A DNA stretch of 64,000 nt from Paenibacillus xylanexedens (GTDB lineage Bacteria > Bacillota > Bacilli > Paenibacillales > Paenibacillaceae): NCBI RefSeq assembly GCF_017874615.1, contig NZ_JAGIKV010000005.1, forward strand, positions 248,001 to 312,000. The letters are read 5' to 3'. The translations under genes and the position numbers were made by a program. Of the stretch, positions 1 to 64,000 are shown piece after piece. How positions within the stretch are numbered: position 1 is the stretch's first letter; every line of letters starts with the position of its first letter. The notes under the pieces were generated by a model that ran no database searches, was not told the DNA's origin, and saw nothing but the letters and a program-made list of their open reading frames with translations.

Positions 1-1214
1 ATTAATCCATTCTTGAAACATTCACGCTGAATAGACTCAGCCAGCGCACCATTAGGCAAATAATGTCCCAGACGATCCTTGCGTCCTGTTGGATCCACCA
101 CTTCAACGCCGATCATCAGTCCTCTGCCTCGCACGTCACCAATCTCTGCATACCGCTCTTTCAATGCATTCAGTTGATTCATGAACTGCTCACTGCGCAG
201 ATGCACGTTGTGTAGAACATCCTGTTCCCGAATATAACGAAGTGTAGCAAGTCCCGCTGCCATGGCCAGCTGATTGCCACGGAACGTACCTGTGTGTGCA
301 CCAGGTTGCCATTGATCCAGTTCTTCTTTGTAAATGACAACAGACATGGGCAGACTTCCGCCAACTGCTTTGGAGCAGATGATTACATCGGGTACAATCC
401 CGGCATGTTCAAATGAAAACATCCGGCCTGTCCGTCCAATGCCTGTCTGCACTTCGTCGATAATGAGCGGAATGCTTCGCTCTGCCGTGATTCGGCGCAG
501 CTCCTTCAGCCATTCAATGTCTGCCGGAATCGCCCCGCCTTCCCCCTGCACCGTCTCCACAATGACCCCACACGGTGCGGCAATACCGCTCTCGCAATCA
601 TCGAGCAAATTTTCAATATACTGTGCGCTTAATTGGGCCGTCATGCCTTCACCAACACCAAATGGGCAGCGGTATTCATAAGGAAACGGCAGGAAATGCA
701 CATCCGGCAGCAGGCTTTGCAGATGTTGTTTCTTGCTCAGGTTGCCACTCATGGACATCGTTGCTTGGGTCGAACCGTGATAACCTCCCTGAAAGGCAAG
801 AATGGACTTGCCACCTGTTGCATGTTTGACCAGCTTAATGGCTGCTTCTACTGCATCCGCTCCGGTTGGACCACAGAACTGGATTTTGGCCTTGTCTCGC
901 ATCTCTGCCGGAAGAATGGAAAACAGTTCTTGCATATATGCAAGCTTCAGCGGCGTTGCCAAATCCAGTGTATGAAGCGGAATCTGCCGATCCAGAACAT
1001 CGCGAATGGCATTGACCACCGTGTCATGGTTATGTCCCAACGCCAATGTTCCTGCACCAGCCAGGCAGTCGTAGAATACACGGCCTTCCGTATCGGTAAT
1101 CTTCACCCCATGGGCCTTGCTAATGACAAGCGGGAAATGTCTGGGGTACGATCTTGCATTGGATTCCTTCTCATTTTGCATCTTCAGATATTCCGTCTGC
1201 ACCTCTACTGACAT
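1..1214 (-). CDS. Diaminobutyrate--2-oxoglutarate-type class III aminotransferase (3' end outside window)
   Basis: PLP enzyme of aminotransferase class III. Read on the minus strand from ATG at 1214 it begins MSVEVQTEYLKMQN and stays open to the window edge, about 404 residues; the C-terminus is missing. Visible family marks are the GPTGADAVEAA substrate/PLP region, the IIDEVQTGIGRTG motif with the PLP-ring aspartate, and the SKAVGG motif holding the Schiff-base lysine. The whole resembles EctB/RhbA/Dat enzymes that make 2,4-diaminobutyrate from aspartate semialdehyde. An in-frame stop upstream (near 1244) restricts the start to this ATG. It lies 167 bp downstream of an ATP-grasp gene under a Fur-box promoter, so I infer a siderophore or diamino-acid pathway rather than ectoine. 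Ornithine- or GABA-type aminotransferase is less likely. Confidence 0.8.
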   Translation of the reverse strand, partial: MSVEVQTEYLKMQNEKESNARSYPRHFPLVISKAHGVKITDTEGRVFYDCLAGAGTLALGHNHDTVVNAIRDVLDRQIPLHTLDLATPLKLAYMQELFSILPAEMRDKAKIQFCGPTGADAVEAAIKLVKHATGGKSILAFQGGYHGSTQATMSMSGNLSKKQHLQSLLPDVHFLPFPYEYRCPFGVGEGMTAQLSAQYIENLLDDCESGIAAPCGVIVETVQGEGGAIPADIEWLKELRRITAERSIPLIIDEVQTGIGRTGRMFSFEHAGIVPDVIICSKAVGGSLPMSVVIYKEELDQWQPGAHTGTFRGNQLAMAAGLATLRYIREQDVLHNVHLRSEQFMNQLNALKERYAEIGDVRGRGLMIGVEVVDPTGRKDRLGHYLPNGALAESIQRECFKNGL

Positions 1215-1381
1215 AGCCCTATAACGCTCCTTATAATCGATTCAGGCTGAAGCTGATGCCTGTGGTTCTTGTTCTACATTTGTATGTGACATGGTACTGG
1301 TTCAAAATCTTGATAAGGTCCGAATTATAAATGATGGTATCCGTCATCTGTTATCCGTTATACATTGTCATCTATACGTTG

Positions 1382-2404
1382 TTATACGTTATTCATCTTA
1401 TAATCAAGTTGCTCCTGATACAGGTATTCCAGGTATAACCGAACCACATCACGAGTTGTTCCACCATGGGGAAAGACGTGGTGTGTCAGATCCGGCAAAG
1501 CGTTCACTTCCAGAATGCCCCCCTGTTCTCCGGAGATCGGCGTGCGGATATCACGACAACGAACATCGACCCCTGCTACATCAATCTGAAGAGTTTTGGC
1601 CGCTTGAATGATCATTCGCGCATTCTCGGGATGAATGATTTCGGTACAATCCTTGTAGAATTCACTGATTTTTCCGGCGGCTGAGTTACGGAGATCATAT
1701 AACTCGATTTCTTTTCCGGCGGCAGGAACTTTATCCAGAGTTGTCCCTTGTGCACGCAATACCTCCAGCAGTCGTTCCGTTTCTGCATTAACCTCGGGAA
1801 ACGCTTCATACTCGCCAATGGGTGTCATCTCGATTCGTTCCTGATTCAACTGCTCAATTAACGCCCGAACGGTTGAAGTTCCGTCTCCCTCGACATAGAC
1901 AGGCCGATACTCATTCACAGCCGCCACTTCACCGTTAATGATCAGCACTCTGTAATCGATCCCGGTCACATATTGCTGTAACATAATGCTGCTGCCGTGG
2001 ACACTCGCAAGTTGAATGGCTGCCTCCAGTTCATCTGGGGTACGCACATCCAGCGTCACACCCATGCTGCTGCTCGCATCCAGCGGTTTCACTACAATGG
2101 AGCCATGCCTTTTCAGAAAATCTGCTGCCTCGCTTCCCATCTCTGGGATTACGATAAATGATGGCACAGGCATTCCCTGTTCATGCAACAACATATTACA
2201 TGCCTGCTTGTTCTTCGCGAGCAGTCCAGCGATTAACGGCAGACGATGAGATCTGGTTTTGTTAATGATGATCTCTTTGTCCCCTACAGACAGCTTCAGA
2301 AAATCTTCGCACCCCTCAAGAAGTGGCTCACAGGTGATTCCCATTTCTCTCGCTTTGCTTATAATGAGTCGGTTTTGCAGATTATGAATCCCTTTCGGAA
2401 ACAC
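1382..2404 (-). CDS. ATP-grasp ligase, cyanophycin-synthetase/glutathione-synthetase-like
   Basis: Predicted 340-aa cytosolic ATP-dependent carboxylate-amine ligase. ATP-grasp hallmarks are visible: an ATP-binding lid segment (GSIVVKPLDASSSMGV, about residues 101-116), the central region VTGIDYRVLIINGEVAAVNE, and the C-terminal metal-binding GGILEVNALPDLTHH. The start is GTG at 2404, chosen for a GGAGG 6 nt upstream. The layout resembles the ATP-grasp half of CphA or GshF-type enzymes without the Mur-ligase part. Its substrate is unknown; the following aminotransferase suggests an amine such as diaminobutyrate. Expression should come from the Fur-box promoter at 2746-2808, with a 269-bp palindromic repeat lying in the 5' leader. 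Confidence 0.75.
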   Translation of the reverse strand: MFPKGIHNLQNRLIISKAREMGITCEPLLEGCEDFLKLSVGDKEIIINKTRSHRLPLIAGLLAKNKQACNMLLHEQGMPVPSFIVIPEMGSEAADFLKRHGSIVVKPLDASSSMGVTLDVRTPDELEAAIQLASVHGSSIMLQQYVTGIDYRVLIINGEVAAVNEYRPVYVEGDGTSTVRALIEQLNQERIEMTPIGEYEAFPEVNAETERLLEVLRAQGTTLDKVPAAGKEIELYDLRNSAAGKISEFYKDCTEIIHPENARMIIQAAKTLQIDVAGVDVRCRDIRTPISGEQGGILEVNALPDLTHHVFPHGGTTRDVVRLYLEYLYQEQLDYKMNNV

Positions 2405-2442
2405 TGAAAATCCTCCCCGATCGAATGAAGGTACTCGCTCCT

Positions 2443-2711
2443 AATATAAGTTGAATACTGTTTTTACACGAAATCACTGCGCGGTCAGAACCATCTTCCG
2501 ATCGCTGTTATCCCCAGATTTTTTTGAATCCCTTTTCTCAAGGGAAAAATCCGGGGATAGCGTATGCTTTGGATGCCAGCTTTCTTTTAGAAAGCTTGTA
2601 GGCGCAGCTTATGCTTACGATGCAGCTTTCTTGCAGAAAGCTTTTAGCTTCGCTTTTTCAGGTTTTTCTGTCCTCTCCGTTGCATGTTAAATGATTAATT
2701 CAACTTATATT
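2443..2711 (-). repeat. Palindromic dispersed repeat, family 1, copy 1 (MITE-like)
   Basis: Ends are a perfect 14-bp terminal inverted repeat: AATATAAGTTGAAT at 2443-2456 and its complement at 2698-2711. The core carries the family hairpin: ATCCCCAGATT pairing with AATCCGGGGAT, followed by TGTCCTCTCCG near the right end. This copy is longer than the others because it has an extra segment with repeated CAGCTTTCTT/AGAAAGCTT blocks (about 2577-2645). It lies between the Fur-box promoter and the GTG start of the ATP-grasp gene, so it should be transcribed as leader RNA. It is inverted relative to copies 3 and 4. Confidence 0.85.
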
Positions 2712-2745
2712 GCTCATACTTCATCAATTTTTTTTGTAATTAAAT

Positions 2746-2808
2746 ATTGATAATGATTATCAATATCATATAAAATCTATTTTATGGCAATTCGTTCTTT
2801 ATTGTCAA
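2746..2808 (-). promoter_or_regulatory. Fur-regulated promoter of the ATP-grasp/aminotransferase operon
   Basis: A near-perfect Fur box, ATTGATAATGATTATCAAT at 2746-2764, matches the classical GATAATGATAATCATTATC pattern. On the minus strand TTGACA (2803-2808) and TAAAAT (2779-2784) are 18 bp apart, placing transcription start near 2772, just before the Fur box. Iron-dependent repression is inferred from the motif. Confidence 0.8.
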
Positions 2809-3151
2809 TAATAAACTTTTAAGGAAAAAAAATAAAATTCGTTTTGACTTGGGTTTATGTCGGCGTGGTTTTGTTACATCGAATTAACAGGTACAACAAA
2901 CGGGGCAAGATCTGGATCAGGATGAAACCAAGAGCTTGCCTGTTCCTGTTATCTACATTGAATGTAGAAGAGTTGACGTGGAGGATTGAAAAATAAGGAT
3001 ATAGCTTGAATCATTCGTTGAATCATTATTGAAGTCATCTTGGAGCACGTACGAAATACTTAATGGTTTAAATTGAGACAGGTCAGGCAATAATCCTCGG
3101 GAACTTCAGCAGCCGATATATTCCGCAGCCAAAGTCTGCATCTCCTGACCC

Positions 3152-3358
3152 TCAAGCCAGCTGAGTGTAACGCTGTTCTCCATTCAGCTTCCTTCCCCTT
3201 CCATGCGGGATACAGGTTGGTGTGCCGAACAGTGGATCAACCGCAATCTCACACTCCATCTGGAAGACTTTACGGACCATGTCCTGTGTAACAATATCTT
3301 CCGGTTTACCTTCTGCGTAGATGGACTTGTTGTGAACAGCCACAATGTGATGTAACCC
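3152..3358 (-). pseudogene. 3'-terminal remnant of a ferric-siderophore ABC transporter ATPase
   Basis: The fragment matches only the last 65-70 residues of FecE/FhuC/YusV-type ATPases: an I-V-A-V-H-N turn, SIYAEGKPEDIVTQDMV, then the typical tail DPLFGTPTCIPHGRGRKL. Homology continues upstream of the first possible start (GTG 3343) through LHHI and then stops. Walker A, Q-loop, signature and Walker B are all absent, so it cannot act as an ATPase. A Fur-like box sits about 25 bp upstream, so a deletion seems to have joined an iron-regulated promoter region to the 3' end of the gene. It could still be expressed as a short peptide, but I treat it as a decayed gene. Confidence 0.75.
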
Positions 3359-3383
3359 CTCTGCCCTTTTCCCTATAAATGAT

Positions 3384-3402
3384 ATTGAATCTCATTATCA
3401 AT
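3384..3402 (-). promoter_or_regulatory. Second Fur-like box
   Basis: ATTGAATCTCATTATCAAT shares both outer arms (ATTGA and ATTATCAAT) with the strong box at 2746. It precedes the ATPase remnant on the minus strand. The rest of 3403-3697 is AT-rich and I see no gene in it. Confidence 0.55.
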
Positions 3403-3697
3403 TGAATTGTAATGGAGATGAAATCATTATACAAGCATTTTATTTGGAAAAACTTCTCACTCCCTGTCGAACTCTTTAACTTCATAAAACAACATTAAAT
3501 AAAGATATATTAACTAAACTAATACAATATATATCGATACAATACGCCTCTACATAAACCATATATGTAATTTTTTTCTCTGTAACTTAAGATGCACATT
3601 TCTCTTCTAACTTCTAGCTTCATCTAATACATGTTCTTTTTGCGGGTGAATCATTATTCATTCATATGCGTTTGACTGATGAAATTACTGTAAAACA

Positions 3698-3747
3698 ATT
3701 CCTGTAATTTCTTGTAGCACTATGTTAGATTATCCATTGGAATAAAA
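3698..3747 (+). promoter_or_regulatory. Conserved upstream block of secreted paralogue 1
   Basis: The block begins ATTCCTGTAATTTCTTG, ends ATTGGAATA and has TATGTTAGAT inside. It is closely matched at 22437-22486 in front of the paralogous gene, with the same internal spacing (TTCCTG, 16 nt, TATGWT). It probably holds a shared promoter or operator. Confidence 0.6.
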
Positions 3748-3776
3748 TCACATCTATAGATAGGGGAAATTAGCAC

Positions 3777-4355
3777 GTGAAGAAATCTTGGGTACTATCA
3801 ATCATTATGAGTTTTGTTTTGCTCGGCGGGGTGTTCGCACCTGTAGGGTCCTATGCCGCTGCTGCGGATGACTCAACCAATACATATTCGGAAGACGAAT
3901 ACTATGAAGTTGACACGTCAGAAGAAGAAACGGAACTTACAGCCGAAGAAGAAGATTTCCTGAACTACCTGGATGCATTGACTGATCCAGCGGTATACGA
4001 GAAGAAAGCAATGGATGCAGTGGGTGGTAATACATACATTACATCTTCCAATCGCAAATCCTTCTATCTCAAACTGAACAATACAGCAATCCCTAACTAC
4101 ACCAAGTATGTTTCCATGCTGAAACAGATCAAACCGGAGAATGCTGAACTGAAAAAAATCCATGCCAAATTGGTTAAAGGCAGCTATGCTCAGCTTGAAG
4201 GATATCAATTGTTCAAAAAGTCTGTTGCCAAAACGAAAGTAAACAGCAAACTCCTTAAACAAGGTAATGACAAGATTGCATCAGGGATCAAAAGCATTCA
4301 ACAATATCATGCTGAAATCACAGCCTACGGCGAAAAACTGGGCTACCAAATGTAA
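3777..4355 (+). CDS. Secreted protein of unknown function (paralogue 1)
   Basis: 192-aa protein starting at GTG 3777, with AGGGGA about 9 nt upstream. Residues 1-28 form a Sec signal peptide (MKKSW, hydrophobic core, SYAAAA cleavage region). An acidic Asp/Glu/Tyr-rich linker follows (about residues 31-62), then a basic, helical domain with NRKSFYLKLNNTAIPNY and KKIHAKLVKGSYAQLEGY. I know no named family for it. A 182-aa paralogue at 22510 shares the signal, the helical domain and the upstream region. The lysine-rich C-terminal half after an acidic segment hints at cell-envelope association, but that is a guess. Confidence 0.8.
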   Translation: MKKSWVLSIIMSFVLLGGVFAPVGSYAAAADDSTNTYSEDEYYEVDTSEEETELTAEEEDFLNYLDALTDPAVYEKKAMDAVGGNTYITSSNRKSFYLKLNNTAIPNYTKYVSMLKQIKPENAELKKIHAKLVKGSYAQLEGYQLFKKSVAKTKVNSKLLKQGNDKIASGIKSIQQYHAEITAYGEKLGYQM

Positions 4356-4523
4356 AACAGCCACACATGTATAACGTCAGAATGCACTATTCCGGCGTTC
4401 ACCGTGTGAATGGAATCATCGCTTTATCCGTTTTAAACAATTTTGAAATTTAAGGAAAAAAAGTGTTTTCTTTTGCTGAGTTAGTTCGTATAATAGCACT
4501 ATAATCAAAAGGCTATGCTGCCG

Positions 4524-4564
4524 AAAGGTACAACCTCGTGAACAATAGAGGTTGTGCCTTTTTT
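4524..4564 (+). terminator. Intrinsic terminator, possibly an attenuator in the cyclomaltodextrinase leader
   Basis: Stem AAAGG-ACAACCTC (4524-4537) pairs with GAGGTTGT-CCTTT (4548-4561), followed by six T residues. It lies 30 nt after a TATAAT (4489-4494) and 55 nt before the cyclomaltodextrinase start. It either ends the upstream secreted-protein transcript or attenuates the downstream gene. Confidence 0.75.
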
Positions 4565-4618
4565 GCGTTTAATGGCCGCATTGATCTGAATATCATCATC
4601 TGACGAGGAGTGATTTAC

Positions 4619-6391
4619 ATGATTCTTGAAGCCGTTTACCATCGCCCAAAACTCAATTGGTCCTATGCTTATGACCGCTCGACCATGCACCTGCGACTTC
4701 GGTCCAAACGCGGGGACCTAGATGCGGTGATTGCCATTACCGGAGACAAATATGCTTGGGATCGGACGATCACGCACACCCCTATGCACATCTTTGCCCG
4801 GGATGAAATGTTCGATTATTGGGAAGCCGAGACTTCACCTCCCTATCGCAGATTACGGTATGGTTTCCAATTGATTCAGGGAGAGGAATCGGTCTGGATG
4901 ACGGAGCGCGGATTCGAGCAGGCGCTGCCTGATCATCCACTTGAATTCTTTGATTTTCCATTTATGAATCCGGTCGACATTTTTGAACCGCCTGCCTGGG
5001 TTAAGGACGCTGTGTTTTATCAGATTTTCCCTGAACGTTATGCCAATGGTGATCCATCCCTCAGTCCCAAAAATGCTGAACCCTGGGGAGGGGAACCCAC
5101 GCCGGTGAACTTCTTCGGCGGCGACCTCCAAGGTGTGCTGGATCATCTGGATCATATAAGTCAGCTCGGCATCAATGCCATTTATTTCTGTCCGCTGTTC
5201 GAGGCCACTACGAATCACAAATACAATACAGGCGATTACATGAAGGTTGATCCTCACTTTGGAACCAATGAACAGTTCAAGGCGTTCGTGGATGCCTGTC
5301 ATCAGCGCGGCATACGTGTCGTTCTGGATGCGGTGTTCAACCATTCCGGCAGAGAGTTCCCTCCTTTTGTCGATGTCATGAAGAATGGAGCTGCCTCTCC
5401 CTACGCAGATTGGTTCTATATCAAAGATTGGCCGCCACGTGTGGAGGATGGTATACCGACTTATGACACCTTTGCCTTTGAACCGCTCATGCCGAAACTG
5501 AACACGGAACACCCTGAAGTGAAGGCATACTTGCTGGAGGTAGGACGTTTCTGGATTGAGGAGATGGACATTGACGGCTGGAGGCTTGATGTGGCGAATG
5601 AGGTGGATCATCAGTTCTGGCGCGAATTCCGTCAGACGGTAAAAGCCATTAAACCTGACGCCTATCTGCTCGGTGAGATCTGGCATGATTCGCTCATGTG
5701 GCTTCAGGGAGACCAGTTCGATGCCGTGATGAATTATCCGTTTACCAATTCGGTATTGGACTATACGGTGCACGGTAAGCTCGACGGACTCGCATTTGCC
5801 AATGAGATCGGCAAACTGCTCGCAGCCTATTCACAGCCCGTGACCGAAGCGTCCTTCAATCTGCTCGGAAGTCATGATACACCCAGACTGCTGACCTTAT
5901 GTGATGGAGACGAGCGCAAGATGAAACTTGCCGTTACGTTGCTGCTTACGTATCCAGGTGTCCCATGTATCTATTATGGAGACGAAGTGGGTCTTGACGG
6001 GGGATATGATCCGGGTTGCCGCAAGTGTATGGAGTGGGATGAGACCAAGCAGAATCGCGAGCTTCTGGAATTCTTCACCCGTACCATTACACTTCGTAAA
6101 GAGCACCCTGCCCTGCGCAGCACAGAACTGAAGATTGTATATGCAAAAGCCGGAGACCCTTGTCTTGCCATCGAACGATTGGATTCGCATACGGGAGAGC
6201 GCATGCTTCTTGTGCTGAATGCGGGTGATGAGCCGTGTACCCTTGAACTTCCTTTGGCAGATCGTAACGTCTGGCGAAATCTGTTCACATTAAACGCCGT
6301 GGAAGCTCGGCAAAACAAACTGACCCTCGATCTGGAAGCCTACGGATTCTCCCTGATGCAACTTGAGGTGAAACAACCAGCTGAGGCCTGA
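4619..6391 (+). CDS. Cyclomaltodextrinase / neopullulanase / maltogenic amylase (GH13_20)
   Basis: 590-aa intracellular enzyme that should hydrolyse cyclodextrins and maltodextrins to maltose and glucose. It has no signal peptide. An N-terminal beta domain (about 1-120, CBM34-like) precedes the GH13 barrel. Conserved region II is DGWRLDVANE with nucleophile Asp324, the acid/base is Glu353 in LGEIWHD, and the stabiliser is Asp420 in LLGSHDTPR. The VFYQIFPERYANGD segment and NHKYNTGDY are typical of GH13_20. ATG 4619 is preferred over an in-frame GTG at 4610 because GAGGAG lies 8 nt upstream. With the extracellular CGTase and the ABC importer nearby it completes a make-import-hydrolyse cyclodextrin route. 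Confidence 0.92.
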   Translation: MILEAVYHRPKLNWSYAYDRSTMHLRLRSKRGDLDAVIAITGDKYAWDRTITHTPMHIFARDEMFDYWEAETSPPYRRLRYGFQLIQGEESVWMTERGFEQALPDHPLEFFDFPFMNPVDIFEPPAWVKDAVFYQIFPERYANGDPSLSPKNAEPWGGEPTPVNFFGGDLQGVLDHLDHISQLGINAIYFCPLFEATTNHKYNTGDYMKVDPHFGTNEQFKAFVDACHQRGIRVVLDAVFNHSGREFPPFVDVMKNGAASPYADWFYIKDWPPRVEDGIPTYDTFAFEPLMPKLNTEHPEVKAYLLEVGRFWIEEMDIDGWRLDVANEVDHQFWREFRQTVKAIKPDAYLLGEIWHDSLMWLQGDQFDAVMNYPFTNSVLDYTVHGKLDGLAFANEIGKLLAAYSQPVTEASFNLLGSHDTPRLLTLCDGDERKMKLAVTLLLTYPGVPCIYYGDEVGLDGGYDPGCRKCMEWDETKQNRELLEFFTRTITLRKEHPALRSTELKIVYAKAGDPCLAIERLDSHTGERMLLVLNAGDEPCTLELPLADRNVWRNLFTLNAVEARQNKLTLDLEAYGFSLMQLEVKQPAEA

Positions 6392-6427
6392 GATAAATAC
6401 AGCTAACAAGGGAAAATAACTTCAAAT

Positions 6428-6524
6428 AGGCTGTCCCCTAGGTGATATACTCCCCATAAATTAGACAGGTAAAATAATAAAATCCTGTTACTGTATGGGT
6501 AGCATATCAGACCAAGGACAGCCT
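6428..6524. repeat. 97-bp palindromic element with IS-like ends
   Basis: Outer inverted repeat AGGCTGTCC (6428-6436) / GGACAGCCT (6516-6524). An inner imperfect repeat pairs GATATACTCCCCATA with TATGGGTAGCATATC. There is no coding capacity. It looks like a transposase-less miniature element or the joined ends of a lost insertion sequence. Confidence 0.55.
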
Positions 6525-6549
6525 CTTCTGTATCTTATACGTCATATTC

Positions 6550-6692
6550 TAACGAACCCAGCACACCTTATTCGCTTCATTATACGCGGGTTAAATGCCT
6601 AACGAATCAGAGAGATCTTATTTTGTCCAATACGTCGATTTTCGAGACCAGAAGCCGTATTTTCAACGCAATAACATTGCTGAGGTTCGTTA
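6550..6692. repeat. TAACGAAYC palindromic repeat, family 2, copy A
   Basis: Two direct boxes, TAACGAACCCAGCACACC and TAACGAATCAGAGAGATC, are each followed by CTTATT or TCTTATT about 17 nt on. An inverted box closes the element (GGTTCGTTA at 6684-6692). The remaining stretch 6693-6817, up to the end of the adenylating-enzyme gene, shows nothing I recognise. Confidence 0.7.
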
Positions 6693-6817
6693 GCGATAGC
6701 AATTCAAGCAAGGTGAAACCCTTCGAGGCAGCACCTTTTCTGTTCCCTTTTGTGTTTCCAGATAGGTTAAAGTTCACCACTCTACTCTACCTCCTGATAC
6801 TCATTGATGGCAGCGAC

Positions 6818-8197
6818 CTATTTCCCAGCCGAGGCGAAGGGTATCGAAGTCATCGGTTTTCGTATTTTCTTCATTCTTGAACTTACGAGCGCTCCCTGTG
6901 TAATTACGATTTTCTGCGGAATCTTGTATGAAGGCAGCTTGTCCTGACAATATTCCCAGATGGATCGCCTCAGATCGGTGAGAGTACATTCTGTAGCCAA
7001 CCGGATCGTCACCTTCACCCTCTGACCCGTGATACCACTCTGTTCTCCCGAAACTACGGCCGCTTCAATACATTCCATCTCTTCCAGAACACCCTCGACC
7101 TCGGCAGGATACACTTTCCGTCCCCCTACGTTAATGATCTCGGAACGACGTCCCAGAATACGAATGTACCCCTGCTCCAGCACAGCTTCATCGCCAGTAC
7201 GTAGCCACCCGTCCTCTGTAAAAGGTGAAGGTGCATTCAGATATCCAATCATCGCTGTTGCTGTATGAATCTGCAATTCTCCTTCCACCACCCGGTACTT
7301 GACCCCTTCGTCTTGAATGGAAAACAGCAACGAGCCTGGCTCTTTGGAGCGGGTTGGCAGAATGCCAAGTTCAGACATGCCATAGGCTTGTATCGTCCTT
7401 AGTTGTGGATATCTCCGGTTCCAGGCTGCCAGTACGGATTCAGGCATCACTTCCGATCCGTATGACACAACTTCGAGACTCGACAGATCATACCCCTCAT
7501 CATTTCTACCCAGCAGCAACAGATTCATGAATGTTGGGGAGACAGGCAGCGCCTGCACACGAAACTTCTCAATCGTTCGGCACACTTCTTCGGGAGATCG
7601 ATCCGCAATGATACAGAGACAGCCCCCACTGGACAGGGATTGCAGCATGGTATTCACACCGCCGATATGATCAAACATCATGAATGGAATCGTTCGCAAA
7701 GGCCGAACCTGCCGCCGAAAATGATGTAACAGCCGATCTGCACGATGCACAGTCGCTTTACTCACTCCGGTTGATCCAGATGAAAAGAGTACCAGTCCGC
7801 CTACGCCCTCCTGTGCCAGCGAGGATAACAACACAGGAACCTCTCCAGATAATTCACATGTTTGCCGAATGCACAACTTGCCTTCTTCAACGCCCAAACG
7901 CCACTTTACCTGTGCCAGCTGGATATATTCCTCTCGTTTGGCTCCAACCAGGTTCCGATCCATGGGGAGCACGATACACCCTTGTCCGAGCAAAGCAACC
8001 AATGCTGCCGCTGCATAGGGGGAATAATCTTCCTCCAGCGTTACAAGTTGCCCAGTCAGCCCTTCTGCTGTAATCCACTTACTCATGATGCCAACCTGTT
8101 CCAGCAGCCACCGATAGCTGTACTCCTGATCTTTCCAGATCAGCGCAGGTTGCTGTCCCTGTTCCGCGAATCGTTCAAGCAAGAATTGGTTCAACAT
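6818..8197 (-). CDS. Stand-alone adenylating enzyme (ANL superfamily acyl/aminoacyl ligase)
   Basis: 459-aa AMP-forming ligase. The P-loop-like A3 motif is SSGSTGVSKATVH (about 139-151), A5 is YGMSELG (272-278), A7 is WLRTGD (331-336), the A8 hinge is GRRSEIINVGGRKVYP (349-364), and the A10 lysine lies in SSRMKKIRK (439-447), so it looks catalytically complete though short. ATG 8197 has AAGGAGG 9 nt upstream and overlaps the preceding gene by 7 bp. Its immediate partner encodes a carrier-protein domain, so I infer that it loads an acid onto that carrier. The substrate cannot be read from sequence. A plain acyl-CoA ligase is the alternative. Confidence 0.85.
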   Translation of the reverse strand: MLNQFLLERFAEQGQQPALIWKDQEYSYRWLLEQVGIMSKWITAEGLTGQLVTLEEDYSPYAAAALVALLGQGCIVLPMDRNLVGAKREEYIQLAQVKWRLGVEEGKLCIRQTCELSGEVPVLLSSLAQEGVGGLVLFSSGSTGVSKATVHRADRLLHHFRRQVRPLRTIPFMMFDHIGGVNTMLQSLSSGGCLCIIADRSPEEVCRTIEKFRVQALPVSPTFMNLLLLGRNDEGYDLSSLEVVSYGSEVMPESVLAAWNRRYPQLRTIQAYGMSELGILPTRSKEPGSLLFSIQDEGVKYRVVEGELQIHTATAMIGYLNAPSPFTEDGWLRTGDEAVLEQGYIRILGRRSEIINVGGRKVYPAEVEGVLEEMECIEAAVVSGEQSGITGQRVKVTIRLATECTLTDLRRSIWEYCQDKLPSYKIPQKIVITQGALVSSRMKKIRKPMTSIPFASAGK

Positions 8198-9609
8198 CTT
8201 GCATCCTCCTTACCGGCAGGCGCCCATTGCTGTGCGAGATAATCAACAAGTGAGGCCACGGTCTGATATGGGCTTTCCGGCATGGAAGCAGCAGCCATCT
8301 CCGCCAGTGCGGCTCCCATCCCCGTCCCCCATCGATCTTCGATTCCCTGCTCTACTACTGCAAGCAATGACACGAGTTCCAGCGAATCCAGTTGCCCACT
8401 TCGTCCGTACAGTGGAGCGTTACCACCCTCACCAAGTGGAATCGTTGTATTATGGTACGCGTTTAACTCCCGGCAACTATCCAATACGATACGGAGCAAA
8501 TCCTCCCTGTGTTCTTGTCCAATCATCGACATAGCCTGACGCGGGAAGCAATCTTCCTGAGGTATGGACTGTCGAAGTGACTCATACCACTGCCATTCAT
8601 CGGTGACCAACATTTTAATTACACCTGTTAGCTGTACTTTCCACTGCTCACGCTGCTTTATCCGACTGACCTGAAGCATATTGTAGGCCTTCTCCCAACG
8701 TACAATGATCTCGCTGAATTCTCTCGCATATTGATCAAGTGGAGAACCTAGCCATAAGGCAGACTCCTGAAGAAGATCTCGAAGAAAATATCGACTCCAT
8801 CGCATATCAAACAGCAGACCCGATATTAACATTTCATTGGCCTGATCCCCTTCATTCGCCCCACGCAGTGCATGTAACAGTTGTAGCGATACCGCATGTC
8901 CAAAATAATAATTGCGCTCTTCTTGTGTAATCGTCCGGCCTGTCAGAAATTCTTCAATCTGCGTTGTTAACGCCTGGATCAACATGTCTCGGTAACCGTC
9001 AGAGTCCAGCTTCACAGTCGCCCGAATGTCCATGGTTCCATACGTTCGGAGTTCTTCTTTGCGTTTGGCCTGCGCAAGCTCGGGTATGCTTTGGTTACCT
9101 TTCCAGAAGTCATGAAAGGCCCTTTGATCAACCTTTCCCTTATACTTGGAGGGCACGGGATCGTAGACGTGAACATGCTCATCTTCCAAACCATATACGG
9201 CAATCCAATGGTCTACCAGATGCAGTCGGGAACCTTGCTTCACGTGTTTGCGAATGTACTCGGGATTCTGATAATCCTCACAGTAAGGCAGATGATAACT
9301 GGTTCCTGTAGCCAAAAAAAGTCCACCTTCGCCAATATACTGCCTGATCTGCGTCTTGCCTTCCTCGAAGCTGTCCAGCTGTCGCTGACCATACATCTCC
9401 CAGATGGGCTCTACATAATCCAGTTTGTGAAAATAAGGCTTCACCAGTCCGTTATCCCCGCACGAAGGAAGGCTGTACAACCGACTTGCTGCCAGCAGTG
9501 CTAGACTTGTGATGGATCCTTGTCGATGGAGCACTTCATGAATCAGAGGAAAATTGCAGGGATAATAATAAGGAATGTCCAGCACTGGAGCGAATGAAGG
9601 AATGATCAC
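8191..9609 (-). CDS. BtrH-like acyltransferase/cysteine-peptidase-fold protein fused to an acyl-carrier domain
   Basis: 472-aa protein. Residues about 1-175 resemble the BtrH N-terminal domain (papain/C39-like fold): LFLATGTSYHLPY, then HLVDHWIAVYG with the candidate active-site His134, then VHVYDP. A helical middle follows. About 395-465 is an acyl-carrier-like domain with YGRSGQLDSLELVSLL, where Ser409 is the expected phosphopantetheine site. BtrH of butirosin biosynthesis transfers an acyl group from a carrier protein to an amino sugar; here both parts are in one chain. The start is GTG 9609, overlapping the upstream stop (GTGA), with GGAGG upstream. Domain assignment is by motif reading; the acceptor is unknown. 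Confidence 0.7.
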   Translation of the reverse strand: MIIPSFAPVLDIPYYYPCNFPLIHEVLHRQGSITSLALLAASRLYSLPSCGDNGLVKPYFHKLDYVEPIWEMYGQRQLDSFEEGKTQIRQYIGEGGLFLATGTSYHLPYCEDYQNPEYIRKHVKQGSRLHLVDHWIAVYGLEDEHVHVYDPVPSKYKGKVDQRAFHDFWKGNQSIPELAQAKRKEELRTYGTMDIRATVKLDSDGYRDMLIQALTTQIEEFLTGRTITQEERNYYFGHAVSLQLLHALRGANEGDQANEMLISGLLFDMRWSRYFLRDLLQESALWLGSPLDQYAREFSEIIVRWEKAYNMLQVSRIKQREQWKVQLTGVIKMLVTDEWQWYESLRQSIPQEDCFPRQAMSMIGQEHREDLLRIVLDSCRELNAYHNTTIPLGEGGNAPLYGRSGQLDSLELVSLLAVVEQGIEDRWGTGMGAALAEMAAASMPESPYQTVASLVDYLAQQWAPAGKEDARC

Positions 9610-10985
9610 TTTGGGCCTCCTGTTCCCGTTTTGGCTGACGTACTGCCCCAGGATTGGATTAGGTAATGCTCAGACATGTCATCTGTCGCTCGAAATACCC
9701 GATTGGCAATAGGTTTGCCATCCACATCGGTCTCGAAACGGCGGAAACCACGTGTAAACCGGAAGGAGAACCCACTATCACGCGGGACTCGGTAACTACC
9801 TTCATATCGACCTTTACCAGAACGAACAAGCTTCATGCCCATGCCACCATATATCGTTTCCTCCGAGTCTTCTTCGGGAGCTACCTCTGCATGAATGCAG
9901 ACCTCCACATGAGTGGACAATTCAGGAACGACAGTGTAGATGCGTGTAGCAGACAGTTCCCCCACAGTCAGCGTGATGGATGCACTTCCAATACCGACAG
10001 GAACCAACTCTCCACTCGCATGAACCTGAAGTACATTCGGGTCACTCGAAGTATAATTCCCATGCAGCAGACTCTGAACCAATCCACTCTCGTAGTGCAT
10101 TTGTGCATTGATACACACAGTCATTCCACCCTGTAGTCCGATGACATCCCTTCCAAGCAGTTCGAGCGAGGAGGGCTTACCCACGTGGCCGAACATATAC
10201 AGTAACGGGAGGTGAATGCGCGCTCCCCAGTCACCTTCCTGATGACAGGCACCCGGCTGTTCCAGAAATGCCAATTCCTCACCCGATCTGACTCCGCGTT
10301 CAAGTAATTGATGAGCTACCCTTCTGACCTGAGAAGGCAGAAACAGACCTTCCGTATCTCCAATATCCATCCATATTCGAACGGCGGGTACCTCCTCTGG
10401 CAAGCGATACATGTCTTCTTCCAACAGCCCGCTCTCCGATGTTTCGTCCAGCTGCACATCCACATAAAATGGCGACATCATGATCAGTTTTCCGAAAACA
10501 TCCGGATTTCGCATCCCCATGTGCAATGTACAAAGCGCCGCGGCAGATGAACCTAACAGCCCGGTATTCTGATTGTCCGGCAACGTCCGGTAACGATGAT
10601 CAATGATCGGCTTGAGCTCATGAATGATGAAATGCTCATAGGCGATCCCTGAACACCCCACACTCACGGCCTCTCCCTCCGGAGCAATGAAGTGGTAGAA
10701 TTCGTTGTGCGTGACTGGACGAACATGCGTAATGCCGACAATAATCAGTGATTCAATCTGCCCGGAGGAAATAAGACCGTCTGCTGCCTGGTCCATATTC
10801 CATGTTTCATTGCCTGGCCCTGATGGACCAAAAGCCCGCTGCCCCGCATGAACGTACAGAACCGGATAATGCCGAACTGCCTGCTCATGGTAACCGGGCG
10901 GGAGGTACACATAAATGTTGCGGATATTGCCCAGCCGCGACGCCTGAATGCCTTCCAAACATTCAATGACAGAATGGGTACTCAA
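9606..10985 (-). CDS. Fes/enterochelin-esterase-type alpha/beta hydrolase with C-terminal accessory domains
   Basis: 459-aa protein with no signal peptide. Residues 1-270 form an esterase-D/Fes-type alpha/beta hydrolase. The likely triad is Ser147 in LLGSSAAAL (a GxSxA elbow instead of the usual GxSxG), Asp210 in MDIGDTEG, and His248 in GACHQEGDWGAR. About 275-355 looks Ig-like. About 365-450 resembles a carbohydrate-binding or CBM20-like beta domain, ending FRATDDMSEHYLIQSW. The start is TTG 10985, with GAGAGGCGG upstream; a nearby ATG runs into a stop. First gene of a tightly coupled operon; probably hydrolyses or transfers the acyl product of its neighbours. Confidence 0.75.
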   Translation of the reverse strand: MSTHSVIECLEGIQASRLGNIRNIYVYLPPGYHEQAVRHYPVLYVHAGQRAFGPSGPGNETWNMDQAADGLISSGQIESLIIVGITHVRPVTHNEFYHFIAPEGEAVSVGCSGIAYEHFIIHELKPIIDHRYRTLPDNQNTGLLGSSAAALCTLHMGMRNPDVFGKLIMMSPFYVDVQLDETSESGLLEEDMYRLPEEVPAVRIWMDIGDTEGLFLPSQVRRVAHQLLERGVRSGEELAFLEQPGACHQEGDWGARIHLPLLYMFGHVGKPSSLELLGRDVIGLQGGMTVCINAQMHYESGLVQSLLHGNYTSSDPNVLQVHASGELVPVGIGSASITLTVGELSATRIYTVVPELSTHVEVCIHAEVAPEEDSEETIYGGMGMKLVRSGKGRYEGSYRVPRDSGFSFRFTRGFRRFETDVDGKPIANRVFRATDDMSEHYLIQSWGSTSAKTGTGGPK

Positions 10986-11033
10986 CGATCATCAACCGCC
11001 TCTCTTCTCCCAATTCGACTGCATAATACAAAT

Positions 11034-11059
11034 AACCCCGCCTCAGAAGAGACGGGGTT
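11034..11059 (-). other. Leader hairpin upstream of the esterase operon
   Basis: AACCCCG-CCTC-AGAA-GAG-A-CGGGGTT. On the minus strand it reads GGACAACCCCG then the hairpin then ATTTGTATT. The same GGACAACCCCG start appears in the opposite-strand leader hairpin of the CGTase gene (11265 onward). Terminator or attenuator function is inferred. Confidence 0.5.
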
Positions 11060-11185
11060 GTCCTAGAAAACACGTAAGTGTCCCGGGATACATAGCCCTT
11101 ATATTGTGAATCTGCGAATAGTTTAAATCCCCGGACGTGCTTTTGTAAACATAAAAATAGAAAATAAATGCTCCCAAAAAAGTTA

Positions 11186-11214
11186 TTGACATAAGATCCA
11201 ATATTTCTTACGAT
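11186..11214 (+). promoter_or_regulatory. Sigma-A-type promoter of the CGTase gene
   Basis: TTGACA (11186-11191), 17-bp spacer, TACGAT (11209-11214). A loose inverted motif GATAACGTTGTG overlaps the -10 and faintly resembles the CAAACGTTTG operators near 19 kb. Confidence 0.7.
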
Positions 11215-11266
11215 AACGTTGTGATCATAACTCGAGGGCCATGCTTTTAAACCTGAGCGGTTTAGG

Positions 11267-11304
11267 ACAACCCCGGTAACTCCCGAAGGAGATGCCGGGG
11301 TTGT
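11267..11304 (+). other. Long leader hairpin of the CGTase transcript
   Basis: ACAACCCCGG pairs with CCGGGGTTGT, enclosing a second perfect stem CTCC-CGAA-GGAG. A small AAACC/GGTTT hairpin lies just before it (11249-11263). No T-run follows, so it is not a classical terminator; an RNA-stability or regulatory role is possible. Confidence 0.6.
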
Positions 11305-11357
11305 TGGCGTGTCAAAAGGAGGGAAGTCTTCAATCCACTGCGTAACACTTCGCTGTA

Positions 11358-11373
11358 TTGAAAGCGCTATTAT
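11358..11373 (+). promoter_or_regulatory. cre-like catabolite-repression site
   Basis: TTGAAAGCGCTATTAT fits the CcpA cre consensus WTGNAARCGNWWNCAW except for one position. It lies in the leader between the promoter and the CGTase start, a typical roadblock position. Confidence 0.5.
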
Positions 11374-11432
11374 TCAAGAGCCGGGTTGGTTGTTTATCTA
11401 AACTACTACATTCACGAGAAGGGTGGATTACT

Positions 11433-13589
11433 ATGTTTCAAATGGCCAAACGTGTACTCCTCAGCACAACACTGACACTCAGTTTACTTGCAGGGGGCGC
11501 ACTTCCCTATCTGCCTGCTTCAGCGATCTATGCCGATGCGGATACCGCGGTTACCAACAAGCAGAACTTTAGTACAGACGTCATCTATCAGATCTTTACG
11601 GACCGCTTCCTGGACGGAAATCCTTCCAACAATCCTACCGGAGCTGCCTACGATGCCACTTGTAGTAACCTGAAGTTGTATTGCGGAGGCGACTGGCAGG
11701 GTTTGATCAACAAAATCAACGATAACTATTTTAGCGATCTGGGCGTTACGGCACTGTGGATCTCCCAACCGGTCGAAAATATCTTCGCTACCATCAACTA
11801 CGGCGGCGTGATCAACACAGCGTATCATGGTTACTGGGCACGTGATTTCAAGAAGACCAATCCGTATTTCGGAACGATGGCTGACTTTCAAAATCTGATT
11901 ACGACTGCTCATGCCAAAGGCATCAAGATCGTAATTGACTTTGCACCGAACCACACGTCTCCTGCCATGGAAACCGATACGTCCTTTGCTGAGAATGGCA
12001 AGTTATATGATAATGGTAATCTTGTTGGCGGATACACCAATGATACAAATGGATATTTCCATCACAACGGCGGCTCCGATTTTTCCTCCCTGGAGAATGG
12101 TATCTACAAAAACCTCTATGACCTCGCTGACCTGAATCACAATAACAGTACCATTGATCAATATTTCAAAGATGCAATCAAGCTATGGCTTGATATGGGC
12201 GTGGATGGTATTCGCGTTGATGCGGTGAAACATATGCCTCTCGGCTGGCAAAAGAGCTGGATGTCCTCCATCTATGCACATAAACCCGTATTCACTTTCG
12301 GTGAATGGTTCCTGGGATCTGCTGCATCCGATGCGGATAACACGGAATTTGCCAATGAATCTGGAATGAGCCTACTCGATTTCCGCTTTAACTCTGCCGT
12401 ACGTGATGTCTTCCGGGATAACACATCCAACATGTATGCCCTCGATTCAATGATTACAGGCACAGCCGCAGATTACAATCAGGTGAATGACCAAGTCACG
12501 TTCATCGACAACCATGATATGGATCGGTTCAAAACAAGTGCCGTCAACAACCGTCGTCTGGAACAAGCGCTGGCTTTCACGCTGACTTCACGCGGCGTAC
12601 CTGCCATCTATTATGGTACCGAGCAGTATCTGACTGGAAACGGAGACCCTGATAATCGAGCCAAAATGCCTTCCTTCTCCAAAACAACCACTGCTTTTAA
12701 CGTGATCAGCAAGCTGGCCCCTCTGCGCAAATCCAATCCGGCGATTGCCTATGGCTCCACTCAGCAACGCTGGATTAATAATGATGTGTACGTTTATGAA
12801 CGCAAATTTGGCAAAAGTGTAGCTGTTGTTGCGGTGAACCGTAATCTCTCCACACCAGCAAGCATTGCGAATCTAAGCACTTCACTGCCAACAGGCAACT
12901 ACACCGATGTATTGGGCGGTGCACTGAACGGTAATAACATCACTTCTACCAATGGCAACGTCTCTTCCTTCACACTGGCGGCCGGAGCAACCGCGGTATG
13001 GCAGTATACAACGAGCGAAACAACACCAACGATCGGACATGTAGGTCCGGTGATGGGCAAACCGGGTAATGTCGTTACCATTAGCGGACGTGGATTCGGC
13101 TCCACCAAAGGCAACGTATACTTCGGTACAACAGCCGTTACTGGTGCCGGTATCACATCCTGGGAAGATACGCAGATCAAAGTAACGATTCCAGCTGTTG
13201 CCGCAGGCAATTATGCTGTGAAAGTAGCTGCGAATGGCGTTAACAGCAATGCGTATAACAACTTTACCATCCTTACGGGTGATCAGGTCACTGTACGATT
13301 CGTCATTAATAATGCTTCCACCACACTGGGTCAGAACATCTATCTGACAGGTAACGTGGCAGAACTGGGCAACTGGAGTACGGGCACAACAGCTATCGGC
13401 CCTGCTTTCAATCAGGTTATCCATGCCTACCCAACTTGGTACTATGATGTGAGTGTGCCAGCCGGGAAACAACTGGAGTTCAAATTCTTCAAGAAAAATG
13501 GGGCAACCATTACGTGGGAAGGTGGTACCAACCACACGTTCACCACACCAACCAGCGGTACAGGCACAGTCAATGTAAACTGGCAATAG
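11433..13589 (+). CDS. Cyclodextrin glucanotransferase, secreted (GH13_2)
   Basis: 718-aa secreted CGTase that cyclises starch into cyclodextrins. ATG 11433 has AAGGGTGG upstream; longer in-frame starts lack a ribosome site and would spoil the signal peptide (residues 1 to about 31, ending LPASA). Domain A/B carries the family disulfide pair Cys77/Cys84, nucleophile Asp263 in GIRVDAVKH, acid/base Glu291 in FTFGEWFLG, Asp362 in [10 protein letters not shown], and the central cyclisation Tyr229 in [11 protein letters not shown]. Domain C follows. Domain D is an IPT/TIG domain (from about [13 protein letters not shown]), and domain E is a CBM20 starch-binding domain ending [10 protein letters not shown]. 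All five CGTase domains are present at the usual length. Product is exported to feed the nearby ABC importer. Confidence 0.97.
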
Positions 13590-13608
13590 GATAATCAGTC
13601 CACAAGCT

Positions 13609-13648
13609 AACCCGGAGTTACGCTAACGCAGCGTATGCTCCGGGTTTT
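13609..13648 (+). terminator. Terminator of the CGTase gene
   Basis: AACCCGGAG pairs with CTCCGGGTT, with an inner CG-rich loop stem and a short T-run. It lies 20 bp after the stop codon. Confidence 0.8.
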
Positions 13649-13745
13649 GCTGTACCTAGCGAGGTTGCTTAGATTGCTTCTATCCTCTCTCTGTTGAATG
13701 TGTACATGTGGGTTCAATTCATATCAAATTGATGTATCATACATG

Positions 13746-15032
13746 TCATTGATAGGTTCGGATCGACTTCAATGTTGTAGCGGCCAGAATACCTGTCGCC
13801 AGCAGTAATATGCCCACGCCTTGCAGCACAGAAGCTGCCCCCCACTGATCAGCCAATACGGACACAACAGTCAATCCCATAATAGGCGCTGTACTGGTGA
13901 TTGTTCCAACCACACCATAGACCCTTCCTTGCAGCTCGTCCGGAACGGCTGTCCTCAGCATAATCTGGGTGAGCATCGTACAGCACGCGAACATCGCACC
14001 TCCGCCCACGATGACCGGCAACGCCATGATTGGAGAGGATACATTCGCCAAAAAAATATAAATCGGCCCCAACACAATCAGACCGATAAACACCCATCTC
14101 CCTCTTCGCTTCAATCGTTTTCCCGAAGCAATCAGCAGCGCAGAGCCAATCATGTATCCCAGCGGAATACAGGTCTCAATTAATCCAAACTGTACCGGAT
14201 TCGCCTCCCATACCTTGACCGCCATCACTTGAACCAGCATCATGGCCGACATGAAAAACAAAATCAGCACCGGATTGAGCAATACGATGGATCGGATCAA
14301 AGGATTCCGATAGATGTAGCCAAACGAACTACGCCACTCCTGAGCAAACGTGGTCTGCTGACTAACAGATCGCTGTACCTCAGGAAAGCGGCCCGCAATC
14401 AGCACACAGACTGCGGACAACAGGAAGGTTGCCCCTGTAATTAATATGGCAACGAATCCGCCAAATGCAGCAACAGCAACCCCAGCTGCTGCTAGTCCAC
14501 TGATTCGGGCAAGATTATCCACCATATGAATGGTTCCGGTCGCTTGTTGAATATGTTCTCTGCCCACCATACTTGCTACAGAGGCGTGGAATGCAGGTGC
14601 CTGGAACAGACTTGAAAACATGGAGAGTGAAAGCAACAGCAGCACCACTGGGAACGACGCTTGCCAACCGAACAGGCTAATCGCAATCAGCACAGCCATT
14701 ACGCCCCGAAATACATCCGAGGCCAGCATCAGCTTCCTACGATCCAATCGGTCTGCAACCGTACCCGCCACCGATCCAAATAGAAAGCTGACGGCCATAT
14801 TGCAGATCTGTACGGCTGCCATGCTCTTTGCACTGCCTGTGGTCTGTAACACCCACAGACTGATCGCAATCCCATTGAAGCAATCCCCAAAGACCGAGAT
14901 GCCGTAGCCGCACAAAATCCTGCGAAAGGTAACATTACTCCAAAGTGTTGGGGGAGCTTTAGTATTATGCAATACAGCTTGTCCATCTTGGTATCCCATT
15001 ATCTCGGGCTCACTGGACGGGTTCATGCCCAT
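13746..15032 (-). CDS. MFS transporter, DHA3/macrolide-efflux-like
   Basis: 428-aa integral membrane protein with about 12 hydrophobic segments. The MFS loop motif between TM2 and TM3 is visible as GTVADRLDRRKLM, and the second-half counterpart is degenerate (VPDELQGRVYGV). The pattern fits the DHA3 drug-efflux group (MefA-like). The start is ATG 15032 with GGGAGG 9 nt upstream. It lies at the downstream side of the maltodextrin transport genes but is separated by about 200 bp, so it is probably an independent unit. The substrate is unknown; sugar or siderophore export cannot be excluded. Confidence 0.8.
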   Translation of the reverse strand: MGMNPSSEPEIMGYQDGQAVLHNTKAPPTLWSNVTFRRILCGYGISVFGDCFNGIAISLWVLQTTGSAKSMAAVQICNMAVSFLFGSVAGTVADRLDRRKLMLASDVFRGVMAVLIAISLFGWQASFPVVLLLLSLSMFSSLFQAPAFHASVASMVGREHIQQATGTIHMVDNLARISGLAAAGVAVAAFGGFVAILITGATFLLSAVCVLIAGRFPEVQRSVSQQTTFAQEWRSSFGYIYRNPLIRSIVLLNPVLILFFMSAMMLVQVMAVKVWEANPVQFGLIETCIPLGYMIGSALLIASGKRLKRRGRWVFIGLIVLGPIYIFLANVSSPIMALPVIVGGGAMFACCTMLTQIMLRTAVPDELQGRVYGVVGTITSTAPIMGLTVVSVLADQWGAASVLQGVGILLLATGILAATTLKSIRTYQ

Positions 15033-15230
15033 ACATCACGTTCCTCCCTAATCATGATTCGAGCCCATGCAGAATCAAGCACTTCCATAGCTCTGTCAGT
15101 CGACAAAGACATGACAATACGGAAGTGCCTGAGTTAAGTGAGTGTTACGCTATCGAGACTAATCATGCCGTCGTTAGCTTAGCTGATGATATTGTCTCTA
15201 GACCTATAATGTTTCTTGCTGAGTCTGCGT

Positions 15231-16067
15231 TTACCCTTTCGAAGCTCCTGCCGTCAGACCCTGAACCAGGAATCGTTGCAGGAAAACAAACAGCAGGGTA
15301 ATTGGAATAGCAATCAAAACCGCCCCCGCAGCAAACATCGTAAAATTACTGTCCTGATAACGGTTGACCAGATCCCACATACCCACCGCAAGCGTCCAGT
15401 TCTCTTTCGTCCGCAGCACCAGCCGGGCGAAGATAAAGTCCATCCACGCACCGGTGAAACTGGTTAGTGCCACATAAGTCAGCATTGGCTTGGATAAAGG
15501 CAGGATGATGCTGGTGAATACCCGCAGGTGACTCGCACCATCCATGCGGGCTGCTTCGTCCAGGCTGCGCGGGATGGTGTCAAAGAAACCTTTGACGATA
15601 AATCCGCCCAGTACCGCCCCTGATGAATAGACCAGGATGAGTGCAGTGTGGGTGTCGAGCAATTTAATTTGCAGCAAAATGATATAGATTGCAATCATGC
15701 TCATGAAACTCGGAAACATGCCAAGGATCAGCATGGTGGAGAGAATGGTTTTACGTCCACGGAAGCGGAAGCGGGATAAGGCATACATCCCAAGTGTCAC
15801 CATCAACGTGGAAAAGATCATCGTGAAAAAGGCAATTTTCAGCGTATTCATATACCATCTGCCGTACATAAAGGACGGGTTATTGAACAGCTCACCATAA
15901 TGGGTAAGCGTGAATGCTTCCGGCCATAACCGTTCACTGAACAATGCCGCGCCGGGTCTCAAGGAAGAGAGAAAGATCCAGAGTACCGGGTAGATGGAGA
16001 CAACGGCGATGATCAGCAACAGCACATAACTCAGGGCCAAACGCAGCGGATTATTACGTGTCTTCAT
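15231..16067 (-). CDS. Maltodextrin/cyclodextrin ABC transporter permease (MalG-like)
   Basis: 278-aa inner-membrane permease with six predicted TM segments. The EAA loop is DEAARMDGASHLRVFTSIILP, the coupling site for the ATPase. It overlaps the malF-like stop by 4 bp and is the last gene of the lipoprotein-MalF-MalG operon. No ATPase gene is present in the locus, as is usual where a shared MsmX/MalK energises several sugar importers. Confidence 0.92.
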   Translation of the reverse strand: MKTRNNPLRLALSYVLLLIIAVVSIYPVLWIFLSSLRPGAALFSERLWPEAFTLTHYGELFNNPSFMYGRWYMNTLKIAFFTMIFSTLMVTLGMYALSRFRFRGRKTILSTMLILGMFPSFMSMIAIYIILLQIKLLDTHTALILVYSSGAVLGGFIVKGFFDTIPRSLDEAARMDGASHLRVFTSIILPLSKPMLTYVALTSFTGAWMDFIFARLVLRTKENWTLAVGMWDLVNRYQDSNFTMFAAGAVLIAIPITLLFVFLQRFLVQGLTAGASKG

Positions 16068-17419
16068 TGAATCATGTCCTCCTCCTTGAATGATTTGGAG
16101 CGGCGGAAGTTCCAGATAGAGAATGAAGCGATAATGAGGAAGATGATGATACCTACCGCTGAAGCCATGTTGAATTTGTTATTGTCGAGTGTGAGCTTGT
16201 AGAGCCAGGTGACCAGCAAGTCCGTTGCCCCTGCGTACTGGTAGTCTCCCCGCAATGGATTTCCGTTGGTCAGCAGGAAGATGACATTGAAGTTGTTGAA
16301 GTTTCCGGCGAACTGCATGATGAGTACCGGGGTTGTGGCAAAAAGAATGAATGGCATCGTAATGATCCGGAATTTTTGAAACGCGGATGCTCCGTCCACT
16401 TCGGCAGCCTCGTAGAGATCACGAGGGATGGCCGTCAATACACCCAGAATCAGCACCATACTGACCGGAATACCAATCCACATGTTGACGACAATGACGG
16501 TGACCTTAGCCCAGAACGGATCTGTCAGCCAGGGTAATCCCTCCAGCCCAAATGCTCTCATGTACGTATTGATTGGACCAAACTGACCATTGAACAAATT
16601 ACGCATGAGCAGCAAGGAGATGATCTGCGGGATGGCATAAGGCAAAATAAAGATCGTCCGCCACAGCTTTTTGAAGCGTATGCCCCGCTGTTCAATCAAC
16701 AGTGCCACAAGTACGCCGCCAAAATAGGTGGTGACTGTAGCCAGGATGGCCCAGATGACCGTCCAAGTGAGCACGCCATAGAATGTCTGACTCCAGGATT
16801 TCAGCTGGATCAGATCGCTGAATGTCTTGAAACCTACCCAGTCCACGAGTTTGGCTGGCGGAATATGATCCGGGGCTGAATAGTTGGTAAACGCGATCGT
16901 GATCGTAAACAGGATGGGCATAACGGTGAAGAAAAGAATGCCCAGTGCCGGGATGGACAGGAACAGATACGGAAAGTTTTTGTCCATCATGTTCCGAAGC
17001 GATGCCGCTGCACCCAAGGTCTGCTTGCCTTCTTCCCTCGCAAGTCCCGTGACGTACGCATCCCGAATGTTCAGGATGTAGATCAGAATAAACACAAAAA
17101 ACACCAGCAGTACGATAATGCCATCAAGCAGCAAAAAGATAGAATGGTCTCCCCTTTGAAGTACGGTGGACCCATTCACTTTGACAAAACGCTGTGTATT
17201 TTCCCCCAGTGTCCATATGCCCCATACGGCCTGTGACAGGCGAGGAAGCAGGTACGCAAGCCCTGCTCCCTCCAGTAACAGTAGACAAATTCCCTTAATC
17301 CATTGTCGATTGTACAGCTGTCCAAGACCTTGCAGTATGATGGAACATATGGCCGCTGTCATCCGGTGCTGTCTTTCCCTGTTCGGTCCAACAGGCACCG
17401 GGACATGCTGCTGTTGCAT
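16064..17419 (-). CDS. Maltodextrin/cyclodextrin ABC transporter permease (MalF-like)
   Basis: 451-aa permease, longer than MalG because of an N-terminal extension. Residues about 20-60 hold extra hydrophobic segments with the GLGQLYNRQWIKG pattern seen in Gram-positive MalF proteins. The main permease domain has the EAA loop YEAAEVDGASAFQKFRIITMP and closes with a cytosolic RRSKSFKEEDMIQ tail. A family-1 palindromic repeat (17452-17638) separates it from the lipoprotein gene, so its expression relative to the binding protein may be modulated by that RNA structure. Confidence 0.92.
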   Translation of the reverse strand: MQQQHVPVPVGPNRERQHRMTAAICSIILQGLGQLYNRQWIKGICLLLLEGAGLAYLLPRLSQAVWGIWTLGENTQRFVKVNGSTVLQRGDHSIFLLLDGIIVLLVFFVFILIYILNIRDAYVTGLAREEGKQTLGAAASLRNMMDKNFPYLFLSIPALGILFFTVMPILFTITIAFTNYSAPDHIPPAKLVDWVGFKTFSDLIQLKSWSQTFYGVLTWTVIWAILATVTTYFGGVLVALLIEQRGIRFKKLWRTIFILPYAIPQIISLLLMRNLFNGQFGPINTYMRAFGLEGLPWLTDPFWAKVTVIVVNMWIGIPVSMVLILGVLTAIPRDLYEAAEVDGASAFQKFRIITMPFILFATTPVLIMQFAGNFNNFNVIFLLTNGNPLRGDYQYAGATDLLVTWLYKLTLDNNKFNMASAVGIIIFLIIASFSIWNFRRSKSFKEEDMIQ

Positions 17420-17451
17420 TCGCTCTCTCCTCCCCGCCTATTGCTAACCTG

Positions 17452-17638
17452 TATATATTGAACAAAAGTGTACTTACACTGACCACTTCGATGACAGAAC
17501 AAGCTTCCGATCGCTGTTATCCCCAGATTTTTTTGATTCATTTATATATGGTAAATCCGGGGATAAAGGCGAACGCTTGCGCTTCTTCAGCTTCCTTCTG
17601 TCCTCTCCGTTTTTGTGTAAATATGAAGTTCAATTTAT
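17452..17638 (-). repeat. Palindromic dispersed repeat, family 1, copy 2
   Basis: 187 bp. Its reverse complement matches copy 3 almost base for base over about 120 bp of core: the GCGCAAGCGTTCGCC segment, the ATCCCCGGATTTACCATAT arm, and CAGCGATCGGAAG. Terminal repeats are TATATATTGAAC and GTTCAATTTAT. It sits inside the ABC-importer operon, between the lipoprotein and MalF genes. Confidence 0.9.
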
Positions 17639-17676
17639 CCAGCTCTTATGCAAATCTTCGAATTCGTCGTTCGTCC

Positions 17677-18963
17677 TTATTGGACGGTTGCAAGGCTTTC
17701 CTGGATCTGTTTCACGGCATTGTCCAGCGATGCCTTCACGTCCTTATCGGTATCCCATATGTCCGTAATAGCCGACGTGATTGGTCCCCATACGCTGTCC
17801 ATGGCAGGAAGCGAAGGCATTGGCGTAGAGTTGTTGAACTGTTCCAGGAATGCCTTGTTGATTGTGTCCTCTTGTAACTTCGGATCAGCAGCTACGTTTT
17901 TGTTCGCAGGAAGTGTACCGTTCAGGTCAAAGTTCTCCATCTGAGCTTCTTCATTGGAAAGGAACGCTGCCAAGAGCTTCGACGCATTCGGATATTCCGT
18001 AAATGCATTCACATAATAGGCTTTAACACCTGAGAAGGAGGTCATCGGTTTGCCATCGATTGCCGGAAGCGGAGCAACACCAAAATCAATACCTGCATTG
18101 CGATAATCGGCAATGGTCCACGGACCGTTAATGTCCATAGCCAGCTTGCCGCTGGAGAATAATCCTTTTTTGATATCATAGTTCACGTCACCCATCTTGA
18201 GCGGCAGCACTTCCGACTTCAGCGTCTGCAAGAACTGTCCACCCTTCTGGGCTCCTTCGTTATTCAGACCGAGATCCGTGCTATCCATCCCGTTGTCTCC
18301 AAAAATATAACCGCCCTGTGAAGCCAGGAACGCATAGTTATAGTAAAATTGCTGCAATTCCCACATCAGCGCATACTGATTGGACTTCACATTATTAAAC
18401 GTCTTGGCGAAACTGATAATTTCATCAAAGTTTTTCGGAGCTTCTGGATAGAGTGCTTTGTTATAGAAAAGGGCGTAGGTCTCCACGCTGTACGGATAGC
18501 CGTACAGGATATCCTTGAACGTCACTGCCTTCAGCGCGTTGTCGCTGGTGTTCTCTACGGTCTCTGCTTCGAATATGTCATTGGGCAGAATCAGTCCCGC
18601 CTCTGAAGCACTACCAATCTTATCATGTGGGAAAACAACCACATCTGCCGCCAGACCCGCTGGGCCATCCGTCGTCAGCTTGGTTACCTGATCGGTTGGA
18701 GGTAATTCCTCCATTTTGACTGTTACCCCATATTTTTCTTCGAATTTTTTGGCTCTTTGTTCAATAAAGCTGCTTTGATTTTTATCCTCCCAGATCACCA
18801 GGGTTGCCCCTTCTTCCGGTTGAAGGTTCTCGGCTGTCAGCTCTACAACTTCCTCCGGATTCTCACCTGCCGTAGTTGGAGATGGACTTCCGCCTCCAGC
18901 CCCGCACGCAGCCAGTGTAAAAGCCATCATGACGGACAATGTTGCCCCTTGCCATTTTCTCAT
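17677..18963 (-). CDS. Maltodextrin/cyclodextrin-binding lipoprotein (MalE/CymE-like SBP)
   Basis: 428-aa extracytoplasmic substrate-binding protein anchored by a lipid. The start is ATG 18963 (MRKWQGATLSVMMAF), preceded by AAGGGGA; the longer open frame is not supported by a ribosome site. The lipobox is LAAC, with Cys near residue 21, followed by a Gly/Ser/Pro-rich linker. SBP family-1 features include LVIWEDKNQSSFIEQRAKKF and GKLAMDINGPWTIADYRNA, typical of MalE-type proteins. First gene of the importer operon, divergent from the LacI regulator with two operators between them. Confidence 0.92.
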   Translation of the reverse strand: MRKWQGATLSVMMAFTLAACGAGGGSPSPTTAGENPEEVVELTAENLQPEEGATLVIWEDKNQSSFIEQRAKKFEEKYGVTVKMEELPPTDQVTKLTTDGPAGLAADVVVFPHDKIGSASEAGLILPNDIFEAETVENTSDNALKAVTFKDILYGYPYSVETYALFYNKALYPEAPKNFDEIISFAKTFNNVKSNQYALMWELQQFYYNYAFLASQGGYIFGDNGMDSTDLGLNNEGAQKGGQFLQTLKSEVLPLKMGDVNYDIKKGLFSSGKLAMDINGPWTIADYRNAGIDFGVAPLPAIDGKPMTSFSGVKAYYVNAFTEYPNASKLLAAFLSNEEAQMENFDLNGTLPANKNVAADPKLQEDTINKAFLEQFNNSTPMPSLPAMDSVWGPITSAITDIWDTDKDVKASLDNAVKQIQESLATVQ

Positions 18964-19064
18964 GTAAAATGTCCCCTTCCCTCTGCTTGGTCCAACAAAG
19001 TTCGCGCTTTTCACCCTTTTGTCTGCGTATGTTGTCAGGTTTTGCATCCCATATTCCATTTTGT

Positions 19065-19076
19065 ACAAACGTTTGC
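19065..19076. promoter_or_regulatory. MalR-type operator 1
   Basis: ACAAACGTTTGC, with palindromic core CAAACGTTTG, in the leader of the binding-protein gene. It matches the MalR/LacI-family operator type ACGCAAACGTTTGCGT. Confidence 0.75.
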
Positions 19077-19150
19077 TCAAATGGGAGAAAAGATGACCTC
19101 TCCGTTCAATATGTAGGGGTAAACAAGTCAAGAAGTATGTAAATCCAACG

Positions 19151-19166
19151 ATGTAAGCGCTACAAT
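19151..19166. promoter_or_regulatory. cre-like site in the transporter/regulator divergent region
   Basis: ATGTAAGCGCTACAAT is one base short of the palindromic cre TGTAAGCGCTTACA. CcpA control of the importer is inferred. Confidence 0.45.
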
Positions 19167-19201
19167 AACAATCACATCATACAATAACGATCTTTATTTG
19201 C

Positions 19202-19213
19202 ACAAACGTTTGC
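19202..19213. promoter_or_regulatory. MalR-type operator 2
   Basis: ACAAACGTTTGC inside the longer context TTGCACAAACGTTTGCACAA. It is 137 bp from operator 1, in the 446-bp intergenic region 18964-19409, which otherwise shows only promoter-like AT-rich DNA. Confidence 0.8.
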
Positions 19214-19409
19214 ACAAGCCATATTTGCTCAATTTTAACCAATTTCCTTCTTCTACCTACAGTAATTTCCTGTTTCCTTGTTCTGACTCTTTCTTCCTTA
19301 ATTTCACTTCACGTGCATCCCTTACTCGGCAGTTAGCAATTGATTTCTCGTATCCTTTGGATTACCATAGGAGAATATTTATACGATTGTTCAGAAGGGA
19401 TTTTTTTAC

Positions 19410-20444
19410 ATGATTACGATCAAGGATATTGCCAAATTGGCGGGTGTTTCCCCTTCTACAGTGTCACGGGTGATTTCCAACCATCCTAGAATCAGTACCA
19501 AGACGTCTCTCAAAGTGAAGCAAATCATGAAAGAATTGAACTACCATCCCAACATCATCGCGAAGAGCCTGGTTTCCAAAACAACACATACCCTTGGCAT
19601 TATGCTTCCGCGTCCTGCAGAAGAGTTGTTTCAGAATTACTTTTTCGGGGAACTGCTCCGAGGTATTATTACACATGCCACCAGAATGAATTATGAATTG
19701 CTGCTAACAACCGAAACATCATCAGACAATGAATTGCATGCGATATCCCGCCTTGTGCATGGCCGTAGAGTGGATGGTATTTTGCTGCTTGGGTCCAAAC
19801 GAGATGATCCCATCATTTCTTTTTTGGAAGCGGAAAAGTTTCCTTTTGTGTTAATCGGTCGCAGTGAAGCTCATCCAAATGCACCCATGGTGGATAACGA
19901 TAATGTGCAGACTGCTTATGATGCGACTCATCATCTGATCGCTCAGGGACATACTCGAATCGGATTTGTCAGCGGTCCTCCGGACATTACGTTATCGCAT
20001 GATCGTATGTTAGGATACCAAAAAGCGCTTGCCCAAGCCGGGCTGGATGCGGATAGTGATTGGATTGTGGAAGGTGAATTTCTGCAGGAAAGTGGATTCA
20101 GAGCGATGTCGCTGTTCATGTCCTTGCCGGACAGACCCACAGCAATTGTTGTCATAGATGACAACGTGGCCTTTGGGGTATTGAGAGCTCTTGCCGAGCT
20201 TCATTATCTGGTGCCTGAAGATATCAGTGTGGTCAGTTTTAACAATATTGCATTATCGGAACTGGCTTCTCCACCCTTAAGCTCTATCGACATCGGGACT
20301 TATCAGCTTGGTTATACAGCCGTTCAGGTATTGTTAAAAATTCTTAGTGGGGAACCACAGCTTCATAATCCGGTCATTATTCCCCATCGTCTGATTGTGC
20401 GTGAATCCTCACTCTTTTCCAAGCCAAAGCCACCCTTAGATTGA
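19410..20444 (+). CDS. LacI-family maltodextrin-operon regulator (MalR-like)
   Basis: 344-aa transcription factor. The N-terminal HTH is MITIKDIAKLAGVSPSTVSR with the hinge-helix segment YHPNIIAKSLVSK. The periplasmic-binding-like effector domain follows (LGIMLPRP to the VVSFNNIALSELASPPL motif characteristic of the family). Divergent from the importer operon, with CAAACGTTTG operators on both sides of the gene, so it probably represses the importer and itself until maltose or maltodextrin binds. CcpA itself is less likely given the sequence and context. Confidence 0.88.
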   Translation: MITIKDIAKLAGVSPSTVSRVISNHPRISTKTSLKVKQIMKELNYHPNIIAKSLVSKTTHTLGIMLPRPAEELFQNYFFGELLRGIITHATRMNYELLLTTETSSDNELHAISRLVHGRRVDGILLLGSKRDDPIISFLEAEKFPFVLIGRSEAHPNAPMVDNDNVQTAYDATHHLIAQGHTRIGFVSGPPDITLSHDRMLGYQKALAQAGLDADSDWIVEGEFLQESGFRAMSLFMSLPDRPTAIVVIDDNVAFGVLRALAELHYLVPEDISVVSFNNIALSELASPPLSSIDIGTYQLGYTAVQVLLKILSGEPQLHNPVIIPHRLIVRESSLFSKPKPPLD

Positions 20445-20470
20445 TTCAATTCGAGTATTCGCGTAGTAAT

Positions 20471-20482
20471 GCAAACGTTTGT
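20471..20482. promoter_or_regulatory. MalR-type operator 3, downstream of the lacI-type gene
   Basis: GCAAACGTTTGT, 27 bp after the stop codon. Its core is identical to operators 1 and 2. A downstream auxiliary site would permit looping over the regulator gene. Confidence 0.65.
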
Positions 20483-20539
20483 CCTACACGGAATATGATG
20501 CTGTTATCCACCGTACTTAGGTGCATAGGTACGAAAAAG

Positions 20540-20563
20540 AAGCCGCATATACTCATGCGGCTT
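20540..20563. terminator. Bidirectional terminator between regulator and SDR genes
   Basis: AAGCCGCAT-N6-ATGCGGCTT, perfect 9-bp stem, flanked by A-rich and T-rich sequence. Confidence 0.8.
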
Positions 20564-20615
20564 CCTTAATTCATACACTATTTCCGTACTCCATGCTTGA
20601 CTGCACTTGAATGGA

Positions 20616-21374
20616 TTAATACGAGCTCCAGCCAGCATCTGCTGTAACGACAGTTCCGTTCACGAAGCTGGACTCGTCAGATCCAAGGAACAAAGCCACT
20701 TTGGCGATCTCTTCGCTCGTCCCGATGCGTGGGTTGATTGCCATGCCCAGCTGTTGCCGACCTGCACCGTATGGGCTAATGCCAGCCATAGATGCGCTGA
20801 TATTGGTTGCCACAGCGCCTGGAGCGATCGCATTACAGCGAATGCCTTGCTCAGCATACATATACCCTGTATTTTTAGTGAAGCCCACGACCGCATGTTT
20901 GGAAGCAGTATAGGCTGCTCCTGCACGTCCGCCGTGTAGGCCCCCTGCCGAAGCAATGTTCACGATAACGCCTTTTTGTTTTTCCAGGAAAATCGGCAAT
21001 ACTTTACGCGTTGTCCGCATCACACTGGTTGTGTTAACAGCAAACAATCTCTCCCACTTCTCATCCGTTACATCCGCTGCCGGCTCCATACCATCCATAA
21101 TTCCCGCATTGTTAATCAGAATATCTACTGTACCATATGTGCTCACCGTCGTATCGATCAGATTTTGCACATCTTCTTCTTTGGCTACATTGGCCAGAAC
21201 GACAATCGCTTCTCCGCCCTGTGCCTTAATATCATTTACTACCGCTTGTGCGGATTCTTCGTTAATATCCGATACGACGACTTTCGCGCCTTCTTGAGCA
21301 TACAAAGTGGCAATTGCTTTCCCCATACCTGAACCAGCACCTGTAACAACTGCAACTTTATCTTGAAGTTTCAT
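20616..21374 (-). CDS. Short-chain dehydrogenase/reductase (SDR)
   Basis: 252-aa classical SDR, NAD(P)-dependent. The cofactor motif TGAGSGMG lies at about 11-18, NNAG at about 88-91, and the active-site Ser/Tyr/Lys in the NIASAGG and YTASKHA segments. The C-terminal NGTVVTADAGWSS is family-typical. Closest in style to glucose- or 3-oxoacyl-type SDRs, but the substrate is unknown. Divergent from a TetR regulator, with a 26-bp palindromic operator directly in its leader. Confidence 0.9.
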   Translation of the reverse strand: MKLQDKVAVVTGAGSGMGKAIATLYAQEGAKVVVSDINEESAQAVVNDIKAQGGEAIVVLANVAKEEDVQNLIDTTVSTYGTVDILINNAGIMDGMEPAADVTDEKWERLFAVNTTSVMRTTRKVLPIFLEKQKGVIVNIASAGGLHGGRAGAAYTASKHAVVGFTKNTGYMYAEQGIRCNAIAPGAVATNISASMAGISPYGAGRQQLGMAINPRIGTSEEIAKVALFLGSDESSFVNGTVVTADAGWSSY

Positions 21375-21409
21375 TCCATGTATCCTCCTTTGTGTATTCG
21401 TTTACAATA

Positions 21410-21435
21410 AGTTAACAAACAAATGTTCATTAACT
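21410..21435. promoter_or_regulatory. Palindromic operator of the SDR gene (probable TetR site)
   Basis: Arms AGTTAA-N2-AACA and TGTT-N2-TTAACT are exactly symmetric over 26 bp. On the minus strand the site follows a promoter with TTGAAG (21469-21474), 18-bp spacer and TATACT (21445-21450), so a bound repressor would block initiation or escape. Confidence 0.75.
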
Positions 21436-21548
21436 CCTATCCTTAGTATAATAAGTCATGGCGTTTCACTTCAATCAGTAAAAGCTTGTCCAGTTGTACG
21501 TTAAACAACACTAATAAGCCTTTTTGTTCTTTAACTAATAAAGTGAAC

Positions 21549-21739
21549 TATATAAATTGAACTAAACATTTACACGAAACGGAGAGGACAGAAATAACCT
21601 GAAGAAGCGCAAGCGTTCGCCTTTATCCCCGGATTTACCATATATAAATGAATCAAAAAAATCTGGGGATAACAGCGATCGGAAGGTTGTTCTGTCATCG
21701 AAGTGGCCAGTGTAAATATTCTTTAGTTCAACTTATATA
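21549..21739 (+). repeat. Palindromic dispersed repeat, family 1, copy 3 (reference copy)
   Basis: 191 bp with an 18-bp terminal inverted repeat (TATATAARTTGAACTAAA, one mismatch), nested TTTACAC/GTGTAAA and GACAGAA/TTCTGTC pairs, and a central hairpin ATCCCCGGATTT / AAATCTGGGGAT. The right end stops 16 nt before the TetR start codon; its ribosome site GAGGAGG begins immediately after the repeat. Confidence 0.9.
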
Positions 21740-21755
21740 GCGAGGAGGATAATAG

Positions 21756-22349
21756 ATGTCTGAAACTCTGAATTCGATGGACCGAAGAATCAAGAAATCA
21801 AAAACTGCACTGAAGGATGCACTCATTCATTTGATGCAAAAACATCCCTTTAAAGAAATATCGATTACGGATATTGTGCAGCGCGCCGACCTGAATCGGG
21901 GAACTTTCTACAGGCATTATCAGTACAAAGAAGACCTGTTCAACGAGATTATCGATGATGTGATTCAGGATCTGGTGACTTCTTTTCGTAAACCCTATCA
22001 GGATAAGGAAGAGTTCGAAGTCAATCTGATGCCCTCTTCGGCGATCACTATATTTGAGCATGTGCACCAACACGCACAATTCTACACACTGGTTGTGAAA
22101 TCTGAGGCTTCCTCCAACTTCCAGCGCATGATCTGTGATGTCCTTCGGGATCTCGCTTTACAGGATCTGAACCATATCTTCCCTCCGCACATCAACCATG
22201 AAATATTGGCAAGCTACCAATCTCATGCGATATTTGGCATGATCATGGAGTGGATCAGACAGGATTTCAAGCACAGCCCCGCCTACATGGCTGAGGAGTT
22301 GTTCAAGATCATCCATTACAAGCCTGACAATGTCGTGTTGAGAGACTGA
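21756..22349 (+). CDS. TetR/AcrR-family regulator
   Basis: 197-aa regulator. The N-terminal helix-turn-helix contains FKEISITDIVQRADLNRGTF and YRHYQYKEDL. The C-terminal ligand domain resembles the TetR_C_7/DhaS-like group (FGMIMEWIRQDF near the end). ATG 21756 follows GGAGGAT. Divergent from the SDR gene, whose promoter carries a 26-bp palindrome, so it is the likely repressor of that gene. The ligand is unknown. Confidence 0.87.
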   Translation: MSETLNSMDRRIKKSKTALKDALIHLMQKHPFKEISITDIVQRADLNRGTFYRHYQYKEDLFNEIIDDVIQDLVTSFRKPYQDKEEFEVNLMPSSAITIFEHVHQHAQFYTLVVKSEASSNFQRMICDVLRDLALQDLNHIFPPHINHEILASYQSHAIFGMIMEWIRQDFKHSPAYMAEELFKIIHYKPDNVVLRD

Positions 22350-22436
22350 AATTTTGAATCGCCTTACTTCCCTTCCTATAGTAGGGTGATTGAGAGTGAT
22401 TTCAAGAAAGCTTCACCGCCAAAATTATGTAAATAC

Positions 22437-22486
22437 ATTCCTGTAATTTCTGGTATTGATATGATAAATTATGCATTGGAATACAA
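22437..22486 (+). promoter_or_regulatory. Conserved upstream block of secreted paralogue 2
   Basis: Begins ATTCCTGTAATTTCTGG, contains TATGATAAAT and ends ATTGGAATA. It is collinear with 3698-3747 upstream of paralogue 1. Conservation of non-coding DNA between paralogues suggests a shared regulator. Confidence 0.6.
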
Positions 22487-22509
22487 ACAAAAGGAGGATG
22501 ACATTACAT

Positions 22510-23055
22510 TTGAAGAAGTCGTGGATTATATCATTGATTACCAGTTTTGTTTTACTAGGCGGAGTGCTTCTCTCTCCAGCCCCTTCTGCTGATGCAGCCA
22601 AAGTAGCAACCTCTACATATTCAGATTCAGACTCAGATCAGAGTTACGAAGAATTTAAAGAGTACACTAATCAGTTATTTTCTCTTGAAACTTATGAGGC
22701 CAAAGCCTTTACCGCTTTGGAAAGTATCGACACCCAGGTAACTTCAACAAACCGCAAGTCCATGTACCTTAAACTTACGAATACGGTGATCCCCAATTAT
22801 ACGAAATTGGTATCCAAGGCAAAACAAATCAAGCCTGCCAACCCGCAAATCAAGAAAATCCACGCCACATTTATCAAGGCAAGCTACACTCAGCTCGAAG
22901 GGTACCTGTTGTACCAAAAGGCAGTATCCAAGAACAAAGTGAATTACACGTTACTAAAACAGGGTAATGCCAAAGTAAACACCGCTAGTGTTCTAATGGA
23001 TCAATGCGAACAACAGTTATACGCTTATGCAAGAAGCTTGGGGTATGACAGTTAG
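22510..23055 (+). CDS. Secreted protein of unknown function (paralogue 2)
   Basis: About 181 aa, paralogous to the product at 3777. TTG 22510 is chosen because AAGGAGGATG ends 9 nt before it and because it restores the KKSW signal-peptide start shared with paralogue 1; the ATG further upstream overlaps the conserved promoter block. Signal peptide with SADAAK cleavage region, a short Asp/Ser-rich linker, then the same helical domain (NRKSMYLKLTNTVIPNYTKL, KKIHATFIKASYTQLEGY, NYTLLKQGN). Function unknown. Confidence 0.8.
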   Translation: MKKSWIISLITSFVLLGGVLLSPAPSADAAKVATSTYSDSDSDQSYEEFKEYTNQLFSLETYEAKAFTALESIDTQVTSTNRKSMYLKLTNTVIPNYTKLVSKAKQIKPANPQIKKIHATFIKASYTQLEGYLLYQKAVSKNKVNYTLLKQGNAKVNTASVLMDQCEQQLYAYARSLGYDS

Positions 23056-23077
23056 TACCTATCTTCATAGAAGCCCA

Positions 23078-23120
23078 AAAAGCGACCACTCCCCATGCTT
23101 AATGAGGAATGGTCGCTTTT
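23078..23120. terminator. Terminator after secreted paralogue 2
   Basis: AAAAGCGACCA pairs with TGGTCGCTTTT. It lies between convergent genes and can serve both strands. Confidence 0.8.
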
Positions 23121-23175
23121 CTTATTATGAATTATGATAACAATCTAATACGTAAAATTTATTGCACTCTTCTGA

Positions 23176-24315
23176 TCACAGCCCCAGCTTCTGCCCTTTC
23201 TCCAACCGCTGAATCTGTTGCTCGCCGGTATCCGCAAGTTCACGGAACTGGTTAATTGTCTCACGCATTCTTGGCAGAGCTTCCTGCTTATAAAGACTGA
23301 TCGAATCGAGCGCCGACAGCACATCGGTGAACGCCTGTTTCATCGTATCCACGGAGATGCTGGCTTCATACGCCTGCTTCTGAATGGCAATCCCCTGATC
23401 CTTCAGCATTTTGGAAGTACCTGCGATCAGATCGTTGGTTGTCTGGTTCAGCAACTCAATTTTCTGCAATACAATCTTCTGATTATATAAAGCACTCGCT
23501 ACAGTAACGGCAATTTTCAATGCAGAGATGGTTACATTCTTCGCACGGTCTACGCCTCGGATCAGCTCCTTATTATTGCGGATGACTACTTCAATCGCCA
23601 TGATACCCTGCTGGTTCACGACTAGCATCTGCTGCAGATCCATCACCCGCTGACGGAGCGGGAACAGCACTTCTTCGGTAATAAACCGGACTTTTTCAGG
23701 GTCCTCATTCCGAACCTTGGCCGCTTCAATCTGCGCATCGATGGACTCATCCATAAGCACACCAAGCCGGATTTCCTTTTGCAGTCGCTTGGTGAGTTCT
23801 CGCAGATTCTGTTGTTCGATCTCCAGCGTTGTATTATCATTACGCAGGGTGGATCTGCCTTTATCCAAAGAGGTTACGATGTCAGCAATGACTGCATCAG
23901 CCTTCTGATATTTCAGGAAATAGGCGCGAAGCGGATTGAACAATTTCCCGAGGAAACCTGTCTTGGCAAAGTCGACCACGCTTGGGTCGAGATCCTTCAG
24001 TTGCATATGCAGCTCGGTCAAGCCTTTGGCGACCTGACCGCCCTCGTCTCCCGTCTTGGACAGATGTCCAACGGAGACTTGAAGCAAGGCGTTTTTCTCA
24101 GAAGAGGATCTCATCGTATTCATGCCAAAGCCGTCAATGGATTGCAGAATCTCTTTGCGCTTCTCCAGGGATTCAAGGTCCAGCGTCATGATCATCTCTA
24201 CGTTGGCATTTGCCACTTGTTGAAGCTCCGCGACCTCGGCGGGCACGGGTTTCACTTCTTCCTCAATCACCTTCTGAATTTCCTTCTGGCTCGGTATTTC
24301 CATTGAAAATGACAT
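23176..24315 (-). CDS. TelA/KlaA family protein (toxic-anion-resistance family)
   Basis: 379-aa, largely helical/coiled-coil cytosolic protein of the TelA family (YceH of Bacillus subtilis). Typical blocks are visible: GFLGKLFNPLRAYFLKYQKA, RNDNTTLEIEQQNL and GVDRAKNVTISALKIAVTVA. Named for tellurite resistance; the true role in Firmicutes is envelope stress or antibiotic tolerance and remains poorly defined. ATG 24315 has AAGGGGG upstream. Last gene of an XpaC-VWA-TelA operon, 19 bp after the VWA gene. Confidence 0.88.
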   Translation of the reverse strand: MSFSMEIPSQKEIQKVIEEEVKPVPAEVAELQQVANANVEMIMTLDLESLEKRKEILQSIDGFGMNTMRSSSEKNALLQVSVGHLSKTGDEGGQVAKGLTELHMQLKDLDPSVVDFAKTGFLGKLFNPLRAYFLKYQKADAVIADIVTSLDKGRSTLRNDNTTLEIEQQNLRELTKRLQKEIRLGVLMDESIDAQIEAAKVRNEDPEKVRFITEEVLFPLRQRVMDLQQMLVVNQQGIMAIEVVIRNNKELIRGVDRAKNVTISALKIAVTVASALYNQKIVLQKIELLNQTTNDLIAGTSKMLKDQGIAIQKQAYEASISVDTMKQAFTDVLSALDSISLYKQEALPRMRETINQFRELADTGEQQIQRLEKGQKLGL

Positions 24316-24334
24316 CTATAGTTCCCCCTTTAGA

Positions 24335-26023
24335 TTACATCTGTACGTTAAACAGGTTTCCAATCTTGTACACGACATCGTCGGTATCGGCATTGATGCT
24401 TGCTGCTTCGTTAATGCTGGAGATGCTCTCCAAAGCCTTGATGTCCGCGTTGTACCCGATCGTATAGATTGGCACTTTGTACGTCTCCACCAGATCCCGG
24501 ATATCCTTGAGGGTATGACCTTCGTTGGTCTCGCCATCACTTAGCACAAAAATCAACGGCTTCACGTTTGGATCAGCAGCCATATAATCTTCCAGCATCT
24601 TCATCGCCACCACGATCCCGTCAAAGGTCGCCGTACCACCGCCAGCTTGCAGACTATCTACTGTTCCGACAAACATGGACTGCTGGTTCGTATCATACTT
24701 GGCAATCGGCAGATTCACGGTTACGCCGCTGGAGTAAGAAACCAAGCCAATACTGTTGTCTGTGCCCAGGTACTTCTGACCTTTGCGCAGGGACTCCTTC
24801 AGTCGGTTAAGCGGTTCGCCGTCCATGCTTCCGGACACGTCTGTCACGAACACGGCGGCAATTGGTTTACTGCCGTTCTTCTTCTCTTTCCATACTTTCT
24901 GTGCAGACAGCAACGTGCCGCCATCCACAGTGGCCAGCTCGGATTTGTAATCCTGTAACCCGTTGAAACCGAACTCCTCCGCCGATTGTTGGTACTTCGC
25001 CTGGGTTACGAATTCCGCAAACTTTTGGATGATTTCCTGTTTGTTCTGCGGCAATTGTCCCAATGCATACAGCGGGCTATCATGTCTCACGCCAAATGGT
25101 GTAAAGACGTAACCACTCTTCAGATCCGCGGTATTCACATACGTCTGATATTCGAGTACAAAGGCATCCAGTCTGCCGGACTTGGCAGCTTCCCGCATCT
25201 GAATCGTTGTCGACGCTGTAAACGGTACATTCGTCTGGAATTTTTCGAACCCTTCAATAGCCTTCTCGCCAAGCGGGTTGGCGCTGTCATACGTATTCAG
25301 TGCAGTCACCAGGAAATTAAGTCCTGTGGAGCTGGCAAATGGATCGGTATATCCCATCGCGAGTTCATTGTTGGCAATGGCTTCGGTTACGGTTTTTACA
25401 TTAACGGAACCGTACGTATCAACCAGTGCATCATATTTGGCTTTGGAAATGACAATACCGGGCACATTGCCGACCAGTCGCTCGGACACCATCTGGGTCT
25501 TCACCCCACTGGCCTCAACCATCTCGCCCCACAGTTCATTGGAAGGTGTGAATGCATCCGGTATATACTTGCCCGACTTGATATAATCGGTAGCCGTACC
25601 GGAGGCAATGTTGCGGATTTTGACTGATACCTGTTTGCCTCCAACGGTAATGTTCGCTTTGTTGAACTCCTCGCCCACTTCGGTTAACCAGCCGTCTACC
25701 CCGCTGCCCGACTTCTCTGGGGAAGAGAAGATTTCGACGTAATCATTTGTTGTATTCTCTACGGCAATTGCGAATTTGGAGATGTCCGGCAGTGATTCCG
25801 CCACGTCAACCGGATCGAGATCAATCTGTCCTTTGACCGGTTCGGCCGTCGCTGGTGCAATGTCCGCGTACAGTTTCCCCAGTTCCTTACCTGCATTCTC
25901 TGTGCTCACCTGTGTGGTTGACTTGCCAAAGTTCGACGTCAGTGTAATCCCTGCATAGACCAGACCAAATACGAGTACCAGCATTACAATCGATATGAAA
26001 AAAAACTTTCCCTTCTTGGCCAT
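24335..26023 (-). CDS. Membrane-anchored substrate-binding-like protein with C-terminal VWA domain
   Basis: 562-aa protein. One N-terminal TM (about 7-28) leaves the rest outside the cell. Residues about 80-355 resemble an extracellular solute-binding protein. A von Willebrand A domain follows from about 385, with the intact MIDAS DVSGSM (395-400) and further metal-loop sites (GGGTATFDG, FVLSDGETNEG). Sandwiched between XpaC and TelA genes (gaps of 12 and 19 bp). I infer a surface sensor or adhesion component for the TelA system; the ligand is unknown. Confidence 0.8.
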   Translation of the reverse strand: MAKKGKFFFISIVMLVLVFGLVYAGITLTSNFGKSTTQVSTENAGKELGKLYADIAPATAEPVKGQIDLDPVDVAESLPDISKFAIAVENTTNDYVEIFSSPEKSGSGVDGWLTEVGEEFNKANITVGGKQVSVKIRNIASGTATDYIKSGKYIPDAFTPSNELWGEMVEASGVKTQMVSERLVGNVPGIVISKAKYDALVDTYGSVNVKTVTEAIANNELAMGYTDPFASSTGLNFLVTALNTYDSANPLGEKAIEGFEKFQTNVPFTASTTIQMREAAKSGRLDAFVLEYQTYVNTADLKSGYVFTPFGVRHDSPLYALGQLPQNKQEIIQKFAEFVTQAKYQQSAEEFGFNGLQDYKSELATVDGGTLLSAQKVWKEKKNGSKPIAAVFVTDVSGSMDGEPLNRLKESLRKGQKYLGTDNSIGLVSYSSGVTVNLPIAKYDTNQQSMFVGTVDSLQAGGGTATFDGIVVAMKMLEDYMAADPNVKPLIFVLSDGETNEGHTLKDIRDLVETYKVPIYTIGYNADIKALESISSINEAASINADTDDVVYKIGNLFNVQM

Positions 26024-26035
26024 ACGAGCAACCCC

Positions 26036-26773
26036 TCACTGTCTGTATAATTTGGTGTGCTTGATTAACTGATCAATCTCCTGCATACAAGGCATCTGTT
26101 CAATATCTCCGGCTTCAAAGCTGTCGAGGCGTGAAATCTCGAGTAACAACTGATCGAGCTTGAGCAAAATTTCCTCATTGGTGTGTAGTGCATTTTTCAC
26201 ATATGACAGATAATCGTTGTATACCTTGGTTTTTTCCTGAAAAAGCTTCTGGGGAAGTGTTGAGGATTTGGATTTCATCATGTTGGCATAGTCGGCTTCA
26301 TCGAATACATTCAACCGGTTCAGCACACTGCGGATGTTCAGGTATAACAGCTTCTCTACTTCAAGTGTGACCGATGCGAATTTCTTGTAGCTCAGTTCTC
26401 CGGGATCAAATCGCTGATGGAGCACATTCAGAAGTGTTTCTTTCTTTTTTTTCATCCGACTAAGTTGGGACAGCCCCAGCGTAATATCTTCTTCGAGCAC
26501 TTTGATGCGTCTATAAAAAGATAGTGCCTCCACATAATCTTCATGTGTTTCGATATGCTTCACGGGCAGGACTACCGGTTGTCTGAGCAGCAAGGTGTAA
26601 CTCCCATACAAGAGCGCCATTGCACTGCCGAACAGAAGGGTAACGGATAGCGCAGTTGTGAATGCACCCTCTTCGAAATTCAGCCCGATAAAGCCGGGTG
26701 AGAATGCCAGAACATTTACAGCCACAATACCGAGGATTAATCCCAACAATTTTATGTACTTGATCATGTTCAA
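26036..26773 (-). CDS. XpaC-family membrane protein
   Basis: 245 aa with two N-terminal TM segments (about 8-28 and 38-62) and a helical cytosolic part. It fits the XpaC family (5-bromo-4-chloroindolyl phosphate hydrolysis protein), the usual genetic partner of TelA. TTG 26773 is preferred because AAGGAGG lies 9 nt upstream; ATG 26767 is an alternative. First gene of the operon. Confidence 0.72.
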   Translation of the reverse strand: MNMIKYIKLLGLILGIVAVNVLAFSPGFIGLNFEEGAFTTALSVTLLFGSAMALLYGSYTLLLRQPVVLPVKHIETHEDYVEALSFYRRIKVLEEDITLGLSQLSRMKKKKETLLNVLHQRFDPGELSYKKFASVTLEVEKLLYLNIRSVLNRLNVFDEADYANMMKSKSSTLPQKLFQEKTKVYNDYLSYVKNALHTNEEILLKLDQLLLEISRLDSFEAGDIEQMPCMQEIDQLIKHTKLYRQ

Positions 26774-27101
26774 TCATCCGACCTCCTTTCATGTTATATA
26801 TTGAAGCTTTATGTCGTTATTTTCTTGTTCAGCTTATTCTTATTGTACATGATGTTAACGCTCTCAGGTGGATATGATTGGATATTTGAATACTCATAAT
26901 ATACGTGGTTTGGGCTTATCCCATTTCATATTTTCAGGGACAACGTGGAACTTGGCAGGAAATTTTGTGGTCAATCCATTAAAAGTGAGTTTTACGAGAC
27001 AGCAGATTGTGGAGAAGAAATGTTATCAGGTAATACGTGGAAAATAGCTATGCGTGTCATTTTTTATATAAGACTTGTCTGAAAAAGGAGCAAAGCAAAA
27101 A

Positions 27102-27131
27102 GGACGAATCGGAGATCATCCGGTTTCGTCC
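27102..27131. terminator. Hairpin, possible terminator
   Basis: GGACGAATCGG pairs with CCGGTTTCGTCC. It lies in the 672-bp gene-free region 26774-27445, which also holds family-2 repeat copy B and otherwise nothing I can support. Confidence 0.45.
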
Positions 27132-27194
27132 CTTATGCGTTGGTTTTTCATTTTTGGTATTCTTATTGAAAATTTTGATGCCGTTTTCTACAGC

Positions 27195-27387
27195 TAACGA
27201 ACTGAGGTGACGTTATTAGGTACATTCCAGCTCTTCTAAAAATGTAACGAACCTGAGACACGTTATGTTCGTGTATTAGGTGTAAAAACGTTGTTTATCG
27301 CCTATTTCGAGTTAAATAGCATCACTGAGATTCGTTACATTTCCCAACTCACCTAAATTCCCAATATAAGGTGTGTACGGTTCGTTA
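27195..27387. repeat. TAACGAAYC palindromic repeat, family 2, copy B
   Basis: Left arm has boxes beginning TAACGAACTGAGG and TAACGAACCTGAG. The right arm is inverted, with boxes that read TAACGAACCGTACACACCTT and TAACGAATCTCAG on the minus strand. Four boxes in two facing arms of about 75 bp. Confidence 0.75.
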
Positions 27388-27445
27388 GAATAAAAAAATG
27401 TCCGACATATTTCCCCCTCTGTAGCAGACAGATTTACGCTTCGCA

Positions 27446-28012
27446 CTACCTGAACTTGAACAGCGAATCCATCGGGATTACCAGTTCGGGATATATAACC
27501 GATTGAATCGTTTCCTGCTCTGTATATAGATGACGGGTCTGGTAACTGCCTTCCTCCAGCGTGTACACATGGACGGTTTGATTGCCGGGGTCAACAATCC
27601 AGTATTCGTTCACACCGTATTTCTGATACAAGTTAAATTTTTCGTTAAAATCCTTTAACGCAGTCGAAGGCGATAACACCTCGATAACTAAAGAAGGTGC
27701 ACCGTGACAGCCATTTTTAGATATCTGGTCTTTGGAGCACACCACCGATAGATCAGGTTGTACAACTTGATCTGGTAGGTCATATTGTTCATTTTCGCTA
27801 AAATACACATCAAAAGGGGCAACAAACACGAAACATTTCCGATTCTGAAAAAAAGTCCGCAAAGAGAAGTGCAGCTCACCAACAATAAACTGGTGCGATG
27901 AAGTAGGTACTGGCGACATATTAAAAGCTTTGCCGTTAATTAATTCCCATGCCCCCTCCCAAGTTAACCAATCCTGAAAGTTATAAGTACCTTTATTATC
28001 GGGTTTTGCCAC
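27446..28012 (-). CDS. Uma2-family (DUF820) putative nuclease
   Basis: 188-aa protein of the Uma2/DUF820 family, PD-(D/E)XK fold. The core is visible: VVQPDLSVVCSKDQ, then LVIEVLSPSTALKDFNEKFN with the catalytic E-x-hydrophobic-S-P-S motif, then YGVNEYWIVDP. GTG 28012 is favoured, since GAGGAGG lies 8 nt upstream; the open frame extends to 28033. These genes are widespread and often multiple in Gram-positive and cyanobacterial genomes; the biological role is unsettled. No toxin, antitoxin or transposase partner lies next to it. Confidence 0.82.
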   Translation of the reverse strand: MAKPDNKGTYNFQDWLTWEGAWELINGKAFNMSPVPTSSHQFIVGELHFSLRTFFQNRKCFVFVAPFDVYFSENEQYDLPDQVVQPDLSVVCSKDQISKNGCHGAPSLVIEVLSPSTALKDFNEKFNLYQKYGVNEYWIVDPGNQTVHVYTLEEGSYQTRHLYTEQETIQSVIYPELVIPMDSLFKFR

Positions 28013-28096
28013 ACTTCCAACCTCCTCTTCCAACTAACCGTAATTTATTTTTATTATAACATTGTGTGTTTGCGCCTTTTCACACCATGCCTCTTA

Positions 28097-30418
28097 TTAC
28101 GAAAAGATGGAATCCGGTTTGGTTCGCGTGGTGCGCACCTCTACAACTTTCCCGGCACAGCCATTGTCGCCCTTCGCCTGAAACATTACCGTAATGCTGT
28201 CTTTACCTGATGTTACGGCCTCAGGAATATCGTAGGTCACATAGAACACGTCGCCAATCTTGTTCATATGAATTCGCTGCTCTCCAATGAGTGTTCCATC
28301 CACGGTAATGGTGAATTGTCTGTCATATAACGTACCTTCCCGTCCAAACGTGGAATGATCTCCACCCCAATAGGCCACACATAGATAATTGGTTGCCTCA
28401 CGATCCACTGCCAGTTGATAACTGAAGTAAGCCCCACTGACGCCATAAGCCTCTCGCCACATATGCAACTTCTTACGGCCATCTGTGGTTGAACCGTTGT
28501 GGTGCTCCCCACGGCAGTTGCTATCCAGTTGATGTCCAATCTCATCCTGCTGACCGTCAGCCTGAACCCTGTCGATCGTGATATCGTTCAACTCTTTCTC
28601 CAGCGCATCCCCTTCATCGTTAAACGGCCAGTACACGGTATAAAATTCGTGATGCACATCATAGAACGGAATGAGCTTCACGGCTTCGCCTGTGGAAGTA
28701 ACATCTTTGCTAAGTTCAAATGTTAACGTGTCTGCATCTACAACCTTGATCCACTCTCGTACATCCTCCTGCTCCGTCCAGATCACAGGTACAGGTGCAG
28801 TCTTGGGATTCAGCGCTGTTTCGTCCACAATCGTATCCTCGGGAAGGCCCTCGTTTCCTAGTGCACCAGCGAGTACTATCGGGCCGTACAGGAATGCCAC
28901 CTTGTGGGCATCATCCCGGGAAGTGTACTGTCGGAGTGACATCGGCAGTGTGATTGTGATGACATCACCCGTTGTCCATGTGCGGTCGATGGAAAGATAG
29001 CCGGGTTCCATCCGTGTATACGGATGTTCCGTATCCCCATTGACGGTTGCCGTCATTGGCTGTTGCAGCCATGAGGGCACACGTAATCTTAGATGAGCCG
29101 AGGCGTTGCCTCCGGTGATCGTCAGGGTTACCTTTTCCGAATAAGGAAAGTCGGTTTCAAGCTTCAGAGATAACCCTTGTGACGCCCAATCCAGTTGGGA
29201 AGCGATATACAGGTTGACGTACAGGTCCTGTTCATCCTCAAAATAGATCGCCTCGGCATATTTGCCCGGGTTCTCCATGCCTGATCCTGTACAGCACCAC
29301 CAAGCGGTATCGTGAGTACCATAGATTTTGTAGTGGCCTTGCAGCGTTGATGCAAAATACGTCTTGTTCCCCGTATCCGGGTCCTGCGTGCCGAGGATGT
29401 GATTATAGATGGCGTTTTCATAATAGTCCATGTAGGCGCTATCGTGATTCCAGGCGAAGAGTTGCTTCGTTAGATGTAACATGTTGTGAGTACAACAGCT
29501 CTCTCCTGTTTTGATGCCCAGACTCTCCATACCCTTTGCTTCGTAATGCTCCGAAATGCTCGTCGCACCAAATACGTAAGAACGATGATGCACCGTGGTG
29601 TTCCAGAAAAACTCTGCAGCTGTCCGATAACTCTCATGGGTATGGTCCTGGTTGTAGATTTCGGCTGCACCGATCACTTTGGGAATCTGCGTATTTGCGT
29701 GTTTGCCTTGAAGATCGTCTTGCTTATGCTCCAAGGGTCTCAGGATCAATTGATGGGTGAACTTGTTAGCGATCTCAAGATATAAGGCTTTGCCGGTAAT
29801 CCCATACAAATGTGCAAATACTTCATTCATGCCCCCGTGTTCACTTTGAAGCATCGTCTGCATCTGTTCTTCTGTCATCGGGAGCAAACCTTCAACCGCC
29901 CAGTCTGCAAATCGAGTAACTACATCAAGTGCCTGTCCGTTGCCAGTGAGTTTATGGGCATCAATCAGGCCGCGATAGATTTTGTGCACACTGTACCAGG
30001 GAACCCAGTATTCACCGATGTTGAACCCACCGATATTCTCTGCTCGAAAAGCCATGTGGAAAGGTTCTTCGGACAAACCACCGATATACCCGCTCCCCGT
30101 GGTCTGCTGGATTCTCGCCAGTTCGGTGACCGCATAATCCAGTCTTTCTTTTAACGTGATATTCCCGGTTGCCTGATACGTCACAGCCAGGGCAGACAGA
30201 TAATGTCCGAGGGAATGTCCACTGATGGTACGTGCCTCCCAACCCGCGTAGCGCTCTTTTTGGGCAGGCAAACCATGAGCTTTGAAGCACGGAGCCAGGA
30301 ATCGATCAATATCCAGCGATAACAGGTAACGCTCCCCCACCTCTTGTGATGTTTGGAACACACCATTTAACAGATCTACATGTTCCGGTCCCAGAAATCC
30401 TTTTTTCGTATCAATCAT
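28097..30418 (-). CDS. GH127-type beta-L-arabinofuranosidase (DUF1680)
   Basis: 773-aa cytosolic glycoside hydrolase. An (alpha/alpha)6 barrel occupies the N-terminal two thirds, with family motifs GHYLSALA, GESCCTHNMLHLTKQLF and WWCCTGSGMENPGKYAEAIY. The paired cysteines correspond to the zinc-bound cysteine nucleophile of GH127. A C-terminal beta-sandwich region follows. ATG 30418 is preferred over GTG 30427 because AAGGAG lies 8 nt before it. The absence of a signal peptide suggests it trims imported arabino-oligosaccharides. Divergent from an AraC regulator. Confidence 0.9.
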   Translation of the reverse strand: MIDTKKGFLGPEHVDLLNGVFQTSQEVGERYLLSLDIDRFLAPCFKAHGLPAQKERYAGWEARTISGHSLGHYLSALAVTYQATGNITLKERLDYAVTELARIQQTTGSGYIGGLSEEPFHMAFRAENIGGFNIGEYWVPWYSVHKIYRGLIDAHKLTGNGQALDVVTRFADWAVEGLLPMTEEQMQTMLQSEHGGMNEVFAHLYGITGKALYLEIANKFTHQLILRPLEHKQDDLQGKHANTQIPKVIGAAEIYNQDHTHESYRTAAEFFWNTTVHHRSYVFGATSISEHYEAKGMESLGIKTGESCCTHNMLHLTKQLFAWNHDSAYMDYYENAIYNHILGTQDPDTGNKTYFASTLQGHYKIYGTHDTAWWCCTGSGMENPGKYAEAIYFEDEQDLYVNLYIASQLDWASQGLSLKLETDFPYSEKVTLTITGGNASAHLRLRVPSWLQQPMTATVNGDTEHPYTRMEPGYLSIDRTWTTGDVITITLPMSLRQYTSRDDAHKVAFLYGPIVLAGALGNEGLPEDTIVDETALNPKTAPVPVIWTEQEDVREWIKVVDADTLTFELSKDVTSTGEAVKLIPFYDVHHEFYTVYWPFNDEGDALEKELNDITIDRVQADGQQDEIGHQLDSNCRGEHHNGSTTDGRKKLHMWREAYGVSGAYFSYQLAVDREATNYLCVAYWGGDHSTFGREGTLYDRQFTITVDGTLIGEQRIHMNKIGDVFYVTYDIPEAVTSGKDSITVMFQAKGDNGCAGKVVEVRTTRTKPDSIFS

Positions 30419-30600
30419 TACACTCACTCCTTCTCGGGATGTAATAGATATCCATTCATTCTTGAGGGGTAAAATCCGTTTTATTAGCTACAAGACTAAT
30501 ACTTATCAATCCACTGTAGAGCTTGAATATCCTCATATTATCAAATAAAATACAATTACATCAGACTCATAATTCAAGAAAAGGTGGATAAATCCGTCCT

Positions 30601-31365
30601 ATGCAAAAGCCACTGGAACATTACCTGTGCGGCAAGTTCATATCCGAAGGCAACTGGAGCCACATGAGACGCAGCATGCCTGTTCACGAGATTATTTTGA
30701 TGCTGGAAGGTGAGATGTACATCGCGGAAGAAGAGGAACAATATGTAGTTCGTGCCAACGATCTGTTGTTTCTGCGCGCCGGTCGCACCCATTACGGCTA
30801 CCAGATCAGCGACGCCCCCGTAAGCTTCTACTGGGTTCACTATGATGCCATGCAGTCAGAATTCAGTCGCTTTAGGACACATGCCACCATTCAGGTGCCT
30901 TCCATGGCCAATCAGTTATTCAAGCAGTTGCTGCATGTGTCATCCTTCTCACCCGAGGAAGCCAACGCTGCTTTGTTATTGTTGTTCAGAGAACTGGAGC
31001 GCAATATAGAGACGGATTATCGCCCGCACAATGCAATTGTGGACCATATCTGCAAGTGGGTCGATATTCATCTGCATACAAACATCACGGTGAGTCAGAT
31101 TGCGGAAAATTTTAATTTTAATAAAGACTATATCTCCAAAATGGTGAAACGCGAGAAAGGTACCGGTCTCAAAACCTATATCCTCACAGAACGTATTCGC
31201 CGGGCAAAACAGTTGCTGCTCAACACCAATGCCAGTGTAAAAGAAATTGCCGGACAATGCGGCTTCTCCGACTACAAGCTGTTCCTGCGCATGTTTAAGC
31301 AATACGAGGGCAATACGCCAACCGAATATCGCAATCATCTGTATTCCACACAGCTCAATCGCTGA
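30601..31365 (+). CDS. AraC-family regulator with cupin sensor
   Basis: 254-aa regulator. The N-terminal cupin-like region (about 1-140) includes HEIILMLEGEMYIAEE and LLFLRAGRTHYGYQ. The C-terminal double HTH has ITVSQIAENFNFNKDYISKM and VKEIAGQCGFSDYKLFLRMF, with the closing GNTPTEYR. ATG 30601 with AAGGTGG upstream. Divergent from the GH127 gene, so it is its likely activator in response to an arabinoside. Confidence 0.9.
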   Translation: MQKPLEHYLCGKFISEGNWSHMRRSMPVHEIILMLEGEMYIAEEEEQYVVRANDLLFLRAGRTHYGYQISDAPVSFYWVHYDAMQSEFSRFRTHATIQVPSMANQLFKQLLHVSSFSPEEANAALLLLFRELERNIETDYRPHNAIVDHICKWVDIHLHTNITVSQIAENFNFNKDYISKMVKREKGTGLKTYILTERIRRAKQLLLNTNASVKEIAGQCGFSDYKLFLRMFKQYEGNTPTEYRNHLYSTQLNR

Positions 31366-31493
31366 TGCGCTACGATCTATAGAAATGACTGAGTTACCTA
31401 TAGAAAATTTGAATAAATCGGATTGAATCCGTTATGGTAAAATGCAGAAAACTATATTCCATACTTAACCCATAAGAGAAGGGGAATTATAAA

Positions 31494-32006
31494 ATGACAA
31501 CGGCTGCCGTTACGATTCATCCTGCCACAGAAGCAGACCATCCAGAGATTGTAGATATCCTTGTTGCAAGTTATGCCGAGTATCGGGAGACTTTTGAGCA
31601 AAATGAACGATGGGAGGCCTACCTAAAAGATATTCGAGAGTCTGTGGTTAATCCGTACCTGACACAATTATGGATCGCAAAGATTGATGATCAGATTGTC
31701 GGTACAGTCCAATTATTCGAAACAGCACGCAAGGCTTATCCAAACTTTGAATTGCCAATCGATTATCCGTTTATTCGGCTGCTGGGTGTTGATCCAAAAT
31801 GGAGAGGTCACGGGATTGCCAGAGTATTGCTCCAGCAATGCGTAGACTCTGCCAAAGACATGGGCAAAAATACGGTGTATTTATATACAGGCGGTCAGAT
31901 GGTCAATGCCATCCGTTTGTATGAACGTTTTGGATTTACAGAGGATAAGGAGTTCAGCTCCGAGAGTGGCGGGGGCAAGGCAATATGCTACCGTTATGAT
32001 TCCTAG
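31494..32006 (+). CDS. GNAT-family N-acetyltransferase
   Basis: 170 aa. Acetyl-CoA site in RLLGVDPKWRGHGIARVLL (R/Q-x-x-G-x-G/A pattern), then YLYTGGQMVNAIRLYERFGF. SD AAGGGGA about 10 nt before ATG. Acceptor unknown. Single-gene unit ending at a strong terminator. Confidence 0.85.
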   Translation: MTTAAVTIHPATEADHPEIVDILVASYAEYRETFEQNERWEAYLKDIRESVVNPYLTQLWIAKIDDQIVGTVQLFETARKAYPNFELPIDYPFIRLLGVDPKWRGHGIARVLLQQCVDSAKDMGKNTVYLYTGGQMVNAIRLYERFGFTEDKEFSSESGGGKAICYRYDS

Positions 32007-32053
32007 TGTTGGCTAACACCAACACGGGATTAGGGAACAGAGAATGAAATGTA

Positions 32054-32085
32054 AAAAAGACCGATCATCTTCATGACGGTCTTTT
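32054..32085. terminator. Terminator between GNAT and butanediol dehydrogenase genes
   Basis: AAAAGACCG pairs with CGGTCTTTT, serving both convergent genes. Confidence 0.8.
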
Positions 32086-32139
32086 CTACGTTTATAAATG
32101 ATCAATCAACATTTGAAATGTTACATCGCTATTGATTTT

Positions 32140-33183
32140 TTAGCCGCCAATCTCTACCAAAATCTTCGCATGGCTCTTGTCGCTCATTAACAGCTCAAGC
32201 CCTTCCTGAACGATGTCGTCAAGTTTGATTTTCTTGGTGATGACCTGTTTCACATCGAGCGACCCTTCAGCAATCAATGAAATCACTTCAGGGAAAATGT
32301 GGCGATATGCCAGCGTTGCCGTTAGATTCGCTTCTTTGACCAGAAGATCAAAGAAGTTCACTTGAAGCGGATTTGGAATCGCTGCGATGACAACAACTTC
32401 TCCACCTTTTTTGACAACCGCAATGGCGCTATCCATCGTTGGTTGCACACCTGCTGCTTCATAAGCCACATCAATGCCACCCGATTGTTGCAAGATCACC
32501 TCTGTTGCACTGACTTTGGCACTGTTCACCGGAATCGCTCCCAACTTGGCTGCCAGGTCCAGACGTTCCTCAAATACATCAACTGCATAGATTTCAGAGG
32601 CTCCTGCAGCTTTGGCAGACAGTATGGTCAGTAGTCCAATTGGACCAGCTCCGTATACGGCTACTTTGTTCCCCACTTTCAGCTTGCTGTGACGAACCGC
32701 GTGAAAGGCTACGGCTGTAGGCTCTACAAGCGCACCTTCTTCGAAAGATACGTTATCCGGTATGGGATGAACCATATATGCTTCAACAACAACATACTCC
32801 GCAAAACCACCATCACCATTCAGTCCAACGAATCCAAATTGAGTACACTGGTTGTAACGTCCCTGGATACAGTACTCACATTTTCCGCAATGGTACAACG
32901 GCTCTACCACAACTCGATCCCCTACACTGATACCGCTTACATTACTCACCAATTCACTTACGGTTCCTGCAAATTCATGACCCAGTGTCAATGGTGCTTT
33001 CTGTCCTGAGAGCGGATGATTCTCGCCTTCTTGAATACCCACACCATGATGATAGGCATGCAAGTCACTGCCGCAGATCCCCGCATATTCAACTTTGATT
33101 TTGACCTGACCCGCTTGAGCAACCGGAACCTCCCGCTCTTCCACACGCACGTCTTTATGGGCATACCATACTGCTGCTTTCAT
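32140..33183 (-). CDS. bdhA: Zinc-dependent (R,R)-butanediol dehydrogenase-type alcohol dehydrogenase
   Basis: 347-aa medium-chain dehydrogenase. The catalytic zinc ligands are Cys in GICGSDLHAY and His/Glu in LTLGHEFAG. Structural zinc cysteines are in HCGKCEYCIQGRYNQC, and the NAD-binding motif is GAGPIGL. The acetoin/butanediol dehydrogenase group (BdhA/YdjL) fits best because of the HHGVGIQEGENHPLSG insertion. ATG 33183 (MKAAVWYAH) is chosen: AAAGGGG lies 9 nt upstream, while an in-frame ATG at 33192 abuts it. Divergent from a LysR regulator with a palindromic site in between. Confidence 0.88.
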   Translation of the reverse strand: MKAAVWYAHKDVRVEEREVPVAQAGQVKIKVEYAGICGSDLHAYHHGVGIQEGENHPLSGQKAPLTLGHEFAGTVSELVSNVSGISVGDRVVVEPLYHCGKCEYCIQGRYNQCTQFGFVGLNGDGGFAEYVVVEAYMVHPIPDNVSFEEGALVEPTAVAFHAVRHSKLKVGNKVAVYGAGPIGLLTILSAKAAGASEIYAVDVFEERLDLAAKLGAIPVNSAKVSATEVILQQSGGIDVAYEAAGVQPTMDSAIAVVKKGGEVVVIAAIPNPLQVNFFDLLVKEANLTATLAYRHIFPEVISLIAEGSLDVKQVITKKIKLDDIVQEGLELLMSDKSHAKILVEIGG

Positions 33184-33253
33184 GAAGTTCATCCCCTTTG
33201 TATGATTGTCTATATATTATATCGCTGTTCATGTATTATTCATATTTATAGAT

Positions 33254-33271
33254 ACTAATGTTAACATTAGT
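33254..33271. promoter_or_regulatory. 18-bp perfect palindrome, probable LysR operator
   Basis: ACTAATGTTAACATTAGT lies between bdhA and the lysR-type gene, 29 bp before the LysR start. It includes a T-N11-A pattern typical of LysR regulators. Confidence 0.75.
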
Positions 33272-33299
33272 TGTATTAATGCTAAACGGAGATGAAATT

Positions 33300-34211
33300 A
33301 TGAATCTGGAACAGCTCGAATATGTCGTTGAAATTGCGAAAACGAAATCATTCTCCGCCGCCTCGGAACATCTACATGTCACACAATCGGCGATCAGCCA
33401 ATCGGTTCATCGTCTGGAGAAAGAATTGGGTATCATCCTATTCGAACGCTCGCGGCAGGGAACTCATCCCACTCCCGAAGGCAAACAATTCATTGCCAAG
33501 GCACTGGATATTTTACAGCGGATTGATGAATTGAAATCCCTGAACGCCGAAGCCTCCTCTCTTAGCGGAGAGCTTCATGTGGCTACTTTTCCAAGTGTTA
33601 TGCCCTATCTTGTCCAGTCTGCTGCGGATATGAAGCGTGAGCACCCGCAACTTAATATCTCCATTGAAGAGAAAGGGTCCATGGAAATTATCGAAGATAT
33701 TCGCAATAACAAAACCCATCTGGGCTTTATCGCGATCTATGCGAAACAATTGCGGGAATTCGATGGACTTCACTTCAGTCCCATGTATTCGGGCAAGCTG
33801 GTAGTTGGTACTCATCACCTGTCTGAACTTGCCAAGCACAGCCGTGTTACACCGGATCAATTAAAAGAACACAAGCTGGCACTGTATCGAGATGGTTTCA
33901 TCGAAGATTTCATCAAGGAATTCACCTATGATCATGGACCTCTGTCCATTCTGTTTAAAACAAATAATTCAGAAGCCATCAACATGGTGTTAAGAAACGA
34001 TATTGCCGCCACGATTGGTCACGACTTTTCCTTTCACCAAAATCCCTTATGGAAAGAAGGTCTGGTGAAGATGGTAGAGATCGCTGGAATCGATCAACCG
34101 AAAATGCAGATTGGCTTCGTACAGACGGAGTCCAAGGAGTCCGCCGTAGCTGCAGAGCGATTCGCCCAACGCTTCAGACAGGCGATAGAGCTGGATCATT
34201 TAAAAATTTAA
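33300..34211 (+). CDS. LysR-family regulator (butanediol dehydrogenase neighbour)
   Basis: 303-aa regulator. N-terminal winged HTH MNLEQLEYVVEIAKTKSFSA followed by the AISQSVHRLEKELGIILFER helix; C-terminal effector-binding domain. ATG 33300 is the start that matches the LysR consensus; a longer frame to 33258 would run through the palindromic operator. Divergent arrangement suggests control of bdhA, perhaps by acetate or acetoin as in AlsR, but the sequence does not show this. Confidence 0.87.
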   Translation: MNLEQLEYVVEIAKTKSFSAASEHLHVTQSAISQSVHRLEKELGIILFERSRQGTHPTPEGKQFIAKALDILQRIDELKSLNAEASSLSGELHVATFPSVMPYLVQSAADMKREHPQLNISIEEKGSMEIIEDIRNNKTHLGFIAIYAKQLREFDGLHFSPMYSGKLVVGTHHLSELAKHSRVTPDQLKEHKLALYRDGFIEDFIKEFTYDHGPLSILFKTNNSEAINMVLRNDIAATIGHDFSFHQNPLWKEGLVKMVEIAGIDQPKMQIGFVQTESKESAVAAERFAQRFRQAIELDHLKI

Positions 34212-34215
34212 ATCT

Positions 34216-34284
34216 AAAAAAGTGCTCCACCCTTTGAAGGAAGTTTGAGATGAACACCAACTTCTCCAAGAGCGGAACACTTTT
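34216..34284 (+). terminator. Terminator after the LysR gene
   Basis: AAAAGTGCTCC pairs with GGAACACTTTT, and an internal GAAGTTTG/CAACTTC-like stem adds stability. Confidence 0.6.
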
Positions 34285-34325
34285 CTAACTGCCTCTTGCG
34301 TTACTATTACTACACCTAACTCAAA

Positions 34326-36080
34326 TTACACTTTCACTTTTCGTACGGCTTCACTCATCTCGTTCGTCTGCTGCTCCAGCATGGTGGAGGTCTGCGCCAC
34401 CCTGTTGAACATGGCCGACTGTTCACGCATCAAGCGATAGATTTCATCCGAATGATCCGACACCCCGGCTGATATCTGCGAGATCGTATTGACGGAGGCT
34501 GCGGCCTCTTCCGATCCTGCCGAGATTTCCTCTGCCGCAGCGGAGACTTCCTGAATGCGACTGGTTACCAGTTGGAACGCGTCAACTACATGAGCGAAAG
34601 CTTGCTCCGCTTCTGCGGTAATTGTAACCCCTTGTCCAATCTCGGTTGCAGTAACCCCCATCTGTGAGCCAATCTGCTGTGATTCTTGTTGAATACGAAG
34701 CAGCAAGTCGGAGATCCGTTCCATGGATGTGCTTGAGGCCTCAGCAAGCTTCCGAACTTCATCCGCCACAACCGCAAAACCTTTGCCGTGTTCTCCTGCA
34801 TGTGCTGCCTCTATGGATGCATTAAGCGCAAGTAGCTTCGTCTGACTCGCAAAGTCACGAACCGTGTGCAGGGCACCACCAATTTCCTGGGAGTAGTTGT
34901 TCAACACCTGAACCATCGCTACAACTTCACTTGAGACATTTGAGATACTCTCCATCTGTGTTTTCATTAGTGTCATGCTCTGTTTACCGGACTCCGCCGT
35001 AGAAAGCGCACTTGTTGCTGCATCCGATACAATCATCGAGGATTCGGAAATATCCGTTATGCCTTTTGCAATCTCTTCCATCGCATTCGCACTATCGCTT
35101 GCACCCTGCTTCTGCGTATGTGCACCCTGCCTAATCTGTTCGACAGATTGATCAACCGTCTTGCCCATCTCAAGCATCTCTTCGGTACTGCGATTAAATT
35201 CCTTCGTTGATTCCGATAAAATATCTGTGGTTACTGCTACGCCTTCAACCATGTTACTCACAATCTTATTCAAGTTCCCGGACATATGTATCATCGCTTG
35301 ATATGTTGTTCCAATCTCATCTTGGCTGCGCAAACGATACGACGTCAAAATTTGATTCGCTTCTGCAAGCTCACCCTGTGCCATTTTTTCCACACTCGCC
35401 TTCAGCGGTTGAAGTGGTCGCAGTCCTCTTACGATAAACCACGTGACAACAGCAATGCCTATAAGTGTAATTAAAAGTAACAAAGCATAGAAGGGAATAC
35501 TCGATTTCATTATATCTGACTCAATGCTTCCGATGACCGATACCGCCGTATCGATACCAATTACACCTGTTACAGCACCGTTACTATCCAGCATGGGAGC
35601 GTAAGAGGAAATATAGTCGCCGTACTCCTCATTGTTAATAATCGAAGAACTGGCTGTTTGCCCCTGTAACAGCTTCTGCACAGCCTCCTGAGGGACATCC
35701 GTAACTTCATTAATCGGTGAGGCTTTATCTGCATCCTTCATACCGTCCACCATAATAAGTGGCGTACCTTTGTCATCTATTTTGACGAAATACACATACA
35801 TTGCACCAATGCTTACGCGAAAGTCATCCAGTTCATCACGAATCTTCAAGAATTCGTCATTCTCCTTGGGGTCCTTGGCAAACTCGGCATAAGATGCTGT
35901 ATCCAGCTGATTCACATAACTCTGAGCAATCTGGATGTTGTAACTCGAAATGGCCTCCTGCGCAGCTAGTTTCATATTGGCCACCTGTAACAGCATGCTT
36001 CCAACGGCTATAATCGTAATGACCAGTGTGACTACTGCAACAATGCGCACAACCAAACGTTTTCTAAAAAAACCAATCAT
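34326..36080 (-). CDS. Methyl-accepting chemotaxis protein
   Basis: 584-aa chemoreceptor. N-terminal TM (about 11-32), extracellular sensor domain (about 33-195, Cache-like, with [16 protein letters not shown]), second TM (about 196-217), HAMP, then the long coiled-coil signalling domain with the hairpin tip [20 protein letters not shown] and [10 protein letters not shown]. No CheA/W genes nearby; orphan receptor. Ligand unknown. Confidence 0.92.
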
Positions 36081-36312
36081 CCGCTCCTCTTCCTCTCCCG
36101 TGAACCCAAGCCTTTTTGACTAGGCGCTACCCAAAAAACGCATGCTTGAAGCACTATGTATGGGAAAATAGTAAACGAATATGTCGAATTAGGCAAGAAA
36201 ATATTGGGTTAACATAAAAACGCTATCATGGCCGTGGTAGCTTTGTTCATTAGAACTGCATTTAGGCTTAATTTCAGAGGATTTGTTTAGGTTCTTTGCA
36301 GTGAAAAATGAT

Positions 36313-36347
36313 AAAAAAAAACATCCCGACGCAAGCGCCGAGATGTT
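36313..36347 (-). terminator. Terminator of the amino-acid permease gene
   Basis: ACATC-CGACG-CAAG-CGCCG-GATGT stem; read on the minus strand it ends in a long T-run. Confidence 0.75.
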
Positions 36348-36377
36348 GAGGTGTTCTACATTTGAATGTCACATATA

Positions 36378-37730
36378 CTAAACTGTTCGTCCATTCGTCC
36401 TCCTGAATCGAATCAGGGACCAGATCATCAGCAATGCGAGCACGGCAAGACAGATGCTAATGCTGAACCGATTACCTTCATCAAACACAAACATCACCGC
36501 AATTACACTAAGACATAGTACAACAACTCCGGTTATATAAGGGAATCCCCAAACTTTGAAGGTCGGTTGAACCGGATATCTCTTCCGCAGTTTCAACTGT
36601 GATGAGGCAATACATATCCACACAAGGATTACGACAAACCCCGGAACTGCGAGCAATATGCGGAACAGTTGATCCTGCGCGAACAGGCCAAGCAAAGAAC
36701 CTCCGAGCAAAACTACTGAGCACACCAGAAGTGTGTTAACAGGGCTACCGTTGCGATTCGTCTGTGATAATGCCTTCGGAGCTTCCCCGCCCACTGCCAT
36801 GGAGTGCATCATCCGGGATGCACCATAGATCCCAGAATTCGCAGCAGACAGAACTGCCGTCACTAAAATAAAGTTCATTATGTGTGCTGCTCCCGGCAGT
36901 CCAGTGGAGGCAAGCACCTGTACAAACGGACTGCTCTCCGGCCCAATTTCATTCCAGGGGATGAGACCACAGATGATGAGAATCGGCAAGGTGAAGAACA
37001 GAATAATTCTGAGCATGAAATTGCCCACGATTTTGGGCATAACTTTTTCTGCATTTTCCGTCTCGGTCAGGGTCAGACCAATCAGCTCCGATCCCCCATA
37101 AGAGAACATGACCACAAGCAGTGCCGAGAAGATCGATGACCATCCGTTCGGGAAGAAGCCGCCTGCTTGCGTATAATTTTGCAGATAAGGGGTGTTGTCA
37201 CTTGGGATAATGCCAAAGATCAATCCTGCACCCAGGAAGATAAAAATAATGATCATGGCAATTTTGATCCCGGCCAGCCAAAACTCAAATTCCCCGAACA
37301 CACCTACACTTAACAGATTAACCAGTATAATGAACGCCGCACAAGCCAGACTCAGCATCCACAGCGGTACTTCACTGAACCAATACTGCAAAAAGCTCCC
37401 GGCGGCAATCACCTCAATGACACACACCGATAACCATAGAAAGCAGTACATCCATCCCATAACAAAAGATACTCTGCTACCAAATGCCTCCTGCACGAAG
37501 TCTTTCATATTTTTGTTCTTGTACACCGTAGCCATCTCCGCCATCGCGGCCATAACAACCAGCAGCAATAATCCGGCAAAAATGTACGTGACAATCACGC
37601 CCGGACCCGCGAGCCCAATCGTCTCTGCACTGCCTTTGAAAATTCCCGTTCCAATGACACCACCCATAGCCATAAAACTGATGTGTCTTGGTTTAAGCTT
37701 CTTCTGTAGTGTTCCTTCTGTCTGAGCCAA
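36378..37730 (-). CDS. Amino-acid permease (APC superfamily, AAT family)
   Basis: 450-aa transporter with about 12 TM segments. The TM1 signature FMAMGGVIGTGIFKGSA and the later ANSGIYGASRMMHSMA and NTLLVCSVVLLGGSLLG regions match AAT-family H+/amino-acid symporters (proline, GABA, lysine types). The substrate is not decidable by eye. It stands alone, with its own terminator. Confidence 0.9.
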   Translation of the reverse strand: MAQTEGTLQKKLKPRHISFMAMGGVIGTGIFKGSAETIGLAGPGVIVTYIFAGLLLLVVMAAMAEMATVYKNKNMKDFVQEAFGSRVSFVMGWMYCFLWLSVCVIEVIAAGSFLQYWFSEVPLWMLSLACAAFIILVNLLSVGVFGEFEFWLAGIKIAMIIIFIFLGAGLIFGIIPSDNTPYLQNYTQAGGFFPNGWSSIFSALLVVMFSYGGSELIGLTLTETENAEKVMPKIVGNFMLRIILFFTLPILIICGLIPWNEIGPESSPFVQVLASTGLPGAAHIMNFILVTAVLSAANSGIYGASRMMHSMAVGGEAPKALSQTNRNGSPVNTLLVCSVVLLGGSLLGLFAQDQLFRILLAVPGFVVILVWICIASSQLKLRKRYPVQPTFKVWGFPYITGVVVLCLSVIAVMFVFDEGNRFSISICLAVLALLMIWSLIRFRRTNGRTV

Positions 37731-37867
37731 TTCAAGTCCTCCTGATGTAAAAAACGTCTGTAATGCTGTCTTGTTTCATAGACATAATGTCCAGTATACC
37801 CTATTGTCCATCAATCAGCCCAGAAGTTCCTGATGGCCAATTCATCCCAAACATATATGGACATAAC

Positions 37868-38148
37868 CTATGTTTTATACCCCACAATGGCACGAAGCAA
37901 TCTGTGTGCAATCCAGGTTAGCAAAATGTACCCTGCCCCATAGATGAACCAAGCGCCTATGTTACTCCCCCATGTTGAAAGATCACTCGCAATATACAAC
38001 AAAGGCAGCATAAAAGAAATAATCAGCGCTCCCCAAAGTCTAAACCCTTTGGCAAAATAACTGCATATTCCAAGCACGCTGCAATGATGGGACATAACAC
38101 CAAGACAGCAAACAGCGGATTCATATCATCGAACCACCAATATATCAT
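37868..38148 (-). pseudogene. Small three-TM membrane protein gene with a frameshift
   Basis: Frame 1 starts at ATG 38148 (SD GGAGGGAG) as MIYWWFDDMNPLFAVLVLCP and continues to AVILPKG, then runs into a stop. A second frame continues with FRLWGALIISFMLPLLY and GAWFIYGAGYILLTWIAHRL to 37868. One extra G in the AAAGGG run (about 38043) would restore a 92-aa hydrophobic protein. Either a real frameshift, a sequencing error in a homopolymer, or programmed shifting. No known family recognised. Confidence 0.65.
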
Positions 38149-38301
38149 GCACGACTCCCTCCACCCTTTTCATAGCATGGTCCATGTTGCGTCATTGAGT
38201 TTATTGTACTCTTTTTCCAAATTTCAATATGTATGATATGTTGCAAAATGAAAAACCAGTGTCCTGTAAAAACAGAATACTGGTTTGTCATGTGAATCCA
38301 T

Positions 38302-38757
38302 TTAGATTTTTTTCGTCATAAACGTGCTGTTCGGGTCCAATATATAATCTGCGAATGGTTCGCAATATTCAAATCCGAAGTCTTCATACAGCTTCCGTGC
38401 CGGGATAAATGAATCCATTGAACCCGTCTCCAGACTGATTCGCTTATAACCACGTTCTACTGCAACGTCCATAATATGAGCCAACATTTTTCTCGCTACG
38501 CCTTTTCTCAGATGAGCCGAAGCGGTACGCATCGATTTCAACTCTGCATGCTCCGGATTCAGTTCTTTCATTGCCCCACAGCCCATCAGGTCTCCCGCTT
38601 CCCATGCGCACCAGAATGTAATTTCAGGCTTCTTCAGCCCATCCAGATTTAACGCATGAATACTCTCTGGAGGGGAATCCCCTGCCATCCCTTGCAAGTG
38701 CTCTGCAATTAAATCCTTAACTTGTATTCCACTCAAATCATCCACTTTGATCTCCAT
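38302..38757 (-). CDS. GNAT-family N-acetyltransferase
   Basis: 151 aa. Acetyl-CoA region SAHLRKGVARKMLAHIMDVA and C-terminal RKLYEDFGFEYCEPFADY, which resemble the YsnE/PhnO-like GNATs with a FADY motif. Acceptor unknown. Confidence 0.85.
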   Translation of the reverse strand: MEIKVDDLSGIQVKDLIAEHLQGMAGDSPPESIHALNLDGLKKPEITFWCAWEAGDLMGCGAMKELNPEHAELKSMRTASAHLRKGVARKMLAHIMDVAVERGYKRISLETGSMDSFIPARKLYEDFGFEYCEPFADYILDPNSTFMTKKI

Positions 38758-39012
38758 AACGTACCACTCCTGCCATCATTTTTAGTGTACTTGTCACTGA
38801 ATATATATCAATCATTTCATCTTACTACCGTGTTAGGTTTTATGACAAGAGGTTACTTATATCCACAGAAATACGCTATTGTGATTCACCTATAATTTCC
38901 AGTATGATGAGGCTATCAGATGCCAAAGGGGCGAGGTCTATTGCGAAATATACATAGAGTTAAACGTGAAACTAAGGTGAAGCAAGCTTAACCTATTTTA
39001 AAGGAGACCCCT

Positions 39013-39588
39013 ATGACACTAACTACGGACAACCTGTTTTATAGCAAACGATTAAAGATGACGCCCCCACGTCCTGAAGACGTGCAGACCATGCTGCAAT
39101 GGAACGAAGACCCGGAGTACCTTCGGAATGTGGATACTGATCTGGCTATTCCCTATTCAGAGAAACAGTTGGAGGATGAGGGTGAAACGAAGAACAAGGA
39201 AGTGTACTTCAGACTGCGCACGCATGAAGAGGATACGCTGATTGGTTTTGTCGTCATTCATAGCATTGAATGGAACAACCGCTGCGGACAGCTTGCCATT
39301 GGCATCGGACTTGCCAAATACCGCAACAAGGGATATGGCACGGAAGCGTTGAATCTTATTTTACGATATGCGTTCCATGAGATGAATCTGGACCGGGTTG
39401 GTCTCGATGTCATCGCCTACAACGCCAAAGCAATCCGTTCCTATGAGAAGGTTGGTTTTCAGTTGGAAGGTCGGGCACGTTCCGCTGTATATCGTGATGG
39501 TAAGCGTTATGACCGTTTGATGATGGGAATCCTAAGACCAGAATGGGAAACACATAATCAGATCCAGACGGAGGGTGAACAAGTATGA
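39013..39588 (+). CDS. RimJ/RimL-type GNAT acetyltransferase
   Basis: 191 aa. Features LAIGIGLAKYRNKGYGTEAL (acetyl-CoA site), NLDRVGLDVIAYNAKAIRSY and EKVGFQLEGRARSAVYRDGK are typical of the RimJ/RimL or spermidine-type group. SD AAGGAGA. Its stop overlaps the next start by 4 bp (ATGA), so the two are translationally coupled. Confidence 0.88.
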   Translation: MTLTTDNLFYSKRLKMTPPRPEDVQTMLQWNEDPEYLRNVDTDLAIPYSEKQLEDEGETKNKEVYFRLRTHEEDTLIGFVVIHSIEWNNRCGQLAIGIGLAKYRNKGYGTEALNLILRYAFHEMNLDRVGLDVIAYNAKAIRSYEKVGFQLEGRARSAVYRDGKRYDRLMMGILRPEWETHNQIQTEGEQV

Positions 39589-39932
39589 CCAAAAATGTAG
39601 AAGTCACTGAGTTTATTGAACAGATTCAGATCCCCTGGCAAGTAGAAGTCGCTGGACAACTGCGTCAGTTGGTGCATGATACCATCCCTGACGTGCAGGA
39701 ACGCGTGCAGTACAAGAAACCTCATTTTTTGAAAAACGGAAAGTATGCTGCGGTCATCTCGCCATCCAAACAAGCCATGTCTTTCACCATCTTCAATGCA
39801 ACCGGACTCGATCTACCCGATGGGATATTTGAAGGCCCAGAAGAGCGTAAAACGATCAAACTCAAGGAAAAAGATACGCCGGATTATGAATGGCTAGCTG
39901 GTTTGTTGAAGCAGGCATCTGCGGAATTGTAG
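39585..39932 (+). CDS. DUF1801-family small protein
   Basis: 115 aa. Pattern VAGQLRQLVHDTIPDVQERV and YKKPHFLKNGKYAAVISPSK fits the DUF1801/YdhG (iron-chaperone-fold) family. Coupled to the upstream GNAT by an ATGA overlap. Exact role unknown. Confidence 0.8.
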   Translation: MTKNVEVTEFIEQIQIPWQVEVAGQLRQLVHDTIPDVQERVQYKKPHFLKNGKYAAVISPSKQAMSFTIFNATGLDLPDGIFEGPEERKTIKLKEKDTPDYEWLAGLLKQASAEL

Positions 39933-40028
39933 ATGGATGTATTGAAGAGGCACATACGCCGAAGTAGTAATTTAGGTGGTAATGTGTGGAACGTATGGTG
40001 TCGGCCGTAATGTGCGGGTAGTGTGTAT

Positions 40029-40067
40029 GGGTTGAGTTTAGGTTTGGATTTGGATTTGGGTTTGGGC
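40029..40067 (+). repeat. GGTTTGGATTTG-type low-complexity tract
   Basis: Hexamer-like purine/T repeats (GGTTTG, GATTTG, GATTTG, GGTTTG) within the 612-bp gene-free region 39933-40544. Nothing else is recognisable there except repeat copy C and one hairpin. Confidence 0.6.
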
Positions 40068-40074
40068 CAAGCGC

Positions 40075-40267
40075 TAATGAATCGGACACACCTTATGTCG
40101 CAGTTAAACTGGCATATGAAATTCTAACGAACCTCAGCAGTCTTATTACCGACCAAACCTCTGATTTTCTTCGAAAAACCCTGCCAATGGGAGAAATAAA
40201 GTGGCTACGATTCGTTAGAATCCTATACTGCTGCAAATTCGCCTAATAAGATGTGCTAGGTTCGTTA
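40075..40267. repeat. TAACGAAYC palindromic repeat, family 2, copy C
   Basis: Left arm boxes start TAATGAATCGGACACACCTT and TAACGAACCTCAGCAGTCTT. The right arm is inverted, with minus-strand boxes TAACGAACCTAGCACATCTT and TAACGAATCGTAGCCACTTT. This is the most regular copy: two facing arms with about 50-bp spacing inside each arm. Confidence 0.8.
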
Positions 40268-40393
40268 GATTGTGTGAGTACGACAAGCTGCTTCTGCATG
40301 TCGAAAAACACAACCCATTCTCACTGGTGGCTAAATAAATAACATAATCGGCTAACTGTAACAGAAGCTCCCATGCATCCTGCGTAGGGCAAA

Positions 40394-40432
40394 GGGCCAT
40401 CCCATGAAGTTCCAAGAACTTCGGGATGCCCC
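40394..40432. terminator. Long hairpin, possible terminator of the zinc-ribbon gene
   Basis: GGGCCATCCC-GAAGTT pairs with AACTTC-GGGATGCCCC. There is only a weak T-run on the minus strand. Confidence 0.5.
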
Positions 40433-40544
40433 TCCCTTGGTTATAGTCTGTCTACTACTGTCATTCCAACCTTAACAGCGGTGTAATATTATAATAAGAT
40501 GACTGCTTATAATTGCTTATAATGTTTTATACTAGGTCCCACCA

Positions 40545-41849
40545 TCAAGATTGCTGAAACGATACGGCGGTCATCTGGCACGGCTCACATATGAACATGT
40601 AATACATACCCTCACCATATTCCTCAACCTCGCCCCAGTCCAGTTGTGCGACAGCCTTCATTCTCGTGGAACAGCGTGGACATGTTGGGTACTCCGCATC
40701 CTGAACCCATCCCGGATGGCCGCCGACCTGAGATAACGATGGCTCCATCGCCCACTCACTGGCATGGAATACATGACGCGATGCATTCGCAATCCGAAAC
40801 TGCCAGCCCGCATCCGGTGCAAGTTTACCATAGTCGTCCGGATCAATCTCATCCGCTCCCGCAGGCATGACATTATGTGAACTCCATAACAGTTCCCCTG
40901 CTGCGTCCATCTCCATGTAAACCACACCGTAACTGCTGCATATCACGCAAGTCTGTATCTGAAGTTGCTGGGCATGCCAAGAAACGTCCTTCAGAGCGGG
41001 ATGCTTCACATCCAGATTAATTAAGGTCGTTAACGTACCACCACACCATGGACAGCAATTGGCGCTAGGGTTCAGCATCGAGAGTGAATCTCCGGTTAAC
41101 TCCACGTTAGGTCCTTCATTCTCTTTTACTTTATAGAGTGAATAACTTGGGGTGATGAATAATTCCCTGCGCTGCCCGTCTTTTGTAAGCTCCCAACCAG
41201 CTTCAGTGGTGTAACGCTCAGGTGCCACGTACAATTCGCTCGCCCAAGATGGCGGAGATTGTCTCCACTGCCGGAACTGCTGCACAACAACATCATCTCC
41301 GATATGGGCCAGCATGAGCAATATGTGGTTCCGATTCTCATCATCGGTGTTCACCTGCTGCAAGAGACGATCACGAACCTCACCCGAGGCACTTTTATAC
41401 AAAATGGCAGGATAATAGATCCCCTGTTCCAGCAGCTCAGGAATTTCGGCAGTCAACGATATATCATGGTAGCAGACCAGATATACCAGAATGTCTTTGC
41501 CCGTATCTTCATCACCTCTACGAATCTGTTGCATCGCGTAATCCTTCATCTGATCTTGTTGCTCTACAGACAAAGATAGATATACCTGTTCCTCGGATTG
41601 TTCATAGGGTGTATAACGAATTAGTGGATCGCGAACCTGAGGTTTGTGCATGATTTTCAAAATTTCGACCGGGTCTGTCATACCTGCATACAAGTTCACG
41701 TCACGTCGATTCGCTTCAATGTATCTCTGGCGCTCCTCGCGCTCCATCTCCTGCTTGCAAGGCATGCAATACCCACCTGTTCTGGCAGCCGTTGCTGGTA
41801 AAATGGTACTTGCACACCCTTCCCGTATACACGGAATTCGTTCTGTCAT
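40545..41849 (-). CDS. Zinc-ribbon/treble-clef protein of unknown function
   Basis: 434 aa from ATG 41849 (MTERIPCIREGC), preceded by AAGGAGG. Three Cys clusters suggest zinc binding: an N-terminal CIREGC with a later CMPC, a middle CPWCGG with CVIC, and a C-terminal CPRC with CEPC. The middle and end resemble DUF1963-like proteins (HVFHASEWAMEPSLSQVGGHP). Residues 80-200 are helical and repeat-like. I do not recognise a function. Upstream lies the AlaX gene, separated by a hairpin. Confidence 0.65.
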   Translation of the reverse strand: MTERIPCIREGCASTILPATAARTGGYCMPCKQEMEREERQRYIEANRRDVNLYAGMTDPVEILKIMHKPQVRDPLIRYTPYEQSEEQVYLSLSVEQQDQMKDYAMQQIRRGDEDTGKDILVYLVCYHDISLTAEIPELLEQGIYYPAILYKSASGEVRDRLLQQVNTDDENRNHILLMLAHIGDDVVVQQFRQWRQSPPSWASELYVAPERYTTEAGWELTKDGQRRELFITPSYSLYKVKENEGPNVELTGDSLSMLNPSANCCPWCGGTLTTLINLDVKHPALKDVSWHAQQLQIQTCVICSSYGVVYMEMDAAGELLWSSHNVMPAGADEIDPDDYGKLAPDAGWQFRIANASRHVFHASEWAMEPSLSQVGGHPGWVQDAEYPTCPRCSTRMKAVAQLDWGEVEEYGEGMYYMFICEPCQMTAVSFQQS

Positions 41850-41883
41850 ATTCCAACCTCCTTCAACTATTGGCAATGGAAAA

Positions 41884-41902
41884 CACGTCACAATGTGACG
41901 TG
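41884..41902 (-). terminator. Terminator of the AlaX-type gene
   Basis: CACGTCACA-A-TGTGACGTG, perfect 9-bp arms with a one-base centre; followed by TTTT on the minus strand. Confidence 0.6.
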
Positions 41903-41955
41903 CTTGTCCCTTACTCCATATTTAAATGCTGTCGGTCTTATATCGTAAGACGCAA

Positions 41956-43134
41956 TCAGTGATGTCCCAACTGGTCCTTGGTGAATTCATAAAAGGCGAG
42001 CGCATCTTCGCTGCTGGCAAAGCCTGCCTGAGCCATTTTTTCACTGCCTCCACCTTTGCCTTGATATGCTCCAAGATTTCCTTTGAAGAACGGCCCACAA
42101 GCCCATTCGGGCGGCTGTCCGTTCTGTGCCAGAACGACTTTGGCCTCTGAGATACTCGCGAACAGTACAAGCCCCTCATGGTCTGCCGTTAGCTTGGTAG
42201 CCAGGCTCTGCATATCCTTGAGCGATTTGTCTTCAAAGACCTGAGCAATCACCAGCCCTTGCCGAGCAGCCAGAAGTTCCTCTGCATAGTAAGTATCATT
42301 CGTTGTTTTCACTGCATTCAGCTCGGTTTGCAGCTGCTTTTGCTCCAGTTCCATTTTCTCAATACGCTCCAATAATTCGTCCTTACTGGTCTTTAATTTA
42401 ACCATGATGCTATTGAGCACGTTTTGTGTGGATGTGAATTCATTCAGGGCCCTTGTTCCACATTTGAAATAAATGCGGGTACCGCCCTTCACTTTTTCAG
42501 TTTTCAACAGTTTGATGATCCCAATCTCACCCGTCGCCGACACATGAGTTCCTCCGCAGGCGTTATACTCCACACCCTCGATCTCGACGATGCGAATGTC
42601 TTCCGTTACCGTCGGCTGCTTCACCAGTGGCAATTGTGCCGCCTCTTCTGTTGTAACCCAAGAAGTATTGATGCGAGCGTTACGATAGATCTGGCGATTC
42701 ACTTCTTGTTCAATAGCAGTCAATTGATTCGATCCCAGTTCAGCCGCAGCCACATCAATCGTGTCATACTCCGTTCCGAGATGGAAGCTGAGTGTCATCG
42801 CTTCAGCCAGTTTCAACGTCATTGCCGATAACAAATGCTGACCCGTATGCTGCTGCATATGATCGAATCTGCGCTCCCAGTCAATCTCACAATGTACATC
42901 GTTCTGCTCAGGGGCGCGTTCCAGCTTATGCCACACCTCTCCGTCTTCGATGTTCACATCCAGAACTGCGATGCCGCCAATTTGTCCCAGATCACAAGGT
43001 TGTCCGCCCCCATGCGGGTAAAAAGCAGTCTCCGCCAGCGTGACATATACACCGTCTTCCTTGTCCACTTTACCTGTAATTGTTGTATGCCACTCTCTTG
43101 TATAAGCAGAGTCATAATAGATTTTTTGTGTCAT
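41956..43134 (-). CDS. Alanyl-tRNA editing protein (AlaX-L, with DHHA1 domain)
   Basis: 392-aa trans-editing enzyme removing Ser/Gly from mischarged tRNA-Ala. Zinc-binding HTGQHLL (His-x3-His) at about residues 96-102 and CGGTHV (Cys-x3-His) at about 193-198 are both intact. The N-terminal FYPHGGGQPCD motif matches AlaRS-like editing domains, a coiled-coil follows, and the C-terminal DHHA1 part ends with GKGGGSEKMAQAG. Full-length AlaX-L. Stand-alone gene. Confidence 0.92.
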   Translation of the reverse strand: MTQKIYYDSAYTREWHTTITGKVDKEDGVYVTLAETAFYPHGGGQPCDLGQIGGIAVLDVNIEDGEVWHKLERAPEQNDVHCEIDWERRFDHMQQHTGQHLLSAMTLKLAEAMTLSFHLGTEYDTIDVAAAELGSNQLTAIEQEVNRQIYRNARINTSWVTTEEAAQLPLVKQPTVTEDIRIVEIEGVEYNACGGTHVSATGEIGIIKLLKTEKVKGGTRIYFKCGTRALNEFTSTQNVLNSIMVKLKTSKDELLERIEKMELEQKQLQTELNAVKTTNDTYYAEELLAARQGLVIAQVFEDKSLKDMQSLATKLTADHEGLVLFASISEAKVVLAQNGQPPEWACGPFFKGNLGAYQGKGGGSEKMAQAGFASSEDALAFYEFTKDQLGHH

Positions 43135-43418
43135 TGAATTATCCCGATCCCTTCTCGTTCAAATGGGTTTTCATAATCTCCAGATTACACTATCTGGAAC
43201 CTTCAAGCCAATTTATGGCATACAAAATCGCTTTCCATATCAGCCTCAAGAATCAATCTGCTCTCTTCGGTGGAAAAGCGATTCTCTACTTATCTTCTTT
43301 ATCGAGGCATACGATACGATTGATACTCGTAACTTTAATATTTGCTATTCTTTGTTGTTTTCATAGACTATAATGATAAAAATAATTATAACCTTAGGTT
43401 GGAAATGGGGAATACCTT

Positions 43419-43937
43419 TTGATCGAAAAAGCAACGTTTGCGGGAGGGTGCTTCTGGTGCATGGTTAGCCCCTTCGAAGAACTACCCGGCATCCATGGCA
43501 TCATTTCAGGTTACATGGGCGGCACGGTTGAGAACCCAACATATGAACAAGTATTGACGGGTGATACAGGGCATTTGGAGGTTGTACAAATTACTTACGA
43601 CTCAGAGATTTTCCCTTACGAAAAATTGCTCGAACTTTATTGGCCGCAGATTGATCCAACGGATTCCATTGGTCAAGGGAACGATCGAAAAAGTCAGTAT
43701 CGTGCCGTCATTTTATATCATACGGAGGAACAACGCGTTATTGCAGAGAAATCAAAGACAGATTTAGACCAGTCCGGACGCTTCCTTGAGCCGGTTGTGA
43801 CAGCTATCGAAGCAGCTTCGATATTCTATCCTGCTGAAGAATATCACCAGAACTTTCATAAGAAAGACCCTAAATATTATGCGGAATCTCGCATATACTC
43901 TGGTCGGGACGAAGTGATTAAAAAATTCTGGGGTTAA
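43419..43937 (+). CDS. msrA: Peptide-methionine (S)-S-oxide reductase MsrA
   Basis: 172-aa repair enzyme. Active-site motif GGCFWC with catalytic Cys11, then ISGYMGGTVENPTYEQV, TGHLEVVQITYD, and EEYHQNFHKKDPKYY. No cysteine near the C-terminus, so resolving probably uses Cys14 or thioredoxin directly. TTG 43419 is the start, with GGGGA upstream; no ATG is available in frame. Confidence 0.93.
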   Translation: MIEKATFAGGCFWCMVSPFEELPGIHGIISGYMGGTVENPTYEQVLTGDTGHLEVVQITYDSEIFPYEKLLELYWPQIDPTDSIGQGNDRKSQYRAVILYHTEEQRVIAEKSKTDLDQSGRFLEPVVTAIEAASIFYPAEEYHQNFHKKDPKYYAESRIYSGRDEVIKKFWG

Positions 43938-43997
43938 GAATATAGATGGATAGCGGAATTTCACCGCCAAGTTATCGCCCATGCCGGGTGACCTGTT

Positions 43998-44041
43998 AAA
44001 AAGACCGCCTGTTAGCTAAGCAGCTACAGAGCGGTCTTTTT
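43998..44041. terminator. Terminator downstream of msrA
   Basis: AAAAAGACCGC pairs with GCGGTCTTTTT, with an inner TAGCT/AGCTA stem. Confidence 0.8.
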
Positions 44042-44110
44042 ACAATTATATCTATTTTAAACGTTAAACATGGTTTGTGCCTATGATTACACCGGAACGG
44101 AGATTGCAGA

Positions 44111-46258
44111 CTAAACTAAATTCCAAAACAATGCCGTATTCGCCACCGTAACCATGGTGAACAATAATGTGTTCACAAATGCGGCGAGCCATACGTTATT
44201 CGTTTTTTCAAACAATTTGCGTGCATACACGGCAGCGATGATGAGACAAGGCACCAGTGCAAAGAGCAGAATGCCATTCAATGCCTGACCTGGATACAAC
44301 GCCACACCTGTCATGAAGTCTTTGCCGTATTGCACTAGCAACCACAGCACCAACCCGCCAACATTCAGTACCATGGCCAGGAACATACCCCCACGTTTAC
44401 CACGTGTATTGGCATTCAGGGCAACCGCGCTGACAAAGTAATATATCAGGAAGAACGGTGTATACCGCAATGCGGTAATGAAGTGTTCACTCTCGAACGT
44501 ACGGACCGCAAACGTCCAGATCCGGAAATCTGTTCCGAAGATCGCCTGTACTATGAATAACAATGCGTACCCAATGACTACTGCGAGTACTGCGGTTACC
44601 AAGCTGGCAATTATCGTAACAGGGTTCAGGCTGATCCCATAATCGCTGAAGCGGGTTCCTGCATCCTTTTTGGAAAAATAGTGGAATGCAAAGGTCACCA
44701 GAATCATAATTAACGCCGACACCAGCGCCCAGTAGACAATCTGGTTCGTAGTCGGTTCATTGAAGTAAGAACTTGTAACCACAATCTTATCTGCATAGTT
44801 GAAGATGATCCACATCACCAGAGATACGATAGCCAGAATTACGCTGCCTACCGCAATATTTTTCATCCGGCGGCTTGATGTATAGTCGTTCTTCTTGCTT
44901 CCAGCCATCACGAACCCAATAATGGCCCCAAGCACACTCACGGCGAGTACAATAAGAGCGATGATGCGAAGCACATTCAATCCATTCGCTTCTTTATCCA
45001 TCAAGGTTGGGAATAGAATCGCTGGAATCAGGGTGCTGAATGCGATAGCGAGCCAATAGATTATTTTTTGTTTTCCATTGACCGCTGCGGACACGGTTGC
45101 AATCTCACCTGTTGCCGCGTTACGCAAGAACGGAAGTCTGAGCAGCAACGTAATCAGCGGAACAATCATCAGGAAGAACCCAATCAGAGCGACAAAATTA
45201 AAGGCTTCCTTCGCCCACCAGATCTGATTACCGGAATCCAGATTCACATTTGTCTGGTTGGGTGAGGTCACACCATTGAAGGCATGGGCATAAAAGTCGA
45301 TCAGATGCTCGGTTGTTGTACGCGAGAAATGGTTCCATGGGTGAGTTTGATTAGGCGTAAACAAAATATGCTCACCCGTTTGGGAAGGACGTACCACTTT
45401 TCCGTCTACGGTCAGATCGCCGGATGGTACTTTGGTAAATGTATCGGTCGTGCCTCTTGGCGCATCAGGTGCAAGGCCAAGGAAGGCTTTACCCGAAGCC
45501 GTTGCTGCAAAATCCTTGCGAGTCACCGTACCTTGTACTTCTTTCTCAGCGGCTGTTTTCTCTTCATCCGATTTGTTGAAGAAAAACTCGTCATATTTCC
45601 CCGCGACCATGCCCACCGTCCGACTGCCAAATGCAGCCTGAAGCTGATCCTGTGGCGCAACCGCCGCAGCGTAAGAGTAATCCGCACCTGCTGAGATGCC
45701 TGTGTAGATCATACGGTATCCTGTTTGAAGGGAACTCATCTCATCCATGTACATTGACAACAGCGTTGAGAACCCACCCATGGAGTGACCGCTGACTGCG
45801 ACGTAGGCATTGCCTTTCTCATCTTTTTTGGTGAAGTCCTGCTCATAAATATATTTGGCTGCATCAAACTGCGAGTAGATCCAGAACGTTCCGAACAGAT
45901 CCTTTACCGGAATATCTGCACTCCAGCGGGAATCCCCGTGGTCATACATGTCCAGTGCAAGCACGATGTAACCGCGTCGAGACATTTCAATGGCAGGTGC
46001 ATCCTGCATTTCTTTGGTATTCAGATACCCGTGAGTTGTAATAATAACCGGACGTTTGTCATCTGCACCCGCGCCTTTGGGCATGTAGAGCAGGCCTGAC
46101 AGTGTTCCGTGCTCAGCTTGGAATTTGATCTCTTTGACCTTCACCGAATAGAAGGACGTATTGAACATCCCGGCAAACAAGCTACCGAAAATAACCAGAA
46201 CCAGTGATAAAACCAGCAACCCCTGCGGTTTTTTTAAGAATGATGTGACTGTTCTCAT
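44111..46258 (-). CDS. Alpha/beta hydrolase fused to a polytopic membrane domain
   Basis: 715 aa. N-terminal TM (about 14-34), then an alpha/beta hydrolase (about 45-335) with ITTHGYLNT, DMYDHGDSR, nucleophile elbow SGHSMGGFS and a probable His in QTHPWNHF. The C-terminal half (about 345-715) has about ten TM segments with no family I can name. The hydrolase probably faces outside. Fusion of a serine hydrolase to such a membrane domain suggests processing of a lipid or envelope substrate. Single gene. Confidence 0.82.
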   Translation of the reverse strand: MRTVTSFLKKPQGLLVLSLVLVIFGSLFAGMFNTSFYSVKVKEIKFQAEHGTLSGLLYMPKGAGADDKRPVIITTHGYLNTKEMQDAPAIEMSRRGYIVLALDMYDHGDSRWSADIPVKDLFGTFWIYSQFDAAKYIYEQDFTKKDEKGNAYVAVSGHSMGGFSTLLSMYMDEMSSLQTGYRMIYTGISAGADYSYAAAVAPQDQLQAAFGSRTVGMVAGKYDEFFFNKSDEEKTAAEKEVQGTVTRKDFAATASGKAFLGLAPDAPRGTTDTFTKVPSGDLTVDGKVVRPSQTGEHILFTPNQTHPWNHFSRTTTEHLIDFYAHAFNGVTSPNQTNVNLDSGNQIWWAKEAFNFVALIGFFLMIVPLITLLLRLPFLRNAATGEIATVSAAVNGKQKIIYWLAIAFSTLIPAILFPTLMDKEANGLNVLRIIALIVLAVSVLGAIIGFVMAGSKKNDYTSSRRMKNIAVGSVILAIVSLVMWIIFNYADKIVVTSSYFNEPTTNQIVYWALVSALIMILVTFAFHYFSKKDAGTRFSDYGISLNPVTIIASLVTAVLAVVIGYALLFIVQAIFGTDFRIWTFAVRTFESEHFITALRYTPFFLIYYFVSAVALNANTRGKRGGMFLAMVLNVGGLVLWLLVQYGKDFMTGVALYPGQALNGILLFALVPCLIIAAVYARKLFEKTNNVWLAAFVNTLLFTMVTVANTALFWNLV

Positions 46259-46394
46259 AAAGGTCCCCTTAATAAATATAAAATACTAGATAAATAAATG
46301 AATAATAGCGCATTGCAGATACATCCAAAGAGCTATTCAAATTAGATGTAAATGATAACATGTAAAAATTGACTTAGTATGGCCTAAAAAAAGC

Positions 46395-46432
46395 ACACAT
46401 AACGGCGCCGGACGTCCGGCGCCATTACCTGT
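46395..46432 (-). terminator. Terminator of the glycerol operon, built on a perfect 20-bp palindrome
   Basis: GGCGCCGGACGTCCGGCGCC at 46404-46423, flanked by ACACA/TGTGT and, on the minus strand, followed by a run of seven T residues. About 100 bp after the DhaKL stop. Confidence 0.75.
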
Positions 46433-46519
46433 GTCACTTGCTGCATAGTAGCTTAACGTTTGCTGACTCAATCTCTATACCTGTCTAATGAATGACGCTG
46501 GGCAAACCCTTGATCAATC

Positions 46520-48289
46520 TTATTTCATCGACTCGGATAATTCTGTGAAAATAACACCCAGCGCATACGCGCCAGCATCCGGGTAGCCCAGACTACGATC
46601 GCCGACAGCACCTGCACGTCCCATACGTGCCACGATGTCTTCCGTTTTCTTCGCACCTTCAACGGCTGCTGCTGCACCTTTGGCAAATGCTGTTTTGAAG
46701 TCATCTCCAGACTCCGCACTTTGTGTCCAGGAATCGGCACACGGAACGAGTGCATCGATCAAGGTTTTATCACCTACAACGGCGCCACGTCCGAAGGAAC
46801 GTTCTCCTGTAGACTGAATCCCTTGTACGGCTGCATGGATCATCTCAGCAAATTCAGCAACGTTTAATTGCTGTTTATCCCCTACAGCTTTGCCAGCCGC
46901 ACGGAATGCCGAACCCCAGATCGGGCCGGATGCGCCGCCGCAATATTCCATGATGACCAAGGAACATGCATCCAGGAACGATCCGATGTCTTTTTTATCT
47001 TCGTTAATGATGTGGTTCCATTCGCGTTTCAACTGGCGGAAGCCTTTTGCCACACTCATACCGAAATCGCCATCACCGGCATGGGAATCCAGTTCACAGA
47101 ACGGTACTTCGTTCTTGATGATGATCTCACCCATTTTATCGATCAGGTAGACGACATTGTCCAGTGAAAATTGATTGCCTTTGATTACCGCAGCTGATGC
47201 ATCCGTCTCCACTTCGTAAGATACAGGAGCGTCTTCACCAACAACAGCTTCCAGCGCTTCGGAATAGGCCACTTGTGCTGCTGGAGGGCCAGATACTTTA
47301 AATGCAGGTGTATCACTTTCCTTGAACAACAGCGTTTTTAGTTCCTCATCCAGTTTCAGGATCGTAACCGATGCACCCGCCATATCGATACTTGTCATGT
47401 AGTTGCCTACAAACGTAGTAGCGACCTTCAGACCTGCATGTCCAGCAAGCTCACGCTGAACGGAATTGTTGAGCAGGTACAGTTCTTGCAGTGGTGTTGC
47501 ACCAAAACCATTCACGAGCACCGCAATCTCAGCGGATGCATCCTTATCCAACTTCATGTCTGCGAGCAATGCTTCGACCATGCGGCCTGCCAATTCATCC
47601 GCTGATACCAATTTCTCCCGGCGAATCCCTGGCTCACCATGTATCCCTACGCCGAATTCCATCTCATCTTCAGCAATTTCGAATGTAGGCGTACCTTTAG
47701 CTGGCACGGTACATGATGTGAATCCAAAACCAATACTGCGCACGTTCTGAGCTGCTTTATCGGCAACGGATTTCACATCTGCCAGACTGCGACCTTCTTC
47801 GGCTGCTGCTCCGGCAATCTTGTGAACCAGTACAGTTCCGGCAACGCCGCGACGTCCAACGGTATACAAGCTGTCTTGTACAGCGATGTCATCCTCAACG
47901 CGTACATATTGTACGTCGATACCATCCTCTTCAGCCAGATGTGCTGCATTCTTGAAGTTCATCATGTCGCCGCTGTAGTTCTTGATGATCAGAAGTGTAC
48001 CCTTGTTGCTGGCTGTTGCCTTAATCGCTTGATACACCTGGATTTGGGAAGGAGATGCGAATACATCTCCACACACCGCTGCATCCAGCATCCCTTTACC
48101 TACATAACCAGCGTGAGCCGGTTCATGTCCGCTGCCGCCGCCACTGATCAGGCTGACTTTATCGGCCTGGATCTCTCTGCGTTTGATGACTTTATATTTT
48201 TTCAGAAATTCAAGCTCTGGGTGTGCAAGCGCAATCCCGTTGCACATTTCCATAACAACATGCTCGGCCTGGTTAATAATTTTCTTCAT
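46520..48289 (-). CDS. ATP-dependent dihydroxyacetone kinase, DhaK-DhaL fusion
   Basis: 589-aa kinase forming dihydroxyacetone phosphate from dihydroxyacetone. DhaK part (about 1-330): VSLISGGGSGHEPAHAGYVG and the substrate-binding His in GVGIHGEPGIRRE. DhaL part (about 365-589): ELDSHAGDGDFGMSVAKG with metal-binding aspartates, GGASGPIWGSAFRAAG and GRAGAVGDRSLGYPDAGA. The single-chain K-L form indicates ATP rather than PTS as phosphate donor. Start ATG 48289 shares a base with the gldA stop (TAATG). Confidence 0.93.
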   Translation of the reverse strand: MKKIINQAEHVVMEMCNGIALAHPELEFLKKYKVIKRREIQADKVSLISGGGSGHEPAHAGYVGKGMLDAAVCGDVFASPSQIQVYQAIKATASNKGTLLIIKNYSGDMMNFKNAAHLAEEDGIDVQYVRVEDDIAVQDSLYTVGRRGVAGTVLVHKIAGAAAEEGRSLADVKSVADKAAQNVRSIGFGFTSCTVPAKGTPTFEIAEDEMEFGVGIHGEPGIRREKLVSADELAGRMVEALLADMKLDKDASAEIAVLVNGFGATPLQELYLLNNSVQRELAGHAGLKVATTFVGNYMTSIDMAGASVTILKLDEELKTLLFKESDTPAFKVSGPPAAQVAYSEALEAVVGEDAPVSYEVETDASAAVIKGNQFSLDNVVYLIDKMGEIIIKNEVPFCELDSHAGDGDFGMSVAKGFRQLKREWNHIINEDKKDIGSFLDACSLVIMEYCGGASGPIWGSAFRAAGKAVGDKQQLNVAEFAEMIHAAVQGIQSTGERSFGRGAVVGDKTLIDALVPCADSWTQSAESGDDFKTAFAKGAAAAVEGAKKTEDIVARMGRAGAVGDRSLGYPDAGAYALGVIFTELSESMK

Positions 48290-49431
48290 TATTTCACCTC
48301 CCGGCGAGCTGCTTTGTACTCACGACCCATGCGGTCAGCCGCTGCAATGGCAGCAGCCACTTCAGGAACAGTGATTGGGAACGGCATGGCGTGAATGGAT
48401 TCTTCCGGAATACAAGCGATCTCGGCAACTTTCAACAACTCTTCCTGACTAATGGTGTCTACACCGATATCCGCCAAGCTGATCGGCAGTCCCACTTCGA
48501 GACAGAAGTCCATGACTTCATGCAGCTCTTCGGTTGGTGCATTTTCAAGGACGAGTTGTGCAATCGTACCGAAAGATACTTTTTCACCGTGGAAGAAATG
48601 ATGTGTGCCCTCCAGAACAGTCAAACCGTTGTGGATCGCATGTGCTGCGGCCAGACCACCACTTTCGAATCCAAGACCAGACAACAGAATATTGGTCTCA
48701 ACGATATTTTCCAGTGCTTGTGTCACAACGTTGCTGTCACTCGCTACTTTTGCTTTTGCACCGTCAGTCAGCAGCATTTCATAACACAATTTTGCCAGTG
48801 CAAGTGCCGCATTGGTACCTACTGCAGAGGGTGTGTATCCTTCGCGGGAACCCATTGGCAGACTTGCGTTTACACGGGAATAAGATTTCGCTGTTGCTCT
48901 TGCTTCGAAGTATGTAGAGAGCGCATCTCCCATACCGGATACGAGGAAACGTGTTGGTGCATTGGCAATTACGGTTGTATCAACGAGAACCACACTTGGG
49001 CTTTGTTTGAAGTAAGCATAGTCATCAAAAGAACCATCCGGTGTGTACAATACAGCCGAGTGACTTGTCGGTGCGTCTGTTGCCGCAATCGTTGGGCAGA
49101 TGATCAGTGCTTCGCCTTCTGCTACACATTTAGCCGCATCAATGGCTTTACCACCACCAAGACCGATGGTAGAGTCACATCCTTTTTCCTTCGCGATCGC
49201 TTGCAGACGAGCAACTTCCTCACGGGAACATTCCCCTTTAAAACCGCTTTCAACAAACGTAATATTAAATTTCTCGGCTGTTGCATCAAGCTTTGCTTTG
49301 ACACGCTGTACATCATCCGGATGTGCAATCAGCAAGGCAGATTCTCCGAAGGATTTAACAAAGTATCCCAGGTTCAACAACTCGTCTTCGCCTTGTACAT
49401 ATTTAGTTGGGCTGATAAATGCTTTTCTCAT
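48289..49431 (-). CDS. gldA: Glycerol dehydrogenase (iron-type polyol dehydrogenase family)
   Basis: 380-aa NAD-dependent enzyme converting glycerol to dihydroxyacetone. NAD-binding IGLGGGKAIDAAK and PTIAATDAPTS; metal ligands Asp in GMGDALSTYFEA, His in AAHAIHNGL and His in HFFHGEKVSFG. First gene of an operon with the DhaKL kinase (1-bp overlap), forming the oxidative glycerol route. Divergent from a PocR-AraC regulator. Confidence 0.93.
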   Translation of the reverse strand: MRKAFISPTKYVQGEDELLNLGYFVKSFGESALLIAHPDDVQRVKAKLDATAEKFNITFVESGFKGECSREEVARLQAIAKEKGCDSTIGLGGGKAIDAAKCVAEGEALIICPTIAATDAPTSHSAVLYTPDGSFDDYAYFKQSPSVVLVDTTVIANAPTRFLVSGMGDALSTYFEARATAKSYSRVNASLPMGSREGYTPSAVGTNAALALAKLCYEMLLTDGAKAKVASDSNVVTQALENIVETNILLSGLGFESGGLAAAHAIHNGLTVLEGTHHFFHGEKVSFGTIAQLVLENAPTEELHEVMDFCLEVGLPISLADIGVDTISQEELLKVAEIACIPEESIHAMPFPITVPEVAAAIAAADRMGREYKAARREVK

Positions 49432-49736
49432 AATAATATATGCCTCCTAAGGATATGAAATAGTGTAGTGATTACATCAAATTTTAATTTCTTACAATTG
49501 ACCTTAATATAACGCATGAGCAGCAGGTTTACAGTGGACTTTGATAACAAATTATTATAATTTACAATCGTAATTTTTTGCTTTTTGATGCAATCATGGT
49601 ATGTTATTGTCATGAGATGGTTGAATTTTGACCTCCCATTATACATTACCCGTCATCATTACATCTTAATATGTACAACTTGCTAACTTTTAACGGCCTA
49701 AATTATGAATCAGGTTAGCCATGGAGGTTTCATCCA
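49432..49736. other. Divergent control region, gldA / PocR-AraC gene
   Basis: 305 bp, AT-rich. I see no convincing long palindrome or cre site. It must contain both promoters. Confidence 0.5.
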
Positions 49737-50771
49737 ATGATTAAAGAATATCTGCATATCAACAAAATTCTCGACCTTAATAAATGGAAGCGCCTACAAG
49801 ATTCTCTCGCAACAGTAACCAAACTGGCGATCCTCACCGTTGATTATAAAGGCATTCCCGTAACCAGTCACAGTAGCTGTCAGGCTTTCTGCCAGAATGT
49901 GCGTAAAGACCCGGAGCTTCTCCCCTACTGCCAAAAATGTGATTCCCGAGGTGGTCTGGAAGCCGTTCGGTTGAATGAACCTTATGTGTATCTATGCCAT
50001 TTCAATATTATAGATATCGCGATTCCAATCACGATTGATGGCAAATATATCGGTGCCGTCATGGCAGGACAAGTGAAACTCGCCGATCCGGAAAAGGGTA
50101 GCGACTTGGAGCAAATTGTCACGTCCAAAAACGTACCCATGCATGCAGCCAAGCTGGAGGAATTAAAGGATGATTACGCCCAGCTACCTGTGATGACCTA
50201 TGAAGAGATTGTGAAAATCTCTAACATGTTATCCCTGCTCTGCAACTACATTGTGGAAGAAGCGCTAAACAAAAATCTGTTAGTTGAAATGTTCGAAAAA
50301 GCTTCAGGCAATCAGGAGACTCTAAACCTCTCCACCATTCTGCCGGGTTACTCCATTCGTAATATCGAGTCGATCAAAAAAGAGATGACCAATGCGATAG
50401 CGGATGCTTATCTGAAGAACAGCCCAAGTGACACGGAAAGCTCCAGCCCGGTGCTTCAGCCTGCTTTTGAATACATTCACAGTCACAAGAGTGAACAAGT
50501 TTCACTCAAACAAATGGCCGATCTATGCCACCTGAGTCCGAGTTATTTCAGCAGACTGTTTGCTAAGGAAACGGGCGAGAACTTCACCACCTATCTGGCA
50601 AAACTCAAGATAAAGTGGGCCAAGCAATTGCTGGAGGTCACCGACATGCCTGTCTCACAGATCAGTGATGAGCTGGGATTTAATGAATCGGGATATTTTA
50701 TCAAAATATTCAAAAAGTTCGAGGAAATTACGCCTGCTCTCTATCGCAAATACCTCCAGGAGAAAATGTAG
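49737..50771 (+). CDS. PocR-domain AraC-family regulator of glycerol genes
   Basis: 344-aa regulator. N-terminal PocR sensory domain with the Cys-containing segment CQAFCQNVRKDPELLPYCQK and IAIPITIDGKYIGAVMAGQV; C-terminal AraC double HTH with VSLKQMADLCHLSPSYFSRL and ISDELGFNESGYFIKIF. PocR domains bind small hydrocarbon derivatives such as 1,3-propanediol; glycerol or dihydroxyacetone is the likely signal here given divergence from gldA-dhaKL. GGAGG before ATG. Confidence 0.92.
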   Translation: MIKEYLHINKILDLNKWKRLQDSLATVTKLAILTVDYKGIPVTSHSSCQAFCQNVRKDPELLPYCQKCDSRGGLEAVRLNEPYVYLCHFNIIDIAIPITIDGKYIGAVMAGQVKLADPEKGSDLEQIVTSKNVPMHAAKLEELKDDYAQLPVMTYEEIVKISNMLSLLCNYIVEEALNKNLLVEMFEKASGNQETLNLSTILPGYSIRNIESIKKEMTNAIADAYLKNSPSDTESSSPVLQPAFEYIHSHKSEQVSLKQMADLCHLSPSYFSRLFAKETGENFTTYLAKLKIKWAKQLLEVTDMPVSQISDELGFNESGYFIKIFKKFEEITPALYRKYLQEKM

Positions 50772-50876
50772 ATTCACTGATACTTTTTTCGTATCAAAGA
50801 TGAGGTTAAAAGATATTTCACCTATTAATCTGCCATTGTTACAATGGAGTCCAGATGACTTAGGGAGGCGACATGA

Positions 50877-51866
50877 ATGGAATATCGCAAATTAGGAAAC
50901 AGTGGATTAACCGTCAGTGAGATTTCACTCGGCAACTGGATTACGCATGGAGCGCAAGTCGAGGATGGAATAGCAGAAGCTTGTGTGCGAACCGCGTTGG
51001 ATGCAGGTATTACCACATTTGATACCGCAGATGTGTACTCCAATACCAAGGCAGAGTCCGTACTGGGACAGGCTCTTAAGGATATACGAAGAGAAAGTAT
51101 TGAACTATGCACCAAAGTCTGTCACCCAACCGGCACAGGTCATAATGACCGCGGACTTTCCCGGAAACACATTATGGAAGCCTGCAATGGTTCATTACGT
51201 CGCTTACAGACGGATTATATCGATGTCTATTACGCTCACCGTTATGACTACAACACTCCGCTGGAAGAGACGTTTCTGGCATTCTCCGATCTGGTGCGTC
51301 AGGGCAAAGTTCATTACATTGGCGTAAGTGAATGGAACGCGGATCAGATTGCACGAGGAGCCGCTTTGGCGAAGGAACTTCATATACCCTTCATTGCAAG
51401 TCAGCCCCAATATTCGATGTTATGGCGTGTGATTGAGCAAGAAGTGGTGCCTGCAAGCGACCAAGCAGGACTTGGACAGATCACATGGTCTCCTCTTGCT
51501 CAGGGTATACTATCAGGAAAATATGCGCCTAACGCAGCATTGCCCACCGGATCACGTGCAGCTGCTGAGGCAGGAGCACCCTTTTTCAATAAACTGGCTG
51601 GACAGTGGTTACGTGAAGATGTTCTTACCGCTGTGCAACAGCTTGTTCCACTCGCTAAAGAGATTGGTCTAACTCTCCCCCAACTCGCTGTGGCGTGGGT
51701 TCTTCAGCATACGTATGTCAGTTCCGTCATTATCGGTGCATCCCGGCCAGAGCAGGTATTGGAGAATGTAAAAGCTTCTGGTGTGAAACTGGACCCTGCG
51801 ATCATGACTCGTATTGATGAAATATTGAATCCATGGATTGAGCGTGATCCGACCAAGACGGGATAG
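50877..51866 (+). CDS. Aldo/keto reductase
   Basis: 329-aa NADPH-dependent reductase of the potassium-channel beta-subunit/YghZ-like group. TFDTADVYSN with the catalytic Tyr58-type residue, TKVCHPTG with Lys, YIDVYYAHRYD with His, then WSPLAQGILSGKY and IIGASRPEQVLEN cofactor region. GGGAGG before ATG. Follows the PocR-AraC gene by 105 bp and may be separately transcribed. Ends 24 bp before repeat copy 4. Confidence 0.92.
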   Translation: MEYRKLGNSGLTVSEISLGNWITHGAQVEDGIAEACVRTALDAGITTFDTADVYSNTKAESVLGQALKDIRRESIELCTKVCHPTGTGHNDRGLSRKHIMEACNGSLRRLQTDYIDVYYAHRYDYNTPLEETFLAFSDLVRQGKVHYIGVSEWNADQIARGAALAKELHIPFIASQPQYSMLWRVIEQEVVPASDQAGLGQITWSPLAQGILSGKYAPNAALPTGSRAAAEAGAPFFNKLAGQWLREDVLTAVQQLVPLAKEIGLTLPQLAVAWVLQHTYVSSVIIGASRPEQVLENVKASGVKLDPAIMTRIDEILNPWIERDPTKTG

Positions 51867-51889
51867 TTTCTTTTTTTACTACTCACAAC

Positions 51890-52081
51890 ATACTAAGTTG
51901 TACTAATCATTTACACGATAACGGAGAGGACAGAAAAAACCTGAAAAAGCGGAGCGTTCGCCTTTATCACCAGATTTTCCCCTTGAGAAAAGGGATCGAA
52001 AAAAATCTGGGGATAACAGCGATTGGAAGGTTGTTCTGTCATCGCAGTGTAAGTGTAAATAACCTTTAGCGCAACTCATAT
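51890..52081 (+). repeat. Palindromic dispersed repeat, family 1, copy 4
   Basis: About 192 bp, same orientation as copy 3. Shares TTTACACG, CGGAGAGGACAGAAA, AATCTGGGGATAACAGCGAT and GGAAGGTTGTTCTGTCATCG. The hairpin arms have changed (CACCAGATTTTCCCCTTGAG/AAAGGGATCG). Its right terminus forms the last codons and stop of the LysR gene on the other strand. Confidence 0.85.
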
Positions 52082-52968
52082 TCCCCATCAACAATGCTCA
52101 TAAAGCGGGATATCACTTCCTGATTCATATCCGTCCGCCATGCCGTGTACAACGGTACGGAGGGCGGATTTTCTTCTAATGGAAGAAAGACTACACCCTT
52201 ACGCTGGAACACATCCACCGATGACGGAACAATAGAAACGCCCATGCCCGCCGCAACGAGATTCACAATCGTATACATCTGGATCGCTTCCTGTGTAATC
52301 CGAGGGTCTACGCCATGCTCCCTGCAATAATCGAGAACGAGACGATGGAACGGAGAGCCGAGATGCCTTGGGAATAAAATAAAATCTTCATCCGCCAGTT
52401 CTCGAATTGAAACTTGAGTCTGAGAAGCCAACGGGTGATGATCTGGCAATACGGCAATCAACGTTTCCATCTGGCAGGGGCGGAACGAGACATGACGAGT
52501 ATCTTCCTGATATCTCAAAAATCCAATATGGATTTGTCCGTCTTCCAGTGCCTGCAATTGTTGGGACGAAGTCATCTCACGCAGCGTCAATTCAATCTGC
52601 GGATATGCAGAGCGAAATTTCCTAAGAACATCCACCATAATGCTCCCCGAAGCCGAATCCACAAAGGCTATGGTTATATGCCCGATGATGCCCTGATCTG
52701 CTTTTTGCGTAAGCTGAATGGATCGTTCGAGCTGGGCCATGATTAGCCTGGCCTGTTCCAGAAATACCGCACCTGCCGGGGTGAGACGAACCATTTTTCT
52801 GGTGCGCTCCAACAGCTTCACGCCAAGCTCATCCTCTAAATTCTGAATCTGCTGGCTCAGCGGTGGTTGCGTCATATTTAATTTTTCCGCTGCACGGTGG
52901 AAATGAAGTTCTTCTGCCACCGTGATAAAGTATCTTAACTTTCGAATATCCATAAGCCGATTGCGCAT
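52066..52968 (-). CDS. LysR-family regulator
   Basis: 300 aa from the first ATG, or 295 from ATG 52953, which gives the family-typical start MDIRKLRYFITVAEELHFH and is preferred. HTH NMTQPPLSQQIQNLEDELG; effector domain similar to BenM/CatR/CynR-type regulators (MGVSIVPSSVDVFQRKGVVF). The final residues GEYELR and the stop are read from the terminal inverted repeat of family-1 copy 4, so the natural C-terminus may have been altered. Target unknown. Confidence 0.87.
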   Translation of the reverse strand: MRNRLMDIRKLRYFITVAEELHFHRAAEKLNMTQPPLSQQIQNLEDELGVKLLERTRKMVRLTPAGAVFLEQARLIMAQLERSIQLTQKADQGIIGHITIAFVDSASGSIMVDVLRKFRSAYPQIELTLREMTSSQQLQALEDGQIHIGFLRYQEDTRHVSFRPCQMETLIAVLPDHHPLASQTQVSIRELADEDFILFPRHLGSPFHRLVLDYCREHGVDPRITQEAIQMYTIVNLVAAGMGVSIVPSSVDVFQRKGVVFLPLEENPPSVPLYTAWRTDMNQEVISRFMSIVDGEYELR

Positions 52969-52984
52969 CCTTCCGTCTACCTTG

Positions 52985-53455
52985 TTAATTCATCTGTTCC
53001 TGAACCCAGATTGCCGACTCAGCCAGCATAGTCATCAATTCATTAAAGTCCACAGCAATTTCCCGCAGAGGAGTTTCCCCTGCATCGTGGATCAACATCA
53101 GCACCTTGCCTGAATTTTGATCCAGTATAGCCGTACTTCCTTCACCAAATCCACCAATCGGGAAAGGCTGGAGGTCAGCTGGCAGCTCGTATTCTTTCTC
53201 ATATTCACGGTATACTTCCAAAAAATCCGGATAAGCCCAGCTCAGTTCTTTCACCGAATACAAGGCAGGGTCGCCGAAGTTACATGCACCGAATTCAAGT
53301 AAAAGTGCGCGATACGCTGTGGGCAATTTCACATTATACTTTTGCTCAAAATCCTCAATGCTCTGTTGTGCTTCAGGAGTACACCCATCTCCCATTGATG
53401 TATCGTAGGCCTTCACCAAAAGATCACGAATCGGTTCCAATTCTATCGACGTCAC
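52985..53455 (-). CDS. SMI1/KNR4 (SUKH) family protein
   Basis: 156 aa, GTG start at 53455 with GGGGGAG upstream. SUKH-fold features: IEDFEQKYNVKLPTAYRALL, LEFGACNFGD, ...SWAYPDFLEVYREYEKEY and IGGFGEGSTAILD. SUKH proteins are often immunity proteins of contact toxins, but no toxin gene adjoins this one, so it may be an orphan immunity or housekeeping member. Confidence 0.8.
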   Translation of the reverse strand: MTSIELEPIRDLLVKAYDTSMGDGCTPEAQQSIEDFEQKYNVKLPTAYRALLLEFGACNFGDPALYSVKELSWAYPDFLEVYREYEKEYELPADLQPFPIGGFGEGSTAILDQNSGKVLMLIHDAGETPLREIAVDFNELMTMLAESAIWVQEQMN

Positions 53456-53569
53456 TTGAACTCCCCCTTTTAGTTACCTTTCTCCACTGATCAGCCGTTG
53501 TGAATTCAATAGTTCTCCTTGAAGCGCAACACCTTACCCAAACAAGAGTCGAGCATTAAAATCAACTTC

Positions 53570-54676
53570 TTATCTCACCTGTTTACGCAACTCTTGATCC
53601 AGCCATTCCAGTGCTGCACGCAGCTTGTCCTGAGGAGCTTGCCCATAACGATCACCTGCAGAATATTCAAAAGAACAGCTATTCCCACTCGTCTTGTTCA
53701 AATAAGAAGTTATTGCAATGTCATGCTGCTTAGCCATTTGCACAAGAATCGGTTCGACTTCGTCCGCAGCTAGCGCAAAGTGAACATGGAACATATTCGA
53801 TACTGGCACCTCGGGCAATGTATGTATCCCGTGACACGCATTCAGTAGGGAGGCAAGTTCTTGAGCCTGCTCGTAATACAGCTCCATTTTGCCAATCCGT
53901 TCATTGAAATAATACTGAGAACTCAGAATATACGGATACAGGCCGATAAGATCTCCACCGTGCCGACGTTTCCATACTTTCGATTCTTGCATCACATCCG
54001 GATCACCCGCCAATATAGCCCCCGCAATACCTCCAATGCCTTTGTAAAAGGAAACATACACCGTATCAAACAGACTGCAAATCTCCGCAGGCGTTTTCTC
54101 ATAATAAGGAGTGATCTCAAACAGGCGTGCCCCGTCCAGATGCAGCTTAATCCCGCGTTCACGGCAATAGGCCGAGATCGCTTCCAGTTCTTCATACGCC
54201 GGTAATTGCCCACCAATCTCACGTTGTGGCAGTTCCAACAGCAGACAGGCAATGTCCTGATCAAGCGCTTGTACATCTTCCAATCGAATCAAACGGTCCT
54301 TGTCCGCCAGCAAAAGCGATTCAATCTGGTGCAACTCTTTCAGTCCGTCTTCCTCATGGATTTCCAGATGACATAGAGGGTGGTAAGCTACTCGCTTTAC
54401 TCCTTTGCGGTCACACCAGATCCGTAATGCAATCTGCTGCGCCATCGTTCCGCTTGGGAAAAACACCGCCGATTCCTTGCCGAGAACGTCAGCCATCTGT
54501 TGCTGAAATTCTTCAATGAGTGGGCCGTTCCCGTAGTGGTCACTGAACAACTCCCCATCGATCTGGTCCAGTACGTTCTGAAGTACCTTCACTCGGCGAC
54601 TGCCATGACCACCTACAATAAAGTCTGCCTGACTAAATGCTTCCGCGAGCGTTAACGTAGTATCCTCCAAGATCAC
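53570..54676 (-). CDS. Threonine aldolase-like PLP lyase (beta-eliminating lyase family)
   Basis: About 368 aa from GTG 54676; TTG 54670 has better spacing from AAGGAG. PLP fold type I: VFFPSGTMAQQIAL, HLEIHEEDGL, KLHLDGARLFE with the pyridine-binding Asp, and DTVYVSFYKGIGG with the Schiff-base Lys. Fits low-specificity L-threonine/phenylserine aldolase-type enzymes cleaving beta-hydroxy amino acids. Adjacent (8 bp) to a LysR gene on the same strand. Confidence 0.85.
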   Translation of the reverse strand: MILEDTTLTLAEAFSQADFIVGGHGSRRVKVLQNVLDQIDGELFSDHYGNGPLIEEFQQQMADVLGKESAVFFPSGTMAQQIALRIWCDRKGVKRVAYHPLCHLEIHEEDGLKELHQIESLLLADKDRLIRLEDVQALDQDIACLLLELPQREIGGQLPAYEELEAISAYCRERGIKLHLDGARLFEITPYYEKTPAEICSLFDTVYVSFYKGIGGIAGAILAGDPDVMQESKVWKRRHGGDLIGLYPYILSSQYYFNERIGKMELYYEQAQELASLLNACHGIHTLPEVPVSNMFHVHFALAADEVEPILVQMAKQHDIAITSYLNKTSGNSCSFEYSAGDRYGQAPQDKLRAALEWLDQELRKQVR

Positions 54677-54684
54677 TCACTCCT

Positions 54685-55545
54685 TTATAGTTCTGGTTCT
54701 GTAATAATCTCAACCAATGCGCTGAGCGCACTAGATATATGTTCACCACGGGAATACACAAATCCTACTTCCAACCGGCAATAGGGATCCGGCAAAGACA
54801 TCACCGCGATCTCGCCTCTTAATTCTGCTTTGGTAACCGAAGAGCGTGGCAACAATGATACACCGAGCCCGGCAGATACACCATTCAGAATCGTGTCCAG
54901 TGTTCCATATTCCATGATGTTAAGCGTGTGGATACCCTGATCGTTCAAAAAGGATTCCGCCTGAGTGCGATGAGTGCATCCGATCTCAAAAAACAACATC
55001 GGCCTGGACAGTAACGTGTACATCTCATGTACTCCAGGTTCAGCGATCAACACCAATTCCTCGTCATACATCTTCATATAGTTCAGCTCAGGATGATCAA
55101 TCGGGCCATATATTAAGGCTCCATGCAATTCATATTGGATAACCTTCTGGTTCAATTCATGCGTCCCACCCGTGACAAGCGAATGATGTACCTCCGGGTA
55201 GCATGAAGTATATTCAGCCAATAACGGCGTCAGAAAAGTGGAAGCTGCTGTCTCTATGGCACCTAGACGAAGCATACCAGCTGGTGGGTTACCCACTTGT
55301 GTGGCCTGCTCTGCTTCATATAATAATTCCAAAATTCGATCCGCATACCCAAGCAGGTTCTCGCCTGCTGGTGTAAGCGACATCCCCCGATTGGAACGAT
55401 GAAATAGCGGTACTTGCAGTTGGGTCTCCAACTGTTTAATCCGTGCTGTTACATTGGACTGCACATAATTAAGTGAGAGCGCAGCTTTACTGATACTACC
55501 TTCGCGGGCAACCGCCTGAAATATTTTCAAATCACCTGCATCCAT
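54685..55545 (-). CDS. LysR-family regulator
   Basis: 286 aa. HTH MDAGDLKIFQAVAREGSISK with ALSLNYVQSNVTARIKQLE; effector domain with LGAIETAASTFLTPLLAEY typical of the YwbI/CzcR-like group. Located just upstream of the threonine aldolase-like gene and divergent from the oxidoreductase gene at 55727; either could be its target. Confidence 0.87.
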   Translation of the reverse strand: MDAGDLKIFQAVAREGSISKAALSLNYVQSNVTARIKQLETQLQVPLFHRSNRGMSLTPAGENLLGYADRILELLYEAEQATQVGNPPAGMLRLGAIETAASTFLTPLLAEYTSCYPEVHHSLVTGGTHELNQKVIQYELHGALIYGPIDHPELNYMKMYDEELVLIAEPGVHEMYTLLSRPMLFFEIGCTHRTQAESFLNDQGIHTLNIMEYGTLDTILNGVSAGLGVSLLPRSSVTKAELRGEIAVMSLPDPYCRLEVGFVYSRGEHISSALSALVEIITEPEL

Positions 55546-55726
55546 ACCCTGATCACCTGCTCGTCGTTATATCGGCATTCTGCATCATCCGATTCATGCA
55601 AAGTGCTTATCTATTATTTTTAATGATACTGACAATCATTTTTGTTCATTTTACGTGAATCTGCTCCGTCTGTACAATGAGGCTCAGTAGTGAAGTCTGG
55701 CTACATAGACAGGAGGAATATTGAAT

Positions 55727-56716
55727 ATGAAAGCTATCGTTCATTCAGGCCAGAGCGGCCTTGCAGGTCTTCAATATACAGAGTCAACATCTCGGGTACC
55801 AGAAGCCGGGGAAGTGCAGATTCAATTAAAATCCGCTGGTATCAACCATCGGGATCTATTCATCATGGCAGGACGCGGAACCCAGGACACCCCGCTCATT
55901 CCCGGTTCCGATGGAGCAGGTATTATCGTAGCGATTGGCGAAAGCGTAAGAGGGTTCGCAATAGGAGATGAAGTCATTATCCATCCTACGCTCGGTTGGG
56001 AACATGCATCTGAAGTGCCGATCGTACCCGATATTGTTGGTGGCCCTACGGATGGAACGCTCGCGCAATATATAACGTTGCCTGCTGAAAATGCCCTGCC
56101 TAAGCCAGCCCACCTATCCTGGGAGGAAGCAGGCGTACTGTCCCTTTCCGCGCTTACAGCCTATCGCGCCTTATTTACTCGCGGCATATTGAAGAAAGGT
56201 GAACATGTGCTCATTCCCGGTATTGGCGGTGGTGTTGCAACCTATGCCCTGCTCATGGCAGTAGCGGCTGGTGCCACGGTGACCGTCACCTCCAGAAGTG
56301 AAGCCAAAAGAAATGAGGCACTGCGCTTGGGTGCTACCCATGCATTGGATAGTCATGCCGATTGGAGTACGCAGAACGATCTGGAACCTGTGGACATCAT
56401 CTTGGATAGCATCGGACAAGCCATGTTCCCCAAATATTTTGATATAATCAGACCAGGTGGACGTATCGTGATGTATGGTGCAAGTTCGGGGGATGATCTG
56501 ACCCTACCCATTCGCTCTATCTTCTTCCCGCAGATCAGTCTGATCGGCACCTCTATGGGCAGCCGTGAGGAGTTTATCCAGATGCTGCAATGGGTGGAGC
56601 AACATGACATACATCCTGTAATTGATGGCGTATATCCGTTACAGGACGCAGCGAAAGCGTTCGAACGTATGGAAAAAGGCGAGCAATTTGGTAATTTGGC
56701 TATCCTTATGGAGTGA
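55727..56716 (+). CDS. Zinc-free medium-chain dehydrogenase/quinone oxidoreductase-like
   Basis: 329 aa. MDR superfamily with VPEAGEVQIQLKSAGINHRD, GSDGAGIIVAIGESVRGFAI, and the NADP-binding region HVLIPGIGGGVATYALLMA. Zinc ligands are not conserved, so it fits the quinone-reductase/YogA-like group. ATG 55727 is chosen with GGAGG 10 nt upstream; TTG 55721 is an alternative. Confidence 0.88.
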   Translation: MKAIVHSGQSGLAGLQYTESTSRVPEAGEVQIQLKSAGINHRDLFIMAGRGTQDTPLIPGSDGAGIIVAIGESVRGFAIGDEVIIHPTLGWEHASEVPIVPDIVGGPTDGTLAQYITLPAENALPKPAHLSWEEAGVLSLSALTAYRALFTRGILKKGEHVLIPGIGGGVATYALLMAVAAGATVTVTSRSEAKRNEALRLGATHALDSHADWSTQNDLEPVDIILDSIGQAMFPKYFDIIRPGGRIVMYGASSGDDLTLPIRSIFFPQISLIGTSMGSREEFIQMLQWVEQHDIHPVIDGVYPLQDAAKAFERMEKGEQFGNLAILME

Positions 56717-56781
56717 TATCTATTTTGAGATGGGCCTTCATGAATTGTTGAAAATTGATTTAGATAATGGGGTGAATCCAT

Positions 56782-57069
56782 CTGATCCGTCTCGCTAAAC
56801 GTATACTAATTGTCCTTATTGCTATTATCATTGTGGCCCAAATTCCTATGTTAAAAGAAACCTTAGCCCGAGGAGTTACTACGTTATATGTGAAGATAAA
56901 GTATCCCGAACATTCCTTTCAATTCCAAGACTTCATCTACGAGTCTCATTTCGGAAACTATATCATTTCTTATACTGATCAAGACGAACAACGCATTAGT
57001 CTGATGCTTGAGCCCAAATTTTTACCGGTGATCATTACGTATGATCCATTGAATCAACCCATGAAATGA
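56782..57069 (+). CDS. Small membrane-anchored protein, probable CTG start
   Basis: If translated from CTG 56782 (GGGGTGA 6 nt upstream) the product is 95 aa: MIRLAKRILIVLIAIIIVAQ forms an ideal N-terminal TM, followed by an extracytoplasmic domain with YVKIKYPEHSFQFQDFIYES. The first conventional start in frame, GTG 56833, would discard the TM. No known family. It is 40 bp upstream of the immunity-like gene and may be co-transcribed. Confidence 0.55.
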   Translation: MIRLAKRILIVLIAIIIVAQIPMLKETLARGVTTLYVKIKYPEHSFQFQDFIYESHFGNYIISYTDQDEQRISLMLEPKFLPVIITYDPLNQPMK

Positions 57070-57109
57070 CTAGTTTGTTCACACTATGAATCTTTCAGGA
57101 GGTATCGAT

Positions 57110-57328
57110 ATGGACAATAGATTACATTTGGTAGAATTGGTTCGCAAACTGATGGACTCTGAAGGAACGGAAGCCGAGTTGGATGACATGTTAACGGAGC
57201 TACAGCAGCAGGTTCCACATGCGGAGATCAGTAATTTGATTTTCTGGGATGATCGAGACATGACGCCTGAACAGATTGTGGAAGAAGCCTTGGCTTCCCG
57301 TCCGATCCTGCTTCCGCCCCATTCTTAA
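57110..57328 (+). CDS. Colicin-immunity-like (Im9 family) small protein
   Basis: 72 aa, ATG 57110 with CAGGAGG upstream. Aligns by eye with colicin E/pyocin immunity proteins: LHLVELVRKLMDSEGTEAEL, then VPHAEISNLIFWDDRDMTPE with the HP-x4-DLI-type helix-III motif, then IVEEALASRP. Such proteins bind nuclease toxins of the DNase colicin type. No HNH toxin gene is visible beside it; the nearest secreted-toxin-like gene is the WXG100 protein at 58.7 kb. Confidence 0.68.
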   Translation: MDNRLHLVELVRKLMDSEGTEAELDDMLTELQQQVPHAEISNLIFWDDRDMTPEQIVEEALASRPILLPPHS

Positions 57329-57355
57329 TATTTTTCAGGAGGTGAACGGTAGGAT

Positions 57356-57493
57356 ATGTATGACATGTCTGATTTAAATCATAATAACAACAATGAACAC
57401 CCTGATTTTAACGAAATCAGCCGAGAAGAAAAACTACTACATATTAGTCAGAGGAGCGGCCTTTGCTATTCTTGTTGCACATCAACAAGTTAA
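57356..57493 (+). CDS. Possible 45-aa ORF after the immunity-like gene
   Basis: ATG 57356 follows GGAGG (13 nt) or AGGA. Asn-rich start MSDLNHNNNNEHPDFNE, Cys-rich end. An overlapping 66-aa frame (57393-57593) is equally uncertain. No family recognised. Confidence 0.25.
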   Translation: MYDMSDLNHNNNNEHPDFNEISREEKLLHISQRSGLCYSCCTSTS

Positions 57494-57669
57494 TGGTGCT
57501 GCATACGCGTTAGAATCGCTTCAATCCGATCCTGACTTTGGCTCTTCTGCAATGCGGGTACTGCATTCGAAACAACGAATTAATAATCAATAAACCAAGC
57601 TACCCCCTCCCCAATTTCCATAATTTCGTTATAATGGTAAGCAAGACACCATGCTATTGGAGGAGAATT

Positions 57670-58458
57670 ATGGAAACGGAAGCTTTACGCAACGTGGAAC
57701 AACTAGCCCTGAAGAAACACAAGATTTACAAGCAAAGCTTAATCAGGTACCTTGCACGCTCCATGCTGGCCAGTATGTTTATCGGATTCGGCGTCATCGT
57801 GGCGTTTAAGACAGGTAACTTCTTTTATATGGAGCAGTCCCCATTTACCTATCCGATGGCGGCAATTACGTTTGGCGCGGCCATCATTTTGATTGCCTAT
57901 GGCGGGGGTGACCTGTTCACGGGCAATACGTTTTATTACACGTATGCGGCGCTGCGCAAGAAACTGCGCTGGTTCGAAGTGATCAAACTGTGGATTGCGA
58001 GTTATAGCGGTAACCTGATGGGCGCAGCTGTGTTTGCCTTGTTAATCTACCTGACCGGATTGTTCGACTCGTCTCAGGTGAATGGTTTTCTGTTAAGCGT
58101 GGTGGAGCATAAGATGGAAGTTCCGACCATGCAGCTCTTTTTCCGGGGAATCCTGTGTAACTGGCTTGTATGTATGGCGTTCTTTGTCCCGATGTTCATG
58201 AAGGAGAATGGAGCCAAAATGTTTGCCATGATGCTCTTTGTGTTCTGCTTCTTCATCTCGGGATACGAGCACAGCATTGCCAATATGTGTACGTTCGCGA
58301 TTGCACTTGTGCTGAACCATCCGGGGACGATTTCATTTGAAGGTGTGCTTCACAATCTGGTTCCCGTGACCTTGGGTAATCTGGTGGGTGGTGTGCTGCT
58401 GATGGGCTTTATGTATTATGCGGTGAATAAACCGTTCCTGGATGAAGAGACACATTAA
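57670..58458 (+). CDS. Formate/nitrite transporter (FNT) family channel
   Basis: 262-aa channel with six TM segments. Family marks: GGGDLFTGNTFYYTYAAL (the LFTGN motif), GNLMGAAVFALLIYLTG, and FFISGYEHSIANMCTFAI with the central His. ATG 57670 with TTGGAGGAG upstream and a TATAAT at 57630-57635. Formate versus nitrite cannot be told. Confidence 0.92.
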   Translation: METEALRNVEQLALKKHKIYKQSLIRYLARSMLASMFIGFGVIVAFKTGNFFYMEQSPFTYPMAAITFGAAIILIAYGGGDLFTGNTFYYTYAALRKKLRWFEVIKLWIASYSGNLMGAAVFALLIYLTGLFDSSQVNGFLLSVVEHKMEVPTMQLFFRGILCNWLVCMAFFVPMFMKENGAKMFAMMLFVFCFFISGYEHSIANMCTFAIALVLNHPGTISFEGVLHNLVPVTLGNLVGGVLLMGFMYYAVNKPFLDEETH

Positions 58459-58525
58459 TCTCTGGCAAAAAAAGCCATCCTTCCGGCCCGGTCCTTCGAC
58501 CGTGGCTAATCGGTAAGAAGAATCC

Positions 58526-58576
58526 AAAACACCCCGGCATCCTTCCCATCTCAGGGAAAAGGTTGCCGGGGTGTTT
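58526..58576 (+). terminator. Terminator of the FNT gene
   Basis: AAACACCCCGGCA pairs with TGCCGGGGTGTTT, with an inner CCTTCC/GGGAAAAGG stem. Confidence 0.85.
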
Positions 58577-58622
58577 CTCTATAGGCAGGCTCACGGATAA
58601 GCCGCCTGCCCTCCACACGCAT

Positions 58623-58649
58623 AGCCATGTGATATACAACCACATGGCT
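58623..58649 (-). other. Hairpin downstream of the WXG100 gene
   Basis: AGCCATGTG-N9-CACATGGCT, perfect 9-bp arms. A possible terminator on the minus strand; further GGCAAGC/GCTTGCC complementarity lies in 58660-58715. Confidence 0.5.
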
Positions 58650-58722
58650 CCATGCGGTGGGTCGGCAAGCAGGCCGCAATCAGGTAGCCCTGTGTTGCCC
58701 GCTTGCCAACCCTATCCGTGGC

Positions 58723-59709
58723 TTAGAAGTACTCCCGCCACGGAGTATATTCAATATCGTTGTCGCCGCGCGTGACCACGATCATATTTTCGATTTTACC
58801 CGTCTCCTTGTTGGTCCGGTAGATCATCGTACGTGTCTCGCCTTCTTCCGGCACAGAGAACAGGAACTTGTCCGCAACAAAGGAAGACCCCAATCCTGTG
58901 GCGTGTTCCGTGAAGGCAGAGCCCGTCTTGCTTGTCAGTAACAGACCAATCCCATAGGCTGTAGCCGTTTGTGCTCCTTTGCCAAAGATGTGCTCCCCTT
59001 CACTGGTCGTATGCGTTTGCTCCCAATATTCATACTTGTCCGTATTTTTGTTGTAATCCACGACGTTCCCCTGTTTGTCCAGGCTAACAGTGGTGGTTTC
59101 ACCCTTGTCGCTCTTCACCTGATAGGTACCTACGATGGAATCCTCGGTAATTTTTACCGTCTTACCCGTATTGGGGTCAGTCTGATAGATTACATCTTCA
59201 TACTGAAGCCGAATGATGTTCATACTGGCCTGAATCTGCTGCGCCAGTTCTTCGTCGCCCATCTCTTTAGCTTTCTTCAGCATTTCCTCATAGTTTTGGT
59301 AATTCTCAGCATCCTTCTTATCCCATTCATCCATATTCTCCGGTGGGCCTGACGTCTTGCCTGGGCCGTCACCTTTTTGTTTCCCCATGGTTGTAAGTGT
59401 CTGTGCCGCGGTCAAAGCCGCCATAAGTTCCTGGCTCACCGCCTCTTCATCTGTCGTGCGGAAACGCTCGGCAATCTTCTTAAGCTCCGACTGAATGGAC
59501 AGAACCAGTTCCAGAACAGATTTCATCGTGCCTTGAGCCGTTGAATAATCGTTATAGAAGCGTTCCCGTTCCATCCCGTCCCAATTGCTGCGCATGTCAC
59601 TCATCTTGCCGTCCAATGTGGACATGAATCCCGATAATTGCTGATGTGCCTGAGCGAACTGCCCACTGACCGTCTCCAGTTGTTCCGGTGTCACCTTAAT
59701 TTGTGTCAT
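58723..59709 (-). CDS. WXG100-type N-terminus fused to an uncharacterised C-terminal domain
   Basis: 328 aa from ATG 59709 with GAGGAG upstream. Residues 1-95 form a WXG100 helical hairpin with the turn MRSNWDGMERERFYNDYS, a signature of type VII secretion substrates. A charged linker (about 105-150) follows, then a C-terminal region (about 185-328) with repeated beta segments (QKVKSD-like, TVSLDKQGNVVDYNKNTDKY) that I cannot assign. No EssC or other T7SS genes in the window. Coupled by ATGA to a truncated GNAT fragment. Confidence 0.75.
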   Translation of the reverse strand: MTQIKVTPEQLETVSGQFAQAHQQLSGFMSTLDGKMSDMRSNWDGMERERFYNDYSTAQGTMKSVLELVLSIQSELKKIAERFRTTDEEAVSQELMAALTAAQTLTTMGKQKGDGPGKTSGPPENMDEWDKKDAENYQNYEEMLKKAKEMGDEELAQQIQASMNIIRLQYEDVIYQTDPNTGKTVKITEDSIVGTYQVKSDKGETTTVSLDKQGNVVDYNKNTDKYEYWEQTHTTSEGEHIFGKGAQTATAYGIGLLLTSKTGSAFTEHATGLGSSFVADKFLFSVPEEGETRTMIYRTNKETGKIENMIVVTRGDNDIEYTPWREYF

Positions 59710-59837
59710 CCTGCACACTCCTCTTCGTGGTCATTATATCCCGTAGTTAACCAATGGGTTGCCCGAACAGCACTCTCCCAGATCTCGACCAACTTGTCAT
59801 GATCTTGTTCCCGATATGCAACGACTAACATGTCCAA
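59706..59837 (-). pseudogene. N-terminal fragment of a YafP-like GNAT acetyltransferase
   Basis: 43-aa frame from TTG 59837 with AAGGAG 6 nt upstream. VAYREQDHDKLVEIWESAVR with ATHWL matches the extreme N-terminus of YafP/YjaB-type acetyltransferases, then stops. The stop overlaps the WXG100 start (ATGA). The rest of the acetyltransferase is missing, so it is either a decayed gene or a short translated leader. Confidence 0.6.
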
Positions 59838-59875
59838 CGTATTCTCCTTTTTCTATTAACAGTAAAAGGTTATGT

Positions 59876-59902
59876 AAAAGCCCGATCCTAAGATCGGACT
59901 TG
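59876..59902 (-). terminator. Terminator of the DUF4132 gene
   Basis: AAGCCCGATC-N4-GATCGGACTT; on the minus strand it is followed by TTTT. Confidence 0.75.
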
Positions 59903-60088
59903 TTTGATACTCAAATTTGAAATAACTCTACGTTTATTTTATCATGTCCATCATTCAATCTGTACCCATAATGGCTAATTTTAAGTCAACATCCTTCTAC
60001 CAATTACGCAATCCAACGAAAGATTGTGGCAGATTGGGAAGGTAATGCATACCAAAACGAATCTGCGTCCATACCCACATCTGGTTTC

Positions 60089-63000
60089 CTAGTTCTGTAA
60101 CTGCGCAAGAATCTGCGGGTCCTTGATCTTTTTATCTTCGGCAAGCAACATCACCTTGGACAGAATCTCAGCCGTTCTCGGATCTTCATCGAGGAATGGC
60201 AGGAAGATTCGACCCCGATGCTGACTGTGCACCGGAACAATATGAAGTGCACCTGTGGCTTGTTTGATCACATTACCACTCCCCAGATGAACAGCATACT
60301 CACCCAATTCACCATCAATTCGTGCGTAATTCCCGTCCAGACGTACATTGTTGATCTTCAGCAGACGCAACGACTCGTTCACAATGACGTGACGCATCTC
60401 GATTGTTGTCAGGCTGGCTTCCGGATCTACGCCTCCCACATGTGCAACGCTGACCACCAGATCGATATCACGCATGACTTCCGAGAAGAACGTCAGCGGC
60501 ACATCTTGCAGCGCTACAGGTTTGTAGCTCTTGCGATCGTAGAACTGCACCGTCTCCAAGGTAGGTGCTTCGGTATCTGCGGGTGAGAACCAATCTGCCA
60601 TGGCATAGAGATTCGCGATCAGATTGTGCTCATAGCTTACCTTCTGCAGACCTTCCTCATAACTGACAGTCCATTGGCGTCCTTTAAGCAGCGCTACTGC
60701 TTTTTTCGGTTGGATCTGATACCCGGCATATCGGCGGGACACCGTACCATTAGCCAATTCGTCCTCGTTAGGAAGATATAGCTCACGGAATACCTGCTTG
60801 AACGGCTGACGCTCCTGACGGGTGAACAGATCCCGCTGGAATTCACTCCAGCTTCCGCTCTGATACAGATGAAGCGGATGAGCAATCAACAGTTGATCCT
60901 GTTCCGCTAGTGCCTGGATCGTACCCTCCGGTCCTGGAGCAACCAAACCACTGGACGATACATCGAATCTCCCCGTCTTGTCACCTGACTGGAATACAAG
61001 TGTTCTTACCAGCGGATATATAACCGGATTTTGCATCAGTCTGGCAATTTCCTGACGTGTAAAGGACGTTCCAGCAGTCATCGAACGTTCCAGCTCCTGT
61101 CGTGCCCGGCGATACTGATCCACCAGATCCGATTTCAGCTCTTTTAGTTCAGCGATATATCCATCTTTTTTGAACCGGGCAGGTACAGACTTGAGTGTCT
61201 TGCCTTTGCTAACGATAACCATCTCGGGTTGGCCTTCCTCATCAATGACCAATTGTGCCGTCGTGTCAGCATCCAATGCATGAGGTTCAAAGAAGGATTT
61301 CATCTCATCCAACTTACGTGCTTCCATGTCCCACATCAGCCGCGTAACATCGGCATAACCTGCATTACGAGCAAGATTGCCCAGTGCAATCTGTGATGCC
61401 ACACCTTCACTGGCACGGCGTTGTGCACCGAATTGTTTGCTCTGCATCAGGAACTTCTGAATGAAGTCGTATCGCTCACGCAGATCCTGTTCCCGATTTA
61501 CAGCGAATGGAATCAAACTGTAAGTTAACAAATGATCCTTGTTTCGCTTGTCTGACACGGACTCACGCATATCGTCCAATCGAAGCTTGCCCAGTGCAGC
61601 ATCTGCGAACAATTGGGATCTGCGGTGGTTAGATCCCCCGGAAATGTACTTGGCACAATCGTATAACAGATTGAATCGTTCCTCCCCGACAGCAGCATAG
61701 GCTTCTTCGAACCAAGCGATATCAAACGCACCTTCATTGAAGTCCTGTGGTGAGATTGGAGAATAGTGGGCCACGATGGTTTCTTTCTCCGCAGTAAAGC
61801 GTTCATTAATATGAGCATGGAAGTACCAGGCTGCACTGCGTAGACCTTCCCATCCCAGATGTTTCGCTACAATCTCCATCCACTGCGGGGCGTACATGGC
61901 TGCTTCCAGCAATTTTTTCTCATTCACCGGATACTTATGGAGCAACTCCCCAAGACGCATATCATCTTCTCCATCCCGTGGATGACAATTCTGAATTAGA
62001 TAGCTAAACGTCTCTTTACGTATTGTGTTGTCTCCATAGCTATAGATATATCCACGGACAAATGTATCCTGATCCATCGCAGAGACCAGATGTACCCAGT
62101 GTTCCATGCCTTCAATTCGATCCAGTTTCATGGCAAGTGTGCTTACTTCTGTAGAGAGTTCTCCCCGGGTCAGCTCAATCTCCAGAATGCGATCGACCAC
62201 CGCATCTCGCAATTGAACAAGCTTCGGATCACTCGCGATCATTTCTGTACGAGTGGATGTTAAGTCCCGAATAAACAACAGACGATTCTCACCGACCAGC
62301 ACCTGTCGATATATCTCTTGATCATCAATCAGGTTCAACTGGTACGCACGCAGGAAATCTTCAAGTGACAGTAAAGACAGCGGTTGACTACTCTCTACAA
62401 GACTGGTGAACTGGTAAGCTGTCTGGAAGAAACGTTTGAAGCTGTTATCGTCATGGATTTTGCCACGAACTACATAATTCCAAGGTCCAGTCAGAATATG
62501 AAGCATGCCTGACTCTTTTTCGAGTCGATCAGCAGGCATACTTGAGATGATGGAGGCCCAGGTTTTCTCAGCTATTTCAAACGTGTCGATCGGATCGCTA
62601 TCCTGAAATGCCGCCGATATCAGTGCCACTACCTGATCCTTATACGTTAACGAATCCAGCATCTGCTGCAGCTTTTCGATGTCATCCAGAGGATAGATCT
62701 GTTCGGCAAACGACTTGCGCCAGCCTTCCAATAACGGAATCTTCTGCAATTCGTCATAGTCATACTGCTCACGGAAATAACTGTAATGGTCGCTCAAATT
62801 GCCATTGAACTCCCCGAGCTGTATAGCCATGTATAGCTGCATCAGTTCCACACTGCTGAACCCGGCATGTTGAATATAGTTCTCCCATACGTCATGAAGC
62901 GGAAATTGTTCCATCTGCTTCATTTCATTCCGCTCTCCATACGGAACCTTGGAGCGAAGACTCGCTCCGACTAACAATGTGTCTTTATAGCCAGCGTAGT

Positions 63001-64000
63001 ATTCCACTTCATACTCATAATCCCTGTGTTCATGCACTAATTCACTAAGTCCCTCCAGAAATGGTCTGGTCTTATCCAGAGAGAGTGTAAAGATATCCTT
63101 CGGATTATGGCCCTTGAGATCACGCTTCTCATCCAGCAATGGCTCACGTCGCTTCGGATCAAATAAACCAAATCCATTAGAAGCTGTATAACGACTCCCC
63201 TGATCGGTCAGCTTATCCAGTAGTTTCTGTTCCTTGGCAGTGGGTGTCTCAATCAGCTGCGCCAATGGCTGCAATTGCTCCTGCTGATCTATCCGCTCTG
63301 GATCTGCCGCAATCTCGGTCAATAATTCTAGCGCACCCAAGCGCTGCAGTTCACTCTTGGCCTGCAAAAGTCGCTTCAGCGAGACCTCCAATTGGTCCAC
63401 GGGTTGCAGTAACAATACATGAATGACCTTCTGACGAAGTGAGCCTGTTTTGAGCTTCATCAACGCCTCCATCTGTTTCATCTCATCCACCGTCAACGTG
63501 AGCAGCTTCGCTTTGGCGAGTGCATTCTCCCGATTACTGATGCTTTTATCAGACAAACTCTCAAACACAAACTGTCTTTGCACCTCATTATCGGGATGCT
63601 GAACAAACTGGGACAACAGTTCTCCGCGCAGTTCCGGGCTTAAACGGTCCTTGATTGCGATGACCTCCCCGATCCATTCCGGGTCCATATCATAAGCGGC
63701 CAAATATAACATTTTCTTGACTACATCATCCGTATCAATCCGGTAGTGAACATACTCAAGTACACCCGATGGTCCACCTGATCCGCCTTTTGGAATGGCA
63801 GCCAGCATCTGTTTGAACCGATCAAAGTCCTGACGCCGCAAGGCCTTTTCTCCAAGAGCAGGCAATGGCCACACGTAGACGCTACGCTGATTCTCTCCAT
63901 TCTCAAAACTCCAGTTGTACATATACATCGCATCATAGTTGGTCACAATCCAGTGCATCAACTCGGTGTCCTGCGCCTCCAGATAACGACGTGCAATGTG
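60089..64000 (-). CDS. Giant DUF4132 protein (MolR-like), 5' end outside window
   Basis: At least 1303 residues; the reading frame is open through the right edge, so the start at 63961 is not real. The C-terminal third contains the DUF4132 hallmark FKQVFRELYLPNEDE, RRYAGYQIQPKKAVALLKGR and the late FFSEVMRDIDLVVSVAHVGG. The N-terminal part is rich in helical, HEAT-like repeats. The family is often encoded near MoxR ATPase, VWA and SWIM-domain genes; none of these partners lies in this window on its downstream side. Function unknown. Confidence 0.88.
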   Translation of the reverse strand, partial: HIARRYLEAQDTELMHWIVTNYDAMYMYNWSFENGENQRSVYVWPLPALGEKALRRQDFDRFKQMLAAIPKGGSGGPSGVLEYVHYRIDTDDVVKKMLYLAAYDMDPEWIGEVIAIKDRLSPELRGELLSQFVQHPDNEVQRQFVFESLSDKSISNRENALAKAKLLTLTVDEMKQMEALMKLKTGSLRQKVIHVLLLQPVDQLEVSLKRLLQAKSELQRLGALELLTEIAADPERIDQQEQLQPLAQLIETPTAKEQKLLDKLTDQGSRYTASNGFGLFDPKRREPLLDEKRDLKGHNPKDIFTLSLDKTRPFLEGLSELVHEHRDYEYEVEYYAGYKDTLLVGASLRSKVPYGERNEMKQMEQFPLHDVWENYIQHAGFSSVELMQLYMAIQLGEFNGNLSDHYSYFREQYDYDELQKIPLLEGWRKSFAEQIYPLDDIEKLQQMLDSLTYKDQVVALISAAFQDSDPIDTFEIAEKTWASIISSMPADRLEKESGMLHILTGPWNYVVRGKIHDDNSFKRFFQTAYQFTSLVESSQPLSLLSLEDFLRAYQLNLIDDQEIYRQVLVGENRLLFIRDLTSTRTEMIASDPKLVQLRDAVVDRILEIELTRGELSTEVSTLAMKLDRIEGMEHWVHLVSAMDQDTFVRGYIYSYGDNTIRKETFSYLIQNCHPRDGEDDMRLGELLHKYPVNEKKLLEAAMYAPQWMEIVAKHLGWEGLRSAAWYFHAHINERFTAEKETIVAHYSPISPQDFNEGAFDIAWFEEAYAAVGEERFNLLYDCAKYISGGSNHRRSQLFADAALGKLRLDDMRESVSDKRNKDHLLTYSLIPFAVNREQDLRERYDFIQKFLMQSKQFGAQRRASEGVASQIALGNLARNAGYADVTRLMWDMEARKLDEMKSFFEPHALDADTTAQLVIDEEGQPEMVIVSKGKTLKSVPARFKKDGYIAELKELKSDLVDQYRRARQELERSMTAGTSFTRQEIARLMQNPVIYPLVRTLVFQSGDKTGRFDVSSSGLVAPGPEGTIQALAEQDQLLIAHPLHLYQSGSWSEFQRDLFTRQERQPFKQVFRELYLPNEDELANGTVSRRYAGYQIQPKKAVALLKGRQWTVSYEEGLQKVSYEHNLIANLYAMADWFSPADTEAPTLETVQFYDRKSYKPVALQDVPLTFFSEVMRDIDLVVSVAHVGGVDPEASLTTIEMRHVIVNESLRLLKINNVRLDGNYARIDGELGEYAVHLGSGNVIKQATGALHIVPVHSQHRGRIFLPFLDEDPRTAEILSKVMLLAEDKKIKDPQILAQLQN

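Follow-up and report, generated by a model that had tools for sequence, protein, structure and literature searches.

A candidate acyl-transfer operon with a fused BtrH-like acyltransferase and carrier, and a leader RNA element shared with starch enzymes in Paenibacillaceae

Background

Lincosamide synthetase, as far as the excerpted texts of PMC4351081 and PMC12945683 describe it, uses a stand-alone ligase (LmbC), a small carrier domain (LmbN or CcbZ) and a condensing enzyme (LmbD or CcbD) to form an amide with an amino sugar. The operon reported here resembles this system in having a ligase, a carrier and a protein with a predicted CcbD-type fold, but it differs in several respects. The carrier, which in the lincosamide clusters covered by these excerpts is fused to a neighbouring gene, is here fused to the condensing enzyme itself; the third residue of the catalytic triad is an Asp instead of the Glu given for CcbD in the excerpted part of the review; and an esterase and an MFS gene are added. 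Because the lincosamide sugar and amino-acid genes were not seen (neither proline nor thiooctose genes), we consider that the operon would work like a lincosamide synthetase, but do not count it as one.

BtrH of the butirosin pair BtrH/BtrI (PF14399) is named an acyl carrier protein:aminoglycoside acyltransferase in the excerpted text of PMC10318531. Its likeness to our protein consists of a weak BtrH_N match (23.6 bits), whereas the latter has a fused carrier and no butirosin genes were seen around it. CtaG (closthioamide) and AziU2/U3 (azinomycin) have the predicted fold in common with it, and CtaG also the Cys-His-Asp spacing, but they serve antibiotic pathways and identity is only 9-15%. 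The second subject of this study, a leader RNA element, is similar to the terminator-type leaders (attenuators) of Firmicutes in possessing a promoter-proximal conserved box, a variable hairpin and a terminator-like hairpin; it differs in having no Rfam 15 match, either anywhere in the window or at the element in 7 other loci, and in that its targets are starch enzymes and the operon.

The individual parts are thus of known kinds. Among the titles and abstract beginnings of the open-access papers listed, however, we found no description of the operon (a BtrH-carrier fusion outside an assembly line, in a cassette with a Fes-like esterase and an EntS-like MFS protein), and none of a leader RNA that it shares with starch enzymes; the RNA element by itself may be a new family.

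Results

Organisation of the locus

Three minus-strand ORFs in the 64-kb window (the whole stretch of DNA analysed) overlap by 4 and 7 bp, which confirms the trio of esterase, BtrH-carrier and ligase genes that a preliminary description of this DNA had proposed (Table 1). A Pfam search, suggested there as a check, finds the Esterase family and AMP-binding with its C-terminal domain, while BtrH_N stays below threshold. The description had also remarked on the lack of PKS/NRPS genes nearby, and indeed no multidomain NRPS/PKS was found in the three operon proteins or among the large ORFs at 22-64 kb, of which 10 out of 21 were scanned, nor was an assembly line seen by eye in 1-22 kb of the window. 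Compared with the related locus L035, dN/dS amounts to 0.110, 0.085 and 0.066 for the three operon genes, so that all three are under purifying selection (dS against L041 was not computable for two of them). The closest named contigs for the fused protein belong to Paenibacillus sp. PAMC 26794 and OVF10 (94% identity) and to P. amylolyticus Heshi-A3 (93%).

Table 1. Features of the operon, its leader RNA element and the surrounding genes (positions in the window)
Feature	Position	Strand	Remarks
Cyclomaltodextrinase/neopullulanase-like GH13 enzyme	4610..6391	+	Context
AMP-forming acid ligase (ANL)	6818..8197	-	Predicted carrier loader
BtrH-like acyltransferase and carrier domain on one chain	8191..9609	-	472 aa
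Carrier domain	8215..8523	-	About residues 363-465
Ser409 codon	8383-8385	-	Carrier domain; predicted phosphopantetheine site
Papain-like acyltransferase domain	8551..9609	-	Residues 1-353
Asp150 codon	9160-9162	-	Acyltransferase domain
His134 codon	9208-9210	-	Acyltransferase domain
Cys18 codon	9556-9558	-	Acyltransferase domain
PF00756 esterase-family gene	9606..10985	-	Operon gene 1, TTG start; Fes/CE1 fold residues 1-267; Ser147, His248
Leader RNA, operon copy	11028..11102	-	AGGGCYAUG box, hairpin P2, RACAACCCCG box, terminator-like P3 (11034-11059)
Leader RNA, CGTase copy	11232..11308	+	
CGTase gene	11358..13589	+	Divergent from operon; leader RNA element upstream
MFS exporter-like gene	13746..15032	-	Co-occurs with operon
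MalG, MalF, MalE-like ABC importer genes	15231..19131	-	Context

The fused acyltransferase-carrier protein

The predicted model of the fused protein matches the structures of AziU2/U3, CcbD and CtaG over about residues 6-353, which argues for a papain-like fold of the acyltransferase domain. Its catalytic residues Cys18, His134 and Asp150 are invariant in all 35 rows of the alignment, and their spacing equals that in the CtaG variant names. The score of 23.6 bits to BtrH_N (PF14399) does not reach the curated Pfam cut-off of 29.7, and for this reason we term the protein a relative of that family rather than a member.

The carrier domain falls outside or under the Pfam cut-offs; the predicted model nevertheless has a helical carrier fold with Ser409 at the start of a helix, and the corresponding position is a Ser in all 32 rows that have the carrier domain. 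Since the genome holds three PF01648 genes, phosphopantetheinylation of the carrier is possible. Two observations had been named in advance as speaking against an acyl-transfer pathway: a structure prediction with no carrier fold around Ser409, and genomes in which the genes do not co-occur. With a carrier fold predicted at Ser409 and the neighbourhood and gene order conserved (see below), neither went against that reading, and both are consistent with the proposed chain from ligase to carrier to BtrH-type transferase.

BtrH-like domains (weak matches, 38-49 bits) also lie near the C-terminus of three ORFs of NRPS size (L153-L155; their NRPS nature was judged by size and look), so a BtrH fusion as such is not unique. 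There the BtrH-like domain ends a long chain, whereas in the operon protein it precedes the sole carrier. A different arrangement was observed in four genomes of two genera (Bacillus-type), in which a BtrH-like protein (195-203 bits) stands with a generic ligase (69-73 bits) and, recognised by eye, a small carrier-like and an aaRS-like ORF. We set these relatives aside as a different pathway; the homologue P0039 has no match on PLSDB plasmids.

Ligase and esterase

Both AMP-binding domains of the ligase score above their Pfam cut-offs, which places it among the ANL enzymes. Among the best 25 of 105 NCBIfam models no named ANL equivalog (MenE, DhbE, FadD) reached its cut-off: the best equivalog is menE (111.5 bits against 330.15), and the top model overall, a subfamily model, is likewise far from its threshold (143.2 against 476 bits). 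The ligase also weakly matches DltA (7vhv_D, E 1.9e-11). In alignments via 4CBL, its Ile178 falls where we take Asn235 of the DHB/salicylate ligases (a DhbE residue) to lie.

The esterase has the PF00756 fold, with the nucleophile Ser147 retained in 19 of 20 rows (a Cys in Nostoc) and an invariant His248; no signal peptide was seen by eye at its start. Residues 1-267 are followed by Ig-like and beta-rich regions. The preliminary description had regarded this C-terminal part as CBM-like, a suggestion that the searches do not support: with a profile built from the last 115 residues, a single PDB chain was matched (E 0.32), Pfam assigned nothing to the tail in the window and gave two stray matches in 12 rows, and the comparison with the CBM20 of CGTases by hhalign yielded a probability of 0.4%. 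A region search with the tail, which needs shared 5-residue words, returned 13 matches, all of them near relatives.

Conservation of the cassette and history of the fusion

Esterase, BtrH, carrier and ligase are adjacent and in that order in 30 of 31 loci on genome contigs, spanning Bacillota, Cyanobacteriota and one MAG; L037 and L052 among them have broken or merged frames, and L061 is a BtrH gene without the others. In Evansella, Nostoc calcicola and the MAG, BtrH and carrier are separate neighbouring genes in the same order, which is independent evidence that both parts act together. The 32 fused rows, some of them identical, form one Paenibacillaceae clade in the midpoint-rooted tree (support 100/100), as a single fusion event in this family would give. 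The fusion, which had been called unusual, is the Paenibacillaceae variant of a cassette whose acyltransferase and carrier are encoded separately in other lineages, and BtrH-like domains on NRPS-size ORFs further reduce its singularity.

A CGTase gene is found at 24 of the 30 cassette loci, the MFS gene at 25 and a PhyH-family gene 3' of the ligase at 10. No CGTase was seen in the cassette stretches of Evansella, Nostoc and the MAG; in the latter two the cassette has an alpha-amylase-family gene less than 2 kb away, on a different side in each.

The fused protein is encoded in 30 of 99 genomes (its own included; a 23% match within a 2535-aa ORF of G091 is left out of this count), and an MFS ortholog (E <= 1e-80) occurs in exactly the same 30, although these belong to one genus and hence represent few independent events. 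A CGTase that is closely similar over almost its full length (identity of at least 81%) is present in 34 genomes, including all 30 with the fused gene. In the other four (G012, G013, G055 and G036), the locus lacks both the operon and the MFS gene, although the CGTase separates the two. This distribution suggests that the MFS gene belongs with the operon. Its nearest NCBIfam models, neither of which reaches its cut-off, are TIGR00900 (163.4 of 319.6 bits) and EntS (110.8 of 324), and its family and co-occurrence point to a role in export.

The leader RNA element

An alignment of the intergenic region revealed the same element on both divergent transcripts: AGGGCYAUGC, a hairpin P2 variable in sequence and length, RACAACCCCG and the terminator-like P3. 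The pattern GGGCYATG-N12..42-GGACAACCCC has two matches in the 7-Mb genome, both at this locus, whereas shuffled versions of the window give an expectation of 0. No Rfam 15 family reaches its gathering score in the window; a lax scan at the element reached at best E 0.26 (21.7 of 55 bits), and in none of 7 other loci was there a match with E <= 0.05 at the element.

All 30 Paenibacillaceae cassettes examined (the window, L031-L057, L118 and L119) carry the element 5' of the esterase gene according to models R1 or R2, 9 of these copies having gone into building R1. Four of the 30 are without a CGTase in the stretch examined, and four loci without the cassette (L126-L129) still have the element 5' of the CGTase. 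The cassettes outside Paenibacillaceae (Evansella, Nostoc and the MAG; L058-L060) lack it in 3 of 3 cases.

RNAalifold on the MAFFT alignment returned 3 pairs, without covariation, because the lengths of P2 differ; P2 was then tested in each sequence. From 67 distinct elements collected by a pattern, 60 distinct P2 segments were obtained, which share ancestry. All have a negative folding energy, in total -434.2 kcal/mol against -171.7 for shuffled segments (sd 12.4; best of 100 shuffles -204.9), with a mean z of -2.9. Folding is weak in L203, L071, L190, L056 and L119 (z +0.2 to -0.9), and P2 of the window's operon copy gains little over its shuffled versions (z -0.7). An antiterminator pairing AGGG:CCCC is our guess; the boxes hardly vary and so offer no covariation for it. 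Two candidates were discarded: the palindrome TAAACC-N5-GGTTTA as a LacI-type operator, which has one match against 1.87 expected by chance and coincides with hairpin P2, and an R2 match at 58524-58615 of the window (E 9.8e-6), which R1 does not return.

Genes behind the element

At E <= 1e-4, R1 has matches in 78 of the 296 genomes from the order. Fifty further loci were evaluated, namely the listed matches outside the window's genus plus G678 of that genus, leaving out four at cassette loci (G582, G661 and two in G697) and an antisense partial match in G591. The element precedes alpha-glucan genes in 36 of them (CGTase 29, giant pullulanase/amylase ORFs 6, a CBM21 protein 1) and therefore marks mainly alpha-glucan enzymes. 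Eight loci have AAC(3)-family (PF02522) ORFs behind it, six by Pfam and L217 and L220 by resemblance of the first residues; two have MATE genes (L221 by Pfam, L222 because its leader is almost identical), two a HAD-MFS-aminotransferase-dehydrogenase operon and two other genes (L224, L237). The aminotransferase/dehydrogenase operon presumably resembles azasugar biosynthesis. As 14 of the 50 loci precede genes other than those of alpha-glucan use, starch itself may not be what the RNA senses: the AAC(3), MATE and aminotransferase branches fit no pure starch signal and hint at amino sugars.

The operon is the regular non-hydrolytic target of the element in Paenibacillaceae. Its leader RNA being shared with starch enzymes, the carbohydrate link of the locus is stronger than first thought, and joint control of operon and CGTase with starch use is suggested. 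G582 has an ORF next to an element-led pullulanase that scores 437 bits against the cassette MFS profile, even though its cassette lies on a different contig.

Discussion

The explanation that we favour, with a probability of roughly one half, is that the ligase loads the carrier at Ser409, the BtrH domain joins the acyl group to an amine as an amide, the product is exported and the operon is under starch-linked RNA control. With ATP and a carboxylic acid, the ligase is predicted to place an acyl group on Ser409-phosphopantetheine; Cys18 of the BtrH domain, judging from fold, triad and CcbD, would take over this group and pass it to an amine, likely an amino sugar, resulting in an amide. There is no aminotransferase or amino-sugar gene in the operon, which makes the amine acceptor a guess. 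The EntS-like MFS protein probably exports the amide, and the esterase may trim, proofread or remodel an ester intermediate, which is the weakest link of the scheme. Transcription would probably end at P3 as long as no signal shifts the RNA to the alternative structure, a predicted switch by which the product would be formed while starch or maltodextrin is in use. Against the amide view, ester formation or hydrolysis is also conceivable for enzymes of the papain-like kind, and AziU2/U3, the nearest by fold, are not known to be simple acyltransferases.

The same set of proteins can be read in several other ways. A ligase, an aryl carrier, an amide-forming enzyme, a Fes-type esterase and an EntS-type exporter might make, export and open an iron-binding ester or amide, as in a siderophore pathway; yet visual inspection of the ORFs at 1-22 kb revealed no isochorismate or siderophore-uptake gene, Ile178 of the ligase aligns with the position of Asn235 in DHB/salicylate ligases, and the starch locus and the shared leader RNA do not suit iron acquisition, so that we regard this as quite unlikely. 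Protection is another idea: the cassette might N-acylate an incoming amino-sugar inhibitor or aminoglycoside from competitors on starch, and the MFS protein expel the product. The name given to BtrH in the excerpt of PMC10318531 agrees with this, as do the AAC(3)-family genes behind the element in 8 of 50 loci and the MATE genes in 2. A dedicated ligase and carrier would, however, be a costly means of drug inactivation, and 36 of the 50 element loci precede alpha-glucan genes. To our knowledge no carrier-dependent drug resistance of such a kind exists, and we think protection unlikely.

D-alanylation by Dlt is likewise a chain of ligase, carrier and transferase, and the weak DltA match of the ligase would be in line with acylation of a polymer or protein, the glucan locus being a mere neighbour. 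But the cassette has no DltB-like membrane acyltransferase, the esterase start shows no signal peptide by eye, the leader RNA is common to the starch enzymes and the MFS gene co-occurs exactly, which renders this reading very unlikely. That the three genes stand together by chance or as a decayed remnant, with no function in common, is hardly credible: weak Pfam scores, and nothing else, speak for it, against a gene order kept in 30 loci from Bacillota, Cyanobacteriota and a MAG, purifying selection and invariant catalytic residues.

If the favoured reading of carrier loading, amide formation and export holds, the operon would represent an acylation pathway outside NRPS/PKS, small enough for reconstitution, in which a single polypeptide holds both the carrier and the condensing enzyme. 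From the leader RNA in common with starch enzymes one may suppose that bacteria for which cyclodextrins and maltodextrins are an outlay on public goods produce a small molecule to match. A further-reaching version, possible but on balance doubtful, is that the exported product of these starch degraders is an N-acylated amino sugar, a small alpha-glucan mimic that would inhibit the amylases or growth of competitors, made by Paenibacillaceae via a minimal non-NRPS machine of ligase, BtrH-carrier fusion, esterase and exporter; this would be co-switched with CGTase and pullulanase by an undescribed RNA attenuator class that also targets AAC(3)-like N-acetyltransferases and the azasugar-like aminotransferase/dehydrogenase operon. 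The RNA element itself, structured and without a match in Rfam 15, is a testable regulator ahead of enzymes of industrial use (CGTase, pullulanase).

Relatives of the ligase and carrier were also observed without the esterase: in a NeuB/SDR/GNAT locus (identified by Pfam in L083, with L084 and L116 similar by eye), in a PKS-looking locus (L115) and next to a weak BtrH-like protein (L117). This suggests that ligase and carrier are a portable loading pair.

Leader RNA family and associated genes

The leader RNA element, which consists of an AGGGCYAUG box, hairpin P2, a RACAACCCCG box and the terminator-like hairpin P3, belongs to a family that in the window and in the loci fetched with its model (L188-L237) precedes the BtrH operon, an aminotransferase operon and genes for CGTases, pullulanases, AAC(3)-like proteins and MATE proteins. 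Rfam 15 had no match to the element, either in the window or in the seven other loci scanned.

AAC(3)-family genes (PF02522) lie directly 3' of a short-P3 form of the element in L210, L212, L217, L218, L220, L223, L234 and L235, the assignment in L217 and L220 being by resemblance. In L199 and L233 the same element is followed by an operon of HAD phosphatase, MFS, class-III aminotransferase and zinc dehydrogenase genes, an arrangement that we take to be similar to azasugar biosynthesis.

Coordinates of leader elements, cassette variants and additional features
Feature	Locus	Position	Strand
Leader RNA element, BtrH operon copy	window	11028-11102	-
Leader RNA element, CGTase copy	window	11232-11308	+
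PhyH-family gene after ligase gene	L045, L046, L048-L053, L055, L056		
Additional esterase paralogues	L050	1871-4547	
BsrG-family RNA match	L046	14311-14554	-
DUF5724/DUF4132 protein	window	60089-63961	-

Cassette variants and relatives of its genes

One third of the cassette loci (10 of 30) carry a PhyH-family gene (2-oxoglutarate oxygenase type) 3' of the ligase gene; none was seen in the stretches from the closest relatives of the window (L031-L044). In Cohnella faecalis the cassette is preceded by a tandem array of at least two additional esterase paralogues.

Relatives of the cassette ligase (524-577 bits) are paired with carrier relatives (53-69 bits) in L083, L084 and L115-L117. Some of these are sugar loci that also contain NeuB, SDR and GNAT genes (identified by Pfam in L083 and by eye elsewhere); one looks like a PKS locus, and in another the pair adjoins a weak BtrH-like gene. 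The two genes may perhaps represent a portable acid-loading pair.

In Fictibacillus (L061), BtrH-like genes are accompanied by an aaRS-like gene (PF00587); a small carrier, a glycosyltransferase and two PhyH-like genes were recognised there by eye. This group probably constitutes a different carrier-based sugar pathway. Four further Bacilli loci (L149-L152) have a BtrH-like protein in an operon-like array with carrier, aaRS-like and ABC transporter genes (neighbours by eye), and NRPS-size ORFs in L153-L155 bear a BtrH-like domain (38-49 bits) close to the C-terminus.

The Cohnella laeviribosi locus contains a match to the BsrG-family RNA (Rfam RF01412, 75.6 bits), and the window encodes a DUF5724/DUF4132 protein of 1290 aa.
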